Assembly (NCBI GenBank): GCA_014238945.1
Contig: JABAAB010000014.1
Span: 124,001-188,000 of the forward strand
DNA: 64,000 bases
Direction of reading: 5' to 3'
Origin: Lysobacterales bacterium
GTDB taxonomy: Bacteria > Pseudomonadota > Gammaproteobacteria > Xanthomonadales > SZUA-36
In this document: positions 1 to 64,000 of the stretch, one piece after another
Position numbering within the stretch: the stretch's first letter is position 1
Layout: each line of letters opens with the position of its first letter
The notes under the pieces: generated by a model
Database searches by the model: none
What the model was told of the DNA's origin: nothing
The model's input: only the letters and a program-made list of their open reading frames with translations
Program-made: the position numbers and the translations under genes

Positions 1-321
1 ACCCCGGGGAAACATTTGCCGCACACCGATCACCGTCTGGGTCATGGGTTCCTGGCCCAGTTTGAAGGAATCGACAGGAAGATTGGCAAGACCCAGTTTA
101 AGCTGCGGGTCCGGCAAACTTTGACTTGCAACCGAAAGTTCCGACATGGAGCGATTGCGGGCCTGCAGGGCCTGCAGGGTATAGTCTTCGTTAACGGCTA
201 TCTGTTCTGCCTGTACTATGGTCAGAACATCAGCAAACAGGTGACCTGCACAGGTCAACAAAAGCACGCCGACTGTGATTAAGCGGTGAATTGCCGCGCG
301 GGTATTTGGCTGGTACATCAT
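1..321 (-). CDS. TolC/CusC-family outer-membrane efflux protein (N-terminal part, runs off the window)
   Basis: The gene enters from the left edge and only its first 107 codons are present. The protein starts MMYQPNTRAAIHRL, followed by a hydrophobic signal peptide ending near CAGHLFA. It then reads LTIVQAEQIAVNEDYTLQALQARNRS and LPDPQLKLGLANLP, the helical pattern at the start of TolC/CusC/CzcC outer-membrane factors (first-helix EA region, then the 'DPQLKLG.ANLP' strand). A GGAGAG ribosome binding site lies just before the double ATG. These proteins form the outer-membrane channel of RND heavy-metal pumps. The neighbouring His/Cys-rich secreted protein suggests copper or silver efflux, but that is inference because the pump genes are outside the window. 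Confidence 0.75.
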   Translation of the reverse strand, partial: MMYQPNTRAAIHRLITVGVLLLTCAGHLFADVLTIVQAEQIAVNEDYTLQALQARNRSMSELSVASQSLPDPQLKLGLANLPVDSFKLGQEPMTQTVIGVRQMFPRG

Positions 322-372
322 ACTCTCCACACCTGCACAGGCCGTAATAGACTGTGCAATTAGATCAATCAG

Positions 373-394
373 AAAAAACCGCTGCAATAAGCGG
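373..394 (-). terminator. Rho-independent terminator
   Basis: Read on the minus strand, the stem CCGCT/AGCGG with a 6-nt loop is followed by six T residues. It lies between the small His/Cys-rich gene and the TolC-like gene, so it either separates the two units or attenuates read-through into the efflux gene. Confidence 0.6.
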
Positions 395-411
395 CCCGGA
401 TCGCAGGAGGA

Positions 412-735
412 TCAGATGATGGGTGGTTTGAGGGGTGGGGCGTTGATGTTACTCAGTTTATTGTCGTAATCAGGATGACACTGACGTGTCCCAACCATGA
501 AATTCATACTCATGGATGATGTGCCAACCGAGAGAGTGCCGATGGTACATCCACCGCAATGGTCCATCGTGGCACATTCATCATCGGCTTCGGTTGGGTC
601 GTCACAACAGTCCATCTTGTGACCGTCTTCGGAGTGCTCATGGTGTATGGTTTGGGCAGTTTCCATGTCACAAAATGAAGCCTGCAAAGGCTGCGCGGAC
701 AACAAGACAAAAATGGCCAGAAACACATATTTCAT
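412..735 (-). CDS. Small secreted His/Cys-rich protein, probably metal-binding
   Basis: A 107-residue protein starting MKYVFLAIFVLLSAQPLQA, a typical signal peptide. The start at 735 is preferred over the upstream in-frame ATG at 834 because the signal peptide begins exactly there. The mature part is rich in metal ligands: HHEHSEDGH, DCCDD, DEC, DHCGGC. It ends in a Pro-rich tail (APPLKPP). Proteins of this kind are common upstream of CusC/CzcC-type efflux genes, and here the TolC-like gene follows on the same strand after a terminator-like hairpin. Periplasmic metal binding or sensing is inferred from composition and context only. No named family could be assigned. Confidence 0.6.
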   Translation of the reverse strand: MKYVFLAIFVLLSAQPLQASFCDMETAQTIHHEHSEDGHKMDCCDDPTEADDECATMDHCGGCTIGTLSVGTSSMSMNFMVGTRQCHPDYDNKLSNINAPPLKPPII

Positions 736-855
736 ACGGACATCATACACTTTCGGAGCACGGGAGGGTATGGCACTTATTTTCAGAGTAGGTTCCAATT
801 GAAAAATCAGGGTTGTCTTTGCTGGTATGTTCACATACTTTGCTGTCAGAATAAC

Positions 856-871
856 CCCGGATTAATCCGGG
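856..871. repeat. Perfect 16-bp palindrome upstream of the M23 peptidase gene
   Basis: CCCGGATTAATCCGGG is a perfect palindrome 14 nt before the GTG start of the M23 peptidase gene and about 120 nt upstream of the divergent His/Cys-rich gene. It could be an operator or a short bidirectional terminator. The flanking T-runs are weak (GTTATTCT on the minus side). Confidence 0.4.
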
Positions 872-884
872 CTGTGAGTGAAAT

Positions 885-1784
885 GTGATAACCCTGTTGA
901 TCATGATCATCGTGCCGTTGTTTTTGCTGGGGGTCCTTGGGCTGGTTCGCCAGGCCAACCGTTTTCGCTGGCTGATTTCTGTGCTGTTCTACGGGTTGAC
1001 CATGGTTTTTCTCTGGCTGGTGTTTCCCTGGGACGTTGTCAGTATCTGGTATAAGAAAATAATACCGATGTTGTACCTGGCGGCGGTTGCACTGGCATAT
1101 CACAGAATCAGAGAGCCAGAAAAATCCCCACCTGCATGGGAGCCATGGCTGAATCTTGGCATCAACGGGCTGATGATCGTGTTTATGAGCGGCCTGATCT
1201 GGAAGTCCTTGCAGGGATATGCCGTACCCGTTGGTGTAATTGAACTGGTGTCACCTTTGCGAGATGGTACATTCGTGGTCGGTCATGGTGGCAGCAGTCC
1301 GTTTATCAATGGCCACTCCAAAGTAAGACCGCAGAATCATGCACTCGACATACAGGGACTCAATCGCTGGGGCAGAAGGTCCGAACCGTTCACAGATTTG
1401 TCGAATCTTGAGAATTATGCGATTTTTGAGAAACCCATCCATGCACCATGCGATGGCAGGGTGTTGCTGGCGGTGGACGGATTTGAAGATCTCATTCCCC
1501 CGGCCGCCGACCGCAAAAATCTCGCTGGTAATCACCTGTTGATTGCCTGCCGGGGAGTCGAGATAGTGCTGGCGCATCTGAAACAGGGCAGCATCCGGGT
1601 CAGTGCAGGACAGGCCGTGGATACACAGATGATACTGGCCCAGGTTGGCAACAGTGGTAATACCTCCGAACCACATCTGCACATCCACGCAGAGCGCGGT
1701 GGGGAGCCAGCCACCATACTCAATGGTCAGGCTGTCCCGATCAGTATTGACGGGCGCTACCTGGTTCGTGGCGACACGTTCTGA
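885..1784 (+). CDS. Membrane-anchored M23 (LytM-type) metallopeptidase
   Basis: A 299-residue protein. About five hydrophobic segments occupy the first ~120 residues (IMIIVPLFLLGVLGLV, ISVLFYGLTMVFLWLVFPW, IPMLYLAAVALAY and others). A C-terminal M23 domain follows. The zinc-site pattern is present: NGHSKVRPQNHALD for the His...Asp pair, then a beta-strand region with VLAHLK, GNSGNTSEPHLHIHAE carrying the HxH ligand. Such enzymes cut peptidoglycan cross-links or act as lysostaphin-like envelope peptidases. The GTG at 885 is used; an in-frame ATG at 903 is an alternative. The membrane-embedded N-terminus is less usual than the coiled-coil of EnvC/NlpD, so this is an integral membrane peptidase and not a divisome activator. 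Confidence 0.75.
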   Translation: MITLLIMIIVPLFLLGVLGLVRQANRFRWLISVLFYGLTMVFLWLVFPWDVVSIWYKKIIPMLYLAAVALAYHRIREPEKSPPAWEPWLNLGINGLMIVFMSGLIWKSLQGYAVPVGVIELVSPLRDGTFVVGHGGSSPFINGHSKVRPQNHALDIQGLNRWGRRSEPFTDLSNLENYAIFEKPIHAPCDGRVLLAVDGFEDLIPPAADRKNLAGNHLLIACRGVEIVLAHLKQGSIRVSAGQAVDTQMILAQVGNSGNTSEPHLHIHAERGGEPATILNGQAVPISIDGRYLVRGDTF

Positions 1785-1806
1785 TAATCGGGCTGACAAA
1801 ACTGAG

Positions 1807-2937
1807 ATGAAAATTACAAAACTTCTTTTGTGCACGCTGATTTGCGTTTGGCCGGTAAGCAGTATCGCGACTGAGTCAAGTATTCGCCAGACAGCCGGCG
1901 AAGCTACCAAACCCCTGGAAAAGACCAGCAAGAGCCGACGCTTGAAGAACTGGGTCATGATGCCTGTCCCGATTTCCAATCCAACCATTGGCACCGGCCT
2001 GGCCGTAGGGGCCATGAGACTTTACAAGCTCGGTGAGGATGCCCCGGCCTCGACCGTAACCTTTGGTGGCATGTGGGCTGACTCGAAGAGTTGGGCCGGC
2101 GGTGCTTATACCAGAAATTACCTGAAAAACGACAAGTTGCGAATCAATGGCGGTGTTGGCTATGCCAACGTCAATCTCAAATTCTTTGGCATTGGTGGGA
2201 GTGCCGGGCGCCTGGGATTGTCCATACCGATAAACCAGAAGGGCACTTTTGCTGTTTTGGATGCGTTGTGGCAGGTCAGACCCAATTTTTACACAGGACT
2301 TCGCTTCCGTTACCTCGATGCGACCACCAATTTACAGTTTCCAGGGACCGAAGACCCGAACTCATTTGAATTTTTTGATGGATTGAAAGTTGTCAGTTCC
2401 GGTCCGGGTGTGAACATGGAATGGGACACACGTGATGACGCCATGTACCCCTCGTCTGGTTCTTATGCAACATTCGTGGTAGACAGTTCCATGGGTTCCT
2501 TTGGTGGTGATCGTGATTATCTCAGGGGAGACCTCAACTACCGGAAATACCACAGTTTTTCTGAACGACGGGTACTTGCTTTGCAGCTTACCGGTTGTGT
2601 GGCGGGTGGCAACGCACCGTTTTATGATATCTGTCTTCTCGGGTCCAACAAGAATCTTCGCGGTACAGTCTCCGGCCGTTATCGGGACGAAAGAATGCTG
2701 ACCACACAACTGGAATACAGGCACCGTTTTGGTGGAAAGTTGGGGATGGTGGTCTTTGCGGGAGCCGGTGCGGTGGCGAAGACTTTGTCAGATTTTGGCA
2801 GCAGCAGGATCGTGCCGGGCTACGGACTGGGGATTCGATACATGGTTTCAGAGGAACACCATGTCAATGCCAGTATCGATTATGCCTGGGGAGATGATGA
2901 TTCCGCCCTGTATTTCTACATCGGGGAATCATTCTGA
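1807..2937 (+). CDS. Outer-membrane beta-barrel protein, D15/BamA-type surface antigen domain
   Basis: A 376-residue protein with a signal peptide (MKITKLLLCTLICVWPVSSIATES). The start at 1807 is chosen because upstream in-frame codons overlap the M23 gene. There is no POTRA region. Nearly all of the mature chain has alternating strands typical of the bacterial surface antigen (D15) barrel: PVPISNPTIGTGLAVGAM near the start, GPGVNMEWDTRDD..YPSSG in the middle, the LLGSNKNLRGTVSGRYRDE segment resembling the VRGY/F-type motif, and VPGYGLGIRYMV near the end. It ends in Phe (YIGESF), as BAM substrates do. Function is unknown; barrels of this type often accompany phospholipase-like or envelope proteins. 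Confidence 0.7.
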   Translation: MKITKLLLCTLICVWPVSSIATESSIRQTAGEATKPLEKTSKSRRLKNWVMMPVPISNPTIGTGLAVGAMRLYKLGEDAPASTVTFGGMWADSKSWAGGAYTRNYLKNDKLRINGGVGYANVNLKFFGIGGSAGRLGLSIPINQKGTFAVLDALWQVRPNFYTGLRFRYLDATTNLQFPGTEDPNSFEFFDGLKVVSSGPGVNMEWDTRDDAMYPSSGSYATFVVDSSMGSFGGDRDYLRGDLNYRKYHSFSERRVLALQLTGCVAGGNAPFYDICLLGSNKNLRGTVSGRYRDERMLTTQLEYRHRFGGKLGMVVFAGAGAVAKTLSDFGSSRIVPGYGLGIRYMVSEEHHVNASIDYAWGDDDSALYFYIGESF

Positions 2938-3011
2938 TACACCCTCCTGGAGTGCATGACTTTTTTCGTGGGTAAAATCGTTGCAACGCATCGTCATGGT
3001 AAAGTAGCTTC

Positions 3012-5807
3012 ATGTATGTCGGTAGAATGATTATTGGTTTGATCATTGGGGCGGTTGTTGGTGCAGTCGTTACCGGGATGGGGGGGGTCATCTTCTTTGC
3101 TGCAGTCGCAGGTGCGGTCATAGGTCAGTTGCTTGGTCGTCTGGGCCGGTTGGAAGAGCGTGTCAGGATCCTGGAGTTGCCTCCACTAAAGTTTTCACGC
3201 ACAGAACCCGAACAACAAAGCCCACGGGAAAGTGAACAGACTCTACCGGAGGCACATCCCTGGTTTGAGGCCGAAGAAACAGACGCTCCCGAGCAGACGG
3301 TACCCGACCCTGCTGCGGTCACTGATCCCGATGTTGCCGGGGCCGTGGGCGATACAGGCGAAACACCGCCACCATGGGATTCTGTTGCTGATCAGAGGAC
3401 GCCATCCCTCTCGCAAAAACTACAACCACTGCTTAAGACGGTCACGACCTGGTTTACCACCGGCAATGTGCCGGTCAAGGTGGGTGTCATCATTTCCTTT
3501 TTTGGTGTTGCGTTCTTACTCAAGTACGCCATTGACCGTGAACTGCTGCTGATCCCATTGGAATTACGTCTGCTGGCCGTGGCTGCCGCCGGATTGGCCA
3601 TGATTGTTATCGGTTGGCGGCTACGCAGCAGGGTTGAGGTCTATGCGCTCAGTTTGCAAGGTGGCGGACTGGGGGTCCTGTTCCTGACGATTTTTTCGGC
3701 ACTGCGTATCTGGCAACTGTTACCGGCACCTCTGGCATTTTTTTTATTGGTGGCACTGACATTTTTCACCGGTGCACTTGCGGTATTACAAAATGCCAGG
3801 TCTCTCGCAGTCCTGGGTATCGTTGGTGGTTTCCTGGCACCCGTTTTGACATCCACCGGGCAGGGCAGCCATGTGGTCCTGTTCAGCTATTACCTGCTAA
3901 TCAATACGGCCATCCTCGGGATTTCCTGGTTCAGGGCTTGGCGTGAATTGAACCTGGTCGGTTTTGTTTTCACCTTCCTGATTGGTAGCTTCTGGGGTTA
4001 CCAGTATTACAAACCGGCCTTGTTTGCCAGCACCGAACCCTTCCTGATCCTGTATTTTCTTTTTTACCAGGCCATTGCGATTTTGTATGCGCAACGTCAG
4101 CCACCGGAACGGCTGGGTATCGTGGATGGGACACTGGTGTTTGGTACCCCCGCTATCGTGTTTTTTTTGCAGGCCGAACTGATGAAGGGATCGGAATACG
4201 GTCTGGCCATCAGTGCCGCCGTGGTCGCCATTTTTTATGTGTTGCTGGCTACCTGGCTGTTTCGTCGTAAAGGTGATTACCTGCGTTTGCTCACCGAGTC
4301 CTTCATGGCGCTTGCGGTTGCCTTCGCCACCATCACCATACCGCTTGCACTCGATGCACGCTGGACCTCCGCCGCCTGGGCTCTCGAAGGCGCAGCTCTG
4401 GTGTGGGTCGGAACACGGCAGCGGCGCTATCTGGCCGGTCTGGCCGGTGTCGGTTTGATATTTTTGTCCGGTTTATCTTTCATGGAGTATGGCTGGAAGT
4501 TCAGGGCCGGAATCCCTGTGCTCAATGGCAATGTATTGGGTGGTGTACTGATCAGCCTGAGCGCCTTGTTTGCCTCCAGGCTGCTGGAGCACTTCGAGGA
4601 ACGTATATACCCTCGGTTTCTGAGAGTCCTGTCGATCCTGTTGTTCCTGTGGGGGATACTCTGGTGGCTGGGTACCGGGTTTTTCGAGATCGTGGAGTGG
4701 CGGACAAGCTTCAACGAATCCCACCTGATACTGGTATTCTGGAGCTTGTCCGCAGTTCTTGCTGTTTGGCTGGGGCGCAGCCGCCAATGGAGCAGGATGC
4801 GCAGAACTTCGTTTATATTCCTGCCTTTGCTGCTGTTGCCCGCATTGTTTACGTGGATTACCGATCAACACGTGCTATTTTCACTCGGCTGGTTGGCCTG
4901 GCCAATGGCCTGGGTCGCACAGGGTCTGGTATTGAAGACCATGGATGAATTCGAAGATCGTCTGGCGGGTAGCTGGCACTTTTGCAGCTTGATGCTGTTG
5001 GGTATCGTGCTGGCCATTGACGCCTACTGGTGGATTGATCAGATCGCTTCCGTCGCATGGGCTGGTGCAGTGGCAACTGCGGTCCCGGGTATCATGGCCC
5101 TGCTGGTTTGGCGTTTTCGAACGGCCATCCCCTGGCCGGTCCAGGCTCATCCTTCGGTCTACCTGTTTGCCAGTATCCTGCTGGTGGTGATCCAGGTGAT
5201 CTGTCTTGCATTCCTGAGTATCTCAAATCCCGGTAATTCTGACCCCTGGCCATACCTGCCGGTACTCAACCCGTTCGATCTGGGAATGCTGTTTGCCCTG
5301 GTGACTTCGATGCTTTCCCTGTCGGTGATTCAAAGGGAAGCAGCAGGTGATGAATTTTCTTTCAAACGGTTGACGGCATATCGTTCGATGCTGATTGCAG
5401 CATTTTTTGTGATGACAACCTTTGCCCTGGTACGTGCTGTTCATCAATACACGGGTGTTTCATGGAACAGCAATTCCCTGTTCAAATCAGACATTGTGCA
5501 GACTTCGTTGTCAATTTACTGGGGTCTGCTCGGTTTTACCGGAATGATCTGGGGCGCACGCAGTGCCAGGCGATATATCTGGCTGACAGGTGCAGCCTTC
5601 ATGGCACTGGTGGTTATCAAGCTGTTCCTGGTGGATCTGGGAAATACCGGCACGGTCGAGCGAATTGTTTCATTTATCGGTATAGGATTGTTGCTGCTGG
5701 TGGTGGGCTACTTCGCACCGGCACCGCCAAAACAAGCACGTGAAGATGAGAGCCGGGATGGCCCTGATCCCCACAACGGGGTGGCTCGCAATGGGAGTGA
5801 ATCATGA
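3012..5807 (+). CDS. DUF2339 polytopic inner-membrane protein
   Basis: A 931-residue protein. Its N-terminus has a Gly-rich transmembrane segment (MIIGLIIGAVVGAVVTGMGGVIFFAAVAGAVIG, residues ~6-38). A short coiled segment (LGRLEERVRILE) and an acidic Pro-rich linker follow, then roughly 25 membrane helices. The motif PVKVGVIISFFGVAFLLKYAIDR is the usual first core helix of DUF2339 proteins. The gene overlaps the downstream DUF3999 gene by 4 nt (ATGA), the standard pairing for these families. No biochemical role is established; an envelope function is likely. Confidence 0.8.
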   Translation: MYVGRMIIGLIIGAVVGAVVTGMGGVIFFAAVAGAVIGQLLGRLGRLEERVRILELPPLKFSRTEPEQQSPRESEQTLPEAHPWFEAEETDAPEQTVPDPAAVTDPDVAGAVGDTGETPPPWDSVADQRTPSLSQKLQPLLKTVTTWFTTGNVPVKVGVIISFFGVAFLLKYAIDRELLLIPLELRLLAVAAAGLAMIVIGWRLRSRVEVYALSLQGGGLGVLFLTIFSALRIWQLLPAPLAFFLLVALTFFTGALAVLQNARSLAVLGIVGGFLAPVLTSTGQGSHVVLFSYYLLINTAILGISWFRAWRELNLVGFVFTFLIGSFWGYQYYKPALFASTEPFLILYFLFYQAIAILYAQRQPPERLGIVDGTLVFGTPAIVFFLQAELMKGSEYGLAISAAVVAIFYVLLATWLFRRKGDYLRLLTESFMALAVAFATITIPLALDARWTSAAWALEGAALVWVGTRQRRYLAGLAGVGLIFLSGLSFMEYGWKFRAGIPVLNGNVLGGVLISLSALFASRLLEHFEERIYPRFLRVLSILLFLWGILWWLGTGFFEIVEWRTSFNESHLILVFWSLSAVLAVWLGRSRQWSRMRRTSFIFLPLLLLPALFTWITDQHVLFSLGWLAWPMAWVAQGLVLKTMDEFEDRLAGSWHFCSLMLLGIVLAIDAYWWIDQIASVAWAGAVATAVPGIMALLVWRFRTAIPWPVQAHPSVYLFASILLVVIQVICLAFLSISNPGNSDPWPYLPVLNPFDLGMLFALVTSMLSLSVIQREAAGDEFSFKRLTAYRSMLIAAFFVMTTFALVRAVHQYTGVSWNSNSLFKSDIVQTSLSIYWGLLGFTGMIWGARSARRYIWLTGAAFMALVVIKLFLVDLGNTGTVERIVSFIGIGLLLLVVGYFAPAPPKQAREDESRDGPDPHNGVARNGSES

Positions 5808-7180
5808 GTCCGTATGGTCGTATGTTGCTGGCCGCGTTTCTGAGCGTGCTTCCAAATGTTGTCCTGGCGGAAGACTTACCAGCACGCAATGATTATGCCT
5901 ACGGGTTTGATTTGGTAACACAGGGTGATTTCGAGTTTTTTTCTGTGGATGTTCCCATTGCCGTTTACCAGTCTGTTTCAGATCCGGACCTGCGTGACGC
6001 CGGGGTCTACAACGCAAGTGGTCAGCCTGTGCCACGGGTCTTTGAACACCCAACAGACAATGATGTGGACGTTGAGCATCAACTGGCATTGGAACTGGTG
6101 CCACTTTTTGGTGAGCAAGCCGAACTACCCGACCAGTTACGTATCCTTTTCCACCAGGATGCGGACGGAACCAGACTGGAAGTCGGGTCCGGTAAACCGT
6201 CCGGTGAACAGCAGTCCGGGGCACCCGTAACGGCTTATATAGTCGATGCCAGGGATCTGGATTTCACCCTCGAGGCGCTGGTCTTCACCTGGCCGCGACA
6301 GCAGAAGGGCATGATTGGCAGGGTGCGGGTCGAAGACAGCGATGATCTGCAACACTGGCGTAATCTGGGTTCAGCAACACTGGCAGAGTTACAACTGGAA
6401 ACCTCCAGCATTGAGCACAACCGGGTGGAACTGACCAAGAAACCAAGAGATTACTTGCGTATCAGTTGGCGTCATTTACCAGATACCTGGAAGTTGGAAA
6501 AGGTAACGGGGATTTACTCAGAGCGGGGCGCCGTAAACCGTAACTGGCTGACCCTTGATTCAGTCGCAGATCCTGATGCTGAACGTGAGTACCTGTTCGA
6601 TGCGAACGGATATCCTCCCACCGACCGGATCAATGTCCTGTTGCCCGATGAAAACGTCGTGGTACGAGCCAGTATCTACTACCGCCAGGGCCAGGAGGAT
6701 GGCTGGCGGCTAGCCCACAGTGGCATCTTTTACAACATCAACAGACAGGGCTCAAATCTGCAGTCGCTGGCGGAGACCGTTGGTGTTCAACGAGCGAATC
6801 AGTGGAGGGTGCGTATAGATTCGGGTATGACCACCGGACCGATACAAATTCAACTGGGTTGGCGTCCCGACCGCCTGGTGTTTCTTGCGCAAGGTACTCC
6901 TCCGTTTGAGCTGGTAGCAGGCAGGGCAAAGGACCGGATCGAGCGTTACCCCCAACAATCCCTGCTGGGAGACAGCGCCATATTTGGCATGCTGCGTGAG
7001 ACCGGCCAACAGGGTGTGGCGACATTGGGCACACGGGTGGTGATTGCCGGTCAGCAACGATTGAAAATCCGCGAGGGCAGTGTCTGGAAAACGATATTGC
7101 TATGGGGTGGTTTGAGTGCTGCTGTTTTGTTGGTGGGCTGGCTGGTTTTCTCCCTGAATCGCGAGATGAAAACAGACTGA
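5804..7180 (+). CDS. DUF3999 family envelope protein
   Basis: A 458-residue protein with a signal peptide (MSPYGRMLLAAFLSVLPNVVLAE) and a large periplasmic beta-rich part. One C-terminal helix (TILLWGGLSAAVLLVGWLVFSL) precedes a short basic tail. The YGFDLVTQGDFEFFSVDVPIAVYQSVSDPDLRDAGVYNASGQPVPRVFE segment matches the start of DUF3999 proteins. Its start codon overlaps the stop of the DUF2339 gene, so the two are translationally coupled and probably form a membrane complex. Function is unknown. Confidence 0.8.
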   Translation: MSPYGRMLLAAFLSVLPNVVLAEDLPARNDYAYGFDLVTQGDFEFFSVDVPIAVYQSVSDPDLRDAGVYNASGQPVPRVFEHPTDNDVDVEHQLALELVPLFGEQAELPDQLRILFHQDADGTRLEVGSGKPSGEQQSGAPVTAYIVDARDLDFTLEALVFTWPRQQKGMIGRVRVEDSDDLQHWRNLGSATLAELQLETSSIEHNRVELTKKPRDYLRISWRHLPDTWKLEKVTGIYSERGAVNRNWLTLDSVADPDAEREYLFDANGYPPTDRINVLLPDENVVVRASIYYRQGQEDGWRLAHSGIFYNINRQGSNLQSLAETVGVQRANQWRVRIDSGMTTGPIQIQLGWRPDRLVFLAQGTPPFELVAGRAKDRIERYPQQSLLGDSAIFGMLRETGQQGVATLGTRVVIAGQQRLKIREGSVWKTILLWGGLSAAVLLVGWLVFSLNREMKTD

Positions 7181-7266
7181 AGCAGGGAATATGGCCAAAC
7201 CCGGGGTTTTCGCAGTAGATCAAGTGGAGTTCGACCAACAGCTGACACAATCGATATGCCCTGCAG

Positions 7267-8514
7267 TCAATCTGTTCCGGTCTCCGGTGTGACGGGGGTT
7301 GAAAATCGCCTGTTTGACCACTTCAGGGTAAACCAGCTCAGAATGGCGATACTGATCAGGAGGTACCCCTTCAGGCCCAATTCAACAACCGGGGCCAGTG
7401 GCAGGTAGTTCAGTGCGGCAAAAATCAATCCAAGCTTTATCCACTCCAATGGAATGGCAAGTTTCCGACCCTCAGTCCACATGCTTTGCATATAAAAACC
7501 CAGAAATAACAGACCGGCTGCCAGTATCAAGGCATTCGTGTCCCATTGTCTGGCGACAATTAGCAGACCTGTTGCGGAAAGGGTCGTGCAGAAAAACTGG
7601 AAGAACGCATAGTGGCCGACAGCCTTTGAAACCGGCGGGCGATATTTGACGAAGTGTTCCAGCGAAGTGCGTTCTACCGGGTACGCATCAGCCAGACCGG
7701 GTGGCCGCCAACCCGGCTCCCTGAACCATACTTTTACCTTGTCCTGCCAGCGTTTGGCACGCCATGAATCGAGCAGAACGAACCAATAGACGTGGACATT
7801 GGCCCACAACGGGTTGTGGCTTTTCAGGGGTTTGCGGATTCCATAAATACAGGGTTTGTCGGACAATTCTTCCTGGAAACTTCCGAATAACCTGTCCCAG
7901 ATGATGAAAATACCACCGTAATTGCGATCGATATAGATTTCATTCTGGGCATGGTGGACCCGGTGATTGGAAGGGGTTACAAAAATATATTCAAACGGTC
8001 CCAGCTTGCCCACATGCTCGGTGTGCACCCAGAACTGGTACACCAGGTTCAGGGCACCTGAAGCAAAAAATATAGACGGAGGAATGCCGACATATAGCCA
8101 GGGCAGGTAAAACACAAAACTGAACAGACCACTGCCTGACTGGCGAAGGGCAGTACCCAGATTGTAGTCCTCACTTTGATGGTGGACCACGTGCGCTGCC
8201 CAGAACAGGTTGACCTCGTGGCTGATTCGGTGGAACCAGTAATAGGAAAAATCATAGGCTATGAGTGCGAAAATCCAGATTCCAACGCCTTTATCCGGAA
8301 GATTCAAAAGGTGATTTCCATCTGCGGCCCTGGTGTAGAACCAGGCCCCGAAACCGAGGAATAGCAACCCACGCAAACGGGAAATGCTGCCCAGGGAAAT
8401 GCTGGTAATGGTGTCCGCCACCCTATAGGTGTTGCGTTGACGCGCCAGCCCGTATAACCACTCAAAGAAAATAAGAAAAATAAATCCCGGGATGGCATAC
8501 AGGATGATGTACAT
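7267..8514 (-). CDS. Sterol desaturase / fatty-acid hydroxylase superfamily membrane oxygenase
   Basis: A 415-residue integral membrane protein with the three His clusters of the di-iron hydroxylase superfamily: HRISHE (HX3H), HVVHHQ (HX2HH) and HRVHHA (HX2HH), within about 100 residues. Additional helices follow in the C-terminal third. The arrangement, including YDFSYYWFHRISHE and the SNHRVHHAQNEIYIDRNYGG block, resembles the alkylglycerol-monooxygenase-like branch, which acts on ether lipids or hydroxylates membrane lipids. It starts 4 nt after the stop of the GNAT gene, so the two are one transcription unit. The substrate cannot be read from the sequence. Confidence 0.75.
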   Translation of the reverse strand: MYIILYAIPGFIFLIFFEWLYGLARQRNTYRVADTITSISLGSISRLRGLLFLGFGAWFYTRAADGNHLLNLPDKGVGIWIFALIAYDFSYYWFHRISHEVNLFWAAHVVHHQSEDYNLGTALRQSGSGLFSFVFYLPWLYVGIPPSIFFASGALNLVYQFWVHTEHVGKLGPFEYIFVTPSNHRVHHAQNEIYIDRNYGGIFIIWDRLFGSFQEELSDKPCIYGIRKPLKSHNPLWANVHVYWFVLLDSWRAKRWQDKVKVWFREPGWRPPGLADAYPVERTSLEHFVKYRPPVSKAVGHYAFFQFFCTTLSATGLLIVARQWDTNALILAAGLLFLGFYMQSMWTEGRKLAIPLEWIKLGLIFAALNYLPLAPVVELGLKGYLLISIAILSWFTLKWSNRRFSTPVTPETGTD

Positions 8515-8518
8515 GACC

Positions 8519-9379
8519 CTATCCTAACTCGAAAGTGGTGACAGCAAAGATTTCATTTTCCGGCAGTACCGGCCGGGGTCCGTAATACATTTTTGCACAA
8601 CCAAAAACCTCCTTCATCCGGTGATGGCGGGCCAGTGCTATGGCCTGTGGGTTGTTTTCGGGTACGTCGAGATAGATCAATTCGCCAGGTACCTGACTGG
8701 CGAGCGCCTGGTACAGGTTTTCGGCGGTCGGTGCATCGTCGGCAAATAATGGGCCAATTTTGTGACCTGTACGGCAGGGGCGCATTACCCCAAAACCGTT
8801 AATGTCATCACCAAAAACGGAGGCGATTGCAAAGGAACCCGGCTGCTTGATCCAGCTTTGCAGAAAGCGGCTGCGTCGGGCCGGGAAATGAGCACGGTCG
8901 TAGGAATCGACCTGTGAAAAAGGTATCGCGTTGAGGTCCGAGATGCCGTTGGGCATGTCGAAATTCCGGCCAACCGCTTCGAAACGCAGATCACGGTGGG
9001 AAAACCTGAACCCGCCCTTCGCATAATAGGCCTGCATGTCAAACACACCATCCATGCCGATTACAACTGGCTGGTGTAACCGTTTGATCAGTCTTCGCAG
9101 TCGCTCATGCCAAAGGATGTTTCCCAGGCCCTTACCCCGGTGTTCGGGGTGAATGATGAAAAACCCCATGAACCCGAAACAGCCTTCATAGCTAACGATG
9201 GAGCCACCGCCGATCATTTCACCTGCTGACTCCGCAGTGATAAAAGCCTCGGGATCGGTATGCCAGAAAATCTCCGCATCCGACAAGCCCGGATTCCATC
9301 CTTCCGCAGCAGCCCACTCGACCAGCATGTCCAGTTCCTCGCGCTGCATATTGCGGATAAGGAGATTGTTCTTGTTCAT
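8519..9379 (-). CDS. GNAT-family N-acetyltransferase with extra C-terminal GNAT-like domain
   Basis: A 286-residue protein. The N-terminal half is a GNAT fold: LIRNMQREELDMLVEWAAAEGWNPG start, then FFIIHPEHRGKGLGNILWHE, carrying the acetyl-CoA-binding R/Q-x-x-G-x-G/A loop as HRGKGLG. The C-terminal half (FGVMRPCRTGHKIGPLFADDAPTAENL..) resembles the second domain of YitH/HolE-type two-domain acetyltransferases. The start is followed by GLSDAEIFWHTDPEAF, typical of this subfamily. It is the first gene of a two-gene unit with the hydroxylase. Substrate unknown. Confidence 0.75.
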   Translation of the reverse strand: MNKNNLLIRNMQREELDMLVEWAAAEGWNPGLSDAEIFWHTDPEAFITAESAGEMIGGGSIVSYEGCFGFMGFFIIHPEHRGKGLGNILWHERLRRLIKRLHQPVVIGMDGVFDMQAYYAKGGFRFSHRDLRFEAVGRNFDMPNGISDLNAIPFSQVDSYDRAHFPARRSRFLQSWIKQPGSFAIASVFGDDINGFGVMRPCRTGHKIGPLFADDAPTAENLYQALASQVPGELIYLDVPENNPQAIALARHHRMKEVFGCAKMYYGPRPVLPENEIFAVTTFELG

Positions 9380-9551
9380 TGTTTGAATTGACGGTGCCTT
9401 GCGAATGGGATCAATAAGGGTCTACTGTTGAAAGGTAAAATTCAAGTCAAGCAGGGTTTTAAACCGTTCATTTTACGTTCATCGGCGGGCCTGCCAAAAG
9501 AACGTGAATGCAGGAATGGACCTTGCAGAATCTAGCGCTACAAGACGATCT

Positions 9552-9574
9552 GGCCCGGTAGCAATTACCGGGCC
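9552..9574. repeat. Strong hairpin without T-tract
   Basis: GGCCCGGTA and TACCGGGCC form a perfect 9-bp stem around a 5-nt loop. It lies in the 225-bp gap between the GNAT gene and the decayed dehydrogenase. Neither side has a T-run, so it is not a standard intrinsic terminator. The rest of the gap shows nothing recognisable. Confidence 0.5.
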
Positions 9575-9604
9575 GTTGAACGGGAAGCTGGTGCGATATT
9601 CAGC

Positions 9605-9989
9605 CTAACTGTCGGTGATGGTAACCGATTGACCAAGCTTTTCCATTATCGAGCACAGCCGCTTGATAAGCTCCCGTGTGTTCCAGGATGTGGGTACAAG
9701 CTCGACCAGAGGAATCAAATGTGGCGGATTACAGGGATGAACCACGATGCAGCGATCGCGTCCCTTTATACAATCAAGAAACGTACTGGGTGGTATGGCC
9801 GAGCATGAACTGGCGAATGGGATATCCGCCGGTGCGTACCGGTCCATGTCCCTGAATCCTTTGCAGGGCGCTTTCCGCCGCACCGGGTGCCGTGTCGAAG
9901 ACATGCACATCGTAACCTGCGTGTGCAAACAGTATGGTCCATTCCCGGCCTATGACACCGGTGCCAACGATTCCTGCTTTTTCGGTCAT
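9605..9989 (-). pseudogene. Decayed 3-hydroxyacyl-CoA dehydrogenase (lambda-crystallin-like)
   Basis: Two recognisable pieces lie in different reading frames. From 9989 the chain [21 protein letters not shown] continues to a Rossmann N-terminus (GxGxxG, then [19 protein letters not shown]). A second piece in another frame reads [22 protein letters not shown] followed by HPCNPPHLIPLVELVP, the middle of the same fold with its catalytic-site HP.NP motif. About 60 residues between the pieces and the whole C-terminal domain are missing, and the junction is frameshifted. The remnant resembles L-gulonate/3-hydroxyacyl-CoA dehydrogenases of the lambda-crystallin type more than the intact carnitine dehydrogenase at 42514. 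It is not expected to make an active enzyme. Confidence 0.7.
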
Positions 9990-10118
9990 GTTCTGTCTCT
10001 TTCCATAACACAAGCGGTGGCCGGGTCTTTGCGGATCAGCTTCCATCTGCATGGCAAGATGACCAACCCGGTGTGGCAACAACAGTCACCTTTTGACGAT
10101 TCGAGTATACTCGCATCC

Positions 10119-11621
10119 ATGTCCGCCATACTTGCCATCGACCAGGGAACCACCGGTTCCACCGCCCTTGTGTTGTCCCACTCGGGCGAAGTCCTGGGAC
10201 GGGCATACTCCGAGTTCACACAACATTATCCAAAGCCGGGCTGGGTAGAGCACGATGCCGAGGAGATATGGCACGTGAGCCGTCTTGTCATGGCTGCCGC
10301 GTTGTCTGCTTCCGGACTGGGACAAGAGGAATTGTTGGCGATAGGAATTACCAATCAGCGTGAAACCACCGTCATCTGGGACCGTAAGACCGGCGCCCCG
10401 GTCTGCCCAGCAATCGTCTGGCAAAGCCGGCAAAGCAGTGGAATCTGCGAACGATTCCGCGACGATGGCCTCGAGCCATTGTTTCGCGAACGCACAGGTC
10501 TGGTCATGGATGCCTATTTTTCAGGTACCAAGATTCGTTGGATTCTTGACCGGGATCCTGTATTACAAAAACGTGCCGAGGATGGTGAACTGGCATTTGG
10601 TACCATTGATAGCTGGTTGCTTTGGAATCTGACCGGTGGGACCGCCGCCGCCGGCGCAATTCATGCCACCGAGCCAACCAATGCTTCACGCACCCTGTTG
10701 TACAACATCCACGATCGGCGTTGGGACCCGGAGCTGTGCAGGTTGCTGAATATTCCCCCTTCGATGTTACCCGAGGTAAGACCAAGTTCAGGTGTGTTTG
10801 GCGAAACCGTCGCCTTTGACGGCATGGCCGCTGGTATACCAATCGCAGGCATGGCCGGCGACCAGCAGGCAGCGCTCTACGGTCAGGGTTGCTGGCATCC
10901 GGGACAGGCCAAGAACACCTACGGCACCGGCTGTTTTCTGTTGATGAATATGGGCAGCGAACACCCGGTCAGTCATCATGGTCTGCTGACCACCATTTGC
11001 TGTGATGCCACAGGCCAGCCGGCATATGCCCTGGAAGGTTCCGTATTCGTCGCCGGTGCCGCGATCCAGTGGTTGCGTGATGAACTGGGTATTATTGACA
11101 GCGCCGCGGAAAGCGAGAAGCTCGCTTCCAGCCTGGACGGTAACGATGGCGTCTTTGTGGTTCCGGCATTTACCGGTCTGGGCGCGCCACACTGGGACAT
11201 GCAGGCACGTGGTGCGATCCTTGGACTGACCCGTGGAACCGGCCGTGCACACATCGCCAGGGCGGCGCTGGAATCCATCGCCTACCAGACACGGGATATC
11301 GTCGAGGCCATGAATCGGGACTGTGGTATAGATATCACCGACTTGAAGGTCGATGGTGGGGCATCCAGAAACAATTTCCTGATGCAGTTTCAGGCCGACC
11401 TGTTGGGGGTCCCGGTGGATCGCCCGGCCCTGGTGGAGACCACGGCCGCCGGCAGCGCATTCCTTGCGGGTCTGGCCGTTGGATTCTGGAACAGCCCGGA
11501 CGAACTGACCGGGGCGCGCAACAGCGAGGCTGTATTCAGACCTGCCATGGACAGCGGCGCCCGTGACGAACTGTATTCAGGCTGGCTGGCAGCGGTGGCA
11601 CGCGTACGCAGCAATAAGTAG
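10119..11621 (+). CDS. glpK: Glycerol kinase
   Basis: A 500-residue FGGY-family sugar kinase, full length for GlpK. It begins [20 protein letters not shown] (phosphate-1 loop) and has [51 protein letters not shown] and [14 protein letters not shown], which are the glycerol-binding and kinase signatures. [24 protein letters not shown] is the ATP-binding segment, and the FGGY signature region is [15 protein letters not shown]. It makes sn-glycerol 3-phosphate in the cytoplasm. The open frame extends far upstream, but that part overlaps the decayed dehydrogenase and has no GlpK similarity, so the ATG at 10119 is the supported start. It converges with soxG (6 nt between stops). Confidence 0.9.
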
Positions 11622-11627
11622 TCCCGG

Positions 11628-12239
11628 CTAGATTACGCTGAACTCGACGCCGAATTCCTCGGCGGCATGCTGTAACCAGTGGGCGAGGTAATCCACGAAG
11701 CTCCTGCGCACCACAATTTCGAATTCGGACCCATCATCGAGCAGACCGATCAGGACACCGGTCTTTGCCAATCCACTCTGCGCACAGTGACCGGAATGGA
11801 ACACGGATGGATGAAAATCCAGTGTGCAGCCCTTGGCCAGTACATCCCGTGCATGGGGACCGTTGATCCGCAGCGCGAGTTGTCCGCCTGACAGGTCGGT
11901 TACACAGGCATGTTGACCCCGTACAGATTCCCTTAGATTCGTCACCCGGTCTTTGTCTTTTTCAAGCGAAGAGATGATCAGCCACTCGTTCGGGCCCAGC
12001 CAGTAAATCCGGTTATTACCGGTGGTCATGGTATTCGCCGCCAAGGGTAAATCCTGCTGCAGCACGCTGTTTACCGCGTCTATGAATTCCACACTGCCAG
12101 GATCACCACGCAAATTGATATGACAGAGCCCCGGCTCTATTCCGATTCTTATGCCGGGCTGTTCAGCGCAATCGGTAGCAGATGAAATTGAGCTTAAAAA
12201 CGGCTCCAGCCCATGGCTATGCAGAATGGGATCAGGCAT
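11628..12239 (-). CDS. soxG: Sarcosine oxidase, gamma subunit
   Basis: A 203-residue protein, the usual SoxG length. The central part reads RIYWLGPNEWLIIS, the SoxG/GcvT-like core, followed by VTDLSGGQLALRINGPHARDVLAKGCTLDFHPSVF. It is the smallest tetrahydrofolate-domain-like subunit of the heterotetrameric sarcosine oxidase, which demethylates sarcosine to glycine. It overlaps the end of soxA by 8 nt and is last in the operon, giving the order B-D-A-G found in many proteobacteria. Confidence 0.85.
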   Translation of the reverse strand: MPDPILHSHGLEPFLSSISSATDCAEQPGIRIGIEPGLCHINLRGDPGSVEFIDAVNSVLQQDLPLAANTMTTGNNRIYWLGPNEWLIISSLEKDKDRVTNLRESVRGQHACVTDLSGGQLALRINGPHARDVLAKGCTLDFHPSVFHSGHCAQSGLAKTGVLIGLLDDGSEFEIVVRRSFVDYLAHWLQHAAEEFGVEFSVI

Positions 12240-15234
12240 GTTGCCGCTCCCCTTTCGGGTCGTAAAATACCGGTGACACGATTTTCACCGGCACCATTGA
12301 ACCATCCGATGCGGCGGCAAACAATGTTTCGCCTTTGCGTTTACGTCCGCCGGCAACCAGCGCCAGGGCAATTGGATGACCCAGGCAGGCGCTGGCGTAA
12401 CTGGAGGTCACATGACCCAGCAGGGGAACGGGTGGCGGTGCATCCGGATTCTCAATCAACTGGGCACCCTCGGTCAGCACCGTGGTGTTGTCCGTGCTAA
12501 GCAGACCCACCAATTGCTTGCGGTCGCCACGCTTGCCATCGGGTCTTGATAATGAGCGTTTTCCAAGGTGGTCCCTGGTTTTTGACATCATCCAATGCAT
12601 CCCCAAATCGTGTGGAGAAACCGATCCATCGGTGTCCTGCCCGAGGATGACAAAGCCCTTTTCAGCACGCAGGACGTGCATCGTCTCGGTGCCATAGGGT
12701 GTGATGTCATATTCCTTGCCGGCTTCCATCAGTTTCTTCCAGATGTACAACGCATAGCCGCTGTCGACATTGACCTCAAACGCCAGTTCGCCGCTGAAAC
12801 TCACACGAAATATCTGTACTGTCACCCCGGCCAGTTCGGCCATCTGCACCGACATGAACGGGAAACTTTGCCTTTCAAGGTCAATGCTGCAACCGGCGTT
12901 TTGCAGTACACGCCGGCTGTTGGGTCCTGCAACTGCAATGGTTGAGAAATGATCCGTGACCGAGGTCAGGTGGACATCGAGTTCCGGCCACTCGGTCTGT
13001 AGCCAGATTTCCAGCCAGGCCAGTACCTGTGCTGCTCCGCCCGTGGTGGTGGTTAAATAAAACTGGTTTTCATCAAGACGTGCCATCACACCGTCATCCT
13101 TCATCATGCCATCTTCACCGAGCATGATGCCGTAGGCACAGCGACCGATTTTCATGTTCGCGACATCGTGGGTATAAATGCGCTCCAAAAAGGTCACACT
13201 GTCGGGGCCCTGAACGATAATCTTGCCCAGTGTGGATGCGTCCATGATCCCGGCTGAGCGTCGGGTGGCGAGACATTCACGTGCCACCGCTGCTTCCAGA
13301 GCCTCATCACCACGGGGAAAATACCAGGGCCGAAGCCACTGGCCCACATTCTCAAAGGGGGCATCTTTGGACAGGTGCCATTCATGCATTGCCGTCTTGC
13401 GTTCCGGGTCGTACAGATCACCCACGTGATCACCTGCGCATACACCAAAGGTGACCGGAGTATAGGCGGGTCGAAAAGTTGTTGTGCCAACCTCGGGAAT
13501 TGGCCTGTCAAGACACTCGGCGAGTGCAGCCATACCATTGATATTGCCCAGTTTTCCCTGGTCTGTACCAAAACCCAACGCCGTGTAGCGTTTGACGTGT
13601 TCCACGTTCTGGTAACCCTCCCGAACCGCCAGTCGAACATCTGCGACACTGGTGTCATTCTGGTAGTCGAGAAACTGCTTCGGACAGCGATCGGGGTCCT
13701 TTGAAGCCGGCACCCTCCATAGGGGTTGCAGGGCATTTGAGTGGAGATCATCGACGCTCGGGAGTGACAGGTCTACAGTTTCAAATCCGCTCAATACCGC
13801 GGCATCCCGACCGTTGTCATGACCGCTTTGCAGACAGCTCCGAAGTGACCAATAACCATTTCCAGCACCGGTTGAAATACAGTTCTGAACGGACTCTCCT
13901 GCTACAAAACACTGCAGATCCTCATTCCATACATTTTTTCCACCCGACTGCGAATGTAAATGCACGGCCGGGCTCCATCCACCCGAAATGGCCAGCAGGT
14001 CACAGTCCATGCTGATGGTGTGGTTGATTTGCGCACATCGATCACCATCCCATTTTGCAACCAGGACCCCGCTCACCCGCCTCCGGCCACTGACATCGGT
14101 AACCACATGATTTTGGAAAACGGCGATTCCCAGGTTCCGTACTGCCTCTCCCAGTCCCCCGGCACCATCGATACGACTGTCGACTATTGCGACCACCTCG
14201 CTACCGGCCTGGTGCAGGTCAATGGCGGTCTGATAGGCTGAATCGTTGTTGGTGAATACCACTGTCCGCTTACCGGGACAGACCGCATACCGGTTGACAT
14301 AGCTGGAAACCGCGGAAGCCAGCATGACACCGGGGCGATCGTTGTTGCAAAAGACCAGGGGTCGCTCAATGGCGCCCTGTGCCAGTACCACCTGTTTTGC
14401 CCTTACCCGCCATTGACGTTCCCTGATCTGACCAGTCAAATTTCCGCCAAGGTGGTCCGTACATCGTTGAGCGATTGCCAGGAAATTGTGATCGAAATAC
14501 CCGAATACCGTGCTTCTGGGCAACATGATCACATTTTCGAATTGCGACAGCTGGTACAGGGTATCCTGCAGCCATGACTGTGCGGATTTCCCGTCGATTG
14601 ACTCGGCACTTGACAGCAATTGTCCACCGAATTCACTTTGTTCATCCGCGATCAGGACACGGGCACCCGAGTGCGCTGCGGTGAGTGCTGCCATCAGGCC
14701 CGAGGGGCCGGCTCCGGCGACCAATACATCACAATATGCATTGCGGTGATCGTAGTGATCCGGGTCCGGTAGCCGTGGTGACCGACCCATGCCGGCCGAG
14801 CGGCGGATCAATTTTTCGTAGCTTTCCCACAGCATCCTGGGATACATAAAGGTCTTGTAGTAGAACCCGGCCGAGAATAAACGACCGAGGGAGTCATTCA
14901 CTGCTGCAATGTCATAGTTGACGTTCGGCCAGCCCTTGTTGGTTCGCGCTTCCAGACCGTCATATAACTCGACCTGGGTCGCTCTTTGATTGGGTAGCGT
15001 TGTTGCACCTGAACCGATCTGCAGGATTGCATTGGGTTCCTCCGCTCCACAGCCAACGATTCCCCGCGGGCGATGCAATTTAAAACTCCTGCCCACGATG
15101 GACACGTCATTTGCCAGTAAAGCAGATGCCAGCGTGTCACCGGCATAGCCCCGGTATTGCCTGCCGTTGAAGAAGAAATCAAGGGGCCTGGAGCGGTCTA
15201 TCCGGCCCCCTTGCTTAAGACGATTTGGCTGCAT
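12232..15234 (-). CDS. soxA: Sarcosine oxidase, alpha subunit
   Basis: A 1000-residue protein, full length for SoxA. An N-terminal Fer2-like domain without iron-sulfur Cys ligands reads FFNGRQYRGYAGDTLASALLANDV. A Rossmann NAD-binding domain follows (DVLVAGAGPSGLMAALTAAHSG, ~residue 170). The C-terminal half is a GcvT/aminomethyltransferase domain (GIMDASTLGKIIVQGPDSVTF.., then FRVSFSGELAFEVNV) that binds tetrahydrofolate. In the enzyme complex this subunit receives the iminium/methylene unit and forms 5,10-methylene-THF. It lies 6 nt after soxD. The GcvT half parallels the one in the adjacent dimethylglycine dehydrogenase, as known for these families. Confidence 0.9.
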   Translation of the reverse strand: MQPNRLKQGGRIDRSRPLDFFFNGRQYRGYAGDTLASALLANDVSIVGRSFKLHRPRGIVGCGAEEPNAILQIGSGATTLPNQRATQVELYDGLEARTNKGWPNVNYDIAAVNDSLGRLFSAGFYYKTFMYPRMLWESYEKLIRRSAGMGRSPRLPDPDHYDHRNAYCDVLVAGAGPSGLMAALTAAHSGARVLIADEQSEFGGQLLSSAESIDGKSAQSWLQDTLYQLSQFENVIMLPRSTVFGYFDHNFLAIAQRCTDHLGGNLTGQIRERQWRVRAKQVVLAQGAIERPLVFCNNDRPGVMLASAVSSYVNRYAVCPGKRTVVFTNNDSAYQTAIDLHQAGSEVVAIVDSRIDGAGGLGEAVRNLGIAVFQNHVVTDVSGRRRVSGVLVAKWDGDRCAQINHTISMDCDLLAISGGWSPAVHLHSQSGGKNVWNEDLQCFVAGESVQNCISTGAGNGYWSLRSCLQSGHDNGRDAAVLSGFETVDLSLPSVDDLHSNALQPLWRVPASKDPDRCPKQFLDYQNDTSVADVRLAVREGYQNVEHVKRYTALGFGTDQGKLGNINGMAALAECLDRPIPEVGTTTFRPAYTPVTFGVCAGDHVGDLYDPERKTAMHEWHLSKDAPFENVGQWLRPWYFPRGDEALEAAVARECLATRRSAGIMDASTLGKIIVQGPDSVTFLERIYTHDVANMKIGRCAYGIMLGEDGMMKDDGVMARLDENQFYLTTTTGGAAQVLAWLEIWLQTEWPELDVHLTSVTDHFSTIAVAGPNSRRVLQNAGCSIDLERQSFPFMSVQMAELAGVTVQIFRVSFSGELAFEVNVDSGYALYIWKKLMEAGKEYDITPYGTETMHVLRAEKGFVILGQDTDGSVSPHDLGMHWMMSKTRDHLGKRSLSRPDGKRGDRKQLVGLLSTDNTTVLTEGAQLIENPDAPPPVPLLGHVTSSYASACLGHPIALALVAGGRKRKGETLFAAASDGSMVPVKIVSPVFYDPKGERQHA

Positions 15235-15240
15235 CTTGCT

Positions 15241-15516
15241 CTAAGGCCCCTTGTCACCGGCAGGCAATTCAAAACTGCGGGAGATCCGGTAGCTGACCGT
15301 GTCACGTTCAACCCCAAACCAGCGCCGGCAGCCCTGGGCATGGTTCCACAGTTCTTTATGGGCCCCGCGTGGGTTCTTGCGCATGAACAGATAATCCGCC
15401 CACTCGACATCACTCAATGCATCTGGATCAAGAGGACGGTTGATGCCCGCCTCGCCACCGTAACTGAACTCCGTTTCGGCCCGTTCTCCACAAAAAGGAC
15501 ATTTGATCAGAAACAT
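15241..15516 (-). CDS. soxD: Sarcosine oxidase, delta subunit
   Basis: A 91-residue protein starting MFLIKCPFCGERAETEFSYG. The start at 15516, 1 nt after the soxB stop, is preferred to a longer in-frame start inside soxB because it places Cys6, Cys9, His59 and Cys63 at the positions known for the SoxD zinc site. The segment WNHAQGCRRWF near residue 57 carries the last two ligands. It is the small structural subunit of heterotetrameric sarcosine oxidase. Confidence 0.9.
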   Translation of the reverse strand: MFLIKCPFCGERAETEFSYGGEAGINRPLDPDALSDVEWADYLFMRKNPRGAHKELWNHAQGCRRWFGVERDTVSYRISRSFELPAGDKGP

Positions 15517-15517
15517 G

Positions 15518-16768
15518 TCAGTGGGCCACCCCGGCGGCGCCATGCTCGTCAATCAGGGCACCGCTGGTGAAACGATTCAGATCAAATGCCGTGTTCAGAT
15601 CGTGAGCGCGGTCCCGGGCAATGGTGTGTGCAAAGACCCAACCCGAACCCGGTGTGGCCTTGAAGCCACCGGTACCCCAGCCGCAATTGAAATACAGTCC
15701 GTCCACGGGCATCTTGCTGATAATCGGACAGGCATCCGGGCAAACATCGACAATTCCCCCCCACATCCTGAGCATCCTGACCCGGCTGAACACCGGGAAC
15801 AATTCGATGATCGCCGCCGCTGCGTGTTCGATGGTTGGAAAGCTGCCTCTTTGCCCGTAACCATTATAGGCATCAATTCCTGCACCGATGACCAGTTCAC
15901 CCTTGTCCGATTGGGAGATGTAGCCATGTACCGCATTGGACATGACAACGGTATCAAGGACCGGTTTCAGCGGTTCGGAAACAAAGGCCTGCAAGGGATG
16001 GCTTTCGATCGGAAGACGCAGTTCCGCCATTGAGGCAAGCACGCTGGCATTGCCTGCAACCACGACGCCTACCTTGTCCGCTTCAATACGGCCCCGAGTG
16101 GTTTCAACACCGGTGACACGTCTGCCATCACGCTGAATACCGGTGACTTCGCATTGCTGGATGATATCCACGCCCAGGGCATCGGCTGCCCGTGCAAAAC
16201 CCCAGGCGACCGCATCGTGTCTGGCCACCCCACCGCGTTTCTGTAACGACGCACCGAGGATCGGGTAACGCGCATTTGCGGAGGTATTGATCATCGGGAT
16301 GGCTGCTTTTATCTGCTCGGTGTTGACCACCACCGCATCCAGACCATTGAGCCGGTTGGCGCTGACACGTCTTTCAATGTCTCGCATGTCCTGCAGGCTG
16401 TGGCCGAGGTTGTAGACACCACGCTGGCTGAACATGACGTTGTAGTTCAGTTCCTGGCTCAGTCCTTCCCAGAGTTGCAACGACTTTTCATACAACAATG
16501 CCGCCTCGGTCCACAGGTAATTTGATCGCACGATGGTGGTATTGCGACCGGTGTTGCCCCCACCGATCCAGCCCTTTTCAAGCACCGCGACATTGTGTAT
16601 TCCATGCTCTTTTGCGAGGTAGTAGGCAGTCGCCAGGCCATGCCCGCCACCACCGACAATTACCACATCGTATTTGCGTTTTGGATCAGGGTTTCGCCAC
16701 GCTGGCTGCCAGTGACGGTTGTGGCCGATCGCATTGCGCAGTAACCCGAATGCCGAGTACTTTTTCAT
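15518..16768 (-). CDS. soxB: Sarcosine oxidase, beta subunit
   Basis: A 416-residue FAD/FMN subunit. An ADP-binding fold sits at residues ~34-65 ([20 protein letters not shown]). The segment [19 protein letters not shown] contains His184, equivalent to the histidine that covalently holds FMN in bacterial heterotetrameric enzymes. C-terminal [14 protein letters not shown] closes the FAD site. It catalyses oxidation of sarcosine, passing electrons to O2. The ATG overlaps the stop of the GFA gene by 4 nt, so expression is coupled to it. Confidence 0.9.
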
Positions 16769-17190
16769 TCCTTTGGGTTTATCGTTCCGTAATCGGCATG
16801 TTGTGGCAGGCCGTCATTGATGCTGTAGTAATCGGAAGCATCGGCGACGAAAATATGGGCATCGCATTTGAGCCCGGTGGGTACATCCAGGGTGCCGGCC
16901 ATGACACTGATCCACTCGCTTTGCTCGTGTTTCCAGAACAGGCTGGAGCCACAGGTCTGACAAAACCCACGTTTGACTTCGGGTGACGACCGGTACCATT
17001 TCAAGCCGTCTCCGACGGTAATTTCCAGGCGTTCAGACCGGCAGGATGTAGCGCCAAGATAATGCCCGCTGGTTTTTCTGCACTGCGCACAGTGACAGTA
17101 AATAACCCCGCTCAAGGGTCCGTCGATCACGTATTTGACGTCACCACAAAGGCAGGCGCCATTGGACTTAGTTGTTGGCATCGTTGACAT
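16765..17190 (-). CDS. GFA (glutathione-dependent formaldehyde-activating / CENP-V) domain protein
   Basis: A 141-residue zinc-binding protein with CLCGDVKY near the N-terminus, [12 protein letters not shown] (~residues 32-43) and [11 protein letters not shown] (~75-85), the Cys pattern of the GFA fold. Family members bind zinc, and some add glutathione to formaldehyde. It overlaps both neighbours: its start lies inside the end of the dimethylglycine dehydrogenase gene (23 nt) and its end overlaps the soxB start (4 nt). Sitting between two demethylases that generate one-carbon units from N-methyl groups, it may scavenge formaldehyde that escapes tetrahydrofolate capture. That role is inferred from context. 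Confidence 0.8.
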
Positions 17191-19624
17191 CCCTTAGTCG
17201 TTCATTTTTTGGGTCAAACGGGCTGTCCGGTATGACGACCGCCGGATAGGTTTTGCCCAATATATCAATTTCCAGTTCCGTACCTGGTGAAGAAAGCCCG
17301 GGTTGAACCATGCCAAGTGCCAGTGACCTGTTGACCCGAAAACCAAAACTGCCGCCGGTTGCGCGGCCTATGACCTCGCCATTCTTCAACAGGGCGTTGT
17401 TCCCCAGTGCGTCGGCGTCTGTTACCTCCCGGACCTCAAGTGTAACCAGCAGGTTGTTCTCACCAGATTCCCGTGATTCAAGCAAGGCGTCCCGACCGAT
17501 AAAATCACCTTTATCCGGCTGTATGAACCGATCCATGGCCGACTCGTACGCGGAATACTCAATGGACAGTTCCGTCCCCACCATGCGGTAGGATTTTTCA
17601 TATCTCATCGAGTCCATAGCCCGGATACCAAATGGTTTCAGACCGAGGTCTTTGCCGGCAGCAAACAGGGCATCGAAAATATGATTCTGATACTCAAGTC
17701 CGTGATGCAGTTCCCAGCCGAGTTCGCCTACATAGTTGACCCGCATTGCGGTCACCGGGGCCTGGCCAACCACGATATCCTGAGATGTGAGCCAGCGGAA
17801 TGCATCATTTGAAAAATCAGTATCGGAGACACGCGCCAATAATCGTCTGGATTTTGGTCCGGCAATGACCAACACGCCGTGACCACCGGTCATCTGCGTA
17901 AATTGAACCGTACCGTTGCCGGGCATGTGTTTTTGCAGGTAGTCGTGGTCAAGACGCTGCAGCGCACCGGCCGAGACCAGGTAAAAAGATTCGCCGGACT
18001 CCCGCATGATGGTGAATTCGGAATGAATACCACCATTCCTGTTCAACGCATGGCACAGACCAACACCCCCGATTTTCCGGGGCAGGCGGTTGGCTACGAA
18101 ACCGTCCAGGAATGCCTCGGCACCCGGGCCTGAGATACGGCACTTGGCGAATGCCGTCATATCAAGCAGACCGACATTGGTGGTGACATTTGTGATCTCT
18201 CTTCCGATCGCTTCAAACCAATTTGAACGGCGGAAAGACCAGTCGTCCTGCTGCACCATGCCATCGGTCGCAAACCAGTTGGCACGTTCCCAGCCAAACT
18301 TCTGCCCGAAAACTGCACCCATGTTTTTCAGACGCCCATAACAGGGTGCTGTGCGCAACGGCCGGGCCGCAGGCCGTTCCTCGTCGGGGTAATGAGTGAC
18401 GAATACATGTGCGTATGCTTCTTCGTTTTTCTCAATCAGGTAATCTTTTGTCGCATAGTCTCCAAAGCGTCTCGGCTCCACCCCGAGCATGTCTACGGTA
18501 GGCTCGCCGTCCACGATCCACTCTGCAAGTTGCCAGCCGGCACCACCGGCCGCCGTAATTCCAAAACTGTGTCCTTCATTCAGCCAGAAGTTATCCAGAT
18601 CCCAGGCCGGTCCTATGATCGGATTTCCATCCGGTGTGTAGGGGATCGCGCCGTTGTAAACCTGTTTCATACCCACTTCGGCGAATGCCGGTACGCGGGC
18701 CATGGCGGCTTCAATATGCGGAGCCAGGCGATCAATATCCTCCTGAAACAATTCGTACTCGGCATCAGGGTTGGGGCCATCGACATAGCAACACGGCGCA
18801 CCTTTTTCATACGGACCCAGGATGAAACCGCTATTTTCCTCACGCAGGTACCAGGAGTTGTCCGATTCACGCAGGACTGCCAATTCAGGCTCGCCACGGT
18901 CGCGGCGTCTGATCAATTCCGGGTGTGGTTCGGTAACAATAAACTGGTGTTCAACCGGGATGACGGGAATATCCAGACCCACCATTTGACCGGTTTTTCG
19001 GGCGTAATTTCCGGTGGCTGAAATGATGTGTTCACAACTGATATCACCCTGTGTCGTCTTCACCAGCCAGTTTCCTGATGATTGCTGTTCGATTGCCAGC
19101 ACCGCGGTATTTCGATAAATCGTCGCTCCACGGTTCCGCGCACCCTTTGCCAACGCCTGGGTCAGGTCCGCAGGCTGGATATAACCATCATCCGGGTGAT
19201 AAATCCCTCCGACCAGTCCGTCTGAACTGCACAACGGCCACATTTGCTTGATATCAGCTGGTGTCAGAAAACGGATGTCGATGCCAAGGGTCCGAGCGGT
19301 GGCAGCGTACTGGTAGTACTCATCCATGCGATCCTGGTTCATCGCCAGACGCAAATTGCCGACTTTTTTGAAACCGACCGGCTGACCGGTCTCCTGCTCG
19401 AGTTGCTGGTAAAACTTTACCGAATACTTGTGAATCTGGCCCACGCTGTAGCTCATGTTGAACAGTGGCAGCAAACCGGCGGCATGCCAGGTGGAACCCG
19501 AGGTCAGCTCTGCTTTTTCCAGTAAAACCACATCGTCGGCCCAGCCTTTCCTGGCCAGGTGATAGAGGGCGCTCACACCGACGACTCCACCACCGATCAC
19601 CACGACACGTGCTTCCGATTTCAT
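17168..19624 (-). CDS. Dimethylglycine dehydrogenase-type FAD/aminomethyltransferase protein
   Basis: An 818-residue two-domain flavoprotein. The N-terminal DAO domain starts VVVIGGGVVGVSALYHLARKG and has STWHAAGLL with His47, matching the covalent FAD histidine of DMGDH. It continues with VIPVEHQFIVTEPHP and NEGHSFGITAAGGAGW. The C-terminal half (from ~residue 430) is a GcvT/tetrahydrofolate domain with GLLDMTAFAKCRISGPGAEAF, MRVNYVGELGWELHH and GLKPFGIRAMDSMRYEKSYR. The expected reaction is N,N-dimethylglycine to sarcosine with transfer of the methyl carbon to THF. Sarcosine dehydrogenase has the same architecture, but a full sarcosine oxidase is encoded just downstream, which favours dimethylglycine as substrate. 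It heads the coupled run DMGDH-GFA-soxBDAG. Confidence 0.8.
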   Translation of the reverse strand: MKSEARVVVIGGGVVGVSALYHLARKGWADDVVLLEKAELTSGSTWHAAGLLPLFNMSYSVGQIHKYSVKFYQQLEQETGQPVGFKKVGNLRLAMNQDRMDEYYQYAATARTLGIDIRFLTPADIKQMWPLCSSDGLVGGIYHPDDGYIQPADLTQALAKGARNRGATIYRNTAVLAIEQQSSGNWLVKTTQGDISCEHIISATGNYARKTGQMVGLDIPVIPVEHQFIVTEPHPELIRRRDRGEPELAVLRESDNSWYLREENSGFILGPYEKGAPCCYVDGPNPDAEYELFQEDIDRLAPHIEAAMARVPAFAEVGMKQVYNGAIPYTPDGNPIIGPAWDLDNFWLNEGHSFGITAAGGAGWQLAEWIVDGEPTVDMLGVEPRRFGDYATKDYLIEKNEEAYAHVFVTHYPDEERPAARPLRTAPCYGRLKNMGAVFGQKFGWERANWFATDGMVQQDDWSFRRSNWFEAIGREITNVTTNVGLLDMTAFAKCRISGPGAEAFLDGFVANRLPRKIGGVGLCHALNRNGGIHSEFTIMRESGESFYLVSAGALQRLDHDYLQKHMPGNGTVQFTQMTGGHGVLVIAGPKSRRLLARVSDTDFSNDAFRWLTSQDIVVGQAPVTAMRVNYVGELGWELHHGLEYQNHIFDALFAAGKDLGLKPFGIRAMDSMRYEKSYRMVGTELSIEYSAYESAMDRFIQPDKGDFIGRDALLESRESGENNLLVTLEVREVTDADALGNNALLKNGEVIGRATGGSFGFRVNRSLALGMVQPGLSSPGTELEIDILGKTYPAVVIPDSPFDPKNERLRDVNDANN

Positions 19625-19724
19625 AAATTAATCCCCGATGTGCTCATTAGATTCAAGCCAGACTCATTCATTATTTTACCCATACAGCCCGTGATACATA
19701 CGCCAACTCTGTCATTGGCCAAGG

Positions 19725-21266
19725 CTAATATTCCCGGTCGGCAAACTCTGATTTTCGCCGTAACATGAAGTCCTGTAAAGCCTCGTCAATGGAAGGATCC
19801 AGAACCGGTGGCTGGTAGTTCTCAAGCATTGATTTCCAGATTGCGTTGGCACGTTGTACCGCATCGAAGGAGCCTTCCTGTTTCCATTGCTCGAAGCTGT
19901 TGTTGTCTGCGATTTCGGAAGGACAAAATGCCGTCTCGAAGTTTGCCAGCGTGTGTTGAGCTCCCAGGAAATGGGATCCTGGTCCGACTTCGCGCAGCGC
20001 ATCCATCGCCTGGCCATTCTCGGACAGGTCAACACCACCCAGCAGTACACCCATCATATTCGCCTGGTCGGCATCCATGATGAATTTCTCATATCCCATG
20101 GTCAGACCACCTTCCAGCCATCCGGCCGTATGCAGCATAAAATTTACACCCGCCAGTGCAGCGGTCTGCAGGGTGTTGGCTGATTCGTAAGCAGCTTGCG
20201 CATCCGGAATTTTTGAGCCGCACATTCCACCACCACTGCGGAACGGAACACCGAGACGTCGCGCCAGCGCAGCGGCGGCAAAGGTGACAAAAGTTGGCTC
20301 AGGTGTACCAAAGGTTGGTGCCCCCGACTGCATGGATACCGCTGCGGCAAAGGTACCAAAAACCACCGGTGCACCTGGTTTCACCAGCTGCACATAGGCC
20401 ATTCCCGCCAGGGCTTCGGCGAGAATCTGGGTTACCGTCCCGGTCACCGTTACCGGTGACATGGCACCTGCCAGGATGAAGGGCGAAATAACCGTCGCCT
20501 GGTTGTGACGGGCATAGACAGTGGCGGCACCCAGCATGGTCGCATCGAAGGTCAACGGGGAGTTGGCATTGATCAGGCTGGTGATTACGGTGTTGTTTTC
20601 AACAAATTCATCACCGAAAACAAGCTTGGCCATATCCACACTGTCCTGGGCCCGCCCGGCGGCTGTCACCGAGCCCATGAATGGTTTGTCACTGTATTTA
20701 ATATGGCTGTAGATCATGTCGAAATGACGTTTATTCACGGGCAGGTCAACCGGTTCGCACACGGTGCCCCCGGAATGGTGCAAACCCGGACTCATATAGG
20801 CCAGTTTTACAAAATTACGGAAATCCTCAATGGTCGCGTAGCGCCGGCCCTTTTCAATGTCACGCACGAACGGTGAACCGTATGCAGGTACCAGCACGGT
20901 TCGTTTGCCTCCAATAATGACACTGCGTTCCGGATTTCTTGCATGCTGTGTGAACTCGGAAGGTGCCGTGTCGCGTATGATCGAACGGCACATACCCCGA
21001 GGGAAGCGAACCCGTTCCGAATCAATATCAGCACCTGCCGCCCGGAAAAGATCGAGTGCTTCCGGGAATTCTTTGAACTCGATGCCAATTTCCTCGAGTA
21101 CGGTATCCGCGTTGTGCTCAATCAGCTCAAGTGCTGCTTCATCCAATAATTCGTAGTAGGGGATTTTCCGGTCAATATATGCTGCCGCAACGGTGGTTGC
21201 CTGTTGCCTGACGGCGCGTTTGGCACTGCGGCCACCTCCTCTTCTGCGTCGACGTTCATTTCCCAT
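19725..21266 (-). CDS. MttB-superfamily methyltransferase without pyrrolysine (candidate betaine demethylase)
   Basis: A 513-residue trimethylamine-methyltransferase-family protein. The start MGNERRRRRGGGRSAKRAV at 21266 gives the basic N-terminus typical of aerobic proteobacterial members. Core motifs are VLEEIGIEFKEFPEAL, SVTAAGRAQDSVDMAKL, PFILAGAMSPVTVTGTVTQILAEALAG, ATVYARHNQ and SGGGMCGSKIPDAQAAYES. The frame is continuous through the region where archaeal MttB has an amber/pyrrolysine codon, so it belongs to the non-Pyl branch that includes the glycine betaine methyltransferase MtgB. Glycine betaine as substrate is inferred from the downstream dimethylglycine and sarcosine enzymes. No corrinoid protein lies next to it. 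It is 100 nt upstream of the DMGDH gene. Confidence 0.8.
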   Translation of the reverse strand: MGNERRRRRGGGRSAKRAVRQQATTVAAAYIDRKIPYYELLDEAALELIEHNADTVLEEIGIEFKEFPEALDLFRAAGADIDSERVRFPRGMCRSIIRDTAPSEFTQHARNPERSVIIGGKRTVLVPAYGSPFVRDIEKGRRYATIEDFRNFVKLAYMSPGLHHSGGTVCEPVDLPVNKRHFDMIYSHIKYSDKPFMGSVTAAGRAQDSVDMAKLVFGDEFVENNTVITSLINANSPLTFDATMLGAATVYARHNQATVISPFILAGAMSPVTVTGTVTQILAEALAGMAYVQLVKPGAPVVFGTFAAAVSMQSGAPTFGTPEPTFVTFAAAALARRLGVPFRSGGGMCGSKIPDAQAAYESANTLQTAALAGVNFMLHTAGWLEGGLTMGYEKFIMDADQANMMGVLLGGVDLSENGQAMDALREVGPGSHFLGAQHTLANFETAFCPSEIADNNSFEQWKQEGSFDAVQRANAIWKSMLENYQPPVLDPSIDEALQDFMLRRKSEFADREY

Positions 21267-21446
21267 AACCGTTCTGCACCACTCTTGCAAAGGGCTGAAT
21301 ATAATCTGTATTGCGGTCAACCCAAAAAAACCAGTATGTTCCGTAAACGGGGGTACCGCATCTACGGTTGCGACACCGGCTAGATTGGAAACGACATTCT
21401 TACATGCAGCAGAATATCTGCATCATGGATTACAACCGTAGCGATA

Positions 21447-21466
21447 ACCACCGGCCGAACCGGTGG
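21447..21466 (-). terminator. GC-rich hairpin between small ORF and MttB-like gene
   Basis: On the minus strand, CCACCGG TTCGG CCGGTGG is a 7-bp perfect stem with a UUCG-like loop, followed by TTATCGC, a weak U-tract. It could end transcription from the gamma-butyrobetaine-hydroxylase gene and its following small ORF, or attenuate read-through into the MttB-like gene 180 nt downstream. Confidence 0.45.
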
Positions 21467-21488
21467 GCCGCTTTACATGACCTGCCGG

Positions 21489-21560
21489 CTAACAGGTGGC
21501 GGGATCCAGGCCCTGGTTGGCGTAAATAGTGCATACATCCCTGTGTTGCTTTGATGACAT
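21489..21560 (-). CDS. Candidate 23-residue peptide gene
   Basis: In the 330-bp gap between the two methyl-amine genes there is a short frame with a strong Shine-Dalgarno (AGAAAGGA, about 8 nt before the ATG). The peptide begins MSSKQHRDVC and ends QGLDPATC, with Cys at positions 10 and 23. A perfect 7-bp hairpin (GATGACA-CGA-TGTCATC on the minus strand, 21553-21569) encloses the start codon, so initiation could be controlled by folding. I do not recognise the peptide family. It may be a leader peptide, a small regulatory peptide or a chance frame. Confidence 0.4.
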   Translation of the reverse strand: MSSKQHRDVCTIYANQGLDPATC

Positions 21561-21596
21561 CGTGTCATCCTTTCTCACGCGGCAGTCTGTTCAATC

Positions 21597-22721
21597 CTAT
21601 GGGTTAATTTGAGGGTCCCTGGACAGCACACGGATCATGCTGTCCACCTCGTTGTAATCAATATAGAAACCCCGGTAGTGCCGCTCGCCGCTGGAAGGAT
21701 CAAATTCGGCCCGTCCATGCAACACACGCTGGTTATCAAACATCACCATCTGCCCCGGTTTCAAGGCATGATGAAACCGATACTTTGGATCGCGGATATA
21801 CATCATGAAGCGCTGATAGGCAGCGTAGAAATCGTAGATCAAGCCGGTTTCCAAATCAGTGACATCTGCCAGGTGTGCATTGAAAACAAGGCAATCGAAT
21901 TCACCATTGGCATGTTGATTTATTATCGGCCGGCGGTATCGGATATCGAAACTGTCGTCATGAAATCGCCAGGGCACCGCTACCCTTTTCAGTAAATCAA
22001 ACTCATCTGGCCGATCTTTTTCAAAATCTGCACATATACTGAAACCGTCTGCAAAAACGGATTCGCCCCCACTTGCATTGTTTCGGAAACTGTGCAGAAA
22101 CTGGTAGCCGGGCACCAGGTTCTGATTGGGCAGATCGGTGTGCAAAGGCAATGCAATTGACGTGTAAGCCAGGTTATTGGGATCCGGTTTGCTGATGACC
22201 TCGAACATCACTCCAAAATTCGTTTCACGTTTGAATCCGATCAATTCCGCAAAGTGTTCACCAGCACCCGCTTCGTCTTCCAGACCGTCAATGATGATCA
22301 GACCCATACGTTTTATGGTGACCAATGCTGATTGGAGTACCCGGGGAGATCGACTGCATTGCAGAGCGTCAAAGTGTGGGATGTCCGCTATCGTAGCGAC
22401 ACTCCAGTGCACCTTGGGTACCCGGCAGGGGTCAGGACGAACCACTCCCGGTCGGTGTGATCGCAACCACAAGGAGGCATACACAGAGGGACTCTGTTTG
22501 TCTTCCCAGTGCACAACCAGGGCATCATCAACCAGATCGTAGGCCGTGGGTTGTATGTCGAGAGAAACACTGGTCAGATCGAAAATCCGTTCGCGGGTAT
22601 GGGGGTGTAGCTCCGTTGGGTCATTGTCACGAAGCCATATAAACGGAAATTCCGTGACCGACTGATCGGTCCAGGTAGCGACAAAGGCGCGCCCTCGGCG
22701 TTCGATTTCCGTAATCTGCAT
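21597..22721 (-). CDS. Gamma-butyrobetaine-hydroxylase-like Fe(II)/2-oxoglutarate oxygenase
   Basis: A 374-residue protein with two domains. An N-terminal DUF971-type domain (FPFIWLRDNDPTELHPHTRERIFDL) lacks the zinc Cys cluster found in many homologues. A C-terminal TauD-type jelly-roll has LHTDLPNQNLVPGYQFLHSF (HxD iron ligands), ASGGESVFADGF and VMFDNQRVLHGRAEF (distal His) with a downstream Arg. MQITEIERRGRAF at 22721 is the chosen start. Family members hydroxylate gamma-butyrobetaine to L-carnitine, or related quaternary amines. It is a paralogue of the TmpA-like protein at 25935-27089 and is divergent from the BCCT carrier. A carnitine dehydrogenase gene at 42514 makes a gamma-butyrobetaine role plausible. 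Confidence 0.75.
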   Translation of the reverse strand: MQITEIERRGRAFVATWTDQSVTEFPFIWLRDNDPTELHPHTRERIFDLTSVSLDIQPTAYDLVDDALVVHWEDKQSPSVYASLWLRSHRPGVVRPDPCRVPKVHWSVATIADIPHFDALQCSRSPRVLQSALVTIKRMGLIIIDGLEDEAGAGEHFAELIGFKRETNFGVMFEVISKPDPNNLAYTSIALPLHTDLPNQNLVPGYQFLHSFRNNASGGESVFADGFSICADFEKDRPDEFDLLKRVAVPWRFHDDSFDIRYRRPIINQHANGEFDCLVFNAHLADVTDLETGLIYDFYAAYQRFMMYIRDPKYRFHHALKPGQMVMFDNQRVLHGRAEFDPSSGERHYRGFYIDYNEVDSMIRVLSRDPQINP

Positions 22722-22984
22722 ACCGATTGAGACTAACCAAAAACCACATACCACGCAATCATCATCCCAGCACAGTTTCCCGATCGGGCCATCATGCGGT
22801 TGGAAGTCACTATTAATATGCTGGTGATATGACAGGGTAGAGCAGGCAGCGCCGCCGCATCACACTTTCCTGAATTGCACAGTAGTGGCATGATGGGATG
22901 GATGTGTGGCGGTTAACCTGGAATCAGATTTCACGCCAACCCGGGTCTGTTAGCACCAATGATAATCAGAATGAGGACAGAAAA

Positions 22985-24523
22985 ATGAGCGCCAGCGAGG
23001 GTAAATCTACTTATCCCGAACCAACCATTGATTGGGGTACCTTTATACCAGCCTTTACGTTGATCATCGCAATCGCGTTAAGCATGATCATCTGGCCGGA
23101 TCTTGGTGCGTCACATGCCGACACGGCCATGAGTTTTGTTACCGGCAAACTCGGCTGGCTCTACCTGGCACTGGGGGTCGCTTCTCTGTTTTTCGCAGGC
23201 TGGCTGGCATTCGGGCCCTATGGTCACGTGCTCCTGGGTACCCCTGGAGAAAAGCCTGAGTATTCAGATCTGCACTGGATTGCAATGATGTTCACCGCGG
23301 GGATTGGTGGCAGCCTGATCGCCTGGGGGATTGCCGAACCCGTATTCTACGTTCAGAACCCACCTTTTGGAGTAGAGCCACACTCCGCACTGGCAATGGA
23401 GTGGGCACATCTTTACCCGCTGTTTCACTGGGGAATAACACCCTGGGCATTTTATGCCATTCCCACCGTGCCAGTTGCTTACATGCTTTTTGTCAATCGT
23501 TCACCGACAATGAAAATCAGCGATACCTGCGAAGGCGCCCTTCCTGTCAGGGGCCGCAAACCCCTGTCCAGGTTGATCGATGTGGTCATCGCACTTGGGA
23601 TTATTGGCGGGACGTCAACATCCTTCGGGTTGGGAGTGCCACTTGTCGCATCCCTGGTTGCCGAGTTATTTGGAATACCGGACCTGTTGATGACCAAGCT
23701 CCTGGTGTTGTTGGTCTGGCTGGCGCTTTTCGGTGCCAGTGCCTGGCGCGGTTTGAAGAAGGGCATCAAGGTACTTGCGGACATCAATATGGTACTGGTG
23801 GGGATTACCCTGTTGTTCATCCTGCTGGCAGGACCGACCCTTTTTATATTATCGATCAGTGTCAACAGTGCCGGAATGCTGGTTGATAATTTTGCCCGTA
23901 TGTCCACCTGGATGGATCCAATTGCAAAGTCCGGGTTTCCGGAATCGTGGACCGTTTTCTACTGGGCCTGGTGGATTGCATTCGCCGCATTTGTGGCCCT
24001 CTTCATCGGCCGCATATCAAAGGGTCGAACGATCCGGCAACTGGTGCTGGGTATCATCGGTTGGGGCACCCTGGGGACCACGACGTTTCTTGCGATCATT
24101 GGCGGTTATGCGATTTTCCTCGAATCGACAGGTCAATTACCACTGTCCGACCTGATGAATCAAACCAGCATGTCGGTGGTCACCGCCAAGGCCATCGCAC
24201 ATTTGCCCTTCGGCAATGTGGCCCTGTCCATCTTCATCATTCTCAGCGTGATTTTTTATGCGACTTCATTTGATTCGGCCTCCTACACGGTGGCCAGCGT
24301 GTGCAGCAAAAACCTGCACAATGACCAGGAACCACCAAAGGTCAGCCGGCTGGTGTGGGCCTGTGCACTCGCCTTGATGGCGATGGGTCTGATGATATCG
24401 GAAAACTACAAGATTGTGCAGGCGGCAACGGTGGTATTTTCCGTACCACTTTTACCGGTCATTGTTTTGATGTGTATTTCACTGATCAGGTGGTTACGAC
24501 GGGATTTCGGTTCCGGACCCTGA
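22985..24523 (+). CDS. BCCT-family transporter for betaine, choline or carnitine
   Basis: A 512-residue, 12-helix membrane protein. ATG at 22985 has AGGACAG upstream. The BCCT hallmarks are present: FTAGIGGSLIAWGIAEPVFYVQNPPFG, WAHLYPLFHWGITPWAFYAI, and ESWTVFYWAWWIAFAAFVALFIGRISKGRTIRQL. These carriers move quaternary ammonium compounds across the inner membrane, usually coupled to Na+ or H+. The Gly-rich TM1' segment MFTAGIGGSLIAWG fits the substrate-binding glycine stretch. It is flanked by oxygenase and demethylase genes for such compounds, which makes uptake of betaine-type substrates likely. Its 3' end converges with the PhyH gene (16 nt between stops). Confidence 0.9.
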   Translation: MSASEGKSTYPEPTIDWGTFIPAFTLIIAIALSMIIWPDLGASHADTAMSFVTGKLGWLYLALGVASLFFAGWLAFGPYGHVLLGTPGEKPEYSDLHWIAMMFTAGIGGSLIAWGIAEPVFYVQNPPFGVEPHSALAMEWAHLYPLFHWGITPWAFYAIPTVPVAYMLFVNRSPTMKISDTCEGALPVRGRKPLSRLIDVVIALGIIGGTSTSFGLGVPLVASLVAELFGIPDLLMTKLLVLLVWLALFGASAWRGLKKGIKVLADINMVLVGITLLFILLAGPTLFILSISVNSAGMLVDNFARMSTWMDPIAKSGFPESWTVFYWAWWIAFAAFVALFIGRISKGRTIRQLVLGIIGWGTLGTTTFLAIIGGYAIFLESTGQLPLSDLMNQTSMSVVTAKAIAHLPFGNVALSIFIILSVIFYATSFDSASYTVASVCSKNLHNDQEPPKVSRLVWACALALMAMGLMISENYKIVQAATVVFSVPLLPVIVLMCISLIRWLRRDFGSGP

Positions 24524-24539
24524 ACCGTGGGTTTGGCTA

Positions 24540-25340
24540 TCAGGGGGTACCGGTAATTTTCCGGTAGCGATCTTGAAGCTCTTGCTGTCTTTTTACAGCA
24601 ACCGGATCGAGATTCGACCACGCGGGAATGTTTTCGGAAAAATGATGATAGGAATCTTCACCACGTACCAGGATAGCCGTATCTGAATCATGCCTGGTCT
24701 GGCGTACGTGCGTGGCCAGGTACTGCACATTCAGTCCGATGCGCCGGTCAGTGCTCGTGTTAGGTGTTGACGAGTGCAGCGTCCAGCCGTGGTGGAATGA
24801 TGCCTGACCTGGTCGAAGCGGACACAGCACACTTTTGTCATCTGCAACACCGCGTACTGTCTGGCCCTGGAACAGCACATTGGACTCATCATTGGTCGGG
24901 TCATGGCGCAATCGACCCTGGAGGTGGCTGCCTGGCAACATTCGCATACAGCCACTTTCCTGCGTAGCAGGTGAAAGTGCCAGCCACATGGACACCTGGG
25001 CATCATCACTGAAGCCCCAGTAAGTCAGGTCCTGGTGCCAGCTTACATGGGCCTCGGAGCCCGGCTCTTTGACGATGTAGGTCACGTTGTGGAGCAGGAT
25101 ATTGGAGCCGATGAATTGTTCCACCACATCGAGTACCGCCGGCAAAGTTGCCAGTTTCCAGGGTGAGCGCAGGATGGTGTGTACCTTGGTCAGGTAATGG
25201 AGTTTGCCGAAATTTGCCTCCACGTTCTCCATTTGTTGGCGATGTTTGTCTGCGTACTGTTTGCTGATGATGTCTACGGGAGATACGTAGCCATCTGTTT
25301 CATATGACTGTTTTAAAAATTTCAGTTCATTTGGCGACAT
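24540..25340 (-). CDS. Phytanoyl-CoA dioxygenase (PhyH) family oxygenase in the TmpAB-like operon
   Basis: A 266-residue Fe(II)/2-oxoglutarate oxygenase. VSWHQDLTYWGF supplies the HxD ligands (~residues 98-100), FHHGWTLHSSTPNTSTDRRIGLNVQY the distal His and the 2-oxoglutarate Arg. ESGCMRMLPGSHLQGRLRH is the usual PhyH middle motif. Its start lies 14 nt inside the end of the HD-domain gene, so the three genes tmpA-like, tmpB-like and phyH form one operon. PhnY, which hydroxylates 2-aminoethylphosphonate before PhnZ cleavage, belongs to the same superfamily, but the alignment needed to call this PhnY was not possible. The substrate remains open. Confidence 0.75.
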   Translation of the reverse strand: MSPNELKFLKQSYETDGYVSPVDIISKQYADKHRQQMENVEANFGKLHYLTKVHTILRSPWKLATLPAVLDVVEQFIGSNILLHNVTYIVKEPGSEAHVSWHQDLTYWGFSDDAQVSMWLALSPATQESGCMRMLPGSHLQGRLRHDPTNDESNVLFQGQTVRGVADDKSVLCPLRPGQASFHHGWTLHSSTPNTSTDRRIGLNVQYLATHVRQTRHDSDTAILVRGEDSYHHFSENIPAWSNLDPVAVKRQQELQDRYRKITGTP

Positions 25341-25935
25341 TTTTCACCAGTCCCTGAACCTCGGCACGGTAGTGAGAAAAATCGGGGTGGGGTCTGTCCG
25401 GATCCTTGCCTTCGTCATCCCAGAGACGAACTTTGATACAACTGTCCAGGAACGGGGATTTTTCAAACTCCACTACCTCACCCGGTTTCATTGGACCGCC
25501 CTGGACCTTCAAGGTGTAGACCGAGGCCTGAGATAAACGGGAAAAATATGCTCTATCGGTAGCACACAGGTAGCGTTTGGCAGCCACGTGCTGGCGGATC
25601 GGCTCTGTCACCCCGGGTGGGAAATAATCCGCCAGGAAATTGGCACCTGCTTCCTCGTGGAAATTATTGGTTCCCTGCATGAGCACCGTATCGGGTATTT
25701 CATTACTGTAGTGACCGATGTCATGAAGCAGTGCGGCAACGACCAATTCTGGAGGGCCATTTGCCAATTCCGCGAACTGGGCCGCCTGTAGCATGTGCTG
25801 CGCCATGGAAACCTGTTCCCCCAGGTAGGATTCGATACCACGTCTGGTGAAAATATCGGCGATGTAGCCGACGATGTTGGTAGCATCGATCGCATTCTTG
25901 TCAAAAATTGCAGAATTCATAGCAGCATTTCCCAT
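25327..25935 (-). CDS. tmpB: HD-domain mixed-valent di-iron oxygenase of the PhnZ/TmpB type
   Basis: A 202-residue HD protein. Ligand-like residues are His47, His71-Asp72 (LLHDIGHY), His93, His116 and Asp173 (RLWDDEGK). The lid residues Tyr37 and Glu40 are in SYLGE. These sit 12-13 positions after the residues reported for PhnZ (Y24, E27, H34, H58, D59, H80, H104, D161), keeping nearly the same spacing. VYTLKVQGGPMKPGEVVEFE is also characteristic of phosphonate-operon HD proteins. PhnZ and TmpB oxidatively cleave the C-P bond of 1-hydroxy-phosphonates. TmpB turns the hydroxylated trimethylammonio-ethylphosphonate into glycine betaine and phosphate. The start overlaps the TmpA-like stop by 1 nt (TAATG). 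The symbol is by homology and operon context. Confidence 0.75.
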   Translation of the reverse strand: MGNAAMNSAIFDKNAIDATNIVGYIADIFTRRGIESYLGEQVSMAQHMLQAAQFAELANGPPELVVAALLHDIGHYSNEIPDTVLMQGTNNFHEEAGANFLADYFPPGVTEPIRQHVAAKRYLCATDRAYFSRLSQASVYTLKVQGGPMKPGEVVEFEKSPFLDSCIKVRLWDDEGKDPDRPHPDFSHYRAEVQGLVKNVAK

Positions 25936-27089
25936 TACTGTTCACCCCGTTGCAACACATACAGTGTGCTGTAAAGACCATCGAGGTCTGCATTAGCACC
26001 CTGCAGATGCCGTTTACCTTCAGCAGAAAAAGCCGTGCGTGCATGCATTACGCGGGTATTGTCAAACACGACCACCTGGCCTGGCTCCAGGTTGAAAACA
26101 ATTTTCAGGGTATCCCTTTCGATGATCTGGGCGAAATGCCGGTAGGCGGCGTAAAAAGACCTGATTTTTTCCTCTGGCAGTCTGAGGCTGGCTATGGAGC
26201 GATTGTTGTAACGTACACGAACCACATGACCCAGATCGTTTGTTTCAATTATGGGCACCCTGGAGTTCAGTTCTGCACCAGCGTCGGAAAAACGGAAGTT
26301 GATCCAGTTCTCTTCCAGGATGGTGAAATGCTCCGGGTCTTCCTGTTTCAGCAACGCAGCGGCCCGGAAACCATCTACCAGAATGGAATCACCTCCCGAG
26401 GCCGAGTTGCTCAGGCAATGCAATAATTGGATGGTGGGAACCGGGTCACGGTAGGGGTTATCGGTGTGATAGCCCAGTCCGAGGTTGCTGTAAGCCAGGT
26501 TATTGGGGTTGATCTCGGTCCTGACTTCAAACAGTTCGCCGTAGTTGGTGTTGCGGCTGAAACCGAAATGCTTGATGACATCCAGCACCTGGCCGGAATC
26601 GACTGGCACGCCGCTTAACATCGCGAAACCATAATCCGAGAAGCCTCGCAGGGCAGCTATTTTACAGTCCCGGTTGTTTGCGAACTCAGCATAATCACTG
26701 CACGGCAACCCACCAGAAAAGCTGTCGGACTGCCACAACGTCTTGGTTCTGGCGCTCCTGTCATCGAATGGGGCATTGAGACAATAGCAGTTCTGGCGCA
26801 GCCAGTTGGTGGAAAACCGGGACCTGTGGTTTTCCGGCAGGAAGGTGACTTCGAGGCCATCGTTGTCATTGTGTGAAACCCCACCAATAGACAAATCTTC
26901 GGGGATGTCGATGACATTGATCAATCTCTGGCCATTGACGGGATCACGGCTTGCCGGCATCTGGCAGTGGTCGCGCAACCACAGCGCATCCAGACGACTG
27001 GTTTTGCCGTCCGCCCATTCAATGACCAGCAGGTCCTCGCTGTGGGTGACTGATGAAATGCGTGTTGAGGCCGGAGTCGTCATTTTCAT
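25935..27089 (-). CDS. tmpA: TmpA-type Fe(II)/2-oxoglutarate oxygenase (gamma-butyrobetaine-hydroxylase family)
   Basis: A 384-residue protein from the ATG at 27089 (AGGC upstream); a longer start at 27128 is possible. The N-terminal DUF971 domain contains WLRDHCQMPASRD and later LRQNCYCLNAPFDDRS, likely zinc ligands. The TauD domain has LGYHTDNPYRDPVPTIQLLHCL (HxD), SASGGDSILVDGF and VVFDNTRVMHARTAF (distal His). TmpA hydroxylates 2-(trimethylammonio)ethylphosphonate at C1 and is easily misannotated as gamma-butyrobetaine hydroxylase. Direct coupling to a PhnZ/TmpB-type HD gene is the known signature of that pair, so TmpA is favoured here over carnitine synthesis. The assignment rests on context, since the two activities share one fold and similar motifs. 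Confidence 0.7.
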   Translation of the reverse strand: MKMTTPASTRISSVTHSEDLLVIEWADGKTSRLDALWLRDHCQMPASRDPVNGQRLINVIDIPEDLSIGGVSHNDNDGLEVTFLPENHRSRFSTNWLRQNCYCLNAPFDDRSARTKTLWQSDSFSGGLPCSDYAEFANNRDCKIAALRGFSDYGFAMLSGVPVDSGQVLDVIKHFGFSRNTNYGELFEVRTEINPNNLAYSNLGLGYHTDNPYRDPVPTIQLLHCLSNSASGGDSILVDGFRAAALLKQEDPEHFTILEENWINFRFSDAGAELNSRVPIIETNDLGHVVRVRYNNRSIASLRLPEEKIRSFYAAYRHFAQIIERDTLKIVFNLEPGQVVVFDNTRVMHARTAFSAEGKRHLQGANADLDGLYSTLYVLQRGEQ

Positions 27090-27113
27090 GATGCCTGTTT
27101 GGCATAGTTGCAG

Positions 27114-27142
27114 ATTTTGCGATGACACCGGCCAAAAGGCAA
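27114..27142 (-). promoter_or_regulatory. Possible sigma-70 promoter of the tmpAB-like operon
   Basis: On the minus strand, TTGCCT and CAAAAT are separated by 17 nt, lying between the receptor-gene terminator and the tmpA-like start. Each hexamer matches consensus at four positions, so this is a plausible but weak call. It fits the need for a separate promoter after the terminator. Confidence 0.3.
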
Positions 27143-27154
27143 TCTTTGACGATC

Positions 27155-27180
27155 AAAAAAAAGGACGCCGGTTGGCGTCC
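27155..27180 (-). terminator. Rho-independent terminator after the TonB-dependent receptor
   Basis: GGACGCC-AACC-GGCGTCC followed by eight T residues on the minus strand, 24 nt after the receptor stop codon. This is a strong canonical terminator and separates the receptor transcript from the tmpA-like operon. Confidence 0.9.
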
Positions 27181-27204
27181 TCTTATCAACACATGTCAGT
27201 AATA

Positions 27205-29616
27205 TCAGAAATTCTGACGCCATCGCAGACCAATGGTCCGGGGACGATTGGTCATGATACGTGCATCCCAGTTCACTCCATTTCTGAATACTTCGCCACG
27301 CTCATCGGTCGCGTTCCTGACGAACAGTTCAGCGGCCCAGTTGTCCTGTTCTACCCCGATTGACAGGTTCAGGATCTGATAGGCGTCCTGTTGCACGCGG
27401 GTGCGTACATCATTGCTGCCACTGAACAACTGGTTATAGGACTTGCCGGTATAGATGTAACTGCCCTGCACAAATGCTGGCATGTCACCCATGGCGAAGT
27501 TGTAACGGGTTGATACGTTCCACTTCACTTTCGGCACCCTGGGTAATGGAAGACCCTTCTCGGCATCCGGGTTACCATCACCTTCGTTGGCCTTGTTGAT
27601 CCAGTAGTCCTCGGTGATTTCCGCATTGATAAATGAGGCCGCGGCGGTTACCGACCAGTCATCTGTAATCAGGAATGCGATGTCACCTTCGATACCGTTG
27701 CTCTCAGCCGTTCCCACGTTATCTGTAAGGGTCAGGAATGATATTGCGATGTCAAACCTGGACAATTGGAAGTCGTCCCAGCTTTGCAGATAGGCGGCCG
27801 CATTAAGACGCACCCGACCGTCTGCCAGGGTTGATTTGACACCGACTTCCCAGCTCTCAACGAAATCCGGTTCATAGGTTCCACCAATCACGGTATCGAA
27901 CACGCGGTTCAAGCCACCCGGACGGTAGCCTTCAGCGTAGGTGCCATAGAACATCACGTCATCGGTGTAGGCGTACTGGATATTGGCACGATAGACCGTG
28001 TCCTTGTCATCGGTGACCAGGTCAGTGTTGAAAGGCGGACGCTGCCAGCAGCAATTTGGCCACCAAATGGTGCCTGAGAATCCTTTCAATTGGGAATGGT
28101 AATCAAAGTAGCGTGCGCTTACCGACGCAGTCAACTGATCAGTAAAATCATAGGTCAGTTGTCCGAAATAAGCGGTTTCCTTGTTGGAACGAAGCTGGTC
28201 TGTGGTCCAGTAAATATCAGGTTCGTCCACTGCGGCGCTCGGATACTGCGTAAACCCGTTTTCATCAAAATTGGGACTGATACTCGCCAGACCCAGTACG
28301 TGCCACTCAAGATCGAACTTGTGGCTGCCCTTCTCGTAGAATGCACCCACCATCCAGCGGAAGCGGGAATCGGTTGACGAGGCCAGCCGAATTTCATGAT
28401 TGGTGCGCTCATATTCACTGTGGTTTTCGAACAGCAACCGGGGATCCGTGCAGGCCCCGAAGTAGGAGACATAACAGGAATAATAGCGTTGCACAAAACC
28501 AAAGGAGACATAGTAATCGGTGTACATCGAGTAGTCTGCGTCCTGTTCCAGGTCACGGGTCAGGTCGGAACCGGCATAGGTCACGGTCATATCACCGATT
28601 TTGCCTTCAATTAGAGCCGATATCTGGGTCCATTCATCATCTGACGAATCTTCCTGGAAACGGTTGACCTGCAAATCACCCACCTCGGTCGGGTCGTGAT
28701 CCCAGACACCATCAGACTCCAGTTCCTGGCGCACAATACCGGCGGTTATGGTCCAGTTGTCATTCAGGTCTACCTTCAATGCGGCCCGTGCACCGATGGT
28801 GGTCGCCTCGTTGAAGTTTTCCTTGGCGTATTCCGCGTTGTCGATCGTGATGTCAGCTGCAATGGCAATCAACGCGGGATCGCTCAGACCCGCCCTGACA
28901 TTGGCGTTGCTGAAGGTATGCTCGGCGAACACGTTGTCGATGTAGCCCGCGTCGTCCTTGTACCAGCCAACCAGTCGAACGGCCGCGCGATCACCAATGG
29001 GTATATTCAACATCGCTTCGGCCAGGTAACCGATATCGCCACTTTTGACACTGTTGGCTTCAAGACTGTAGTTGGCAGCAAACTCGGAGGGGTCGGGCTG
29101 GTTGGTGATTATACGGATCGCACCCGATTGCGCATTGGCTCCAAACAGGGTTCCCTGAGGCCCGGCCAGGGTTTCAATCCGGGAGACATCGTAGATGTGC
29201 GGATTCAGAAACTGGCCTACCGCGGTGACCGGCTGTTCGTCGAGATAAACGGCAACGTTGGGTGTGGAACCCAGCACACTTTCACCACCACTCGAGATTC
29301 CACGAATGTAAATATTGCCCGAACCCGGTCCCAACGAGACATAGTTCACATTGGGGAACATCTGCACGAAGTCTTCCAGGTCGGTGACCCCAAGGTATTC
29401 GAGTTGAGTCTCACCCAGGACACTGATGGCAATCGGCACATCCTGCAGGTTCTGGTCGCGCTTTTGTGCAGTGACCACCACCTCCTCGAGTCCAGGGTTG
29501 TCCTGAGCTATGGCCATCGGACTCAGTACTACACCGGATGCACTGCAGACCGCAATAACTGCGCGGCTTAGTGGTTTTAATCGGAAGGTATCGGCTAGGG
29601 TTATTTTTCCACTCAT
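27205..29616 (-). CDS. TonB-dependent outer-membrane receptor
   Basis: An 803-residue protein with a signal region (VIAVCSASGVVLSPMAIAQ), then LEEVVVTAQKRDQNLQDVPIAISVL, the plug start seen in Fe-independent catabolic receptors. The plug continues with NIYIRGISSGGES..PNVAVYLDEQPV and RIETLAGPQGTLFGANAQSGAIRIITNQP. A 22-strand-type barrel follows, ending RWRQNF with terminal Phe. The start MSGKITLAD at 29616 follows GGGAAAT at a good spacing and is preferred to the ATG 12 nt upstream. Ligand unknown. Its position upstream of the phosphonate/betaine genes suggests uptake of a related polar or lipid-linked substrate, but receptors of this subgroup are diverse. Confidence 0.85.
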   Translation of the reverse strand: MSGKITLADTFRLKPLSRAVIAVCSASGVVLSPMAIAQDNPGLEEVVVTAQKRDQNLQDVPIAISVLGETQLEYLGVTDLEDFVQMFPNVNYVSLGPGSGNIYIRGISSGGESVLGSTPNVAVYLDEQPVTAVGQFLNPHIYDVSRIETLAGPQGTLFGANAQSGAIRIITNQPDPSEFAANYSLEANSVKSGDIGYLAEAMLNIPIGDRAAVRLVGWYKDDAGYIDNVFAEHTFSNANVRAGLSDPALIAIAADITIDNAEYAKENFNEATTIGARAALKVDLNDNWTITAGIVRQELESDGVWDHDPTEVGDLQVNRFQEDSSDDEWTQISALIEGKIGDMTVTYAGSDLTRDLEQDADYSMYTDYYVSFGFVQRYYSCYVSYFGACTDPRLLFENHSEYERTNHEIRLASSTDSRFRWMVGAFYEKGSHKFDLEWHVLGLASISPNFDENGFTQYPSAAVDEPDIYWTTDQLRSNKETAYFGQLTYDFTDQLTASVSARYFDYHSQLKGFSGTIWWPNCCWQRPPFNTDLVTDDKDTVYRANIQYAYTDDVMFYGTYAEGYRPGGLNRVFDTVIGGTYEPDFVESWEVGVKSTLADGRVRLNAAAYLQSWDDFQLSRFDIAISFLTLTDNVGTAESNGIEGDIAFLITDDWSVTAAASFINAEITEDYWINKANEGDGNPDAEKGLPLPRVPKVKWNVSTRYNFAMGDMPAFVQGSYIYTGKSYNQLFSGSNDVRTRVQQDAYQILNLSIGVEQDNWAAELFVRNATDERGEVFRNGVNWDARIMTNRPRTIGLRWRQNF

Positions 29617-29693
29617 AATATTTCCCATTTTTTAATCATTCAGTAAAAAGTTTAATTAGGTTTTATTGTTAATTTCTGGTTAATCCTGAATTT

Positions 29694-29722
29694 ACTATAC
29701 CACCGCGCCCTCAGTGTCACAA
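29694..29722 (-). promoter_or_regulatory. Probable promoter of the TonB-dependent receptor gene
   Basis: On the minus strand, TTGTGA and TATAGT are spaced by 17 nt, and TGG just before the -10 gives an extended -10 (TGGTATAGT). The start point would leave an AT-rich leader of about 70 nt before the receptor ATG. The rest of the 238-bp gap to the sulfotransferase stop shows nothing else recognisable. Confidence 0.5.
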
Positions 29723-29854
29723 AGATGGGTGAAACAAAGCGCGTTGTAGGCTCTTGAAGAAATAAGATTGGTCATAAACTTGTTGATTTTGAGTTGATCG
29801 ATCGGTTTGTATCACAAGGATTTCGCCTGGGGTGTTTGTGGATTTCTACCCACT

Positions 29855-31855
29855 TCAGAATGGATAGCGGTGCTGAAGACCGGATAATGTTTCCTTCAGA
29901 GGACCCAGGTGTGATTCAAAGTGTTTCCACTGTTCCAGGGCATCACTGTAGATGGGTTGCCGTACCTGTTCGGAACTCGCTGTACGCACAGCCCGTTCAC
30001 TCTTGTAAAACTGCAGGCAGGCCGGTTCAAAATCTAGCTCGCAAAAATCCAGCAAACCCCGAACCTGCTGTTCAAAATCTCTGACCACTTCCTCGTACCC
30101 TACCCGCAGTACTTTTCCGGGCAGCACCTCGTCGAAGTGATCCATTAGTTTGACGTAGTCGCTGTAATAACGACCGATATCCTCGAGACTGTAGGTGAAA
30201 TGCTGGCCGGCGGCGAACAACTGCTTGAATGAGCTGAAACAGGTCGCCATGGGGTGACGTCTCGCGTCAATAATTTTGGCCCGGGGCAGTATCAGGCTGA
30301 TCAAGCCAACGTGGGCGAAGTTATTGGGCATCTTGTCAATAAAAAACGGTGTCCCGGAGCGCTGGACCCTGGCCGCATCAAGGAATTGCTGGCCCAGTTC
30401 GACACATTGCTCTTCGCTGAGTTCAGCAAGGATCTGAGGGTACATGGATTTATCCGTCTTTTTCGTCTTGCCACCAAGTTGGCGTGCGATCTGGTCGATA
30501 TAGGGCAATTCCATCGTGCCCTCAACCTCTGAATGACTTGCCAGTATCTGCTCGAGCAAGGTCGAACCGGAGCGCGGCAGGCCAACGATGAAAATGGCAT
30601 CGGGCGCCGGGTGGCCAAATCCTTTCCGGTCTTCAAATAGTGTTGCAGTGCAATGTTCTATCGTCTTTTCCATCCTGCCGGTGGTATCGTCCGCCTGGTA
30701 ACTGCTTTCGCGTTTCTGGATCTTGTTGCCACGTGTATAAAAATTGAATGAGGCGTCATATTCACCGTTGTCTTCAAGACCTTTTGCCAATGCGAAACAC
30801 AGATGCATCCGGTCCGAACTCCCCAGTCCGTCCTTTGCAATCACGGCCTTCATGGCCTTCAACTCCGGTTTCTCAAATCGAAATGTTTTCAGGTTTGCCA
30901 GGCTCCAGTAAGCTTCACCAAGCGTGGGGTCCACTGCGATGGCCTGTCGGTAAGCAGCGATACAGTCCTCCTGTCTGCCGACGGTTTTCAGGGCGTGGCC
31001 ATAGCTGGTTTGCAAGCGGGCGTGATCGGGTACCTTGATCAGCAGGGATTCATATTTGGCCAGTGCCTGGTCAAAATCTCCCACATTGGCCAACAGTGAT
31101 GCTGCCAACACCGGGTGCGACAGGTTGTTCGGTTCAACTTTTTCAAGATAGGCAATTTCTTTCAACGCCCGCTCAAATTCATGTGCCTTGCCCAGCACAT
31201 TGGCGTAGTTATTGCGGGCCAGGTGATAGTCGGGTGCCAGTTCAAGACAGCGTTCCAGTAACTTTCGGGCCTCCGGGTAGATACCCAGTTTGAGACCAAT
31301 CTCGGCCAGCAGACGTATTGCGCTGACATCGGTTGGGAAGCGCTGCAGGTAATCGCGGCAAATCCCTTCCGCCATGCCGAGCTTGCCCTTGCCGACGAGT
31401 TCGACCGCCTGCAACATGGCCGGGTGCTTGTTGCTGGCAGCCAGCTGGTTTCTGTATGCCTCGGACGACTTCTCCCCGTTACCCTCGATGGCGTAAATTT
31501 CACCCAGTGTGTTCCATGCCGCCGCCAGGCTGCGGTCCAGGTTCACCGCAAGTTTCAAGTGTTTTTTTGCCGTGATGACCTGTCTCAGCGTAAACAGCAC
31601 AAGACCCAATTCCTGCTGGGCGGCGGCCAGTTCCGGGACTTCCCGGACCACCCCTGCCAGCAGGTCACGGGATGCTTCATGATGACCAAGACGCCGCAGA
31701 ACCACGCCTTTCAGAAAAAGGATGCTGGTGTCCCCTGGTCTGGTCTTCAGAATCTCGTTCGCCTGATCCAAAGCCAGCTCGTACTTGCCCTGCTTCAGCA
31801 ATACCCGGGCATGGTTCAGAGCCATTTGAAAATCGCCGGTTTTTTCGGATGGCAT
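29855..31855 (-). CDS. Tetratricopeptide-repeat sulfotransferase
   Basis: A 666-residue protein. The first ~380 residues are TPR units (ALNHARVLLKQGKYELALDQANEILKTRPG, HHEASRDLLAGVVREVPELAAAQQELG and others). The C-terminal ~280 residues are a sulfotransferase domain with the PAPS-binding loop IFIVGLPRSGSTLLEQILASHSEVEG (5'-phosphosulfate loop) and a later RRHPMATCFSSFKQLF segment matching the 3'-phosphate-binding motif. Proteins with this architecture are frequent next to TonB-dependent receptor genes in proteobacteria, as here (238 nt upstream of the receptor, same strand). The sulfated substrate is unknown. Confidence 0.8.
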   Translation of the reverse strand: MPSEKTGDFQMALNHARVLLKQGKYELALDQANEILKTRPGDTSILFLKGVVLRRLGHHEASRDLLAGVVREVPELAAAQQELGLVLFTLRQVITAKKHLKLAVNLDRSLAAAWNTLGEIYAIEGNGEKSSEAYRNQLAASNKHPAMLQAVELVGKGKLGMAEGICRDYLQRFPTDVSAIRLLAEIGLKLGIYPEARKLLERCLELAPDYHLARNNYANVLGKAHEFERALKEIAYLEKVEPNNLSHPVLAASLLANVGDFDQALAKYESLLIKVPDHARLQTSYGHALKTVGRQEDCIAAYRQAIAVDPTLGEAYWSLANLKTFRFEKPELKAMKAVIAKDGLGSSDRMHLCFALAKGLEDNGEYDASFNFYTRGNKIQKRESSYQADDTTGRMEKTIEHCTATLFEDRKGFGHPAPDAIFIVGLPRSGSTLLEQILASHSEVEGTMELPYIDQIARQLGGKTKKTDKSMYPQILAELSEEQCVELGQQFLDAARVQRSGTPFFIDKMPNNFAHVGLISLILPRAKIIDARRHPMATCFSSFKQLFAAGQHFTYSLEDIGRYYSDYVKLMDHFDEVLPGKVLRVGYEEVVRDFEQQVRGLLDFCELDFEPACLQFYKSERAVRTASSEQVRQPIYSDALEQWKHFESHLGPLKETLSGLQHRYPF

Positions 31856-31993
31856 GGATGATTCCGATGGTTCGAAGTGCTAGAGTCTCGCATCTTTGGG
31901 AATGTCAATCCAGCAGTCAAATGCTGGTTGACAGCAATTGTTGGTTAATGCCAGAGTGCCTGACCCGGGCACGCCGGAGGAAGGAGACGAGTC

Positions 31994-33271
31994 ATGAAAT
32001 TAGTGGTTATTCTGATTACGACGTTAGTCGCCACCGTCATCCAGGCGTCGGAACTTCCAAAAATCAATCCTGAGCAGGTTGGATTCTCCAGCGAACGACT
32101 TAAAAAAATTACGGAGTACACACAACGAAGGGTTGATGAGGGGAAGCACTCCGGTTTCGTCACCATGGTCGCAAGGCATGGAAAAATCGTGCACTACGAA
32201 GCGGTGGGAACTTACGGGCTCGACAATGACAAACCCATGGACCTGGATGCGCTGTTCAGAATTTACTCGATGACCAAGCCGGTCACCGCGGTGGCCATGA
32301 TGATGCTGTACGAGGAAGGCCGGTTTCAGATGAATGATCCCGTCTCGAAATTCCTTCCCGCACTGGCCGATCTGAGACTGTATCAGGAAGGGCAGGAAAA
32401 CGGGGAGACCTTTAACCCCACCATCGAGCAATTGTTTACCCATACTGCGGGATTCACCTATGGTTTCTATCCATCCGCACCCGTGGATGCGATGTACCGC
32501 GAAACAGATATGCTCAACAGTACTGACCTGGATGATTTTATTGAGCGACTCTCCGGTTTGCCACTGGCTTTTGAACCCGGCACACGCTATCACTACAGCG
32601 TGGCCTCCGATGTATTGGGTGCGGTCATTGAGAAGATCAGTGGACAGTCACTCGACGTTTTTTTCAAACAGCGAATTTTCGAACCATTGGAAATGGACGA
32701 CACGTTTTTTTCTGTCCCCGATGACAAGCAGGACCGGTTGACCAGTAATCATTTCTGGAACACGGAAGTCAACGCACTGGCCGTGCAGGTCGCAGAACAG
32801 AATCAGTCCTTCCGGGATGTCAGCCTGTTCTCCGGTGGCGGTGGCCTGGTATCCACCGCCATGGATTACATGGTTTTTTGCGAGATGCTGAGACGTGGCG
32901 GCAGCTACAACGGCGCCCGTATCCTGGGACCAAAGACCATCCAGTACATGACCATGAACCACCTGACAGACGAGGTCCGGAATAACGGCGTCGGTGATTT
33001 TCCAGGATCTCACCTGTATACAGGCCAATACTTTGGGCTCGGGTTTGGCGTGATGCTGGAACCGGGTATCAGCGAGGTCATATCATCAAAAGGCGAATAT
33101 TCATGGGGTGGTGCAGCGGATACCAAGTTCTGGATCGACCCTCAAGAGGATCTCGTGGCGATCCTGATGACCCAGGTGATGTGGGCTCCGTGGCCGACCC
33201 GCTACCAGATGAAAGTGGCGACCTACCAGGCCCTGACCGAACTGCAGCAGGAGTCTGGTAACAGGCCCTGA
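31994..33271 (+). CDS. Secreted class-C beta-lactamase-like serine hydrolase (esterase)
   Basis: A 425-residue protein with a signal peptide (MKLVVILITTLVATVIQAS) and a strong ribosome site (GGAGGAAGGAGA) before the ATG. The SxxK nucleophile motif is Ser92-Met-Thr-Lys95 within FRIYSMTKPVTAVAMMMLYEEG. The second motif is Tyr200-Ser201 in RYHYSVASDVLG. The third box is WGGAADTKFWIDP in place of KTG/HTG, as in EstB-type esterases. It probably cleaves small esters in the periplasm and need not act on beta-lactams. It is divergent from the sulfotransferase gene and convergent with the BCCT-like gene. Confidence 0.8.
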   Translation: MKLVVILITTLVATVIQASELPKINPEQVGFSSERLKKITEYTQRRVDEGKHSGFVTMVARHGKIVHYEAVGTYGLDNDKPMDLDALFRIYSMTKPVTAVAMMMLYEEGRFQMNDPVSKFLPALADLRLYQEGQENGETFNPTIEQLFTHTAGFTYGFYPSAPVDAMYRETDMLNSTDLDDFIERLSGLPLAFEPGTRYHYSVASDVLGAVIEKISGQSLDVFFKQRIFEPLEMDDTFFSVPDDKQDRLTSNHFWNTEVNALAVQVAEQNQSFRDVSLFSGGGGLVSTAMDYMVFCEMLRRGGSYNGARILGPKTIQYMTMNHLTDEVRNNGVGDFPGSHLYTGQYFGLGFGVMLEPGISEVISSKGEYSWGGAADTKFWIDPQEDLVAILMTQVMWAPWPTRYQMKVATYQALTELQQESGNRP

Positions 33272-33280
33272 TCCCCGGTT

Positions 33281-34417
33281 TCAGGACTGAACAGGTTCTG
33301 GTACCAACTGCCCACGACGTTGAAAAACCAGCAGATACACGGCCAGGTAAATACCGATCACCACCAGGCCGATCCACTCGATCTTGAGCGGGGTAAACCG
33401 GTACAACATGACCAGGGCGCACAGCACCAGCCAGTTGGCTGCGATGTATTGCAACTTGCCATAACGCTGGGTGGTAGTACCAAGATTTTGCGTATACAAC
33501 CTGATCAGCGAATCCAGTGAGTTGATGACAAAGATCACTCCGACCACCACCATGGCCAGACGCCAGCCGGCGCCAATTTCCACACCGCCACTGAAGTAGT
33601 AATACAGCACGGAAAACCAGATCGCGATCGGTATGGAGGGTACGATCAGCAGGGCGAGCAACAGGTGGCCGGCCTTCATGCCACCCACGAAGCGGGCCAC
33701 GAACTGGCCGATCATAATGCTCCAGGCAAACCACCAGTATAGATAGAACTGGTGGTACTCGGTGATCGGTGAAAGGAAACGGTGGATATTGGAAAAATAA
33801 GCACCGATACCGCCCATCGAATCCGCCAGACCGGAAACCCCCATGCCCGAGGACAGCCAAGTCCCTGCGATCAGTGCAAAAAACAGCCAGGTCGAGGAGA
33901 CACTGAGCACCTTGACGAACTTGATATCGGTGCTCGAAATTGATGCTAGCAGGATCACCACGGCTACCAGTCCGAAACGCAATGGGTCCGGGATGCCCTC
34001 AATATAATCGGGCAGATAGACCAGGAACAGGAAGGCGGTAAAAGCACAGGTGCCGATGATGACGATGTTATTGGTTATTTTAATCAGGGGGATTTCAAAC
34101 AACTTCAGTTTCGGTTCAATGATGCAGAAGTAGAAGGTTGTCAGGAAGTAAAACGCCCACACCAGGAAACCCCAGAAGCCGAATTCAATAGCCAGCGGAT
34201 TGGCAAAGGAGTATTCCTGCTCACTTGCGTATACCTGAAAATCGACCAGGGGAAACATGATCAGGCCGACATCAAGCCCGGAGGTAAACAGGATTGCGAG
34301 GAAAGTGAAAACTGAGACCGGCATCGGCCCGGTACAACGGGTGTTGCGCCAGCCTGTGGTCAACAGTAGCGAGGTCAGCAGAGTTATGGCTATTGCCACG
34401 GTCAGTATCAATCCCAT
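33281..34417 (-). CDS. Short, divergent BCCT-like membrane transporter
   Basis: A 378-residue protein with about nine to ten hydrophobic helices. Some segments recall BCCT carriers: LFTSGLDVGLIMFPLVDFQVYASEQEY (compare the Gly-rich loop and 'AEP' region), LAIEFGFWGFLVWAFYFLTTFYF, and the aromatic stretch FYLYWWFAWSIMIGQFVARFVGGMKAG, which resembles the WWxxW...F.AR..RGRT signature but ends GGMKAG. It is some 130 residues shorter than a typical BCCT protein such as the one at 22985. It is downstream of, and on the same strand as, the lipoprotein hydrolase gene (21 nt gap), suggesting uptake of that enzyme's product. Substrate unknown. Confidence 0.6.
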   Translation of the reverse strand: MGLILTVAIAITLLTSLLLTTGWRNTRCTGPMPVSVFTFLAILFTSGLDVGLIMFPLVDFQVYASEQEYSFANPLAIEFGFWGFLVWAFYFLTTFYFCIIEPKLKLFEIPLIKITNNIVIIGTCAFTAFLFLVYLPDYIEGIPDPLRFGLVAVVILLASISSTDIKFVKVLSVSSTWLFFALIAGTWLSSGMGVSGLADSMGGIGAYFSNIHRFLSPITEYHQFYLYWWFAWSIMIGQFVARFVGGMKAGHLLLALLIVPSIPIAIWFSVLYYYFSGGVEIGAGWRLAMVVVGVIFVINSLDSLIRLYTQNLGTTTQRYGKLQYIAANWLVLCALVMLYRFTPLKIEWIGLVVIGIYLAVYLLVFQRRGQLVPEPVQS

Positions 34418-34438
34418 GTTGAATCCTTTTATCAGCCG

Positions 34439-35971
34439 CTACTGTTCAGAGTGGAAGTTCCTGAATTCCAGCGTCAATCCTTCTGACTGGTAGGACTGAT
34501 CCATCAGGTCTGTCCACGCCGCTTCATCTCGCCTGATGGTCAGGTCAAAAAAGGCCAGTGACTTTTTCTTTTGCATCTCGTGTGCCCTGGCCGGTGCAAT
34601 CAGGGTAAAGCCAACCTCAGGTTGAAAATAACGCTGTTGCGTGTTCGGTTTGAGCTCCGGCCACCAGTACCCACCGGAAACACCGAAAGTTGAATGATTG
34701 GAGTCCGCAAGCAAGCCCCAGGCGACAGCAACGTCGGCATTTTCGTAAGCCTGCCTGACAGTAGGGTGTGGGTTGGCTGGTGTCGGCTCCGGGCCACCGG
34801 TTTTCGCTATGTTGGCAGCGAGTCCGATGATCAAACCATCTTCTGCGCCACTGAGTAACATTGTGGGTTTGCTGATCGTGGTCAGTGAAAACGGGCCTTC
34901 TTCAGCCAGTAACACGGACTCTCCCTGGTCTGCGGAAACCAACATTTCCGGGGGCAATTCCCCACGCGGATCGGTAAACCCCGGCGACACCACCGATACA
35001 CCTGAGGTGAAACGCGGCTCCATCGTGAGCCCCATCAATGTGGTTGCTCCACCGAATGATCTGCCGGTGAGACCGATACGGTCCAGTTCCAGTCTGCCTG
35101 CAAATCTACCCTCGTTGTTCATACTGTCCAGTTCATCAAGTGCAGCACGCAGGTCATTGAGACGTTGCAATAGCGATTGATCCAGGTCGAGGAGAAACTG
35201 CACGGTACCCCGGCCGGAAGAAAGCGGGGTATAACTCTGCCCGTAATTGTCCTCACTACCGTAAGCGCCATGCTGATTCAATAACGGCAGCACATCGGCC
35301 ATCAGTTCCTGGAATTCCGGGTCGCCACCTTCTGCTGCAAGGGCAGGGTCACTACCGGTCATTGAATACGGAGAATTGCCCGTGTGTTCGGGAGCAATAA
35401 CCACATAGCCATGGGCGGCGAGATACTCGCATACGGATTCCATGTTGTAACGACTGCCCGCGTCGCCATGACTCATGACCACTACGGGAAAGCTGTGCAC
35501 CGACTCTGCCAACGGCGCATCGACATAACTCTGCCGTTCACGCAGAAACAATGCCTCAATGGCAGCGTCGATCTGCTCAATCGTGACACCATCCCGGACG
35601 GTTTCAGGGGTCAGGTGGAAAAATGTCGTCTTTGTCATCATCAGTTGGTGCATGTCACGGTTGCCGAACACATAATCTCCGTAGGTTGCCTTTTTGAGAG
35701 GTTTCCACTTTTTTACATCCAGCTGAGCGTGGTCGACCGGGTACCAGATCTCGGTGATCAGCGTACGGATACCGGTATCAATCCCGGCAACCGAATCAAA
35801 GGGTCTTGAAGAATCATGGATAAAAATGGTGCTTGAACCGATGGCGAAAGGTGTTTCATAGCTGACCGGTTGCTTGGGTTCAACGGGTTGTCGGGGGGCT
35901 TCTTCAGATCCGCAGGCCGCAAGCACCAAGGTCGCCATGACCATTAATATTCTGTTTGTAAATGCCACCAT
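34439..35971 (-). CDS. Alpha/beta-hydrolase lipoprotein (PAF-acetylhydrolase/dienelactone-hydrolase-like)
   Basis: A 510-residue protein with a lipobox at residues 17-20 (LAAC, Cys20), so it is a predicted membrane-anchored lipoprotein. The fold is clear from FPVVVMSHGDAGSRYNMESVCEYLAAHGYVVIAPEHTG (oxyanion region) and IGLTGRSFGGATTLMGL (nucleophile elbow GRSFG). TMLLSGAEDGLI and NHSTFGVSGGYWWPE supply the Asp and His regions. This layout matches platelet-activating-factor acetylhydrolase-like esterases. It sits 21 nt upstream of the BCCT-like carrier. Release of a quaternary amine such as choline from an ester, followed by import, is a reasonable inference only. Confidence 0.7.
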   Translation of the reverse strand: MVAFTNRILMVMATLVLAACGSEEAPRQPVEPKQPVSYETPFAIGSSTIFIHDSSRPFDSVAGIDTGIRTLITEIWYPVDHAQLDVKKWKPLKKATYGDYVFGNRDMHQLMMTKTTFFHLTPETVRDGVTIEQIDAAIEALFLRERQSYVDAPLAESVHSFPVVVMSHGDAGSRYNMESVCEYLAAHGYVVIAPEHTGNSPYSMTGSDPALAAEGGDPEFQELMADVLPLLNQHGAYGSEDNYGQSYTPLSSGRGTVQFLLDLDQSLLQRLNDLRAALDELDSMNNEGRFAGRLELDRIGLTGRSFGGATTLMGLTMEPRFTSGVSVVSPGFTDPRGELPPEMLVSADQGESVLLAEEGPFSLTTISKPTMLLSGAEDGLIIGLAANIAKTGGPEPTPANPHPTVRQAYENADVAVAWGLLADSNHSTFGVSGGYWWPELKPNTQQRYFQPEVGFTLIAPARAHEMQKKKSLAFFDLTIRRDEAAWTDLMDQSYQSEGLTLEFRNFHSEQ

Positions 35972-35981
35972 AAAATCCTCG

Positions 35982-36131
35982 CTATTTTGTGACCGTCACC
36001 CACACCGGGTTGGTGTAGGCGATCCTTCCGTTCATGTCTTCTGTGACCAGGCTGTACCAGGTGTCCACGGAGGGCCGAACCGTGAACCCGATCCGGGTTT
36101 TCCATTCGACACCGCCCAACGACCTGTGCAT
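35982..36131 (-). pseudogene. Fragment resembling the C-terminus of a secreted metallohydrolase
   Basis: A 49-codon frame just after the MFS stop reads WKTRIGFTVRPSVDTWYSLV, then TEDMNGRIAYTNPVWVTV. This is like the final strand region of CehA/McbA-type metallohydrolases ('...DTWY..V.ED..GRIAYTNPVWV'). It has no domain of its own and no signal peptide. It is best read as the remnant of a larger gene, although a functional small protein cannot be excluded. Confidence 0.35.
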
Positions 36132-36135
36132 TAAA

Positions 36136-37440
36136 TCAGGATTCTGCAGTGTCGCTGACGCCTGCCACGGAATTTCGCGTAACCAGTATCTTCAACCGCC
36201 AGGCAGACAGTGTGCCCAGCAGTCCCATGAATACGATCAGGGAAAAATAGATGCTGTAACCGGTTTTGCCAGGGAACTGCTCCAATATGGGTCCGTTGAT
36301 CAGGGGCAGATAGATGTCGGGCGCGTACCCGACCAGCGACATCAAACCGATCGCGAGACCCTTGATCCGCACCGGTATATTGCAGCTGTCGAGGGTTGCC
36401 CAGAAAATACCCCGTATGGCATAGGTCAGTAAACCGACCATTAACACGATCGACAGAAGCACCGTTCCACTGGCCGACAGCGGCAACACGATCAGTAGAG
36501 CCAGGGAAAGGGTTCCGGCAAGCATCAGGATGGCCAGCACCTTTTCAAGGTTGAATCGGTCACCCATAAATCCTGCGGCAATGGCACCGATGGGTCTCAT
36601 CCACAATTTGGCTACCGTGATGGAGCCCACTGCCACCGCTGTGAGTCCGTAGGTGTTTTGCAGGTAGCCGGAGAAGGAATAGCTTGCCCAGAACAGCTGA
36701 TAGCCTGACAGGATACAAAAGGCTGCCAGCCACAACTCCTCCTTGACCATCAGAAATTTAAGGTCTGCCAAAAAACTGCCCCCAGTCTGCCTGTCAGCCT
36801 GTTTCGGACGGTCCGCAACGACATCATCGATGGCAAACCACACGATGACCGATATGGCGAAGGCAAATCCCACGTACAGGTAAATCACCTTTTGCAGAGC
36901 AGTAGCGGTTGATTCACCGAGTGTATTTAAGGAATGGGCAAACCAGGCAACCGCGATGGTTGCGAGGATGGCCTCGACCAATCCCCGACCACCATCGAGG
37001 AGACCGAAAAACCGCCCCTGTTCATTGTGCCTCGCCAGTACCGCGACACCTTTGATCAGGGCGGCCCAAAAAGTCAGACCCGTGGCGATACCCCAGCCGG
37101 CAAATATGACCAGCAGCGCCTGGAAAGATGGCATGGCGGAAAACCACAGCCCCAGCAAGCCCGTGAGTGCGAGTGAAAAAGAAATCAGCCATCGGGGTGA
37201 AAACTTGTCAGCCAGCCAGCCGCTGGGTACGTAGGTCAGCACGAAAATCACCCCCAGCATGCCGTAACACTGCCCCAGTTGGGTAATGCTGATACCGAAG
37301 GACTCAAGTATTGATACTTCGAAATTCTGTCGCAGGTAAATCAGCGGATAAATAGCCCCTCCACCAAGAATCAGCACCGCCAGCTGAATATAGCGTTGAA
37401 CTGTGCTTGGTGCAGAAGTGGATTCTATTGGTTTTGTCAT
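36136..37440 (-). CDS. Major facilitator superfamily transporter
   Basis: A 434-residue, 12-helix protein. Start MTKPIESTSAPSTVQRYIQLAVL at 37440 overlaps the FAD-oxidoreductase stop by 4 nt; the longer frame upstream overlaps that gene and is rejected. The MFS loop 2-3 signature is visible as YVPSGWLADKFSPRWLI (GxLaDrfspR), and SQ/GYQLFWASYSFSGYLQ, WMRPIGAIAAGFMGDRFNLEKV in the second half repeats the pattern. It is the last gene of a coupled run with a FAD-dependent oxidoreductase and an M28-like protein. Substrate unknown. Confidence 0.8.
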   Translation of the reverse strand: MTKPIESTSAPSTVQRYIQLAVLILGGGAIYPLIYLRQNFEVSILESFGISITQLGQCYGMLGVIFVLTYVPSGWLADKFSPRWLISFSLALTGLLGLWFSAMPSFQALLVIFAGWGIATGLTFWAALIKGVAVLARHNEQGRFFGLLDGGRGLVEAILATIAVAWFAHSLNTLGESTATALQKVIYLYVGFAFAISVIVWFAIDDVVADRPKQADRQTGGSFLADLKFLMVKEELWLAAFCILSGYQLFWASYSFSGYLQNTYGLTAVAVGSITVAKLWMRPIGAIAAGFMGDRFNLEKVLAILMLAGTLSLALLIVLPLSASGTVLLSIVLMVGLLTYAIRGIFWATLDSCNIPVRIKGLAIGLMSLVGYAPDIYLPLINGPILEQFPGKTGYSIYFSLIVFMGLLGTLSAWRLKILVTRNSVAGVSDTAES

Positions 37441-38795
37441 TGCAGCCGTACTCCCTGGCGCAGTAATTCGGTCTGCAGCAACCCGGTGTTGAGTTGCGCA
37501 AAACCCTGCTTGTGTTGCACCGAGATCGCGGCGGCCACACCGGCACCCTGGCCCGTCACGGTGCAGCACATCATGTTGCGGGTGGCCGCATGGCTGTCCC
37601 GGTCGCCACCCGTGGAGCGCCCGGCCACCAGCAGGTTTTCGATCCCTTTGACCATAAGGGTGCGATAGGGCACCTGGAAATATCGTCCGGTGGTCGGCAG
37701 AATCAATATTCCGTAGCCATCGATAAACTCTGGAAAGATGCCAATGCTGTCCTCGAACCGTGCCTGGTTCCGCACATCACTTGAGGTCATGTTGTAGACC
37801 GCATCAATCTTGCGGGTATCGCGGATACCGAGGGTGCCGCCAAAATTTCTCAAGCGGGCATTCTCACAGCCCGGGTTATAGCGTCGCATGGCCTCGACGG
37901 CCAGCATGGCCTGTCTGCGTCCCTCGATCTCGAACCGGCTCAGGTCGTCGGGATCGGTTCCATCACAACCCGCAAGATGCACCAGGTTCAGATAGGTCAG
38001 GTCACCAGTATCGTATATCGCACCCCAGGTGCCGGCGATGGTGTCGAGGTTTTCAGGGATCAGACCCTCTTTCCTGGCCTGTTTGAAAGGTTTGCGCAGA
38101 AAGGGTGAGAACATGTCGTCCTCCTTGCCGGTGGTCTCCACGGTCCACTCACCACATTCCCAGTCCTTGTAGGTCTGAGGATCCGCCTTGATATGCTCGA
38201 TGAATTTTTGCTTGTTTACACCGGTCATCGAAAACATGACGGATGCTGCCATCATTTCATGCTTTGGCGTTTTAAAAGTCGGGGCGCCAGCTCGATAGGC
38301 GACATCCGCATCGCCGGTAGCGTCAATAACCCTTTTTGCCAGGATGGCTTCACGTCCGCCCTTGCTCTCGGTAATTACACCCCTGATCCTGTTGCCTTCC
38401 ATGATGGGTGCGACACACAGTCGGTGCAGCATGGGTCTGATATCCGCTTCGGTGACCAGCGCATCGGCCACCCATTTGAATGCTTCTGCATCCAGCGCGT
38501 GGCTGTCTGATTGTGGTTCCGGGGTTGCCGCGCCCATGGCCTTGGCGCGTTCCTCGAATTCGATTCCTACACCTTCTGTATCGACCGTTTTCTCATGCCG
38601 GTACCAGGCGAAGCCTTCCACACCCACCGAGGTGATGTTGCCACCAAAGCAGCCATAGCGTTCCAGCAGGCTGACCGAGACACCGGCCCGTGCGGCCCCG
38701 ATTGCGGCGGCCAGTCCGCCCGGGCCGGAACCGACTACCAGGACGTCGGTTTCATGGACAACATCGATATCGCGGGAAGGTTCTGTGATTTTCAT
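37437..38795 (-). CDS. FAD-dependent oxidoreductase (FAD_oxidored family)
   Basis: A 452-residue flavoprotein. It begins with a dinucleotide fold, ETDVLVVGSGPGGLAAAIGAARAGVSVSLLERYGCFGGN, the hallmark of the FAD-dependent oxidoreductase family with 'GG..T..G'. It has VIDATGDADVAYRAGAP and near the C-terminus NLLVAGRSTGGDRDSHAATRNMMCCTVTGQGAGVAAA, the second FAD-binding stretch. Members oxidise varied small metabolites. Start codon overlaps the upstream M28-like stop (TGATG), and its stop overlaps the MFS start (ATGA), so the three are tightly coupled. Confidence 0.8.
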   Translation of the reverse strand: MKITEPSRDIDVVHETDVLVVGSGPGGLAAAIGAARAGVSVSLLERYGCFGGNITSVGVEGFAWYRHEKTVDTEGVGIEFEERAKAMGAATPEPQSDSHALDAEAFKWVADALVTEADIRPMLHRLCVAPIMEGNRIRGVITESKGGREAILAKRVIDATGDADVAYRAGAPTFKTPKHEMMAASVMFSMTGVNKQKFIEHIKADPQTYKDWECGEWTVETTGKEDDMFSPFLRKPFKQARKEGLIPENLDTIAGTWGAIYDTGDLTYLNLVHLAGCDGTDPDDLSRFEIEGRRQAMLAVEAMRRYNPGCENARLRNFGGTLGIRDTRKIDAVYNMTSSDVRNQARFEDSIGIFPEFIDGYGILILPTTGRYFQVPYRTLMVKGIENLLVAGRSTGGDRDSHAATRNMMCCTVTGQGAGVAAAISVQHKQGFAQLNTGLLQTELLRQGVRLQ

Positions 38796-40474
38796 CAGGG
38801 GTCGCTATCCGGTAAGGGTTCAACCTGTTCAAGATCCGCGGTCATCAGTACCCCCGTCAATTCCGTCATCGTGGCCGCCTGGCTTCGGAACAGCTGGTTG
38901 TTCCAGCGACTGATGTCGGCATTGACACTCCAGTAGTGACCCAGAAACCCGCCGAGCCCGAACCCAGGCAGGTCGAGACAATGCCACACATCGCAGCGAC
39001 TCAGGGGCTCTGCGAAGGTTTTGCCCAGTGGATCCTTGCCCCGGGTTCCCAACGCACCGACACCCCACCAGACCTGTTGTATGCCACCGTTTAAGCCGGG
39101 TCGTTCCGGTACCGCTACCTGGGCACGGGACCAGCCATATTTCTTTACTGCACTGATGGCAGCATCAATGAGCACCGGATTGTTCCGTGACCACAGGTAG
39201 GATTGCTCGGCCAGACCCACAGCTTCCACGCGGCCGTCGACCTCACGGTAGTCCATTTCACCCAGGTGCTCCGCCTGGATCATGGCGACAATTTTCTGTC
39301 TTGCCTCCGGGTGCCTGTTAAGCCAGCTTGGTTCTGAATGTGCGCGTTCCATACCGGGCATATAGTGACGGCAGTCCAGGTAGACTGTCAGTGTTCGCGG
39401 TCTGTGCTGGCGGGGGATATGTGAGAAATACTTGACGATCGCCAGCAGACCGAGCGCCCCGTTGTCCTGTGTTATCGATGGTCCATCCGAATGGTTCACC
39501 AGAACGATCTGCTCGTCCGCATCGGTGCCGTAGTCCCTGCCGGGCAGGTAGGCGACCAGTTGATACGCCTGCGCAGGTTCGAGCGTGGCCTCGAGCCTGA
39601 GGTTGGCGGGCCTTCCCGCCTTTGCATCTTCAATCACCTTTGCTCCGTCTTCCCGGGACAGCAGCAAAGTCGGTGAATCGTACAGGGTGGGTACCGGGAA
39701 GGTGTATAGGCCCCGGGTGCGTTCCCAGGCCATGTCATAGACAATCACTGCGCCAGCGGCACCGCCGTCTTTGGGAATCCGGTCAAGACGCTGGGCCAGT
39801 TGCCACCAGATATCAAAGGTGAAGCTGAATGAGGGATCTACGAAATTGAACGGTGCCGTCAATGTTTCGGCATCGGTCGCGTATTCATAATCGTTGAACG
39901 TATAGTTGACCAGGTAATCATCATCGTAGGGTTTGGACGGGTGTGGCCTGGTTGGAATGACGACGATCTTGTCTTCTATCGATTCAGGGGGGTTGTCGTG
40001 ATCGTAATAGATGAGTTCAGCGTTGATGCCCTCGGCCGGGGTCGACCCGGAATAGGCACCATAATGTGCCACGCGTACTTCGGTACCGTCGGAGACCAGC
40101 GACCAGTCGGTGGCATCGTCGGAAGTGTCCCAGCGATCAAATGACCAGCTGTTCTTCATTACATCAACCACTCCGTAGGAAAGCAGCTTTTCTTCAATAA
40201 ATGCCATGTAGTTCAGCCATTCCGGGCTGCCGGTGAGTGTGGGCAGATTGGCATGTTTGAGCATGGCCCAGGACTCCGCTTCTGTGGCGCTGAGCAGGTG
40301 GTTTGGGTTCAGACGGGTAAATTCAGTATTGTAAGGGTTTCCTGTCTCGTGACTTTGCTCGCTTTCTGCCGCCCAGACAACGGAGGCGAAGAAGAGAAAA
40401 ATGAGGGCTACGCCAGGGTATCCGAACCGTCCCCAAGCGGGCCATTCCCGTGCGTACTTTCGTTTGATGCGCAT
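38795..40474 (-). CDS. Secreted M28-like aminopeptidase/amidohydrolase with PA domain, variant metal site
   Basis: A 559-residue protein with an N-terminal signal (YPGVALIFLFFASVVWAA). A PA-like insert (~residues 190-300) contains GGAAGAVIVYDMAW. The M28-like part starts at QIVLVNHSDGPSITQDNGALGLLAIVKYFSH, keeping His/Asp and a bridging Asp-Asn, then LTVYLDCRHYMPGMERAH where family members usually have EE, and IQAEHLGEMDY. The normal 'EE.GLLGS' site reads DCRHYMPGM, so the metal or catalytic residues are altered. It may act on an amide rather than a peptide. First gene of the coupled run with FAD oxidoreductase and MFS carrier. Confidence 0.65.
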   Translation of the reverse strand: MRIKRKYAREWPAWGRFGYPGVALIFLFFASVVWAAESEQSHETGNPYNTEFTRLNPNHLLSATEAESWAMLKHANLPTLTGSPEWLNYMAFIEEKLLSYGVVDVMKNSWSFDRWDTSDDATDWSLVSDGTEVRVAHYGAYSGSTPAEGINAELIYYDHDNPPESIEDKIVVIPTRPHPSKPYDDDYLVNYTFNDYEYATDAETLTAPFNFVDPSFSFTFDIWWQLAQRLDRIPKDGGAAGAVIVYDMAWERTRGLYTFPVPTLYDSPTLLLSREDGAKVIEDAKAGRPANLRLEATLEPAQAYQLVAYLPGRDYGTDADEQIVLVNHSDGPSITQDNGALGLLAIVKYFSHIPRQHRPRTLTVYLDCRHYMPGMERAHSEPSWLNRHPEARQKIVAMIQAEHLGEMDYREVDGRVEAVGLAEQSYLWSRNNPVLIDAAISAVKKYGWSRAQVAVPERPGLNGGIQQVWWGVGALGTRGKDPLGKTFAEPLSRCDVWHCLDLPGFGLGGFLGHYWSVNADISRWNNQLFRSQAATMTELTGVLMTADLEQVEPLPDSDP

Positions 40475-40663
40475 GTCAAAAGGACTCCAGATTTACCTCG
40501 TTGGCCAAACTGGGTTGATACCGGCCCCGGGATTCATAGCAGTGTACCCCAGGAACCCGCCTCTCATCGCGGAAACCGCGATTGCCACCGTATCGGGTGA
40601 AACATACTTCATTTCGAAGATATTCGTCCCGGTCTTATTCCGGATGCCGGTTCGAAGATCCGT

Positions 40664-41341
40664 TCATGATGGTGCTTTCACCCGTTCAAAAAATTCTGCA
40701 CCCAGTTCGGAGTAGTCCTTGATTGCCATGTCTGCCAATGCCGTGACCGCATTGACCTGGCTGCTGCCCTGGGTGATCGCAATTACCTGCATACCCGCGT
40801 TCCGGGCTGCCGTAATACCGGTAATACTGTCTTCAAATACAAGACACTCCCTGGCCCGCCTGTTTAGGGTCTCGGCCGCCTTCAGGTAACCATCGGGTGC
40901 GGGTTTGCTGTTTTCATAGTCTTCGCAGCCGGCATAGAAATTAATATAGCTGCTGATGTCCATCCTGTTGATGGTTTCTTCAATCGACACCCTGTGACTC
41001 GATGACACGATTGCGGTTGGCATCAATGAGTTTGCTGCAATGACTGCCTCACGGGACATTTTTATCAGTTCAGGGGGACTGTTCCTGAGCAACCGGTGGT
41101 AAATCTCGTGCAATCGTAACGGAATGTCCTGATAGTTCGCCAGAACGGGATAGTGGTGAATTATGGCCCTGGCGATGTCCGCCCAACTGACGCCGTCAAA
41201 AGTGGAACAATCGATGTCCGGCTTGTCGATACCCAAACCGCTGCACAGGGCTTCTACGGCACCCGCAGTAAAGACTTCGCTGTCCACCAGTGTGCCATCC
41301 ATGTCAAAAATGACTGCGGATATGTTGTTTATGGATGTCAT
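40664..41341 (-). CDS. HAD-superfamily (subfamily IA) phosphatase
   Basis: A 225-residue hydrolase. Motif I is VIFDMDGTLVDSE (residues ~9-21), motif II the Ser in TAIVSSSHR, motif III Lys in ENSKPAPDGYLKAAETL, motif IV VFEDSITGITAARNAGM. Sequence is closest in layout to beta-phosphoglucomutase-like and phosphonoacetaldehyde-type phosphatases of subfamily IA with a helical cap. Start at 41341 is chosen over a longer frame because motif I then lies at the normal distance. It is divergent from the MetE-like gene. Substrate unknown. The 190-bp gap upstream of it toward the M28-like gene shows nothing recognisable. Confidence 0.8.
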   Translation of the reverse strand: MTSINNISAVIFDMDGTLVDSEVFTAGAVEALCSGLGIDKPDIDCSTFDGVSWADIARAIIHHYPVLANYQDIPLRLHEIYHRLLRNSPPELIKMSREAVIAANSLMPTAIVSSSHRVSIEETINRMDISSYINFYAGCEDYENSKPAPDGYLKAAETLNRRARECLVFEDSITGITAARNAGMQVIAITQGSSQVNAVTALADMAIKDYSELGAEFFERVKAPS

Positions 41342-41455
41342 GCAGACCAGTTTACGCCGAGCTGCGATGCGGTCAAAGATTCGTCGTTGCAATGTTTCCC
41401 ACCGATCTCTACTATTTCAGATTCCGGGTTCGGGCTGCGCGGACGGAGAACACAG

Positions 41456-42511
41456 ATGAGTATCAAGACAAGCTGTATTGGTGCGTTCCCGAAACCCGGC
41501 TACATCGGGGTTGGCAACTGGAGCGAAACCGAGGAGCAACCCGATGACGGGAAGGGTAGCCGTTCCTTCAGTTACGTGGCCCCCCGACCGGATTCAGATT
41601 CCAGGGAACTGCTTGATCGTGCAACCCGGGAAGCAGTCGAGGACCAACTGGCCTGTGGTGTCGACATTCCGACCGATGGGGAACAACGACGTGAGAACTA
41701 TATTCATTATCATTGTCGTCACTTCAAGGGTATCGATTTTGAAAATCTTAGCCCGAAGGTACATCGCAATGGAGCGGCTGTAGCCGATCTGCCGACGATC
41801 ATTGACAGGATTGTGCCCATGCACGGTCATTTTCTTGATCGTGACTTCACAATTGCACAGTACTATTCGGACAAACCGGTGAAAATAACCCTGCCCGGTC
41901 CGATTACCATCATGGATACCACCGCTGACGCGTTCTATGACGATGACCGGAAGCTGGCCTTTGACCTGGCCGATGCACTCAATGATGAAATCCTTGCACT
42001 GGCTGCAGCCGGCTGCCGGTATATACAGGTGGATGAACCGTTGTTCGCAAGAAATGTTGATATGGCGCTGGATTTTGGTATCGAAAGCCTGGAACGCTGT
42101 TTCCATGGTTTGCCTGATGATGTCCAGAGTGTCATGCACATGTGCTGTGGATATCCCGGGCACCTCGACGATGAGAACTACCAAAAGGCCGACCCCGACA
42201 GTTATCATCAACTGGCGCGGTCACTGGATGAATCCTGTATTGACCAGATTTCAATTGAGGACGCACACCGTCACAACGACCTGCGGCTGCTGGAGCAATT
42301 CAGGAAATCAACGGTGATACTGGGCAGTGTGGCCATAGCCGCAAGCCGGGTGGAGACGGTTGAAGAAATAACAGGCCGTTTGCACAATGCGCTGGAACAT
42401 ATTGATGCGGGTCGTCTGGTGGCAGCCCCGGATTGTGGCCTGATGATGCTGGGCCGTGATCTGGCGGTGAAAAAGCTATCCAATTTATGTGCTGCAGCAC
42501 AAGCGATGTGA
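41456..42511 (+). CDS. Short MetE-like (core methionine synthase) zinc methyltransferase
   Basis: A 351-residue protein corresponding only to the C-terminal catalytic half of MetE. TDGEQRRENYIHYH gives the substrate Glu, KITLPGPITIMDTTADAFY the barrel strand, YIQVDEPLFARN, HMCCGYP the His and Cys zinc ligands, ISIEDAHRHNDLRLLEQF, and APDCGLMML the last Cys. Start at 41456 follows GGACGGAGA. Stand-alone catalytic halves of this type are known to take methyl groups from methylcobalamin or a methyl-corrinoid and transfer them to a thiol. It ends 2 nt before the carnitine dehydrogenase gene, an unusual partner for a methionine synthase. The natural methyl donor is unknown. Confidence 0.8.
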   Translation: MSIKTSCIGAFPKPGYIGVGNWSETEEQPDDGKGSRSFSYVAPRPDSDSRELLDRATREAVEDQLACGVDIPTDGEQRRENYIHYHCRHFKGIDFENLSPKVHRNGAAVADLPTIIDRIVPMHGHFLDRDFTIAQYYSDKPVKITLPGPITIMDTTADAFYDDDRKLAFDLADALNDEILALAAAGCRYIQVDEPLFARNVDMALDFGIESLERCFHGLPDDVQSVMHMCCGYPGHLDDENYQKADPDSYHQLARSLDESCIDQISIEDAHRHNDLRLLEQFRKSTVILGSVAIAASRVETVEEITGRLHNALEHIDAGRLVAAPDCGLMMLGRDLAVKKLSNLCAAAQAM

Positions 42512-42513
42512 CA

Positions 42514-43542
42514 ATGAATGACAAGAAACCCAACAACATCGAAGACCTGAAGGTCGCCGTTATCGGCGGTGGTGTGATCGGTGCAGGCTGGATGGCAAGA
42601 TTCTCACAAAATGGCATCGGGGTTCTGGTCTATGACCCGGCACCGGACGCAGAGCAGAAAGCTGCACAGGTGCTCGAAAACGCCGGGCACGCCTGGTCCA
42701 GGCTGTCGCCGGATACGGATGTCAACAAGGGCAGGGTGCGCTTTGTTGACTCGATCGCTGCTGCCGTGGAAGAAGCTGACCTGATAGTTGAAGCGGTGCC
42801 GGAAGAACCCGCTCTGAAGAAGAAAATCTACGCAGAAGTCGAGCAAACGGTATCTGCCGAGGCCATCATCGCGTCCTCCACCTCGGGGATCCTGCCCAGC
42901 ACCCTGCAGGAGGACATGGTTCATCCCGCGCGTCTGCTGGTTGCACATCCATTCAACCCGGTCTACCTGCTGCCACTGGTTGAGCTGGTCGGCGGCAAGA
43001 AAACGGCTGCTGATGTCATTGCAAAGGCAAGGGAAATCTACACGGCCATCGGTATGCGACCGTTACACATCAAAAAGGAGATCGAGGCTTTTGTTGCGGA
43101 TCGCCTGATGGAAGCCGTCTGGCGTGAATCCCTGTGGCTGGTCAAAGATGGCATTGCCACCACCGAGGAGATCGATGACGCAATTCGCTTTGGTTTCGGT
43201 CTGCGTTGGGCCCAGATGGGTCTGTTTGAGACCTTCAGGCTGGCTGGCGGGGAAGCTGGCATGCGTCATTTCATGGCCCAGTTCGGACCCTGTCTGCAAT
43301 GGCCCTGGACCAAGCTGACGGATGTTCCGGAATTCACCGATGAACTGGTCGAGTTGATCTCCTCACAGTCCGATACGCAATCCGGTCACCACACGTTTCG
43401 TGAACTGGAACGTATTCGTGATGACAACCTGGTGGCGATCCTGCAGGCGCTCAAGGCAAACAGCTGGGGTGCCGGTGAGACACTGGCAGATTATGAGAAA
43501 TCACGTATTGAAACAGCTAAAATTAGCGGTCATGACCATTGA
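42514..43542 (+). CDS. L-carnitine dehydrogenase
   Basis: A 342-residue NAD-dependent dehydrogenase of the 3-hydroxyacyl-CoA dehydrogenase fold. VAVIGGGVIGAGWMARFSQNG is the NAD loop, SSTSGILPSTLQEDMVHPARLLVAHPFNPVYLLPLVELVGG the catalytic His/Asn region. The C-terminal block RFGFGLRWAQMGLFETFRLAGGEAGMRHFMAQFGPCLQWPWTKL is diagnostic of carnitine dehydrogenases in bacteria, as is ELERIRDDNLVAILQALK near the end. It oxidises L-carnitine to 3-dehydrocarnitine. It follows the MetE-like gene by 2 nt. The next enzymes of the pathway (dehydrocarnitine cleavage) are not in the window. Confidence 0.8.
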   Translation: MNDKKPNNIEDLKVAVIGGGVIGAGWMARFSQNGIGVLVYDPAPDAEQKAAQVLENAGHAWSRLSPDTDVNKGRVRFVDSIAAAVEEADLIVEAVPEEPALKKKIYAEVEQTVSAEAIIASSTSGILPSTLQEDMVHPARLLVAHPFNPVYLLPLVELVGGKKTAADVIAKAREIYTAIGMRPLHIKKEIEAFVADRLMEAVWRESLWLVKDGIATTEEIDDAIRFGFGLRWAQMGLFETFRLAGGEAGMRHFMAQFGPCLQWPWTKLTDVPEFTDELVELISSQSDTQSGHHTFRELERIRDDNLVAILQALKANSWGAGETLADYEKSRIETAKISGHDH

Positions 43543-43552
43543 GGGCAGAGAC

Positions 43553-44569
43553 ATGTATTTCCCTGACAAGATGAAATATCCCCCAGGGTATTGGCGGGTA
43601 TTTGTACTGGCCCTGATTCTGTCGAACACGACCATGGCGACTGCGGCCAATCCTGGAGAGAACATGCCGAAACCAACACCCAAGGCGGTATTTATCATTT
43701 TGGACGGCATCGCTGCCGACGTGCTGGAGAGCACCCCCACTCCAAACCTGGATGAAATCAGCGGTGACAAAGGGTATACGAGGGCCTATGTTGGTGGGGT
43801 CCGCGGACAGGCATCCGAAAGCCCGACGATCTCTGCGAGCGGTTATAACAGCCTGTTGACCGGGACCTGGTCCAACAAGAACAACGTCTGGGACAATGAG
43901 GTCAATGATCCGGATTATGGATACTGGGATATTTTCAGGATTGCCAAAGCCCACGATGCTACCTTGCACACGGCCCTGTTTTCAACCTGGACCGAAAACC
44001 GCACCAGGTTGCTGGGCAACGGTCTTGAAGCGGCCGGTGGCGACAAGCTCGACTATCATTTTGACGGTTTTGAGCTCGACACCGAGCAGTTTCCCCACGA
44101 CATTGCCTATGACTACCTCGGAAAGATAGACAATCACGTCACCGATGAAGCGGCGCGTTATATCAGCGTCCATGGACCCGATCTGTCGTGGGTCTACCTG
44201 GAGCACACGGACGATATCGGGCATATGTACGGTGATGGCCCGGAATTGATAGCCGAGGTCGTCATAATGGACCAGCGGGTTGGTAAAATCTGGCAAGCCG
44301 TCAAATCCCGGCAACGTGATCACGATGAAAACTGGATGATCCTGATCACGACCGACCATGGCCGGGATGCAGAGACAGGAATGGGCCACGGTGGTCAGAC
44401 GGAAAGGGAACGAACGGTCTGGTTTGTGACCAATGGCGCTGACCTGCGTGAGCGTTATTACCAGATGCCGGCGATGGTGGATGTGCTACCGTCTATTGTC
44501 ACCCACCTGGGACTGGATATGCCGGAGAAAATCCGTGAGCAGTTGGATGGGGAAAGCTTTATTGATTGA
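43553..44569 (+). CDS. Secreted alkaline-phosphatase-superfamily phosphodiesterase/phosphatase
   Basis: A 338-residue protein with a signal peptide (PPGYWRVFVLALILSNTTMATAA). Start MYFPDKMKYPP follows GAGGGCAGAG, 10 nt after the carnitine dehydrogenase stop. Metal-site motifs are FIILDGIAADVLE, the nucleophile region SESPTISASGYNSLLTGTW, HTDDIGHMYG (Asp...Asp-x-x-Gly-His) and TDHGRDAETGMGHGG (Asp-His, then His). These place it among type I phosphodiesterase/nucleotide pyrophosphatase-like enzymes. It could release a phosphate or choline-type head group in the periplasm. Same operon as the MetE-like and dehydrogenase genes. Confidence 0.75.
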   Translation: MYFPDKMKYPPGYWRVFVLALILSNTTMATAANPGENMPKPTPKAVFIILDGIAADVLESTPTPNLDEISGDKGYTRAYVGGVRGQASESPTISASGYNSLLTGTWSNKNNVWDNEVNDPDYGYWDIFRIAKAHDATLHTALFSTWTENRTRLLGNGLEAAGGDKLDYHFDGFELDTEQFPHDIAYDYLGKIDNHVTDEAARYISVHGPDLSWVYLEHTDDIGHMYGDGPELIAEVVIMDQRVGKIWQAVKSRQRDHDENWMILITTDHGRDAETGMGHGGQTERERTVWFVTNGADLRERYYQMPAMVDVLPSIVTHLGLDMPEKIREQLDGESFID

Positions 44570-44665
44570 AGGTGGGTCATTTGGATGGCCACAAAGTCAC
44601 TGGTCCGATCTGCTCGTTTTGTCCACTTGAACTACCGGGATCAACCGTAAGGAAATTGAGTAACC

Positions 44666-45673
44666 ATGAAAGTCGATGGCCTGTTTAATGGTGATTTGAG
44701 TGATGCGGCTGCCGAAGCACGGCGACTGGAATCCCTGTCCTATGATGGAATGGCGACTTTTGAACTCAACCAGGATCCGTTTTTTCCGCTGTTGCTTGCC
44801 GCCGGTGAGACCCGTCGTATTGAACTGATGACGGCGATTGCGGTGGCGTTCGCGCGTTCCCCCATGAACCTGGCTCAAATTGGGCATGATCTGAACTGCT
44901 ATTCACAGGGTCGCCTGATACTTGGTCTTGGTTCCCAGATAAAACCGCATATCACCCGCCGTTTCAGCATGCCCTGGTCAAAACCCGCCGCCCGCATGCG
45001 TGAATTCATCCTCGCCATGCATGCCATTTGGGATTGCTGGCACCAGGGTTCGAGATTGAAGTTCGAAGGTGAATTTTATACCCACAACCTGATGACACCG
45101 GTTTTTAAACCCACCGACGACCGGTTTGGCGCACCCCGGGTTTTCCTGGCAGCGGTGGGACCGCTGATGACAGCCGTTGCCGGTGAAGTGGCGGATGGTG
45201 TGATTGTTCATCCGTTTACAACTGAAAAATATCTTCGCGAGGTCAGTCTTCCTGCCGTTGAGAAAGGTCTGGGTCGTTCCGGCCGTTCACGCACTGATCT
45301 TGAAGTCAGTTATGCCGGATTCATGGTGACCGGTAGAACCCCGGAAGAATTCGATGCCAGCAAAAAGAAGGTCTGTGAGCGAATCGCCTTTTATGGGTCG
45401 ACACCTGCCTATAAGCCGGTACTTGATTTGCACGGCTGGGGCGAATTGCAACCCGAACTCAACCGGCTGTCGCGTCGTGGAAGGTGGCAGGAAATGGGCG
45501 CCCTGATTGATGACGAAGTTCTGTCCGCCTTCGCTGTTGTCGGCGAACCGGATGCGGTCGTTGAACAGTTCATCCAGCGTTTTTCAGGGCTGGTTGACCG
45601 CGTCACCGGCGATGTGGTTGCCAGTGACGCGGATCATCATCGTTCGCTGGTGACGAAATTGGCCAACGCTTGA
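44666..45673 (+). CDS. LLM-class (luciferase-like) oxidoreductase, TIGR03617-like
   Basis: A 335-residue TIM-barrel flavin or F420 oxidoreductase. KVDGLFNGDLSDAAAEARRLESLSYDGMATFELNQDPFFPLLLAAGETRRIELMTAIAVAFARSP is the N-terminal barrel. RLILGLGSQIKPHITRRFSMPWSKPAARMREFI gives the loop seen in the TIGR03617 group. DGVIVHPFTTEKYLRE completes the C-terminal strands. These enzymes reduce or oxidise small ketones or acids with a deazaflavin or FMN. It lies downstream of the phosphodiesterase after a 96-nt gap and is probably in the same unit. Which cofactor is used cannot be told from sequence alone. Confidence 0.75.
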   Translation: MKVDGLFNGDLSDAAAEARRLESLSYDGMATFELNQDPFFPLLLAAGETRRIELMTAIAVAFARSPMNLAQIGHDLNCYSQGRLILGLGSQIKPHITRRFSMPWSKPAARMREFILAMHAIWDCWHQGSRLKFEGEFYTHNLMTPVFKPTDDRFGAPRVFLAAVGPLMTAVAGEVADGVIVHPFTTEKYLREVSLPAVEKGLGRSGRSRTDLEVSYAGFMVTGRTPEEFDASKKKVCERIAFYGSTPAYKPVLDLHGWGELQPELNRLSRRGRWQEMGALIDDEVLSAFAVVGEPDAVVEQFIQRFSGLVDRVTGDVVASDADHHRSLVTKLANA

Positions 45674-45710
45674 ACCTCTGGGGTGCCAAAACAGCCCGAT
45701 CATAACGGGC

Positions 45711-45737
45711 CGATTAGAACGGTTCGATTAGAACGGT
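45711..45737. repeat. Tandem 14-bp duplication at the gene end
   Basis: CGATTAGAACGGT occurs twice with a 14-nt period (45711-45723 and 45725-45737), covering the last codons and stop of the minus-strand TAP-like hydrolase. The duplication repeats the stop codon region. A 5-bp hairpin (GCCCG...CGGGC) precedes it. No long T-run follows. Confidence 0.7.
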
Positions 45738-47836
45738 CCGAGGCCCCACATCAGCAAGAAACTGCTCAAACCCATGGCGGCTGCGCCGGTCAGAACAAAA
45801 CCCAGCAGTGTGCCAACGGGCAGGGATTCACGCCGCTTTATTTTCAGACCTGACAAAATAGTTGCCAATCCCAGCAGACCCGCGACCACTCCCATCCAGG
45901 CACCGTATTTCGCCCAGGGAACCAGTCCGAACCCCACTAACATTTCAGATGCATCGGCGGTAACTGCAAATGCACCACCAATGATTCCGACCGAAAGCAA
46001 AGAAACAGTGGCTGACAGCCAGGCATAGAGGCGCACCCGGCCTGCCGGGGCTGCTTGCCGTTTTTCCATCCTGCGGACCAATGGCGCAAAGGTCAGGACC
46101 AGGAAGGAGATCAACAGGATGAGGATCGAACCGCCTGCCCATAAGCCGGGTCCGGCCAGCTTTTTCTTGTCCTCGCCATACACAGCCATCAGCCTGGGGC
46201 CAATATTGGTTTCATACAGCGGTGCGTAAATCTGTGGTTCTTCCATGGATTCCACACAGCTGATGTCGGGTTGAGCGGTGGGATTGTCATAAAACTTGTT
46301 AAGCATATGACCTGCGCACTTCACTGAGCGCGAAGGTCCATGGCCGGCGAATGGAAACTCCACGTATGTCCCGTTGCTAAATCCCGGCAGAATGGCCTTT
46401 GCATTGGGTGGTGGGGTGATCGGATCCATATCACCCTCGATGATCAGGGCAGGCACGTCGGTCCGGGTTGGTAAAAAATCTTCTCCCGGCCGCATCGGCA
46501 TACCCAGTTCGGAGCATAGCGCCGTGGCCCGGGCCAGCGATTCAGCTGTGTTGATTGCGTTGCCCAGCACCGGGTAGTCGGCCATGTCCTGGTTACCTGC
46601 GCGCTCGAGGGACGCGATGCCGCCATCATTACACATGATCGCATTACGCATACCGTCACTGCTGTCTCCAAAACCGCCACCTGAGGCGGAAGCCAGGGCC
46701 TTGAACAGGGTTTCATCACGACGTTCAACCGCATCGGCCCAGGCGTAAACCAGCCCGGGTATGCCCGGATAGTTGTCCTGCTCATAAAAAAACAGGAAGG
46801 GCAGGAAGGCCACGATGTCCTGGAAAAAATAGGCTTTACCCGAGGGGTAAAGCTCGGTGTCCTTTACCTCAACAACGATGGGGTTATCGACCATCGATTG
46901 TACGGCGCTACGCAAACGCCCACCGATGTCGGGGTAGTGGCTGGCACAGTCCGGTTGACGATCACAGATCTCCTGCAGCTTTTTCAGGTCACGGTCATAC
47001 CAGTGCACGACACGCCAGTAATCGTCGGAGTCGGCGATGCTTAACGGCATGATGGCATCCAGGGCCATGGCGAGTATTCCTTCGGGATCCTCCTTGGCGT
47101 AGGCTTGTCCCAGGATGGAACCATAGGAGATACCCCAGACGTTCCACTGCTCGAATCCCAGCGCCCTGCGCAGGGCTTTTACATCGCGGGCATTTTCTAC
47201 ACTGTTGTAGCCGGTCAGATCGACACTGCCGGCACGGGCATTGCTGGCGCAATAGGCTACGTCCTTGCTTGCAGCTTCCAGGTTCTGCTGGAAAGTGGTC
47301 AGGTCACTGGCGTTACGGGCCCCATAAAACGGGCAGAAATCATCGGATGAGCCGATACCCCTCTGCTCCAGAATGTACAGGTCACGGTGGTCCAGCAGGG
47401 TGTGGTCCTTGAACCGCCCTACGTAATAGGTAACCGGTGCACCCGGACCACCGGTCAGGTAGACGACCGGATCCTCGCGTTTACCTTCTGCCAGTCCTTC
47501 AGCGTATTTGTCCGACTCGTCCTCTTCTTTTTCCTCTTCTTCGTCCTTGCCCCAGCGGGAGTTCAGCTTGACGAAGTGCAACTCGATAAAACGTGAGTCA
47601 GGGTCTTCACGATTTTCCGGAACCTCCAGCAAGCCGCACTCGATATCACCGGGTTGGTAGTCAATGCTGCCCTTGAACGGGCATATGATGGTGTCGATGC
47701 GGTAGCTGTCGCGGGCGAACAGGTCGGCAGCTGAAGTGACTACCAGTGACTCTTCTGGAATGGGTTCTTCCTGGGCGAATGCCAGAGGGGTCGTGGTCAC
47801 CAGGATCCATGTGACGAGCAAAGATGTTGTTTTCAT
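45728..47836 (-). CDS. Secreted alpha/beta-hydrolase (TAP/prolyl-peptidase-like) with C-terminal membrane domain
   Basis: A 702-residue protein with a signal peptide (MKTTSLLVTWILVTTTPLAFAQ). The catalytic part has DPVVYLTGGPGAPVTYYVGRF (oxyanion), LYILEQRGIGSSDDFCPF, WNVWGISYGSILGQAYAKEDP (nucleophile elbow GISYG) and PALIIEGDMDPITPPPNAK with AGHGPSRS (Asp, His) as in tripeptidyl aminopeptidase-like proteins. From ~residue 565 four hydrophobic helices follow, e.g. LWAGGSILILLISFLVLTFAPLV and MGVVAGLLGLATILSGL, an unusual addition that would anchor the enzyme in the inner membrane facing the periplasm. It converges with the LLM gene. Confidence 0.7.
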   Translation of the reverse strand: MKTTSLLVTWILVTTTPLAFAQEEPIPEESLVVTSAADLFARDSYRIDTIICPFKGSIDYQPGDIECGLLEVPENREDPDSRFIELHFVKLNSRWGKDEEEEKEEDESDKYAEGLAEGKREDPVVYLTGGPGAPVTYYVGRFKDHTLLDHRDLYILEQRGIGSSDDFCPFYGARNASDLTTFQQNLEAASKDVAYCASNARAGSVDLTGYNSVENARDVKALRRALGFEQWNVWGISYGSILGQAYAKEDPEGILAMALDAIMPLSIADSDDYWRVVHWYDRDLKKLQEICDRQPDCASHYPDIGGRLRSAVQSMVDNPIVVEVKDTELYPSGKAYFFQDIVAFLPFLFFYEQDNYPGIPGLVYAWADAVERRDETLFKALASASGGGFGDSSDGMRNAIMCNDGGIASLERAGNQDMADYPVLGNAINTAESLARATALCSELGMPMRPGEDFLPTRTDVPALIIEGDMDPITPPPNAKAILPGFSNGTYVEFPFAGHGPSRSVKCAGHMLNKFYDNPTAQPDISCVESMEEPQIYAPLYETNIGPRLMAVYGEDKKKLAGPGLWAGGSILILLISFLVLTFAPLVRRMEKRQAAPAGRVRLYAWLSATVSLLSVGIIGGAFAVTADASEMLVGFGLVPWAKYGAWMGVVAGLLGLATILSGLKIKRRESLPVGTLLGFVLTGAAAMGLSSFLLMWGLGPF

Positions 47837-48252
47837 TATGTATTCCAGTCAATTGGGTTAGTGAAAATTGTGCGTTGTTAAAGGGCTCCGGACATCCAGG
47901 GCTCCGATGGTTGCTGGTCCCTGGTCTGCTGCATGCCATGGTGGTCCGGATCCAAGGCTGCAATTAGCAGGTTTTTGTTTTAATGTGGAAGCAGGTTATC
48001 TCATAAATCTGATGTTGCGCCAAATCTTTACCCGATTGTATAGCCTCTCAGCTTGTCAGGTCTGGACCACTTCTGCTATCTTTTATCATCCAATCGACTG
48101 TTCATCAGTGGGGTCGGAAGGAAATCCTTGAAGTAATCACAGGACGGCTGAAAAAGCCGTGTGCATCACACCAGAAACCTAAATTTGAGAATTACATGAC
48201 GGGCTCAGAAATTCACTCAAATTTAATCCGCAAATCGAAATTCGGACAGAGC
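47837..48252. other. 416-bp divergent intergenic region
   Basis: Lies between the TAP-like hydrolase start and the vWA gene start. It contains the perfect hairpin ACGGCT-gaaaa-AGCCGT (48144-48160) without a T-run, and in-frame upstream codons of the vWA gene from an ATG at 48196. Both promoters are expected here, but no convincing -35/-10 pair was found. Confidence 0.5.
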
Positions 48253-49392
48253 ATGAAGTCGGGAACCTATGGTGTACTTTGCCTTTTTGCATCGCTATTT
48301 GTTTGGTCTGCAGAACTCAGAGCCGATTCCGTTGACATCGTCATAGTGGTGGATTCCTCAGCGTCCGTTGGTTTGGTAAATTTTCAGATGGAACTCGATT
48401 TTGCCAAGGCACTGGTAATGGACCAGGCACTTCCTGAGGATGTCCGCTTTGCATTGATCAACTATTCCGACCAGATCATTGCAGAGTTCAACCTCGATAC
48501 CTATGGACATCCGAACCATCTTCCGTCGGTCACCTCTGCGATTGACTCCGTGCCGTGGCTGGCCGGAAGTTCCCACCAGGTGTTGGCACTGGAGGCGGCG
48601 GTTCAACAACTCTCGACCTACAGTGCGGGGAGACCCGGTCTTGTGATCCTGATTACGGACGGTGCACCGAATCCGGTAGAGTTCAAAATTTGTGACGATC
48701 TCGGGTTTGTTTCCAACTCGCTGGAGCAACTGCGTGATATGGAAGTACCTCTGATCACGATTGGTGTCGATTTCGATGCAGCAGCTTTCGGTACCTATGT
48801 GGATTGTCTGGATGAGGATGATAATGGATCAGAAATCTTCCAGGCGGCCGATTTCAACGGGCTGAGCGGGATACTGGATGCGCTTTTTAGTCAGTGCGAC
48901 ATAGACGAACACGTGTCAGGCAATGTTTGCCTGGCCTGCCCGGCGGGTACCACCAATGAAGCCGGAGATGATCCCACTGGCGGTGACACGACCTGCACAG
49001 CGGTGCTCATGTGCGAAGGCTTTGCTCCGCCCATGGATGGTGACCTGCCCGTCAGGGCCAAGAAAAACCGGGTCTTCCCCCTGAAGCTGCAGTTGTTCGA
49101 CTACAACGGCTTTGTGCTCACCGACGTTGACCTGTCAGCACCGCCAGTGGTCGAGGTGCTGTTCTTCGGTGAAGATACCAGCGATCACGTCGATGTCAGC
49201 GAGCAGGCACTTTCTTCGGGCAAGGGCTCGGAGGGTAACGAGTTTCAGCTGAATGACGAGGACTACTGGCAGTTCAACCTGAAATCACGCAACTACAGTG
49301 CCGGGGGGCGTTACCTGGTGACCGCCTTGTCCGGTGATGTCGATGAATACATCATTGAACCGTCCTGCGTGGCCAGTTTCGTGATTGACTGA
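48253..49392 (+). CDS. Secreted von Willebrand factor A domain protein
   Basis: A 379-residue protein. The start at 48253 has GGACAGAGC upstream and begins a signal peptide (YGVLCLFASLFVWSAELRAD); a longer frame from 48196 is possible. The vWA domain occupies ~residues 25-215, with MIDAS residues VVDSSASVG (DxSxS), a Thr/Ser region and LITDGAPNP (Asp). A Cys-rich segment (CDIDEHVSGNVCLACPAGTTNEAG) and a beta-rich tail (RAKKNRVFPLKLQLFDYNGFVLTD) end the protein. It probably binds a metal-dependent ligand at the cell surface or periplasm. Its partner is unknown. No anchor or sorting signal was seen at the C-terminus. Confidence 0.75.
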   Translation: MKSGTYGVLCLFASLFVWSAELRADSVDIVIVVDSSASVGLVNFQMELDFAKALVMDQALPEDVRFALINYSDQIIAEFNLDTYGHPNHLPSVTSAIDSVPWLAGSSHQVLALEAAVQQLSTYSAGRPGLVILITDGAPNPVEFKICDDLGFVSNSLEQLRDMEVPLITIGVDFDAAAFGTYVDCLDEDDNGSEIFQAADFNGLSGILDALFSQCDIDEHVSGNVCLACPAGTTNEAGDDPTGGDTTCTAVLMCEGFAPPMDGDLPVRAKKNRVFPLKLQLFDYNGFVLTDVDLSAPPVVEVLFFGEDTSDHVDVSEQALSSGKGSEGNEFQLNDEDYWQFNLKSRNYSAGGRYLVTALSGDVDEYIIEPSCVASFVID

Positions 49393-49551
49393 CGCCAGCC
49401 AGCCAGGTACCGACCTCATGCAGGCTGCCACCAAATTCGGGTCGGTAGCGGGACTCGATGTTGGAGTAGCGGATCTCAAATTGAGCACAGCTTGATTTAT
49501 ACTGTGCCACACTTGATACACTCCCAATCGCTTCGGACAATATGGACTGCA

Positions 49552-50379
49552 ATGGAACTGATCGTCTTTGATCTGGATGGCACATTGCTCGATAAAAACG
49601 GTGCGATTTCTGCCTACACCCGTGACACGCTGACCGCCCTGACCGAGCTGGGAATAGCCTACACGGTGGCCACCGGGCGGGCCCTGCATGCCTCTCGGGA
49701 CCTGCTCTCGGAATATGGTTTCAGTCTTCCACAAATCTTCAAGAACGGGGTGATGATCTGGGACCCGGGTAATGATCACTACCTGCATCAGAATTACCTT
49801 TCGCTGAACGAAGTCGAACACGTTCTTGGTGCCATCATGGCGCAAAAGGTAGCGCCCTTCATATTTACATTCGAGACCGGGCAGCGGCACGGCATCTATC
49901 ATCAAACACCCGTCACCGAAATTGAGATCAAGCTCGCCAATCACTTTAGCTCACGTGCTGATGTACACATCGGGACGTTGGCAGAACTGCCGGGTGATGC
50001 GGAAATAACCAATATCAGCGCGTTGGGTGTGCCAGTCGCGATCACGAAAATCGGTGCCATGATCGATGACGAACCCCATTTGGTTGCCTACTCCGGCGAG
50101 GCGTGGGAAGGTGAGGGCTGGCGCTGGATCGACATTCATCACGTTGATGCAAGCAAGGGAGAGGCCATCGATGTGCTGCGCAGCCAGTTGGGCGCCACCC
50201 ATGTGGTTTGCTTTGGTGACAGCGACAACGACATCAGCATGTTCGAGCGAGCGGACGAGAGCTATGCGCCAAGCAACGCGGCGAAACACGTGCAGGATGC
50301 AGCCACGGCGGTGATTGGAGATCACGACGAGGATGGCATCGCACGTTTTTTACGGGCACGTTTCAAACTGGATTTGTAA
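49552..50379 (+). CDS. HAD-superfamily IIB (Cof-type) phosphatase
   Basis: A 275-residue phosphatase. MELIVFDLDGTLLDKNGAIS is motif I at the very start (residues 5-14), TVATGRALHAS motif II, the C-terminal VVCFGDSDNDISMFERADESYAPSNAAKHVQDAA motif IV. A cap of alpha/beta IIB type lies between residues ~85 and 190. Lys in DASKGEAIDVL is motif III. Cof-type enzymes dephosphorylate sugar phosphates and related metabolites. A longer upstream frame is rejected because motif I starts at residue 5 from 49552. It is the last ordinary chromosomal gene before the repeat-rich segment. Confidence 0.8.
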   Translation: MELIVFDLDGTLLDKNGAISAYTRDTLTALTELGIAYTVATGRALHASRDLLSEYGFSLPQIFKNGVMIWDPGNDHYLHQNYLSLNEVEHVLGAIMAQKVAPFIFTFETGQRHGIYHQTPVTEIEIKLANHFSSRADVHIGTLAELPGDAEITNISALGVPVAITKIGAMIDDEPHLVAYSGEAWEGEGWRWIDIHHVDASKGEAIDVLRSQLGATHVVCFGDSDNDISMFERADESYAPSNAAKHVQDAATAVIGDHDEDGIARFLRARFKLDL

Positions 50380-50401
50380 TAGCCGGGTTGCAGAGAGGGA
50401 A

Positions 50402-50605
50402 TTAGCGCACATCCCCACATACGCAGGCAGCGCAGCAACCCCGCAATCCGTGGTTATCATTAAATTCTGACTTCTCGATGTTGGCAATTTTACTGCTGTA
50501 GAAGTTAGAGAAATATCCTCCAACCGCTGTTCCAATAATACTGATTAAAAGCAATCCCTGAAAAATATGAAGCGAAGTTGATGGACTCATGTAACTCACA
50601 ATCAC
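50402..50605 (-). CDS. Hypothetical small membrane protein
   Basis: A 67-residue frame whose middle (LHIFQGLLLISIIGTAVGGYF) is a single hydrophobic helix, followed by a short tail ending GCCAACVCGDVR with four Cys. No family is recognised and no clear ribosome binding site was found. It lies in an A/T-rich part of the repeat-bearing segment and may be a chance frame. Confidence 0.3.
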   Translation of the reverse strand: MIVSYMSPSTSLHIFQGLLLISIIGTAVGGYFSNFYSSKIANIEKSEFNDNHGLRGCCAACVCGDVR

Positions 50606-50720
50606 AAACTTAATTTAAATGAATGTAAATATTAGCATTATTGTGTGATCGGGAAGCCACAGGATCGATATACATTGATTTTTCATCAATCTGATGATTC
50701 ATGTTCGCTTGTACACTGTT

Positions 50721-50759
50721 CCGGACGCACAGCGCCGGTGCAGTGTCCGGGCTCTTTTA
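50721..50759 (+). terminator. Terminator-like hairpin
   Basis: CCGGAC and GTCCGG, with an inner GCAC/GTGC pairing, form an imperfect stem-loop followed by CTCTTTTAT. It could end transcription on the plus strand, but no plus-strand gene ends immediately before it (the HAD gene ends 340 nt upstream). Confidence 0.35.
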
Positions 50760-50853
50760 TGATCCCCCTTACTCCGGTTTGATTCCTAATTTGATCCTTA
50801 AAAATACCAGGTCTTTTACTTAGTTTTTTTATTGATTTCAAAAGGTCCGCTCC

Positions 50854-50927
50854 TGGCCGAAAGCGGACATCATGCATTGTGTCAGTTTTGTGCCACACCA
50901 ACTGTCATTAACCAGCGTTTACTGGCA
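50854..50927 (+). repeat. Left copy of 74-bp inverted repeat flanking the PhyH gene
   Basis: Starts TGGCCGAAAGCGGACATCAT and ends CAGCGTTTACTGGCA. It matches the reverse complement of 51867-51940 at about 64 of 74 positions by eye, without gaps. Its first part belongs to a smaller hairpin (GTCCGCT...AGCGGAC, 50845-50868) that recurs at 53639-53662. Confidence 0.75.
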
Positions 50928-50994
50928 TTATCTGGCACATTATCTTGCCTGTTTGTTAAACTGGCGACTCGACTTTTCACTGGGTTTTGCCGAC

Positions 50995-51801
50995 ATGCCA
51001 CTGAAATATTTCCAATCTGACGCTACTGACAAGGACGTTGTTGCTGCCCTCGAGCGCGACGGCGCCTGCGTGGTTCTTAATCAGGTACCGGCGGAGGTAT
51101 TAGATGCTGTGAACGCAGATTTTCGGGCGCCTTTTGATGAGTTGGGACACTGGGAAGAAGACGATTTCAGTGGCTACACGACCCGGCGCATCGCCGGCAT
51201 CCTCGGTATTTCGCGCGCAGCCGCGGACCTGGTCGAGCACCCTCGGGTTCTGGCAGCAGCCGACGCGGTACTGCTTCGCAACTGCGAGAATTACCGCATC
51301 AGCAGTCTGTCTGGCATTGAGATATTACCCGGCGAGGACAACCAGGTGCTGCACACCGACGACAGCGTGTACCCCCTGCGTCTGGGCAATACGCAATTGC
51401 AGATCAGCGCCATGTGGGCGCTGAACGATTTTACCGCCGAAAACGGAGCCACTCGCGTCGTGTTGGGTAGTCACCAAAAACCGGCACATGCTGGCCTGGT
51501 CGACCCAATTGGCGCAGTCGAGCAGGCCGTCATGCCCCGAGGTTCCCTGTTGCTGTACCTGGGCTCCACGCTACATGGCGGCGGCGCCAATCGCAGCCAG
51601 GGGCCACGTGCCGGGTTGATCAATGTCTATTCACTCGGTTGGTTGCGCCAAGAAGAAAACCAGTACCTGAACGTGCGTCGCGAAGTGGCGGAGACCCATT
51701 CCACGACGATCCAGCGCCTCATGGGATACTGTCGGCACCCCAGCCCGGGTGGCTCTCTTGGCTCCTGGCAAAATCCCGACGGATCCTGGGTGGAAGACTG
51801 A
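50995..51801 (+). CDS. Phytanoyl-CoA dioxygenase (PhyH) family protein on a repeat-flanked segment
   Basis: A 268-residue Fe(II)/2-oxoglutarate oxygenase. [44 protein letters not shown] carries the HxD ligands and the PhyH middle motif. [41 protein letters not shown] gives the distal His and Arg. [19 protein letters not shown] at 50995 is used as start, because the upstream part of the open frame is encoded by the inverted repeat. It differs from the PhyH at 24540 (no shared N-terminus). The gene lies between 74-bp inverted repeats and so may have moved as a unit. Substrate unknown. Confidence 0.75.
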
Positions 51802-51866
51802 GGGGACTCACGTTCCGGAAAGACGCTCCAGCATTTCCTGGTAGCGGTGTTTGCCTATTCACTATG

Positions 51867-51940
51867 TGCCAGAAAACGCTAATAAACGACAGTTGACGTG
51901 GCAAAAAATTGACACAATGCATAATGTCCGCTTTCGGCCA
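51867..51940 (-). repeat. Right copy of 74-bp inverted repeat flanking the PhyH gene
   Basis: Reverse complement of the left copy at 50854-50927 with about 10 differences. In this copy the core hairpin is imperfect (GTCCGCT against AGCAGAC). The outer edges of the two arms are about 1.09 kb apart and enclose the PhyH gene. Confidence 0.75.
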
Positions 51941-52029
51941 CAAGCAGACATTGCCAATCATCTTTCCTACACTTGTAGAGTAGTAAAATGTCGGTCAGTC
52001 GGCGAGCCTTGTTGAACGAGCAGTGATCG

Positions 52030-53457
52030 TTATGTCTCGTCGTTATCAAGCCAGTCCTCCACTCGTGACGGGGGCAGTCCACGCGCGTAATACACATAAA
52101 CCGGAATCCCTAGCGCAATCAGACCCAAACCCGCCAACGACCGCCCAGGCATGGAGAACAACGTGTTGAGCGTAAGCCAGGCGATTCCCAGCAGATATGC
52201 CATCGGCAGAAAAGGATACCCCCACGCGCGATAGCTGTGTGCGTTCGCGGGCAATCGTTTGCGCAAAACGAAAATCGCCGCCACTGCCATGATGTCAAAG
52301 ATCAATATTGAAAACACAATCATGTCCGTGAGCACATCGAAGGTGCCCGAAATTGCGAAAGCGATGGCGCAGATACCTAGCAACAGCACCGCAGGAACCG
52401 GGACGCGCGAGTTTCGGGATACGGTCGCGAATACGGATGGCAAAAGTCCGTCTCGGGCCATCGCAAATGGAAACCGTGTCATGGACAACACGCTACTGTG
52501 TAGAGCTCCAAATACGGACAGCATCAGCCCAGCCGCCATGAGTGTCGAAGCGCCCGCGCCGACGATGCGTGCGATCACCGCGCCGGCGACTGAGGACGAT
52601 TCCGGGATGCTCGCAACGGTGTCCGGCGACAGCGCGTAAAAATAGGCAGCATTAACGAGTACGTACAGACCAATAAGAATCAGCGCGGAGCTGAATAGTA
52701 TACGCGGCAGTGTTCGAGCCGGATCCTTCACTTCTTCGGCGACCACAATAATTGTCGTCGCACCGCTGTAGCTCCACATCGCTGCAATTATGGCGGCTCC
52801 GAAGCCAGCAAGTCCCATGCGCGCTTCTGCGGGTACGCCTTCACAGGTGCCGCCTGCGCTACTTAATGCGTAGTTGGCCCACGACCCATCCCCGAAGAAG
52901 AATGCGCAACCCGCAATGCCGAACAACAGCGCGATCTTGAGTCCTGTGATTACGGTCGCAAGTGATCCATTCGCCCTAACGGATGCCAGATTCAGCGCCG
53001 TGACGAACACCAGGGTTGCCGTAACAAGCAGAGTTGAGACACCTGATGAAAGAGTGCCCCCGAGCAGATCATTGAAAAATATGACGAATACAATCGCCAG
53101 CGCTGCCATGCTCCCGGCACCGTCGATAAGCGTTTCCATCCAACCGTAGAGGAACGCCCAGAACCTGCCGTATGCCGCGCCGATGTAGTTATACGCCCCT
53201 CCGGAGCGCGGCATTAGGGTGCTCAATTCCGCATAGATAAACGCGCCCGCCATTACAAACAGGCCGGCTGCTGCATACGCCAACAGCACCATCTCGGGTG
53301 TCCCGACATTGCAGATCATGACTCGAGCTTTAAGGAATACGCCCGTCCCAATCGCACTTGTGACGCCCAACGCTATTGCCGCTACGAGGCCAATGCCCCT
53401 TTTAAGATGGGGCGCACCGTTCGAGTGATTGTGTTTAGCCACGGTGAATCTCCCCAT
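52030..53457 (-). CDS. APC-superfamily amino-acid permease
   Basis: A 475-residue, ~12-helix membrane protein. It starts with a basic leader, then GIGLVAAIALGVTSAIGTGVFLKARVM (helix 1 with the 'GxGIF'-like break SAIGTGVF), AGAFIYAELSTLMPRSGGAYNYIGAAYGRFWAFLYGWMET (APC signature region) and MWSYSGATTIIVVAEEVKDPARTLPRIL in the middle. It ends with VEDWLDNDE. Such carriers exchange or import amino acids. The gene lies in the segment between the PhyH repeat arm and tRNA-Met and may have come with it. Substrate not determinable. Confidence 0.8.
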   Translation of the reverse strand: MGRFTVAKHNHSNGAPHLKRGIGLVAAIALGVTSAIGTGVFLKARVMICNVGTPEMVLLAYAAAGLFVMAGAFIYAELSTLMPRSGGAYNYIGAAYGRFWAFLYGWMETLIDGAGSMAALAIVFVIFFNDLLGGTLSSGVSTLLVTATLVFVTALNLASVRANGSLATVITGLKIALLFGIAGCAFFFGDGSWANYALSSAGGTCEGVPAEARMGLAGFGAAIIAAMWSYSGATTIIVVAEEVKDPARTLPRILFSSALILIGLYVLVNAAYFYALSPDTVASIPESSSVAGAVIARIVGAGASTLMAAGLMLSVFGALHSSVLSMTRFPFAMARDGLLPSVFATVSRNSRVPVPAVLLLGICAIAFAISGTFDVLTDMIVFSILIFDIMAVAAIFVLRKRLPANAHSYRAWGYPFLPMAYLLGIAWLTLNTLFSMPGRSLAGLGLIALGIPVYVYYARGLPPSRVEDWLDNDET

Positions 53458-53638
53458 AGATAAATATGCGGGCCAGGGAGGCAGACCCCATCATCTTGTT
53501 CTCAACGTGACATCGCAATTATTGTTGATGGGGAGCAATTCCTCGGCAATTGTGGATAGGAAGTATAAACCACCTTTTTCGCAATTCAGCCAGGTATCAG
53601 TGACTGCAAACTGATCCGTTTATACCCTTTATTGGAAT

Positions 53639-53662
53639 GTCCGCTATTGGCCGAAAGCGGAC
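53639..53662 (+). repeat. Third copy of the GTCCGCT/AGCGGAC hairpin element
   Basis: GTCCGCT-attggccga-AGCGGAC forms a 7-bp stem and shares its TGGCCGAAAGCGGAC part with both arms of the inverted repeat. It is followed by CTTTTATTTT on the plus strand, which makes it look like a terminator, but no plus-strand gene ends nearby. Confidence 0.6.
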
Positions 53663-53779
53663 CTTTTATTTTGGCCCGAAATCGGCCTTGGGGTATCTAT
53701 TCTCAAGACTATGGAATTAGGGTTGTGGCTCGTTTGTTTTATTATTTCAGTGCGCCAAAAGTGCGCCATTTTTATGATC

Positions 53780-53809
53780 TTAAACAAGAAAAGCACCAGA
53801 AAGGTGCTT
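53780..53809 (-). terminator. Terminator downstream of tRNA-Met
   Basis: On the minus strand, AAGCACC-TTTCT-GGTGCTT is followed by TTCTTGTTT. It lies 16 nt after the tRNA 3' end and is placed as expected for the end of the tRNA transcript. Confidence 0.7.
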
Positions 53810-53825
53810 AACTTGTTGATGATAC

Positions 53826-53902
53826 TGGTGGTGATGGGTGGACTTGAACCACCGACCTCAGCATTATGAATGCCGCGCTCTAACCAGCTGAGCTACATCA
53901 CC
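53826..53902 (-). tRNA. tRNA-Met (anticodon CAT)
   Basis: A complete 77-nt cloverleaf with encoded CCA. The acceptor stem pairs GGTGATG with CATCACC, the D arm is GCTC/GAGC, the anticodon stem pairs CGGCA with TGCTG around TTCATAA (anticodon CAT), and the T arm is GGTGG-TTCAAGT-CCACC. Elongator Met is the most likely identity. A lysidine-modified tRNA-Ile2 also reads CAT and cannot be excluded. Its 3' end faces the repeat-bearing segment, the side where tRNA-integrating elements lie. Confidence 0.9.
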
Positions 53903-54013
53903 AATTTTGTTTGCCAAATACCCGGACCATTGCAGTCGGGGGCGCAAATTCTCACTGCAAGCGCCGCAAATGTCAACCGCCAATGGACTGAATCGGGTCA
54001 GGTTTTTCAAGTT

Positions 54014-54952
54014 TCAGTCAGTAAAAGAGTATCCAAAGGCTTTTTCGAAGCGCTCCTCGATCTCGTCCATGGATGGGGCATGGTTCTGTGGGCCCTGTAC
54101 GGCTATTTTGAATGCACCCATTACCGAACCGATCCTACAGGCTGTTACCAGGTCCAGATTGTTCTGTAGCCCATAGATCAGACCGGATCGGTAGGCATCT
54201 CCGCAGCCAGTTGGATCCAGGATCCCATCGGCATCCACGGTCTTTATGGTTTCCTCGCCGGCTTCGGTAATCAGACTTGATCCTTCGCTGCCATGGGTAA
54301 TGATCAACGCCTCAAGTTGTTCTGCTACCTGTTCTTTGGTCAGACCCGTACGGTCCTGGATTAACTGGAATTCATAGTCGTTGGCGACCAGCCAGTTGGC
54401 CTGGCTGATAAATGTTCTGAGGTCATTGCCGTCAAACAGCGTCATGGCCTGACCGGGGTCAAAAATGTGGGGTATACCCAGTCGCTCAAAATCCCGGCTG
54501 TGCTGCAGCATGGCCTTTCTGCCGTCCGGTGCCACAATACCCAATGTCATGCCCCTGGTCTCGTCGACCTTGTTGAGATAGCTCTCCTGCATTGCCCCCG
54601 GGTGGAAGGCGGTGATCTGGTTGTCATCCAGATCAGTGGTAATAAAAGCCTGAGGTGTGAATTCTCCTTCCAGGTGACGCACGTAACGGGTGGAGATGCC
54701 CAGCGATTCCAAACGTCTCTGGTAAGGTCCGAAATCATCACCAACCGTTGCCATCGGGTAGGGGTCACCACCGAGCAGTTTCAGGTTGTAGGCAATATTG
54801 CCCGCCACGCCCCCAAACTGCCGACGCATTTCCGGTACCAGGAAGGAAACGTTCAGGATATGCACCTGCTCCGGAAGGATATGATCTTTGAATCGTTCCG
54901 GGAACACCATGATGGTGTCAAAGGCCAGGGAACCACAAATTAATGCCGACAT
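54014..54952 (-). CDS. PfkB-family carbohydrate/nucleoside kinase (adenosine-kinase-like)
   Basis: A 312-residue kinase. MSALICGSLAFDTIMVFPERFKDHIL is the start typical of adenosine/ribokinase-like members, FGGVAGNIAYNLKLLGGDPYPMATVGDDFG is PfkB signature 1, and DGILDPTGCGDAYRSGLIYGL is signature 2 with the catalytic Asp in D-P-T-G-C-G-D. It phosphorylates a sugar or nucleoside in the cytoplasm. It is divergent from mreB (191-bp shared upstream region). Confidence 0.8.
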   Translation of the reverse strand: MSALICGSLAFDTIMVFPERFKDHILPEQVHILNVSFLVPEMRRQFGGVAGNIAYNLKLLGGDPYPMATVGDDFGPYQRRLESLGISTRYVRHLEGEFTPQAFITTDLDDNQITAFHPGAMQESYLNKVDETRGMTLGIVAPDGRKAMLQHSRDFERLGIPHIFDPGQAMTLFDGNDLRTFISQANWLVANDYEFQLIQDRTGLTKEQVAEQLEALIITHGSEGSSLITEAGEETIKTVDADGILDPTGCGDAYRSGLIYGLQNNLDLVTACRIGSVMGAFKIAVQGPQNHAPSMDEIEERFEKAFGYSFTD

Positions 54953-55026
54953 GCTTTGATCCGTTTTTTCAGAGAAATTGCGTTTACATAAACGGCATTC
55001 TAGCGGATTTTGCGGCTATGACCTGA

Positions 55027-56193
<1,167 letters not shown>

Positions 56194-56246
56194 AGGACAA
56201 CCCCCATCGGGCGTATCTGCCTGATCAATAGACTCACGATAAGAAT

Positions 56247-57167
56247 TTGGCAAATACCCCATCATCAGGCTCAAGCCGCTGGTTCGGCGGAGAAGGCGCC
56301 AGGACCGCGCGACTGATGGTGTATATTTTGCTGTCCGTCGTACTGATGTCGATGGATCAGCGTGGTGGTTACGTTCCCCGTATACGCAATGCCATGGAGT
56401 CCGTTTTTGAACCGGTGTTTCACCTGGCCGGTTGGCCGTCAAGGGCAATTCGCTCGGTCGCCGAACACACCCGCGCAAGACAGGATTTGATCGACCAGAA
56501 CCGGCAACTGTTGGAGCAATTGCTAAAAGTCGGGGGGTCGGTACAAACACAATCTGCCCTGAGACAGGAAAATCAGCGTCTTCGAAGCCTGCTGGAGTCC
56601 ACCCAGGGCAGGGCCTACGAATTCAGGTTTGCGGAAATGATCCGTGTGGACCTGGATCCGTTTTCACATAAGGTCTGGATTGATCGCGGCAGCGAACAGG
56701 GCGTGACAGAAGGCCAGGCCGTAATCGACGGACGCGGTATCGTCGGGCAGGTGGAGAATGTACACCGGTATGCGTCGACCGTTCGCCTGATTTCCGACCC
56801 GGATCATGCTCTGCCGGTGCAAATCAACAGGACCGGATTACGTACAGTCGCCTTTGGCACCGGCGACACCTCTCATTTGCTAATGCCAAACGTACCACTA
56901 CAGGCAGATGTGGGTGAGGGAGACATGATCGTTACCTCGGGTCTTGGTGACCGTTTTCCACCGGGTTTTCCTGCCGGTGAGGTGGCTCGGGTGGAACGCA
57001 ACAGTGGTGATACTTTTGCAATTGTCTATGTCAGGCCATATGCAGCGCTGGACCGCGGTCGCGAAGTGTTGTTGATAGAGGCAAAAACTGAGATGCAAGT
57101 CGAGCCTCAAATTGAGACCTCCTCCGCAGTACCACCTGTTTTACCGCAACCGGTGGATGAGTCATGA
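56247..57167 (+). CDS. mreC: Rod shape-determining protein MreC
   Basis: A 306-residue bitopic protein from a TTG start at 56247 (no ATG upstream of the membrane helix). The helix LMVYILLSVVLMSMD is followed by a coiled coil (HTRARQDLIDQNRQLLEQLLKVGGSVQ..QENQRLRSLLES, ~residues 70-120) and the beta-barrel domains (VWIDRGSEQGVTEGQAVIDGRGIVGQVENVHRYASTVRLISDPDHALPVQ). It links MreB and PBP2 in the periplasm. The C-terminal tail is Pro/Glu-rich. Its end overlaps mreD by 4 nt. Confidence 0.9.
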   Translation: MANTPSSGSSRWFGGEGARTARLMVYILLSVVLMSMDQRGGYVPRIRNAMESVFEPVFHLAGWPSRAIRSVAEHTRARQDLIDQNRQLLEQLLKVGGSVQTQSALRQENQRLRSLLESTQGRAYEFRFAEMIRVDLDPFSHKVWIDRGSEQGVTEGQAVIDGRGIVGQVENVHRYASTVRLISDPDHALPVQINRTGLRTVAFGTGDTSHLLMPNVPLQADVGEGDMIVTSGLGDRFPPGFPAGEVARVERNSGDTFAIVYVRPYAALDRGREVLLIEAKTEMQVEPQIETSSAVPPVLPQPVDES

Positions 57168-57655
57168 GACGGGCGGGGGAAAGTCGCACTCTGGTTTTAC
57201 TCACCATCATAGCGGCCATGTTGTTGTCATTGATACCGATGCCGGAACCATTGTCGGAATTCAAACCTTACTGGGTCGCGTTGGTGATGATTTACTGGAC
57301 GCTGGAGACCCGCGGGATGATCGGCCTGGGGCTGGCTTTCCTGATCGGTCTCACCCTCGATGTTTTAAGTGGCAGCTTGATGGGATTACACGCACTGAGC
57401 CTGGTGGTGATGGTGTTCCTGGTACAACGATTCAGACCTCGTCTGCGTTTTTTCCCACCCTGGCAGCAGGTACTGGGTGTGCTGGGTTTACTGGTCAATG
57501 ACAAGATCATCCTGATCTGGATCCTGGCACTGCTGGGCGAACCGATGCCCACCTGGGAATACTGGTTGGCACCGGTGGTCGGTATGGCATTGTGGCCATG
57601 GATATTTCTGTTGCTTGATCGTATTCGTGCACGCCAGCGTCAACACAAGTCGTGA
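57164..57655 (+). CDS. mreD: Rod shape-determining protein MreD
   Basis: A 163-residue inner-membrane protein with five hydrophobic segments and the family blocks PEPLSEFKPYWVALVMIYWTLETRGMIGLGLAFLIGLTLDVLSGSLMGLHAL. It belongs to the MreBCD elongation complex. Starts within the mreC stop (ATGA), and its stop overlaps the GTG start of the PBP2 gene. Confidence 0.9.
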   Translation: MRRAGESRTLVLLTIIAAMLLSLIPMPEPLSEFKPYWVALVMIYWTLETRGMIGLGLAFLIGLTLDVLSGSLMGLHALSLVVMVFLVQRFRPRLRFFPPWQQVLGVLGLLVNDKIILIWILALLGEPMPTWEYWLAPVVGMALWPWIFLLLDRIRARQRQHKS

Positions 57656-59526
57656 TCAATTACGCCAACGAACAAGCCATGAAGGACCCTCGCGAAGAGC
57701 AATTGCTTTTTGAAAGCAGGGCCAGGGCAGGGTTCTTTGTGGTTGTGATCTGTATGCTGGGCTTGCTCGGACGCTACTTTTGGCTGCAGGTAACTGCACA
57801 TCAACAGTTTTCCACGCGCTCTGAAAGCAACCGGGTAAGTGTGCGTCCAGTGGTTCCCAACCGGGGATTGATCTATGACCGGAGAGGCCGGGTAATAGCG
57901 GAGAACCTTCCCGCCTACCGGTTGGAAATAGTAGCCGAGAAAGTGCAGCAGCTTGAGCCCCTGCTGGACGAATTGGCGACGCTTATAGAGCTCAACGATG
58001 AGCATCGGAACAGCTTCAACAAGTCCCGGCGTCATTACCGCGTGTTTGACCCCATCCCTCTGAAACTCAATCTCAGTGAACAGGAGGTTGCCCGGTTTGC
58101 GGTGAACCGGCATCGTTTTAAAGGCGCGGATGTCGTGCCTTACCTGTCCAGGAATTATCCCTATGGTGAGCTGCTGACCCACGTGCTGGGTTATGTCGGG
58201 CGTCTGGATGAACGGGATATCGCCAGGGTGGATCAGGGCAATTACCGTGGTACACGCATCATCGGAAAAATTGGTATTGAGCAGTTCAGGGAAACCGAAT
58301 TGCATGGAACCAGTGGGTATGAGCAGGTGGAAACCAACGTCAGCGGTCGGGTGCTGCGGGTGCTCGATCGCCAGGACGCAATCCCGGGTACGGATCTGGT
58401 GCTGTCGATAGACGTGGCCGTCCAGCGTGCGGCCTGGGACGGACTGGGTGAGCGGCCCGGTTCGGTGGTGGCGATTGATCCCACCGATGGCAGTATCATC
58501 GCGCTGGTCAGCAAGCCGGCCTATGATCCCAATGCCTTTGTACACGGTATCAGCCAGCAGGCCTACCAGGCCATCCTGGACACACCCGGTCGGCCCCTGT
58601 TCAACCGGGCGCTCAAAGGGGGTTATGAACCGGGTTCCACGCTCAAGCCTTTTGTCGGTCTGGCAGGTCTGGAGCTGGATCTGATAAATACGCAAACCCG
58701 GGTGTATTCGAGTGGTTCATTTTATATCGATGGCTACAGCCGACCCTACCGGGATTGGAAGGAGGAAGGCCACGGATGGGTGACCCTGGAATCCGCGTTG
58801 GAACAGTCCGTGAATACCTATTTCTACCAGTTGGCCATGGAAATGGGCATAGATCGGATGCACGACTACCTGTCCCAGTTTGGATTTGGTTCATTGACCG
58901 GTGTTGATGTCCCGGGGGAAGGGGCAGGTCTGTTGCCTTCGCGGCAATGGAAGCGTGCTGCCCGGGATGAGCCCTGGTATCCCGGCGAAACCGTGATCGC
59001 CGGTATCGGACAAGGGTTCAACGTGGTGACACCCCTGCAGTTGGCCAATGCACTTGCGGTGCTGATCAATGGTGGCAAGCGTTATGAACCCAGGTTGTTG
59101 TATGCAACCAAAGCCGCGGGGATTGAACGTGCGCAGCGGGTCAGGGCACCGCTTGCAATGCAGATACCGGTAAAGGAGGCAGGGGACTGGCAGGCGGTAC
59201 TTGAAGGCATGGACCGGGTGGTCAACGGTGTACGTGGCACCGCGACGGGGATTGCCGTGGACGCACGTTACAGGACGGCAGGCAAGACCGGTACGGCCCA
59301 GGTCTACCAGTTGAATGAAGATGGGGAATACAACGAAGCTGATGTGGCGCAACATCTGCGTGATCATGCCTTGTTCATCGCCTTTGCTCCGGTAGAAGTG
59401 CCCAGGATCGCGATCGCGGTGATCGTGGAACATGGTGGCACAGGATCAAAGGCCGCCGCACCGGTGGCACGCGCCACCCTCGATGCCTGGCTGGATCAGG
59501 AGACGGGCATGGAGGTGCAACCGTGA
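57652..59526 (+). CDS. mrdA: Penicillin-binding protein 2 (elongasome transpeptidase)
   Basis: A 624-residue class B PBP. After one membrane helix (FFVVVICMLGLLGRYFWLQV), a pedestal domain starts NRVSVRPVVPNRGLIYDRRGRVIAENLPAYRL. The transpeptidase carries Ser329-Thr-Leu-Lys332 (GYEPGSTLKPFVGLAG), SVN (EQSVNTYFYQLAMEMG) and KTG (RTAGKTGTAQVYQ). It cross-links new peptidoglycan during elongation and partners RodA. The GTG at 57652 overlaps the mreD stop. An ATG at 57679 is a good alternative start, as the helix comes soon after either. Confidence 0.95.
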   Translation: MINYANEQAMKDPREEQLLFESRARAGFFVVVICMLGLLGRYFWLQVTAHQQFSTRSESNRVSVRPVVPNRGLIYDRRGRVIAENLPAYRLEIVAEKVQQLEPLLDELATLIELNDEHRNSFNKSRRHYRVFDPIPLKLNLSEQEVARFAVNRHRFKGADVVPYLSRNYPYGELLTHVLGYVGRLDERDIARVDQGNYRGTRIIGKIGIEQFRETELHGTSGYEQVETNVSGRVLRVLDRQDAIPGTDLVLSIDVAVQRAAWDGLGERPGSVVAIDPTDGSIIALVSKPAYDPNAFVHGISQQAYQAILDTPGRPLFNRALKGGYEPGSTLKPFVGLAGLELDLINTQTRVYSSGSFYIDGYSRPYRDWKEEGHGWVTLESALEQSVNTYFYQLAMEMGIDRMHDYLSQFGFGSLTGVDVPGEGAGLLPSRQWKRAARDEPWYPGETVIAGIGQGFNVVTPLQLANALAVLINGGKRYEPRLLYATKAAGIERAQRVRAPLAMQIPVKEAGDWQAVLEGMDRVVNGVRGTATGIAVDARYRTAGKTGTAQVYQLNEDGEYNEADVAQHLRDHALFIAFAPVEVPRIAIAVIVEHGGTGSKAAAPVARATLDAWLDQETGMEVQP

Positions 59527-60614
59527 AGATTCGTGTTCCGCCCTGGTTGGGTACACCACGGCTGGATCCGGTATTGCTGGGCTTATTGCTACTGGTCATG
59601 GGTTTCGGTCTGGTCGTGATGTACAGCGCATCAGGTCAGGATATGGCGACGGTAAACCGCCAGGCCATACGTCTTGGTGTTGGTTTATTGGTCATGTTGG
59701 TGATCAGCCAGGTGCCACCACATATCCTCAGCATATGGACACCCTGGATCTATGTTTTTGGTGTGGTTCTGCTGTTGGCAACCTGGGTGTTCGGTGTGGG
59801 CCGCGGTGCACAACGCTGGCTTGACCTTGGCATCATCCGTTTTCAGCCATCGGAAGTGATGAAGCTTGCGGTGCCGATGATGATTGCCTGGTATTTACAC
59901 CCGCGTGTGCTGCCTCCGGCACTCAAATCGGTATTCGTGAGTCTGGCGATACTGATGGTGCCCAGCGTGCTGGTCGCTCGCCAACCTGATCTGGGCACCG
60001 CACTCCTGGTGGCTGCCAGTGGCGGATTCACCCTGTTCCTGGCGGGACTACGCTGGCGTACCCTGGTGGTTTTTGCCGGGACCCTGATGGCTGCAATACC
60101 GTTGGTTTGGCCATTTCTGAAAGAATACCAGCGTGACCGCCTACGTATTTTTCTGAATCCCGAAGTTGATCCACTTGGAGATGGCTGGAACATCATCCAG
60201 TCCAAGATTGCCGTGGGTTCGGGTGGCGTGACCGGTAAGGGTTGGTTGAACGGGACACAGTCGCACCTGGAATTTATCCCCGAACACCACACCGATTTCG
60301 TGCTTGCGGTGATATCCGAGGAATTTGGCTTGATAGGAGTGGCATTGCTGTTAATGGTTTACGTCCTGTTGATCGGACGTGGATTGTTTATTGCCAGCCT
60401 GGTGCGTGATACGGGTTCGAGGTTACTTGTGGGTAGTCTGAGCCTGACCCTGTTTGTATATGTGCTGGTCAATGGCGCCATGGTGGCAGGAATATTACCG
60501 GTGGTCGGTGTACCCTTGCCACTGATCAGCTACGGTGGCACATCGGCCGTGACGTTGCTGGCAGGATTCGGCATGATGATGTCCATATATGGCCACCGGA
60601 AATTCATAAGTTGA
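59523..60614 (+). CDS. mrdB: Rod shape-determining SEDS glycosyltransferase RodA
   Basis: A 363-residue polytopic SEDS protein with ~10 helices. The loop [34 protein letters not shown] holds the conserved SEDS Arg/Gln region, followed by [15 protein letters not shown], the large loop [50 protein letters not shown], and [28 protein letters not shown] (here [18 protein letters not shown]). It polymerises glycan with PBP2. GTG start overlaps the mrdA stop. Confidence 0.95.
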   Translation: [363 protein letters not shown]

Positions 60615-60741
60615 TGTTTAACTCACGGCCATGAATCACCCGGCGGTTTTTATTTCCCGTTCGGTTAAACTCAATGCGCGCTTTGAGTGTCTGTAAGATG
60701 GTGATTCAAAACAAATGTGGTCAAACCACAAAAAAGGACAA

Positions 60742-61740
60742 ATGAATTCGATGCAAAAATTTCTCTTTCTGGTTTTATTCTCTGCTTTGCTCAGTACCCC
60801 GGCGCTCGCCGTTGACCATCCCGGTGCCGATGAGTTTGTCGCACTTGCTGTGTCCGAACATGGATTACAGGCAGACGAAGTCCGGGCATTGCTCAGCCAG
60901 GCTGAATACAAGCAATCAATCGTCGATGCCATTTCCCGTCCGGCTGAAGGCAAACCATGGCATGAGTACCGGCCAATATTCCTGACCGACAGACGTGTCA
61001 GTGAAGGAATAGATTTCTGGAACGACAACCGTGAACTGATTGCATCCGCCTCGAAACAATACGGTGTGGACGAGGAAATTATCGTAGCAATCATTGGTGT
61101 TGAGACCTTTTATGGTCGAATTACGGGCTCATACCGCACCATTGACGCGTTGGTGACATTGGGGTTTTATTATCCGCAGGGACTCTCTTCAGACCGGTCC
61201 GGGTTTTTTTCCAGCGAACTGATGCACTATATCAAGCTGACCAGTGAAGAAGGATTGCCCGCCAGCGAAGTCAGCGGTTCCTATGCCGGGGCCATGGGCA
61301 TGGGCCAGTTCATGCCGAGCAGCTATCGCGAGTATTCGGTCGATTTCGACCAGGACGGCAGCCGCGACCTGTGGCGGTCCACAGCCGACGTGGTGGGTAG
61401 TGTGGCCAACTATCTCCATCGCCATGGCTGGCAATCCGGGCAGCCGGTTACACGCCGGGCACGGGCTACCCAGGATGCTGCATTCGCAAAGATTTCCACA
61501 CGGGACTTCAGCCCCACACTGACAGTTGCCGAATGGCGGGAGCAGGGTTTCAGGAGTGCAGATGAACTACGCCCTGACCTGGCTGCGGCCGTGCTGAAGC
61601 TGGTTGAAAAAGACCGCAATACCTACTGGCTGACCTTCAAGAATTTCTACGTTATCACACGCTACAACCGCAGTCCCCGGTATGCGATGGCGGTGTATGA
61701 ACTGAGCCAGGAAATCAGCCGGGGTATGGACGGGTCCTGA
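60742..61740 (+). CDS. mltB: Membrane-bound or periplasmic lytic murein transglycosylase B
   Basis: A 332-residue lytic transglycosylase. Start MNSMQKFLFLVLFSALLSTPALAV follows AAAAAGGACAA, with a signal peptide but no lipobox. The catalytic Glu121 is in EIIVAIIGVETFYGRITGSYRTIDALVTL, then FFSSELMHYIKLTSEEGLPASEVSGSYAGAMGMGQFMPSSYREYSVDFDQDGSRDLW is the family signature. It cleaves glycan strands to make 1,6-anhydro-muropeptides. Its stop overlaps the rlpA start (TGATG). Confidence 0.9.
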   Translation: MNSMQKFLFLVLFSALLSTPALAVDHPGADEFVALAVSEHGLQADEVRALLSQAEYKQSIVDAISRPAEGKPWHEYRPIFLTDRRVSEGIDFWNDNRELIASASKQYGVDEEIIVAIIGVETFYGRITGSYRTIDALVTLGFYYPQGLSSDRSGFFSSELMHYIKLTSEEGLPASEVSGSYAGAMGMGQFMPSSYREYSVDFDQDGSRDLWRSTADVVGSVANYLHRHGWQSGQPVTRRARATQDAAFAKISTRDFSPTLTVAEWREQGFRSADELRPDLAAAVLKLVEKDRNTYWLTFKNFYVITRYNRSPRYAMAVYELSQEISRGMDGS

Positions 61741-62513
61741 TGAGAAACGTGGTACTGCCATGGCTGGTCGTTGCCCTTTTGCTGGCGGGCTGTGCCAGGG
61801 ACAAGTCCAAAGATGTATCCACGCGTGACGGTCCGTCCAGCCGGAAAATTACCGCCGCGGATGTAGACGATGCCGTACCGGAGGTACAACCGCTGGCACG
61901 TTATGGCAATCACTCGCCGTATACGGTTCTGGGCAAGACCTATACGGTTTTGCCGTCCGCCAGGGGTTACCACGAGCGGGGTATTGCATCATGGTACGGC
62001 AGCAAGTTTCATGGCCGGCGGACATCCAGCGGTGAACCCTATGATATGCACCTGGCAACGGCGGCACACAAGAGCCTGCCTTTACCTGCGTTTGCTGAAG
62101 TCACCAACCTCGAGAATGGCCGGAAAATGGTAGTCAAGATCAACGACCGCGGCCCATTTCACGACGACCGTATCATTGACCTGTCGTACGCAGCCGCAGT
62201 GAAACTGGGTATCGATAAAACCGGCACGGCACAAGTGGACGTACGTGCCATTGATGTCGAAACACCCGGGCGCCAGGCAATCAAGGCAGCAGATGGTAGC
62301 TTTCTCCAGGTGGGGGCGTTCAGCCAACGCAGCTCCGCCGATCACCTGGCAGGTAAAATGATGGCTGCTCAGCTCAAACCGGTCTCGATACAAAAGAGCC
62401 GCGGATTGTATAAAGTATGGATAGGGCCGTATGCTTCAGATATTGAAATCGAAGCCAGTATCCAGCGGGTTGTTGAACTGGGCTTTGATCGCCCGCATAA
62501 AGTAAGTCGCTGA
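61740..62513 (+). CDS. rlpA: RlpA-family septal-ring lytic transglycosylase lipoprotein
   Basis: A 257-residue lipoprotein; lipobox LLAGC with Cys18. The double-psi barrel domain has YHERGIASWYGSKFHGRRTSSGEPYDMHLATAAHKSLPLPAFAEVTNLENGRKMVVKINDRGPFHDDRIIDLSYAAAVKLGI. The C-terminal SPOR domain begins SFLQVGAFSQRSSADHLAGKM and binds denuded glycan at the septum. In Pseudomonas RlpA cleaves such glycan. It follows mltB without spacing. Confidence 0.9.
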   Translation: MRNVVLPWLVVALLLAGCARDKSKDVSTRDGPSSRKITAADVDDAVPEVQPLARYGNHSPYTVLGKTYTVLPSARGYHERGIASWYGSKFHGRRTSSGEPYDMHLATAAHKSLPLPAFAEVTNLENGRKMVVKINDRGPFHDDRIIDLSYAAAVKLGIDKTGTAQVDVRAIDVETPGRQAIKAADGSFLQVGAFSQRSSADHLAGKMMAAQLKPVSIQKSRGLYKVWIGPYASDIEIEASIQRVVELGFDRPHKVSR

Positions 62514-62548
62514 CAAATGACGGCCATATTGACGGGATAATATTGCTC

Positions 62549-63724
62549 ATGAAGAAATTTTTGCTACTGGTTGTTCTGGTATTGGCGCTGGCCGTCGATG
62601 CCCTGGCCCAACGACCGCCACCACCACCCAGGGGTATGCCAACGCCGGCGGCACCCGAACTGGGTGCCAACAGTTATATCCTGGTGGATTTCAACAGTGA
62701 ACGCGTGCTGGTAGAGAATAGCCCGGACACACGGGTTGAACCCGCCAGCATTACCAAGTTGATGACCAGTTACGTCGTCTTCAATGAACTGGTTGAAGGC
62801 AATATCAATCTGGAGGATCCGGTGGTCGTCAGCGAAATAGCCTGGCGAACGGGTGGTTCACGCATGTTCATTGAGCCGGGTATGGAAGTGACGGTTGAAC
62901 AACTGCTCAAGGGGATGGTGATCCAGTCCGGCAATGACGCCAGTGTTGCCCTGGCGGAACACCTGGCTGGAACGGAAGACGCCTTCGCCGGCCTGATGAA
63001 CCACTACGCAACGCAACTGGGGATGAGCGCAAGTCATTTTGTCAATGCCACCGGTCTGCCGCACGAAGACCACTACACAACGGCACGTGATGTTGCCACC
63101 CTCAGCATCGCTTTGATCGCCCACTTTCCGGATTTTTACCGCTGGTATTCAGAGAAGGAATACAGTTTCAACAATATCCGCCAGCACAACCGCAACAATC
63201 TGTTATGGCGTGACCCGGCCGTCGACGGTTTGAAAACCGGTCATACACAGGCCGCCGGTTATTGCCTGGCCTCGTCAGCCAAACGTGATGGTATGCGTTT
63301 GGTCAGCGTGGTCATGGGCTCTTCATCTGAAACATCCCGAGTCAGCGAGAGCCAGAGTTTGCTCAACTATGGTTTCCGGTTTTTTGAAACGGTCCAATTG
63401 TATCGGGCTGGCCAGCAACTGGCACAGGGCCAGGTTTGGAAAGGCGAGACCGAGCAGGTAACACTGGGCATACGCGACGAGCTCTTTGTCACCATTCCAC
63501 GTGGTCGTTACGATGATCTCGATGCCCAGGTCACCATGCGTCCGGAGCTGATCGCACCATTGCTGGAAGGCGAAAACGTAGGTCGCATTTCGATCCGTCT
63601 TGAAAATGAAGAAATAGCCGGTCGTGGTCTGATAACACTTGGAGCGGTGCAGGAGGCAGGATTTTTCGGCCGTACCTGGGATGGAATCAGCATGTGGGTC
63701 GGTGGATTGTTTGGTGATGACTGA
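62549..63724 (+). CDS. dacA: D-alanyl-D-alanine carboxypeptidase (PBP5/6 type)
   Basis: A 391-residue low-molecular-weight PBP. The ATG at 62549 begins a signal peptide (MKKFLLLVVLVLALAVDALA). Active-site motifs are Ser67-Ile-Thr-Lys70, Ser127-Gly-Asn129 and Lys229-Thr-Gly231, all at normal spacing. A C-terminal beta domain and an amphipathic tail (FFGRTWDGISMWVGGLFGDD) anchor it to the membrane. It trims the terminal D-Ala from pentapeptides. Its stop overlaps the ybeD start. Confidence 0.95.
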   Translation: MKKFLLLVVLVLALAVDALAQRPPPPPRGMPTPAAPELGANSYILVDFNSERVLVENSPDTRVEPASITKLMTSYVVFNELVEGNINLEDPVVVSEIAWRTGGSRMFIEPGMEVTVEQLLKGMVIQSGNDASVALAEHLAGTEDAFAGLMNHYATQLGMSASHFVNATGLPHEDHYTTARDVATLSIALIAHFPDFYRWYSEKEYSFNNIRQHNRNNLLWRDPAVDGLKTGHTQAAGYCLASSAKRDGMRLVSVVMGSSSETSRVSESQSLLNYGFRFFETVQLYRAGQQLAQGQVWKGETEQVTLGIRDELFVTIPRGRYDDLDAQVTMRPELIAPLLEGENVGRISIRLENEEIAGRGLITLGAVQEAGFFGRTWDGISMWVGGLFGDD

Positions 63725-64000
63725 TGGTTAGCGGCAAGCCTGAACCCACATCCTCCAGTGGCGATGATACCTTATTGGAGTTCCCCTGCAGCTTTCCTGT
63801 CAAGGCCATGGGCCGCAACGTGGAGGGCTTCGAAACCCTGGTGAAAGAGATTGTTCTGCGGCACGCCGAAATCAGTGAAGAGGAAGCGATTAGTACAAAT
63901 GCCAGCGGTGGGGGGAAATACATTGCGGTAACAATTACCATTCACGCCAGCTCAAAAGCACAGCTTGATTCTATCTACCAGGACCTGACCCATTGTGATC
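63724..64000 (+). CDS. ybeD: YbeD/DUF493 family protein (partial, runs off the window)
   Basis: The first 92 residues are present: MVSGKPEPTSSSGDDTLLEFPCSFPVKAMGRNVEGFETLVKEIVLRHAE, then GGGKYIAVTITIHASSKAQLDSIYQDLTHC. This is the DUF493 fold, a small alpha-beta protein, with the typical FPC.F..K.MG start. In gammaproteobacteria it lies between dacA and lipB. Function is poorly known; a regulatory ACT-like fold has been described. Reading continues beyond the window. Confidence 0.9.
   Translation, partial: MVSGKPEPTSSSGDDTLLEFPCSFPVKAMGRNVEGFETLVKEIVLRHAEISEEEAISTNASGGGKYIAVTITIHASSKAQLDSIYQDLTHCD

Follow-up and report, generated by a model that had tools for sequence, protein, structure and literature searches.

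TmpA and TmpB of Leisingera caerulea, both of known structure (PDB 6NPA, 6NPB-D), are encoded by a tmp operon of two genes (PMC10574752). Their reactions have been reviewed (PMC10574752, PMC8177086), and the product of TmpB is glycine betaine (PMC10574752). TmpA binds the phosphonate through N187, N287 and R288, whereas the related gamma-butyrobetaine hydroxylase (BBOX) has two Asn only (PMC9296572). As for TmpB, its YxxE loop and metal ligand set are common to it and PhnZ (PMC8177086).

Here we describe a 64,000-nucleotide stretch of DNA (the window) from a Lysobacterales bacterium (assembly GCA_014238945.1, contig JABAAB010000014.1, positions 124,001 to 188,000), in which a preliminary description had recognised the signature of a TmpA/TmpB pair. 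With a probability of roughly 0.8, we consider that this pair would mineralise 2-(trimethylammonio)ethylphosphonate (TMAEP). The support is sequence-based (clade membership, catalytic ligands, phosphonate contacts, pairing and fusions), and from it we infer the reactions and the substrate.

Assignment of the two enzymes

The features of the locus are listed in Table 1. The two genes of the pair overlap, as had been described, by one nucleotide, exactly base 25935 being common to both.

Table 1. Features of the tmpA-tmpB locus and its neighbourhood, and fused homologues in other loci
Feature	Position	Strand	Details or basis
tmpA-type Fe(II)/2-oxoglutarate (2OG) oxygenase, predicted 2-trimethylaminoethylphosphonate hydroxylase	25935..27089	-	384 aa, ATG at 27089
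tmpB-type HD mixed-valent diiron oxygenase, predicted C-P bond cleavage	25327..25935	-	202 aa
PhyH-family Fe(II)/2OG oxygenase, third operon gene, putative	24540..25340	-	Pfam PF05721
Terminator-like hairpin between TonB-receptor gene and tmpA	27159..27184	-	11-pair stem with T tail; consensus match only
BCCT-family transporter, candidate quaternary ammonium importer	22898..24523	+	PF02028, TIGR00842
Second GBBH/TmpA-family oxygenase paralogue, not TmpA	21597..22721	-	Tree, residues
MttB-superfamily corrinoid-dependent methyltransferase, candidate glycine betaine demethylase	19725..21320	-	phmmer
Dimethylglycine dehydrogenase-type FAD/folate enzyme	17168..19624	-	phmmer 5L46, 627 bits
Sarcosine oxidase beta subunit SoxB	15518..16768	-	TIGR01373, 718 bits
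Sarcosine oxidase delta subunit SoxD	15241..15552	-	PF04267, 125 bits
Sarcosine oxidase alpha subunit SoxA	12232..15234	-	TIGR01372, 1405 bits
Sarcosine oxidase gamma subunit SoxG	11628..12239	-	TIGR01375, 120.7 bits, below its cut-off
In-frame TmpA-TmpB fusions (other loci)	L010 8900-10567; L012 8900-10570; L013 8900-10567; L014 8528-10594; L021 junction near 9964-10001		

Judged by its sequence, the first gene encodes a TmpA-type oxygenase and not a gamma-butyrobetaine hydroxylase. In phmmer searches it matched TmpA (6NPB) with 326 bits (about 46% identity) and human BBOX with 188 bits. The TmpA rows, including the window oxygenase, formed one clade (support 100/99) apart from the BBOX enzymes, and a tree forcing the window protein together with BBOX-type enzymes was rejected by the AU test (p-AU 3.7e-69). 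The alignment identifies His208, Asp210 and His349 as Fe ligands and Arg360 as the 2OG residue. Comparison of the phosphonate-contacting residues, a check proposed earlier, found the TmpA contacts kept: Asn197, Asn296 and Arg297 correspond to N187, N287 and R288, while in BBOX an Ala takes the place of the Arg. None of the 36 other TmpAs lacks the equivalent of Arg297; that of Asn296 is replaced by Ala in three of them.

It would be most improbable, in view of these data, for the oxygenase to be a true gamma-butyrobetaine hydroxylase of carnitine metabolism with an unrelated hydrolase as its chance neighbour, an identity that we rejected on clade, AU test and the absence of Arg297 from BBOX. 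It does pass the gamma-butyrobetaine model TIGR02409 (437.1 bits, cut-off 414.75), slightly below its score with the NCBIfam TmpA equivalog NF049936 (439.5 bits, cut-off 400), and a carnitine 3-dehydrogenase-like gene (42487-43542) and the BCCT transporter gene would also suit such a role. However, TIGR02409 is passed by the TmpA of Phyllobacterium (417.0 bits) and of Marinobacter (433.2 bits) as well, and since other TmpAs pass or nearly pass it, this match does not discriminate. The partner, moreover, is a TmpB-type protein with the full diiron set, and the pair is conserved and even fused elsewhere (see below).

The second gene is classified as encoding a TmpB-type HD diiron oxygenase, the protein scoring highest, among those with solved structures, against Leisingera TmpB (6NPA, 191 bits by phmmer) and lower against PhnZ (116 bits). 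Every ligand named in the preliminary description is in place, Tyr37, Glu40, His47, His71-Asp72, His93, His116 and Asp173 aligning with Y24, E27, H34, H58-D59, H80, H104 and D161 of PhnZ, and across 43 relatives these positions vary little or not at all; compared with both PhnZ and Leisingera TmpB, no diiron ligand is lost and the YxxE loop is retained. The protein belongs to a clade of eight rows (support 92/93) that includes the TmpB of Marinobacter, Kiloniella, Phyllobacterium and Leisingera and lies apart from PhnZ, but the deeper separation of TmpB from PhnZ, once actinobacterial rows are included, is weak (57/17). An oxygenase among the true BBOX enzymes, or an HD protein outside the PhnZ/TmpB clade, had been named as the outcomes that would speak against the TmpA/TmpB reading; our trees showed neither, and that reading held up, with the oxygenase inside the TmpA clade, the HD protein beside characterised TmpB and the pairing conserved.

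The best model for the HD protein was the NCBIfam TmpB model NF049941, with a score (254.8 bits) below the cut-off of 300, a curated value that is a naming threshold and not a biochemical definition. A gammaproteobacterial relative adjacent to tmpA (locus L005) also falls short of it (247.6 bits), and for this branch the cut-off looks too stringent. The score with the Phn-HD model (192 bits) is likewise below its cut-off (214.6), so that the protein would receive a generic HD name. The earlier statement that the pair is hidden by annotation is consequently half true today: it applies to the HD protein, but a TmpA model exists and fits the oxygenase. A related plasmid pair has been deposited as 'gamma-butyrobetaine dioxygenase' and 'HD domain-containing protein'.

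Pairing and fusion across genomes

TmpA-like and TmpB-like genes are adjacent in 36 of 43 loci, from Gammaproteobacteria, Alphaproteobacteria and Actinomycetota, a pairing far beyond chance. In five actinobacterial loci (four Streptomyces and one Streptosporangiaceae) both lie in one reading frame with no stop in between (Table 1), and we found no earlier account of such an actinobacterial fusion in the literature searched. Adjacency and fusions together are strong sequence evidence for a shared pathway.

The HD protein also carries Met directly after its first ligand His (His47). Of the 36 loci with tmpA next door, 35 have this Met, as against none of six that lack such a neighbour (Fisher p 1.3e-6; 43 loci, a seventh locus without a tmpA neighbour, L024, being left out as it ends at a contig edge), an association that is indicative, because the rows are related. 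Alphaproteobacterial tmpAB pairs, in place of phyH, are accompanied by a LysR gene and in some cases by a gene of the phosphodiesterase/alkaline phosphatase superfamily, the latter as third gene of the operon (L034 8582-9427; L007 10643-11476), which may release TMAEP from esters.

The substrate pocket of TmpA

Two residues set the window TmpA apart. At the position of Asn366, Tyr is found in all 36 other TmpAs as well as in Leisingera TmpA and human BBOX. Tyr207, the residue preceding the Fe-ligand His, is likewise peculiar to it among the 37 TmpAs compared; the substrate pocket is therefore not identical. Of the aromatic cage, the three main residues are retained (Tyr183, Phe187 and Tyr200), Asn366 taking the place of a fourth, neighbouring Tyr. 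In the bacterial enzyme psBBOX the matching Tyr is not one of the three cage residues but adjoins them, its probable role being a hydrogen bond to an Asp (PMC4736438). The Asn could conceivably stem from a single-base change or a sequencing error. An AlphaFold model had a mean pLDDT of 67.9, the score falling below 50 in two stretches (residues 193-215 and 293-301), and because confidence is low there we draw no pocket geometry around Asn366 and Tyr207 from it. In fold comparisons of this model TmpA came first (Z 25.5), followed by BBOX (23.4) and DfmD (19.9), with an rmsd of about 23 Å over about 330 residues, a high value that probably reflects misplaced domains in the model.

Because of these two residues, the pair might be a TmpAB that has turned to a different aminophosphonate, N-alkylated or altered in some other way (e.g. 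dimethyl-AEP), with PhyH adding a step. The third oxygenase gene of the operon would fit this, but the three retained cage residues, a possible base-level origin of Asn366 and the possibility that Asn takes over the probable hydrogen bond of psBBOX make us regard it as quite unlikely. Against a TmpA/TmpB pair that mineralises TMAEP count the same residues, the TmpB score under the NCBIfam cut-off and the carnitine 3-dehydrogenase-like gene 15 kb away, which would fit carnitine metabolism.

The three-gene operon

The phyH gene overlaps tmpB by 14 nt, and the hairpin upstream of tmpA suggests that tmpA-tmpB-phyH may form a transcript of its own. The same gene order occurs in one other genome (G590, locus L064); the PhyH proteins of the two trios do not form a clade. 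PhyH was thus rejected as a fixed partner of tmpAB, given a single further locus and a tree that does not join both. Nevertheless, a PhyH relative is present in three of five other genomes with TmpB, against an expectation of 0.1 (class-wide sample; p 7e-5 by genome, 0.002 by genus), although PhyH relatives mostly occur without tmpB. The closest of them (54%; L061 3864-4655, minus strand) is clustered with genes for a polyamine-type ABC transporter, a glutamine-synthetase-like protein and an Fe-alcohol dehydrogenase, in a genome whose tmpAB pair lies on a different contig (L096). Among solved structures, PDB 6ZYK is nearest to the window PhyH.

The 14-nt overlap raises another reading, in which PhyH and the HD protein would process 2-AEP or methylphosphonate in the manner of PhnY and PhnZ, leaving TmpA a secondary role. 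The PhnY enzymes, too, belong to the 2OG oxygenases (PMC10574752), and PhyH does match the NCBIfam methylphosphonate PhnY model, but with 34 bits against a cut-off of 500, on which we discarded PhyH as a PhnY. As the HD protein is TmpB-type rather than PhnZ-type and most PhyH relatives lack a tmpB, we hold this reading to be very improbable.

Betaine-degradation neighbourhood and proposed pathway

In the TMAEP pathway that we propose, TmpA would use Fe(II), 2-oxoglutarate and O2 to hydroxylate TMAEP at C1, yielding (R)-1-hydroxy-TMAEP, and TmpB, with its mixed-valent diiron site and O2, would cleave the C-P bond to give phosphate and glycine betaine. As glycine betaine is the product of TmpB, the neighbouring genes offer a plausible route onward to glycine, in which the MttB-type methyltransferase, dimethylglycine dehydrogenase and SoxBDAG would act; TMAEP could therefore supply P, N and C. 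PhyH probably contributes a further oxygenase reaction, with a related amine or a related phosphonate as its substrate, which is a guess.

The MttB-type protein matched the glycine betaine methyltransferase 9YCE with 436 bits and 4YYC with 767 bits. In the same genome a second MttB-like gene adjoins a corrinoid-protein match (L070 8029-10471; 173 bits, below cut-off), which makes corrinoid methyl transfer possible. Genes resembling those for dimethylglycine dehydrogenase and MttB also lie near tmpAB in two other loci (L094 and L110).

The oxygenase paralogue of the window has Ala and His at the phosphonate positions Asn287/Arg288, and Phe, Ala and His at key positions. Its closest relatives (45-48%) are on Jannaschia and Rhizobium plasmids, and the formaldehyde-detoxification genes beside the Rhizobium one might point to an oxygenase that removes N-methyl groups. 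The carnitine 3-dehydrogenase-like protein (351 aa, plus strand) lacks the C-terminal part of the 495-aa carnitine 3-dehydrogenase model (530.8 bits, cut-off 592).

A further possibility combines the operon with the pocket: a TmpA-TmpB-PhyH operon with an altered TmpA pocket would degrade some other phosphonate in place of TMAEP, or else a derivative of TMAEP that PhyH opens, and, tied to complete betaine degradation, would feed P, N and C. We judge this unlikely.

Distribution

Among 299 genomes of the order, only two have a TmpB/PhnZ-like gene, and the one other than the window's (L004) has no adjacent TmpA. No close PhyH was found in the order's genomes except the window's own. In the window's genome, PhnJ (C-P lyase) was not found and no phosphonatase scored above cut-off. 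The tmpAB pair looks like a rare, possibly acquired trait in this order. If our reading is true, oxidative TMAEP breakdown extends to a gammaproteobacterium whose order almost lacks such genes, and, to judge from the arrangement of the genes, TMAEP may be more than a source of phosphate. Two leads open to testing are the in-frame fusions and the recurrent PhyH partner.

Comparison with known systems

The enzymes are those of a known pathway; the local operon and its neighbourhood are the additions. Leisingera caerulea TmpA/TmpB resembles the window pair in both enzymes, their catalytic residues, the phosphonate-binding trio and the pairing, while the window differs in Asn366 and Tyr207, the added phyH, the neighbouring betaine-degradation genes and the BCCT transporter. 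Human BBOX1 has the fold, Fe/2OG residues and aromatic cage positions of the window TmpA, but it lacks the phosphonate-binding Arg and belongs to another clade. PhnY*/PhnZ (2-AEP) and Gimesia PhnY/PhnZ (methylphosphonate) likewise place an HD diiron oxygenase with a YxxE loop after a 2OG hydroxylase; in the window, by contrast, the hydroxylase is a GBBH-like TmpA and the HD protein is nearer TmpB, with Met following the first ligand His where PhnZ-type rows have Ser, Gly or Ala. Finally, PhoF, a fungal PhnY-PhnZ fusion (PMC10574752), joins a hydroxylase to an HD oxygenase as the actinobacterial TmpA-TmpB fusions do, but with another hydroxylase type and substrate, and the window pair itself is unfused.
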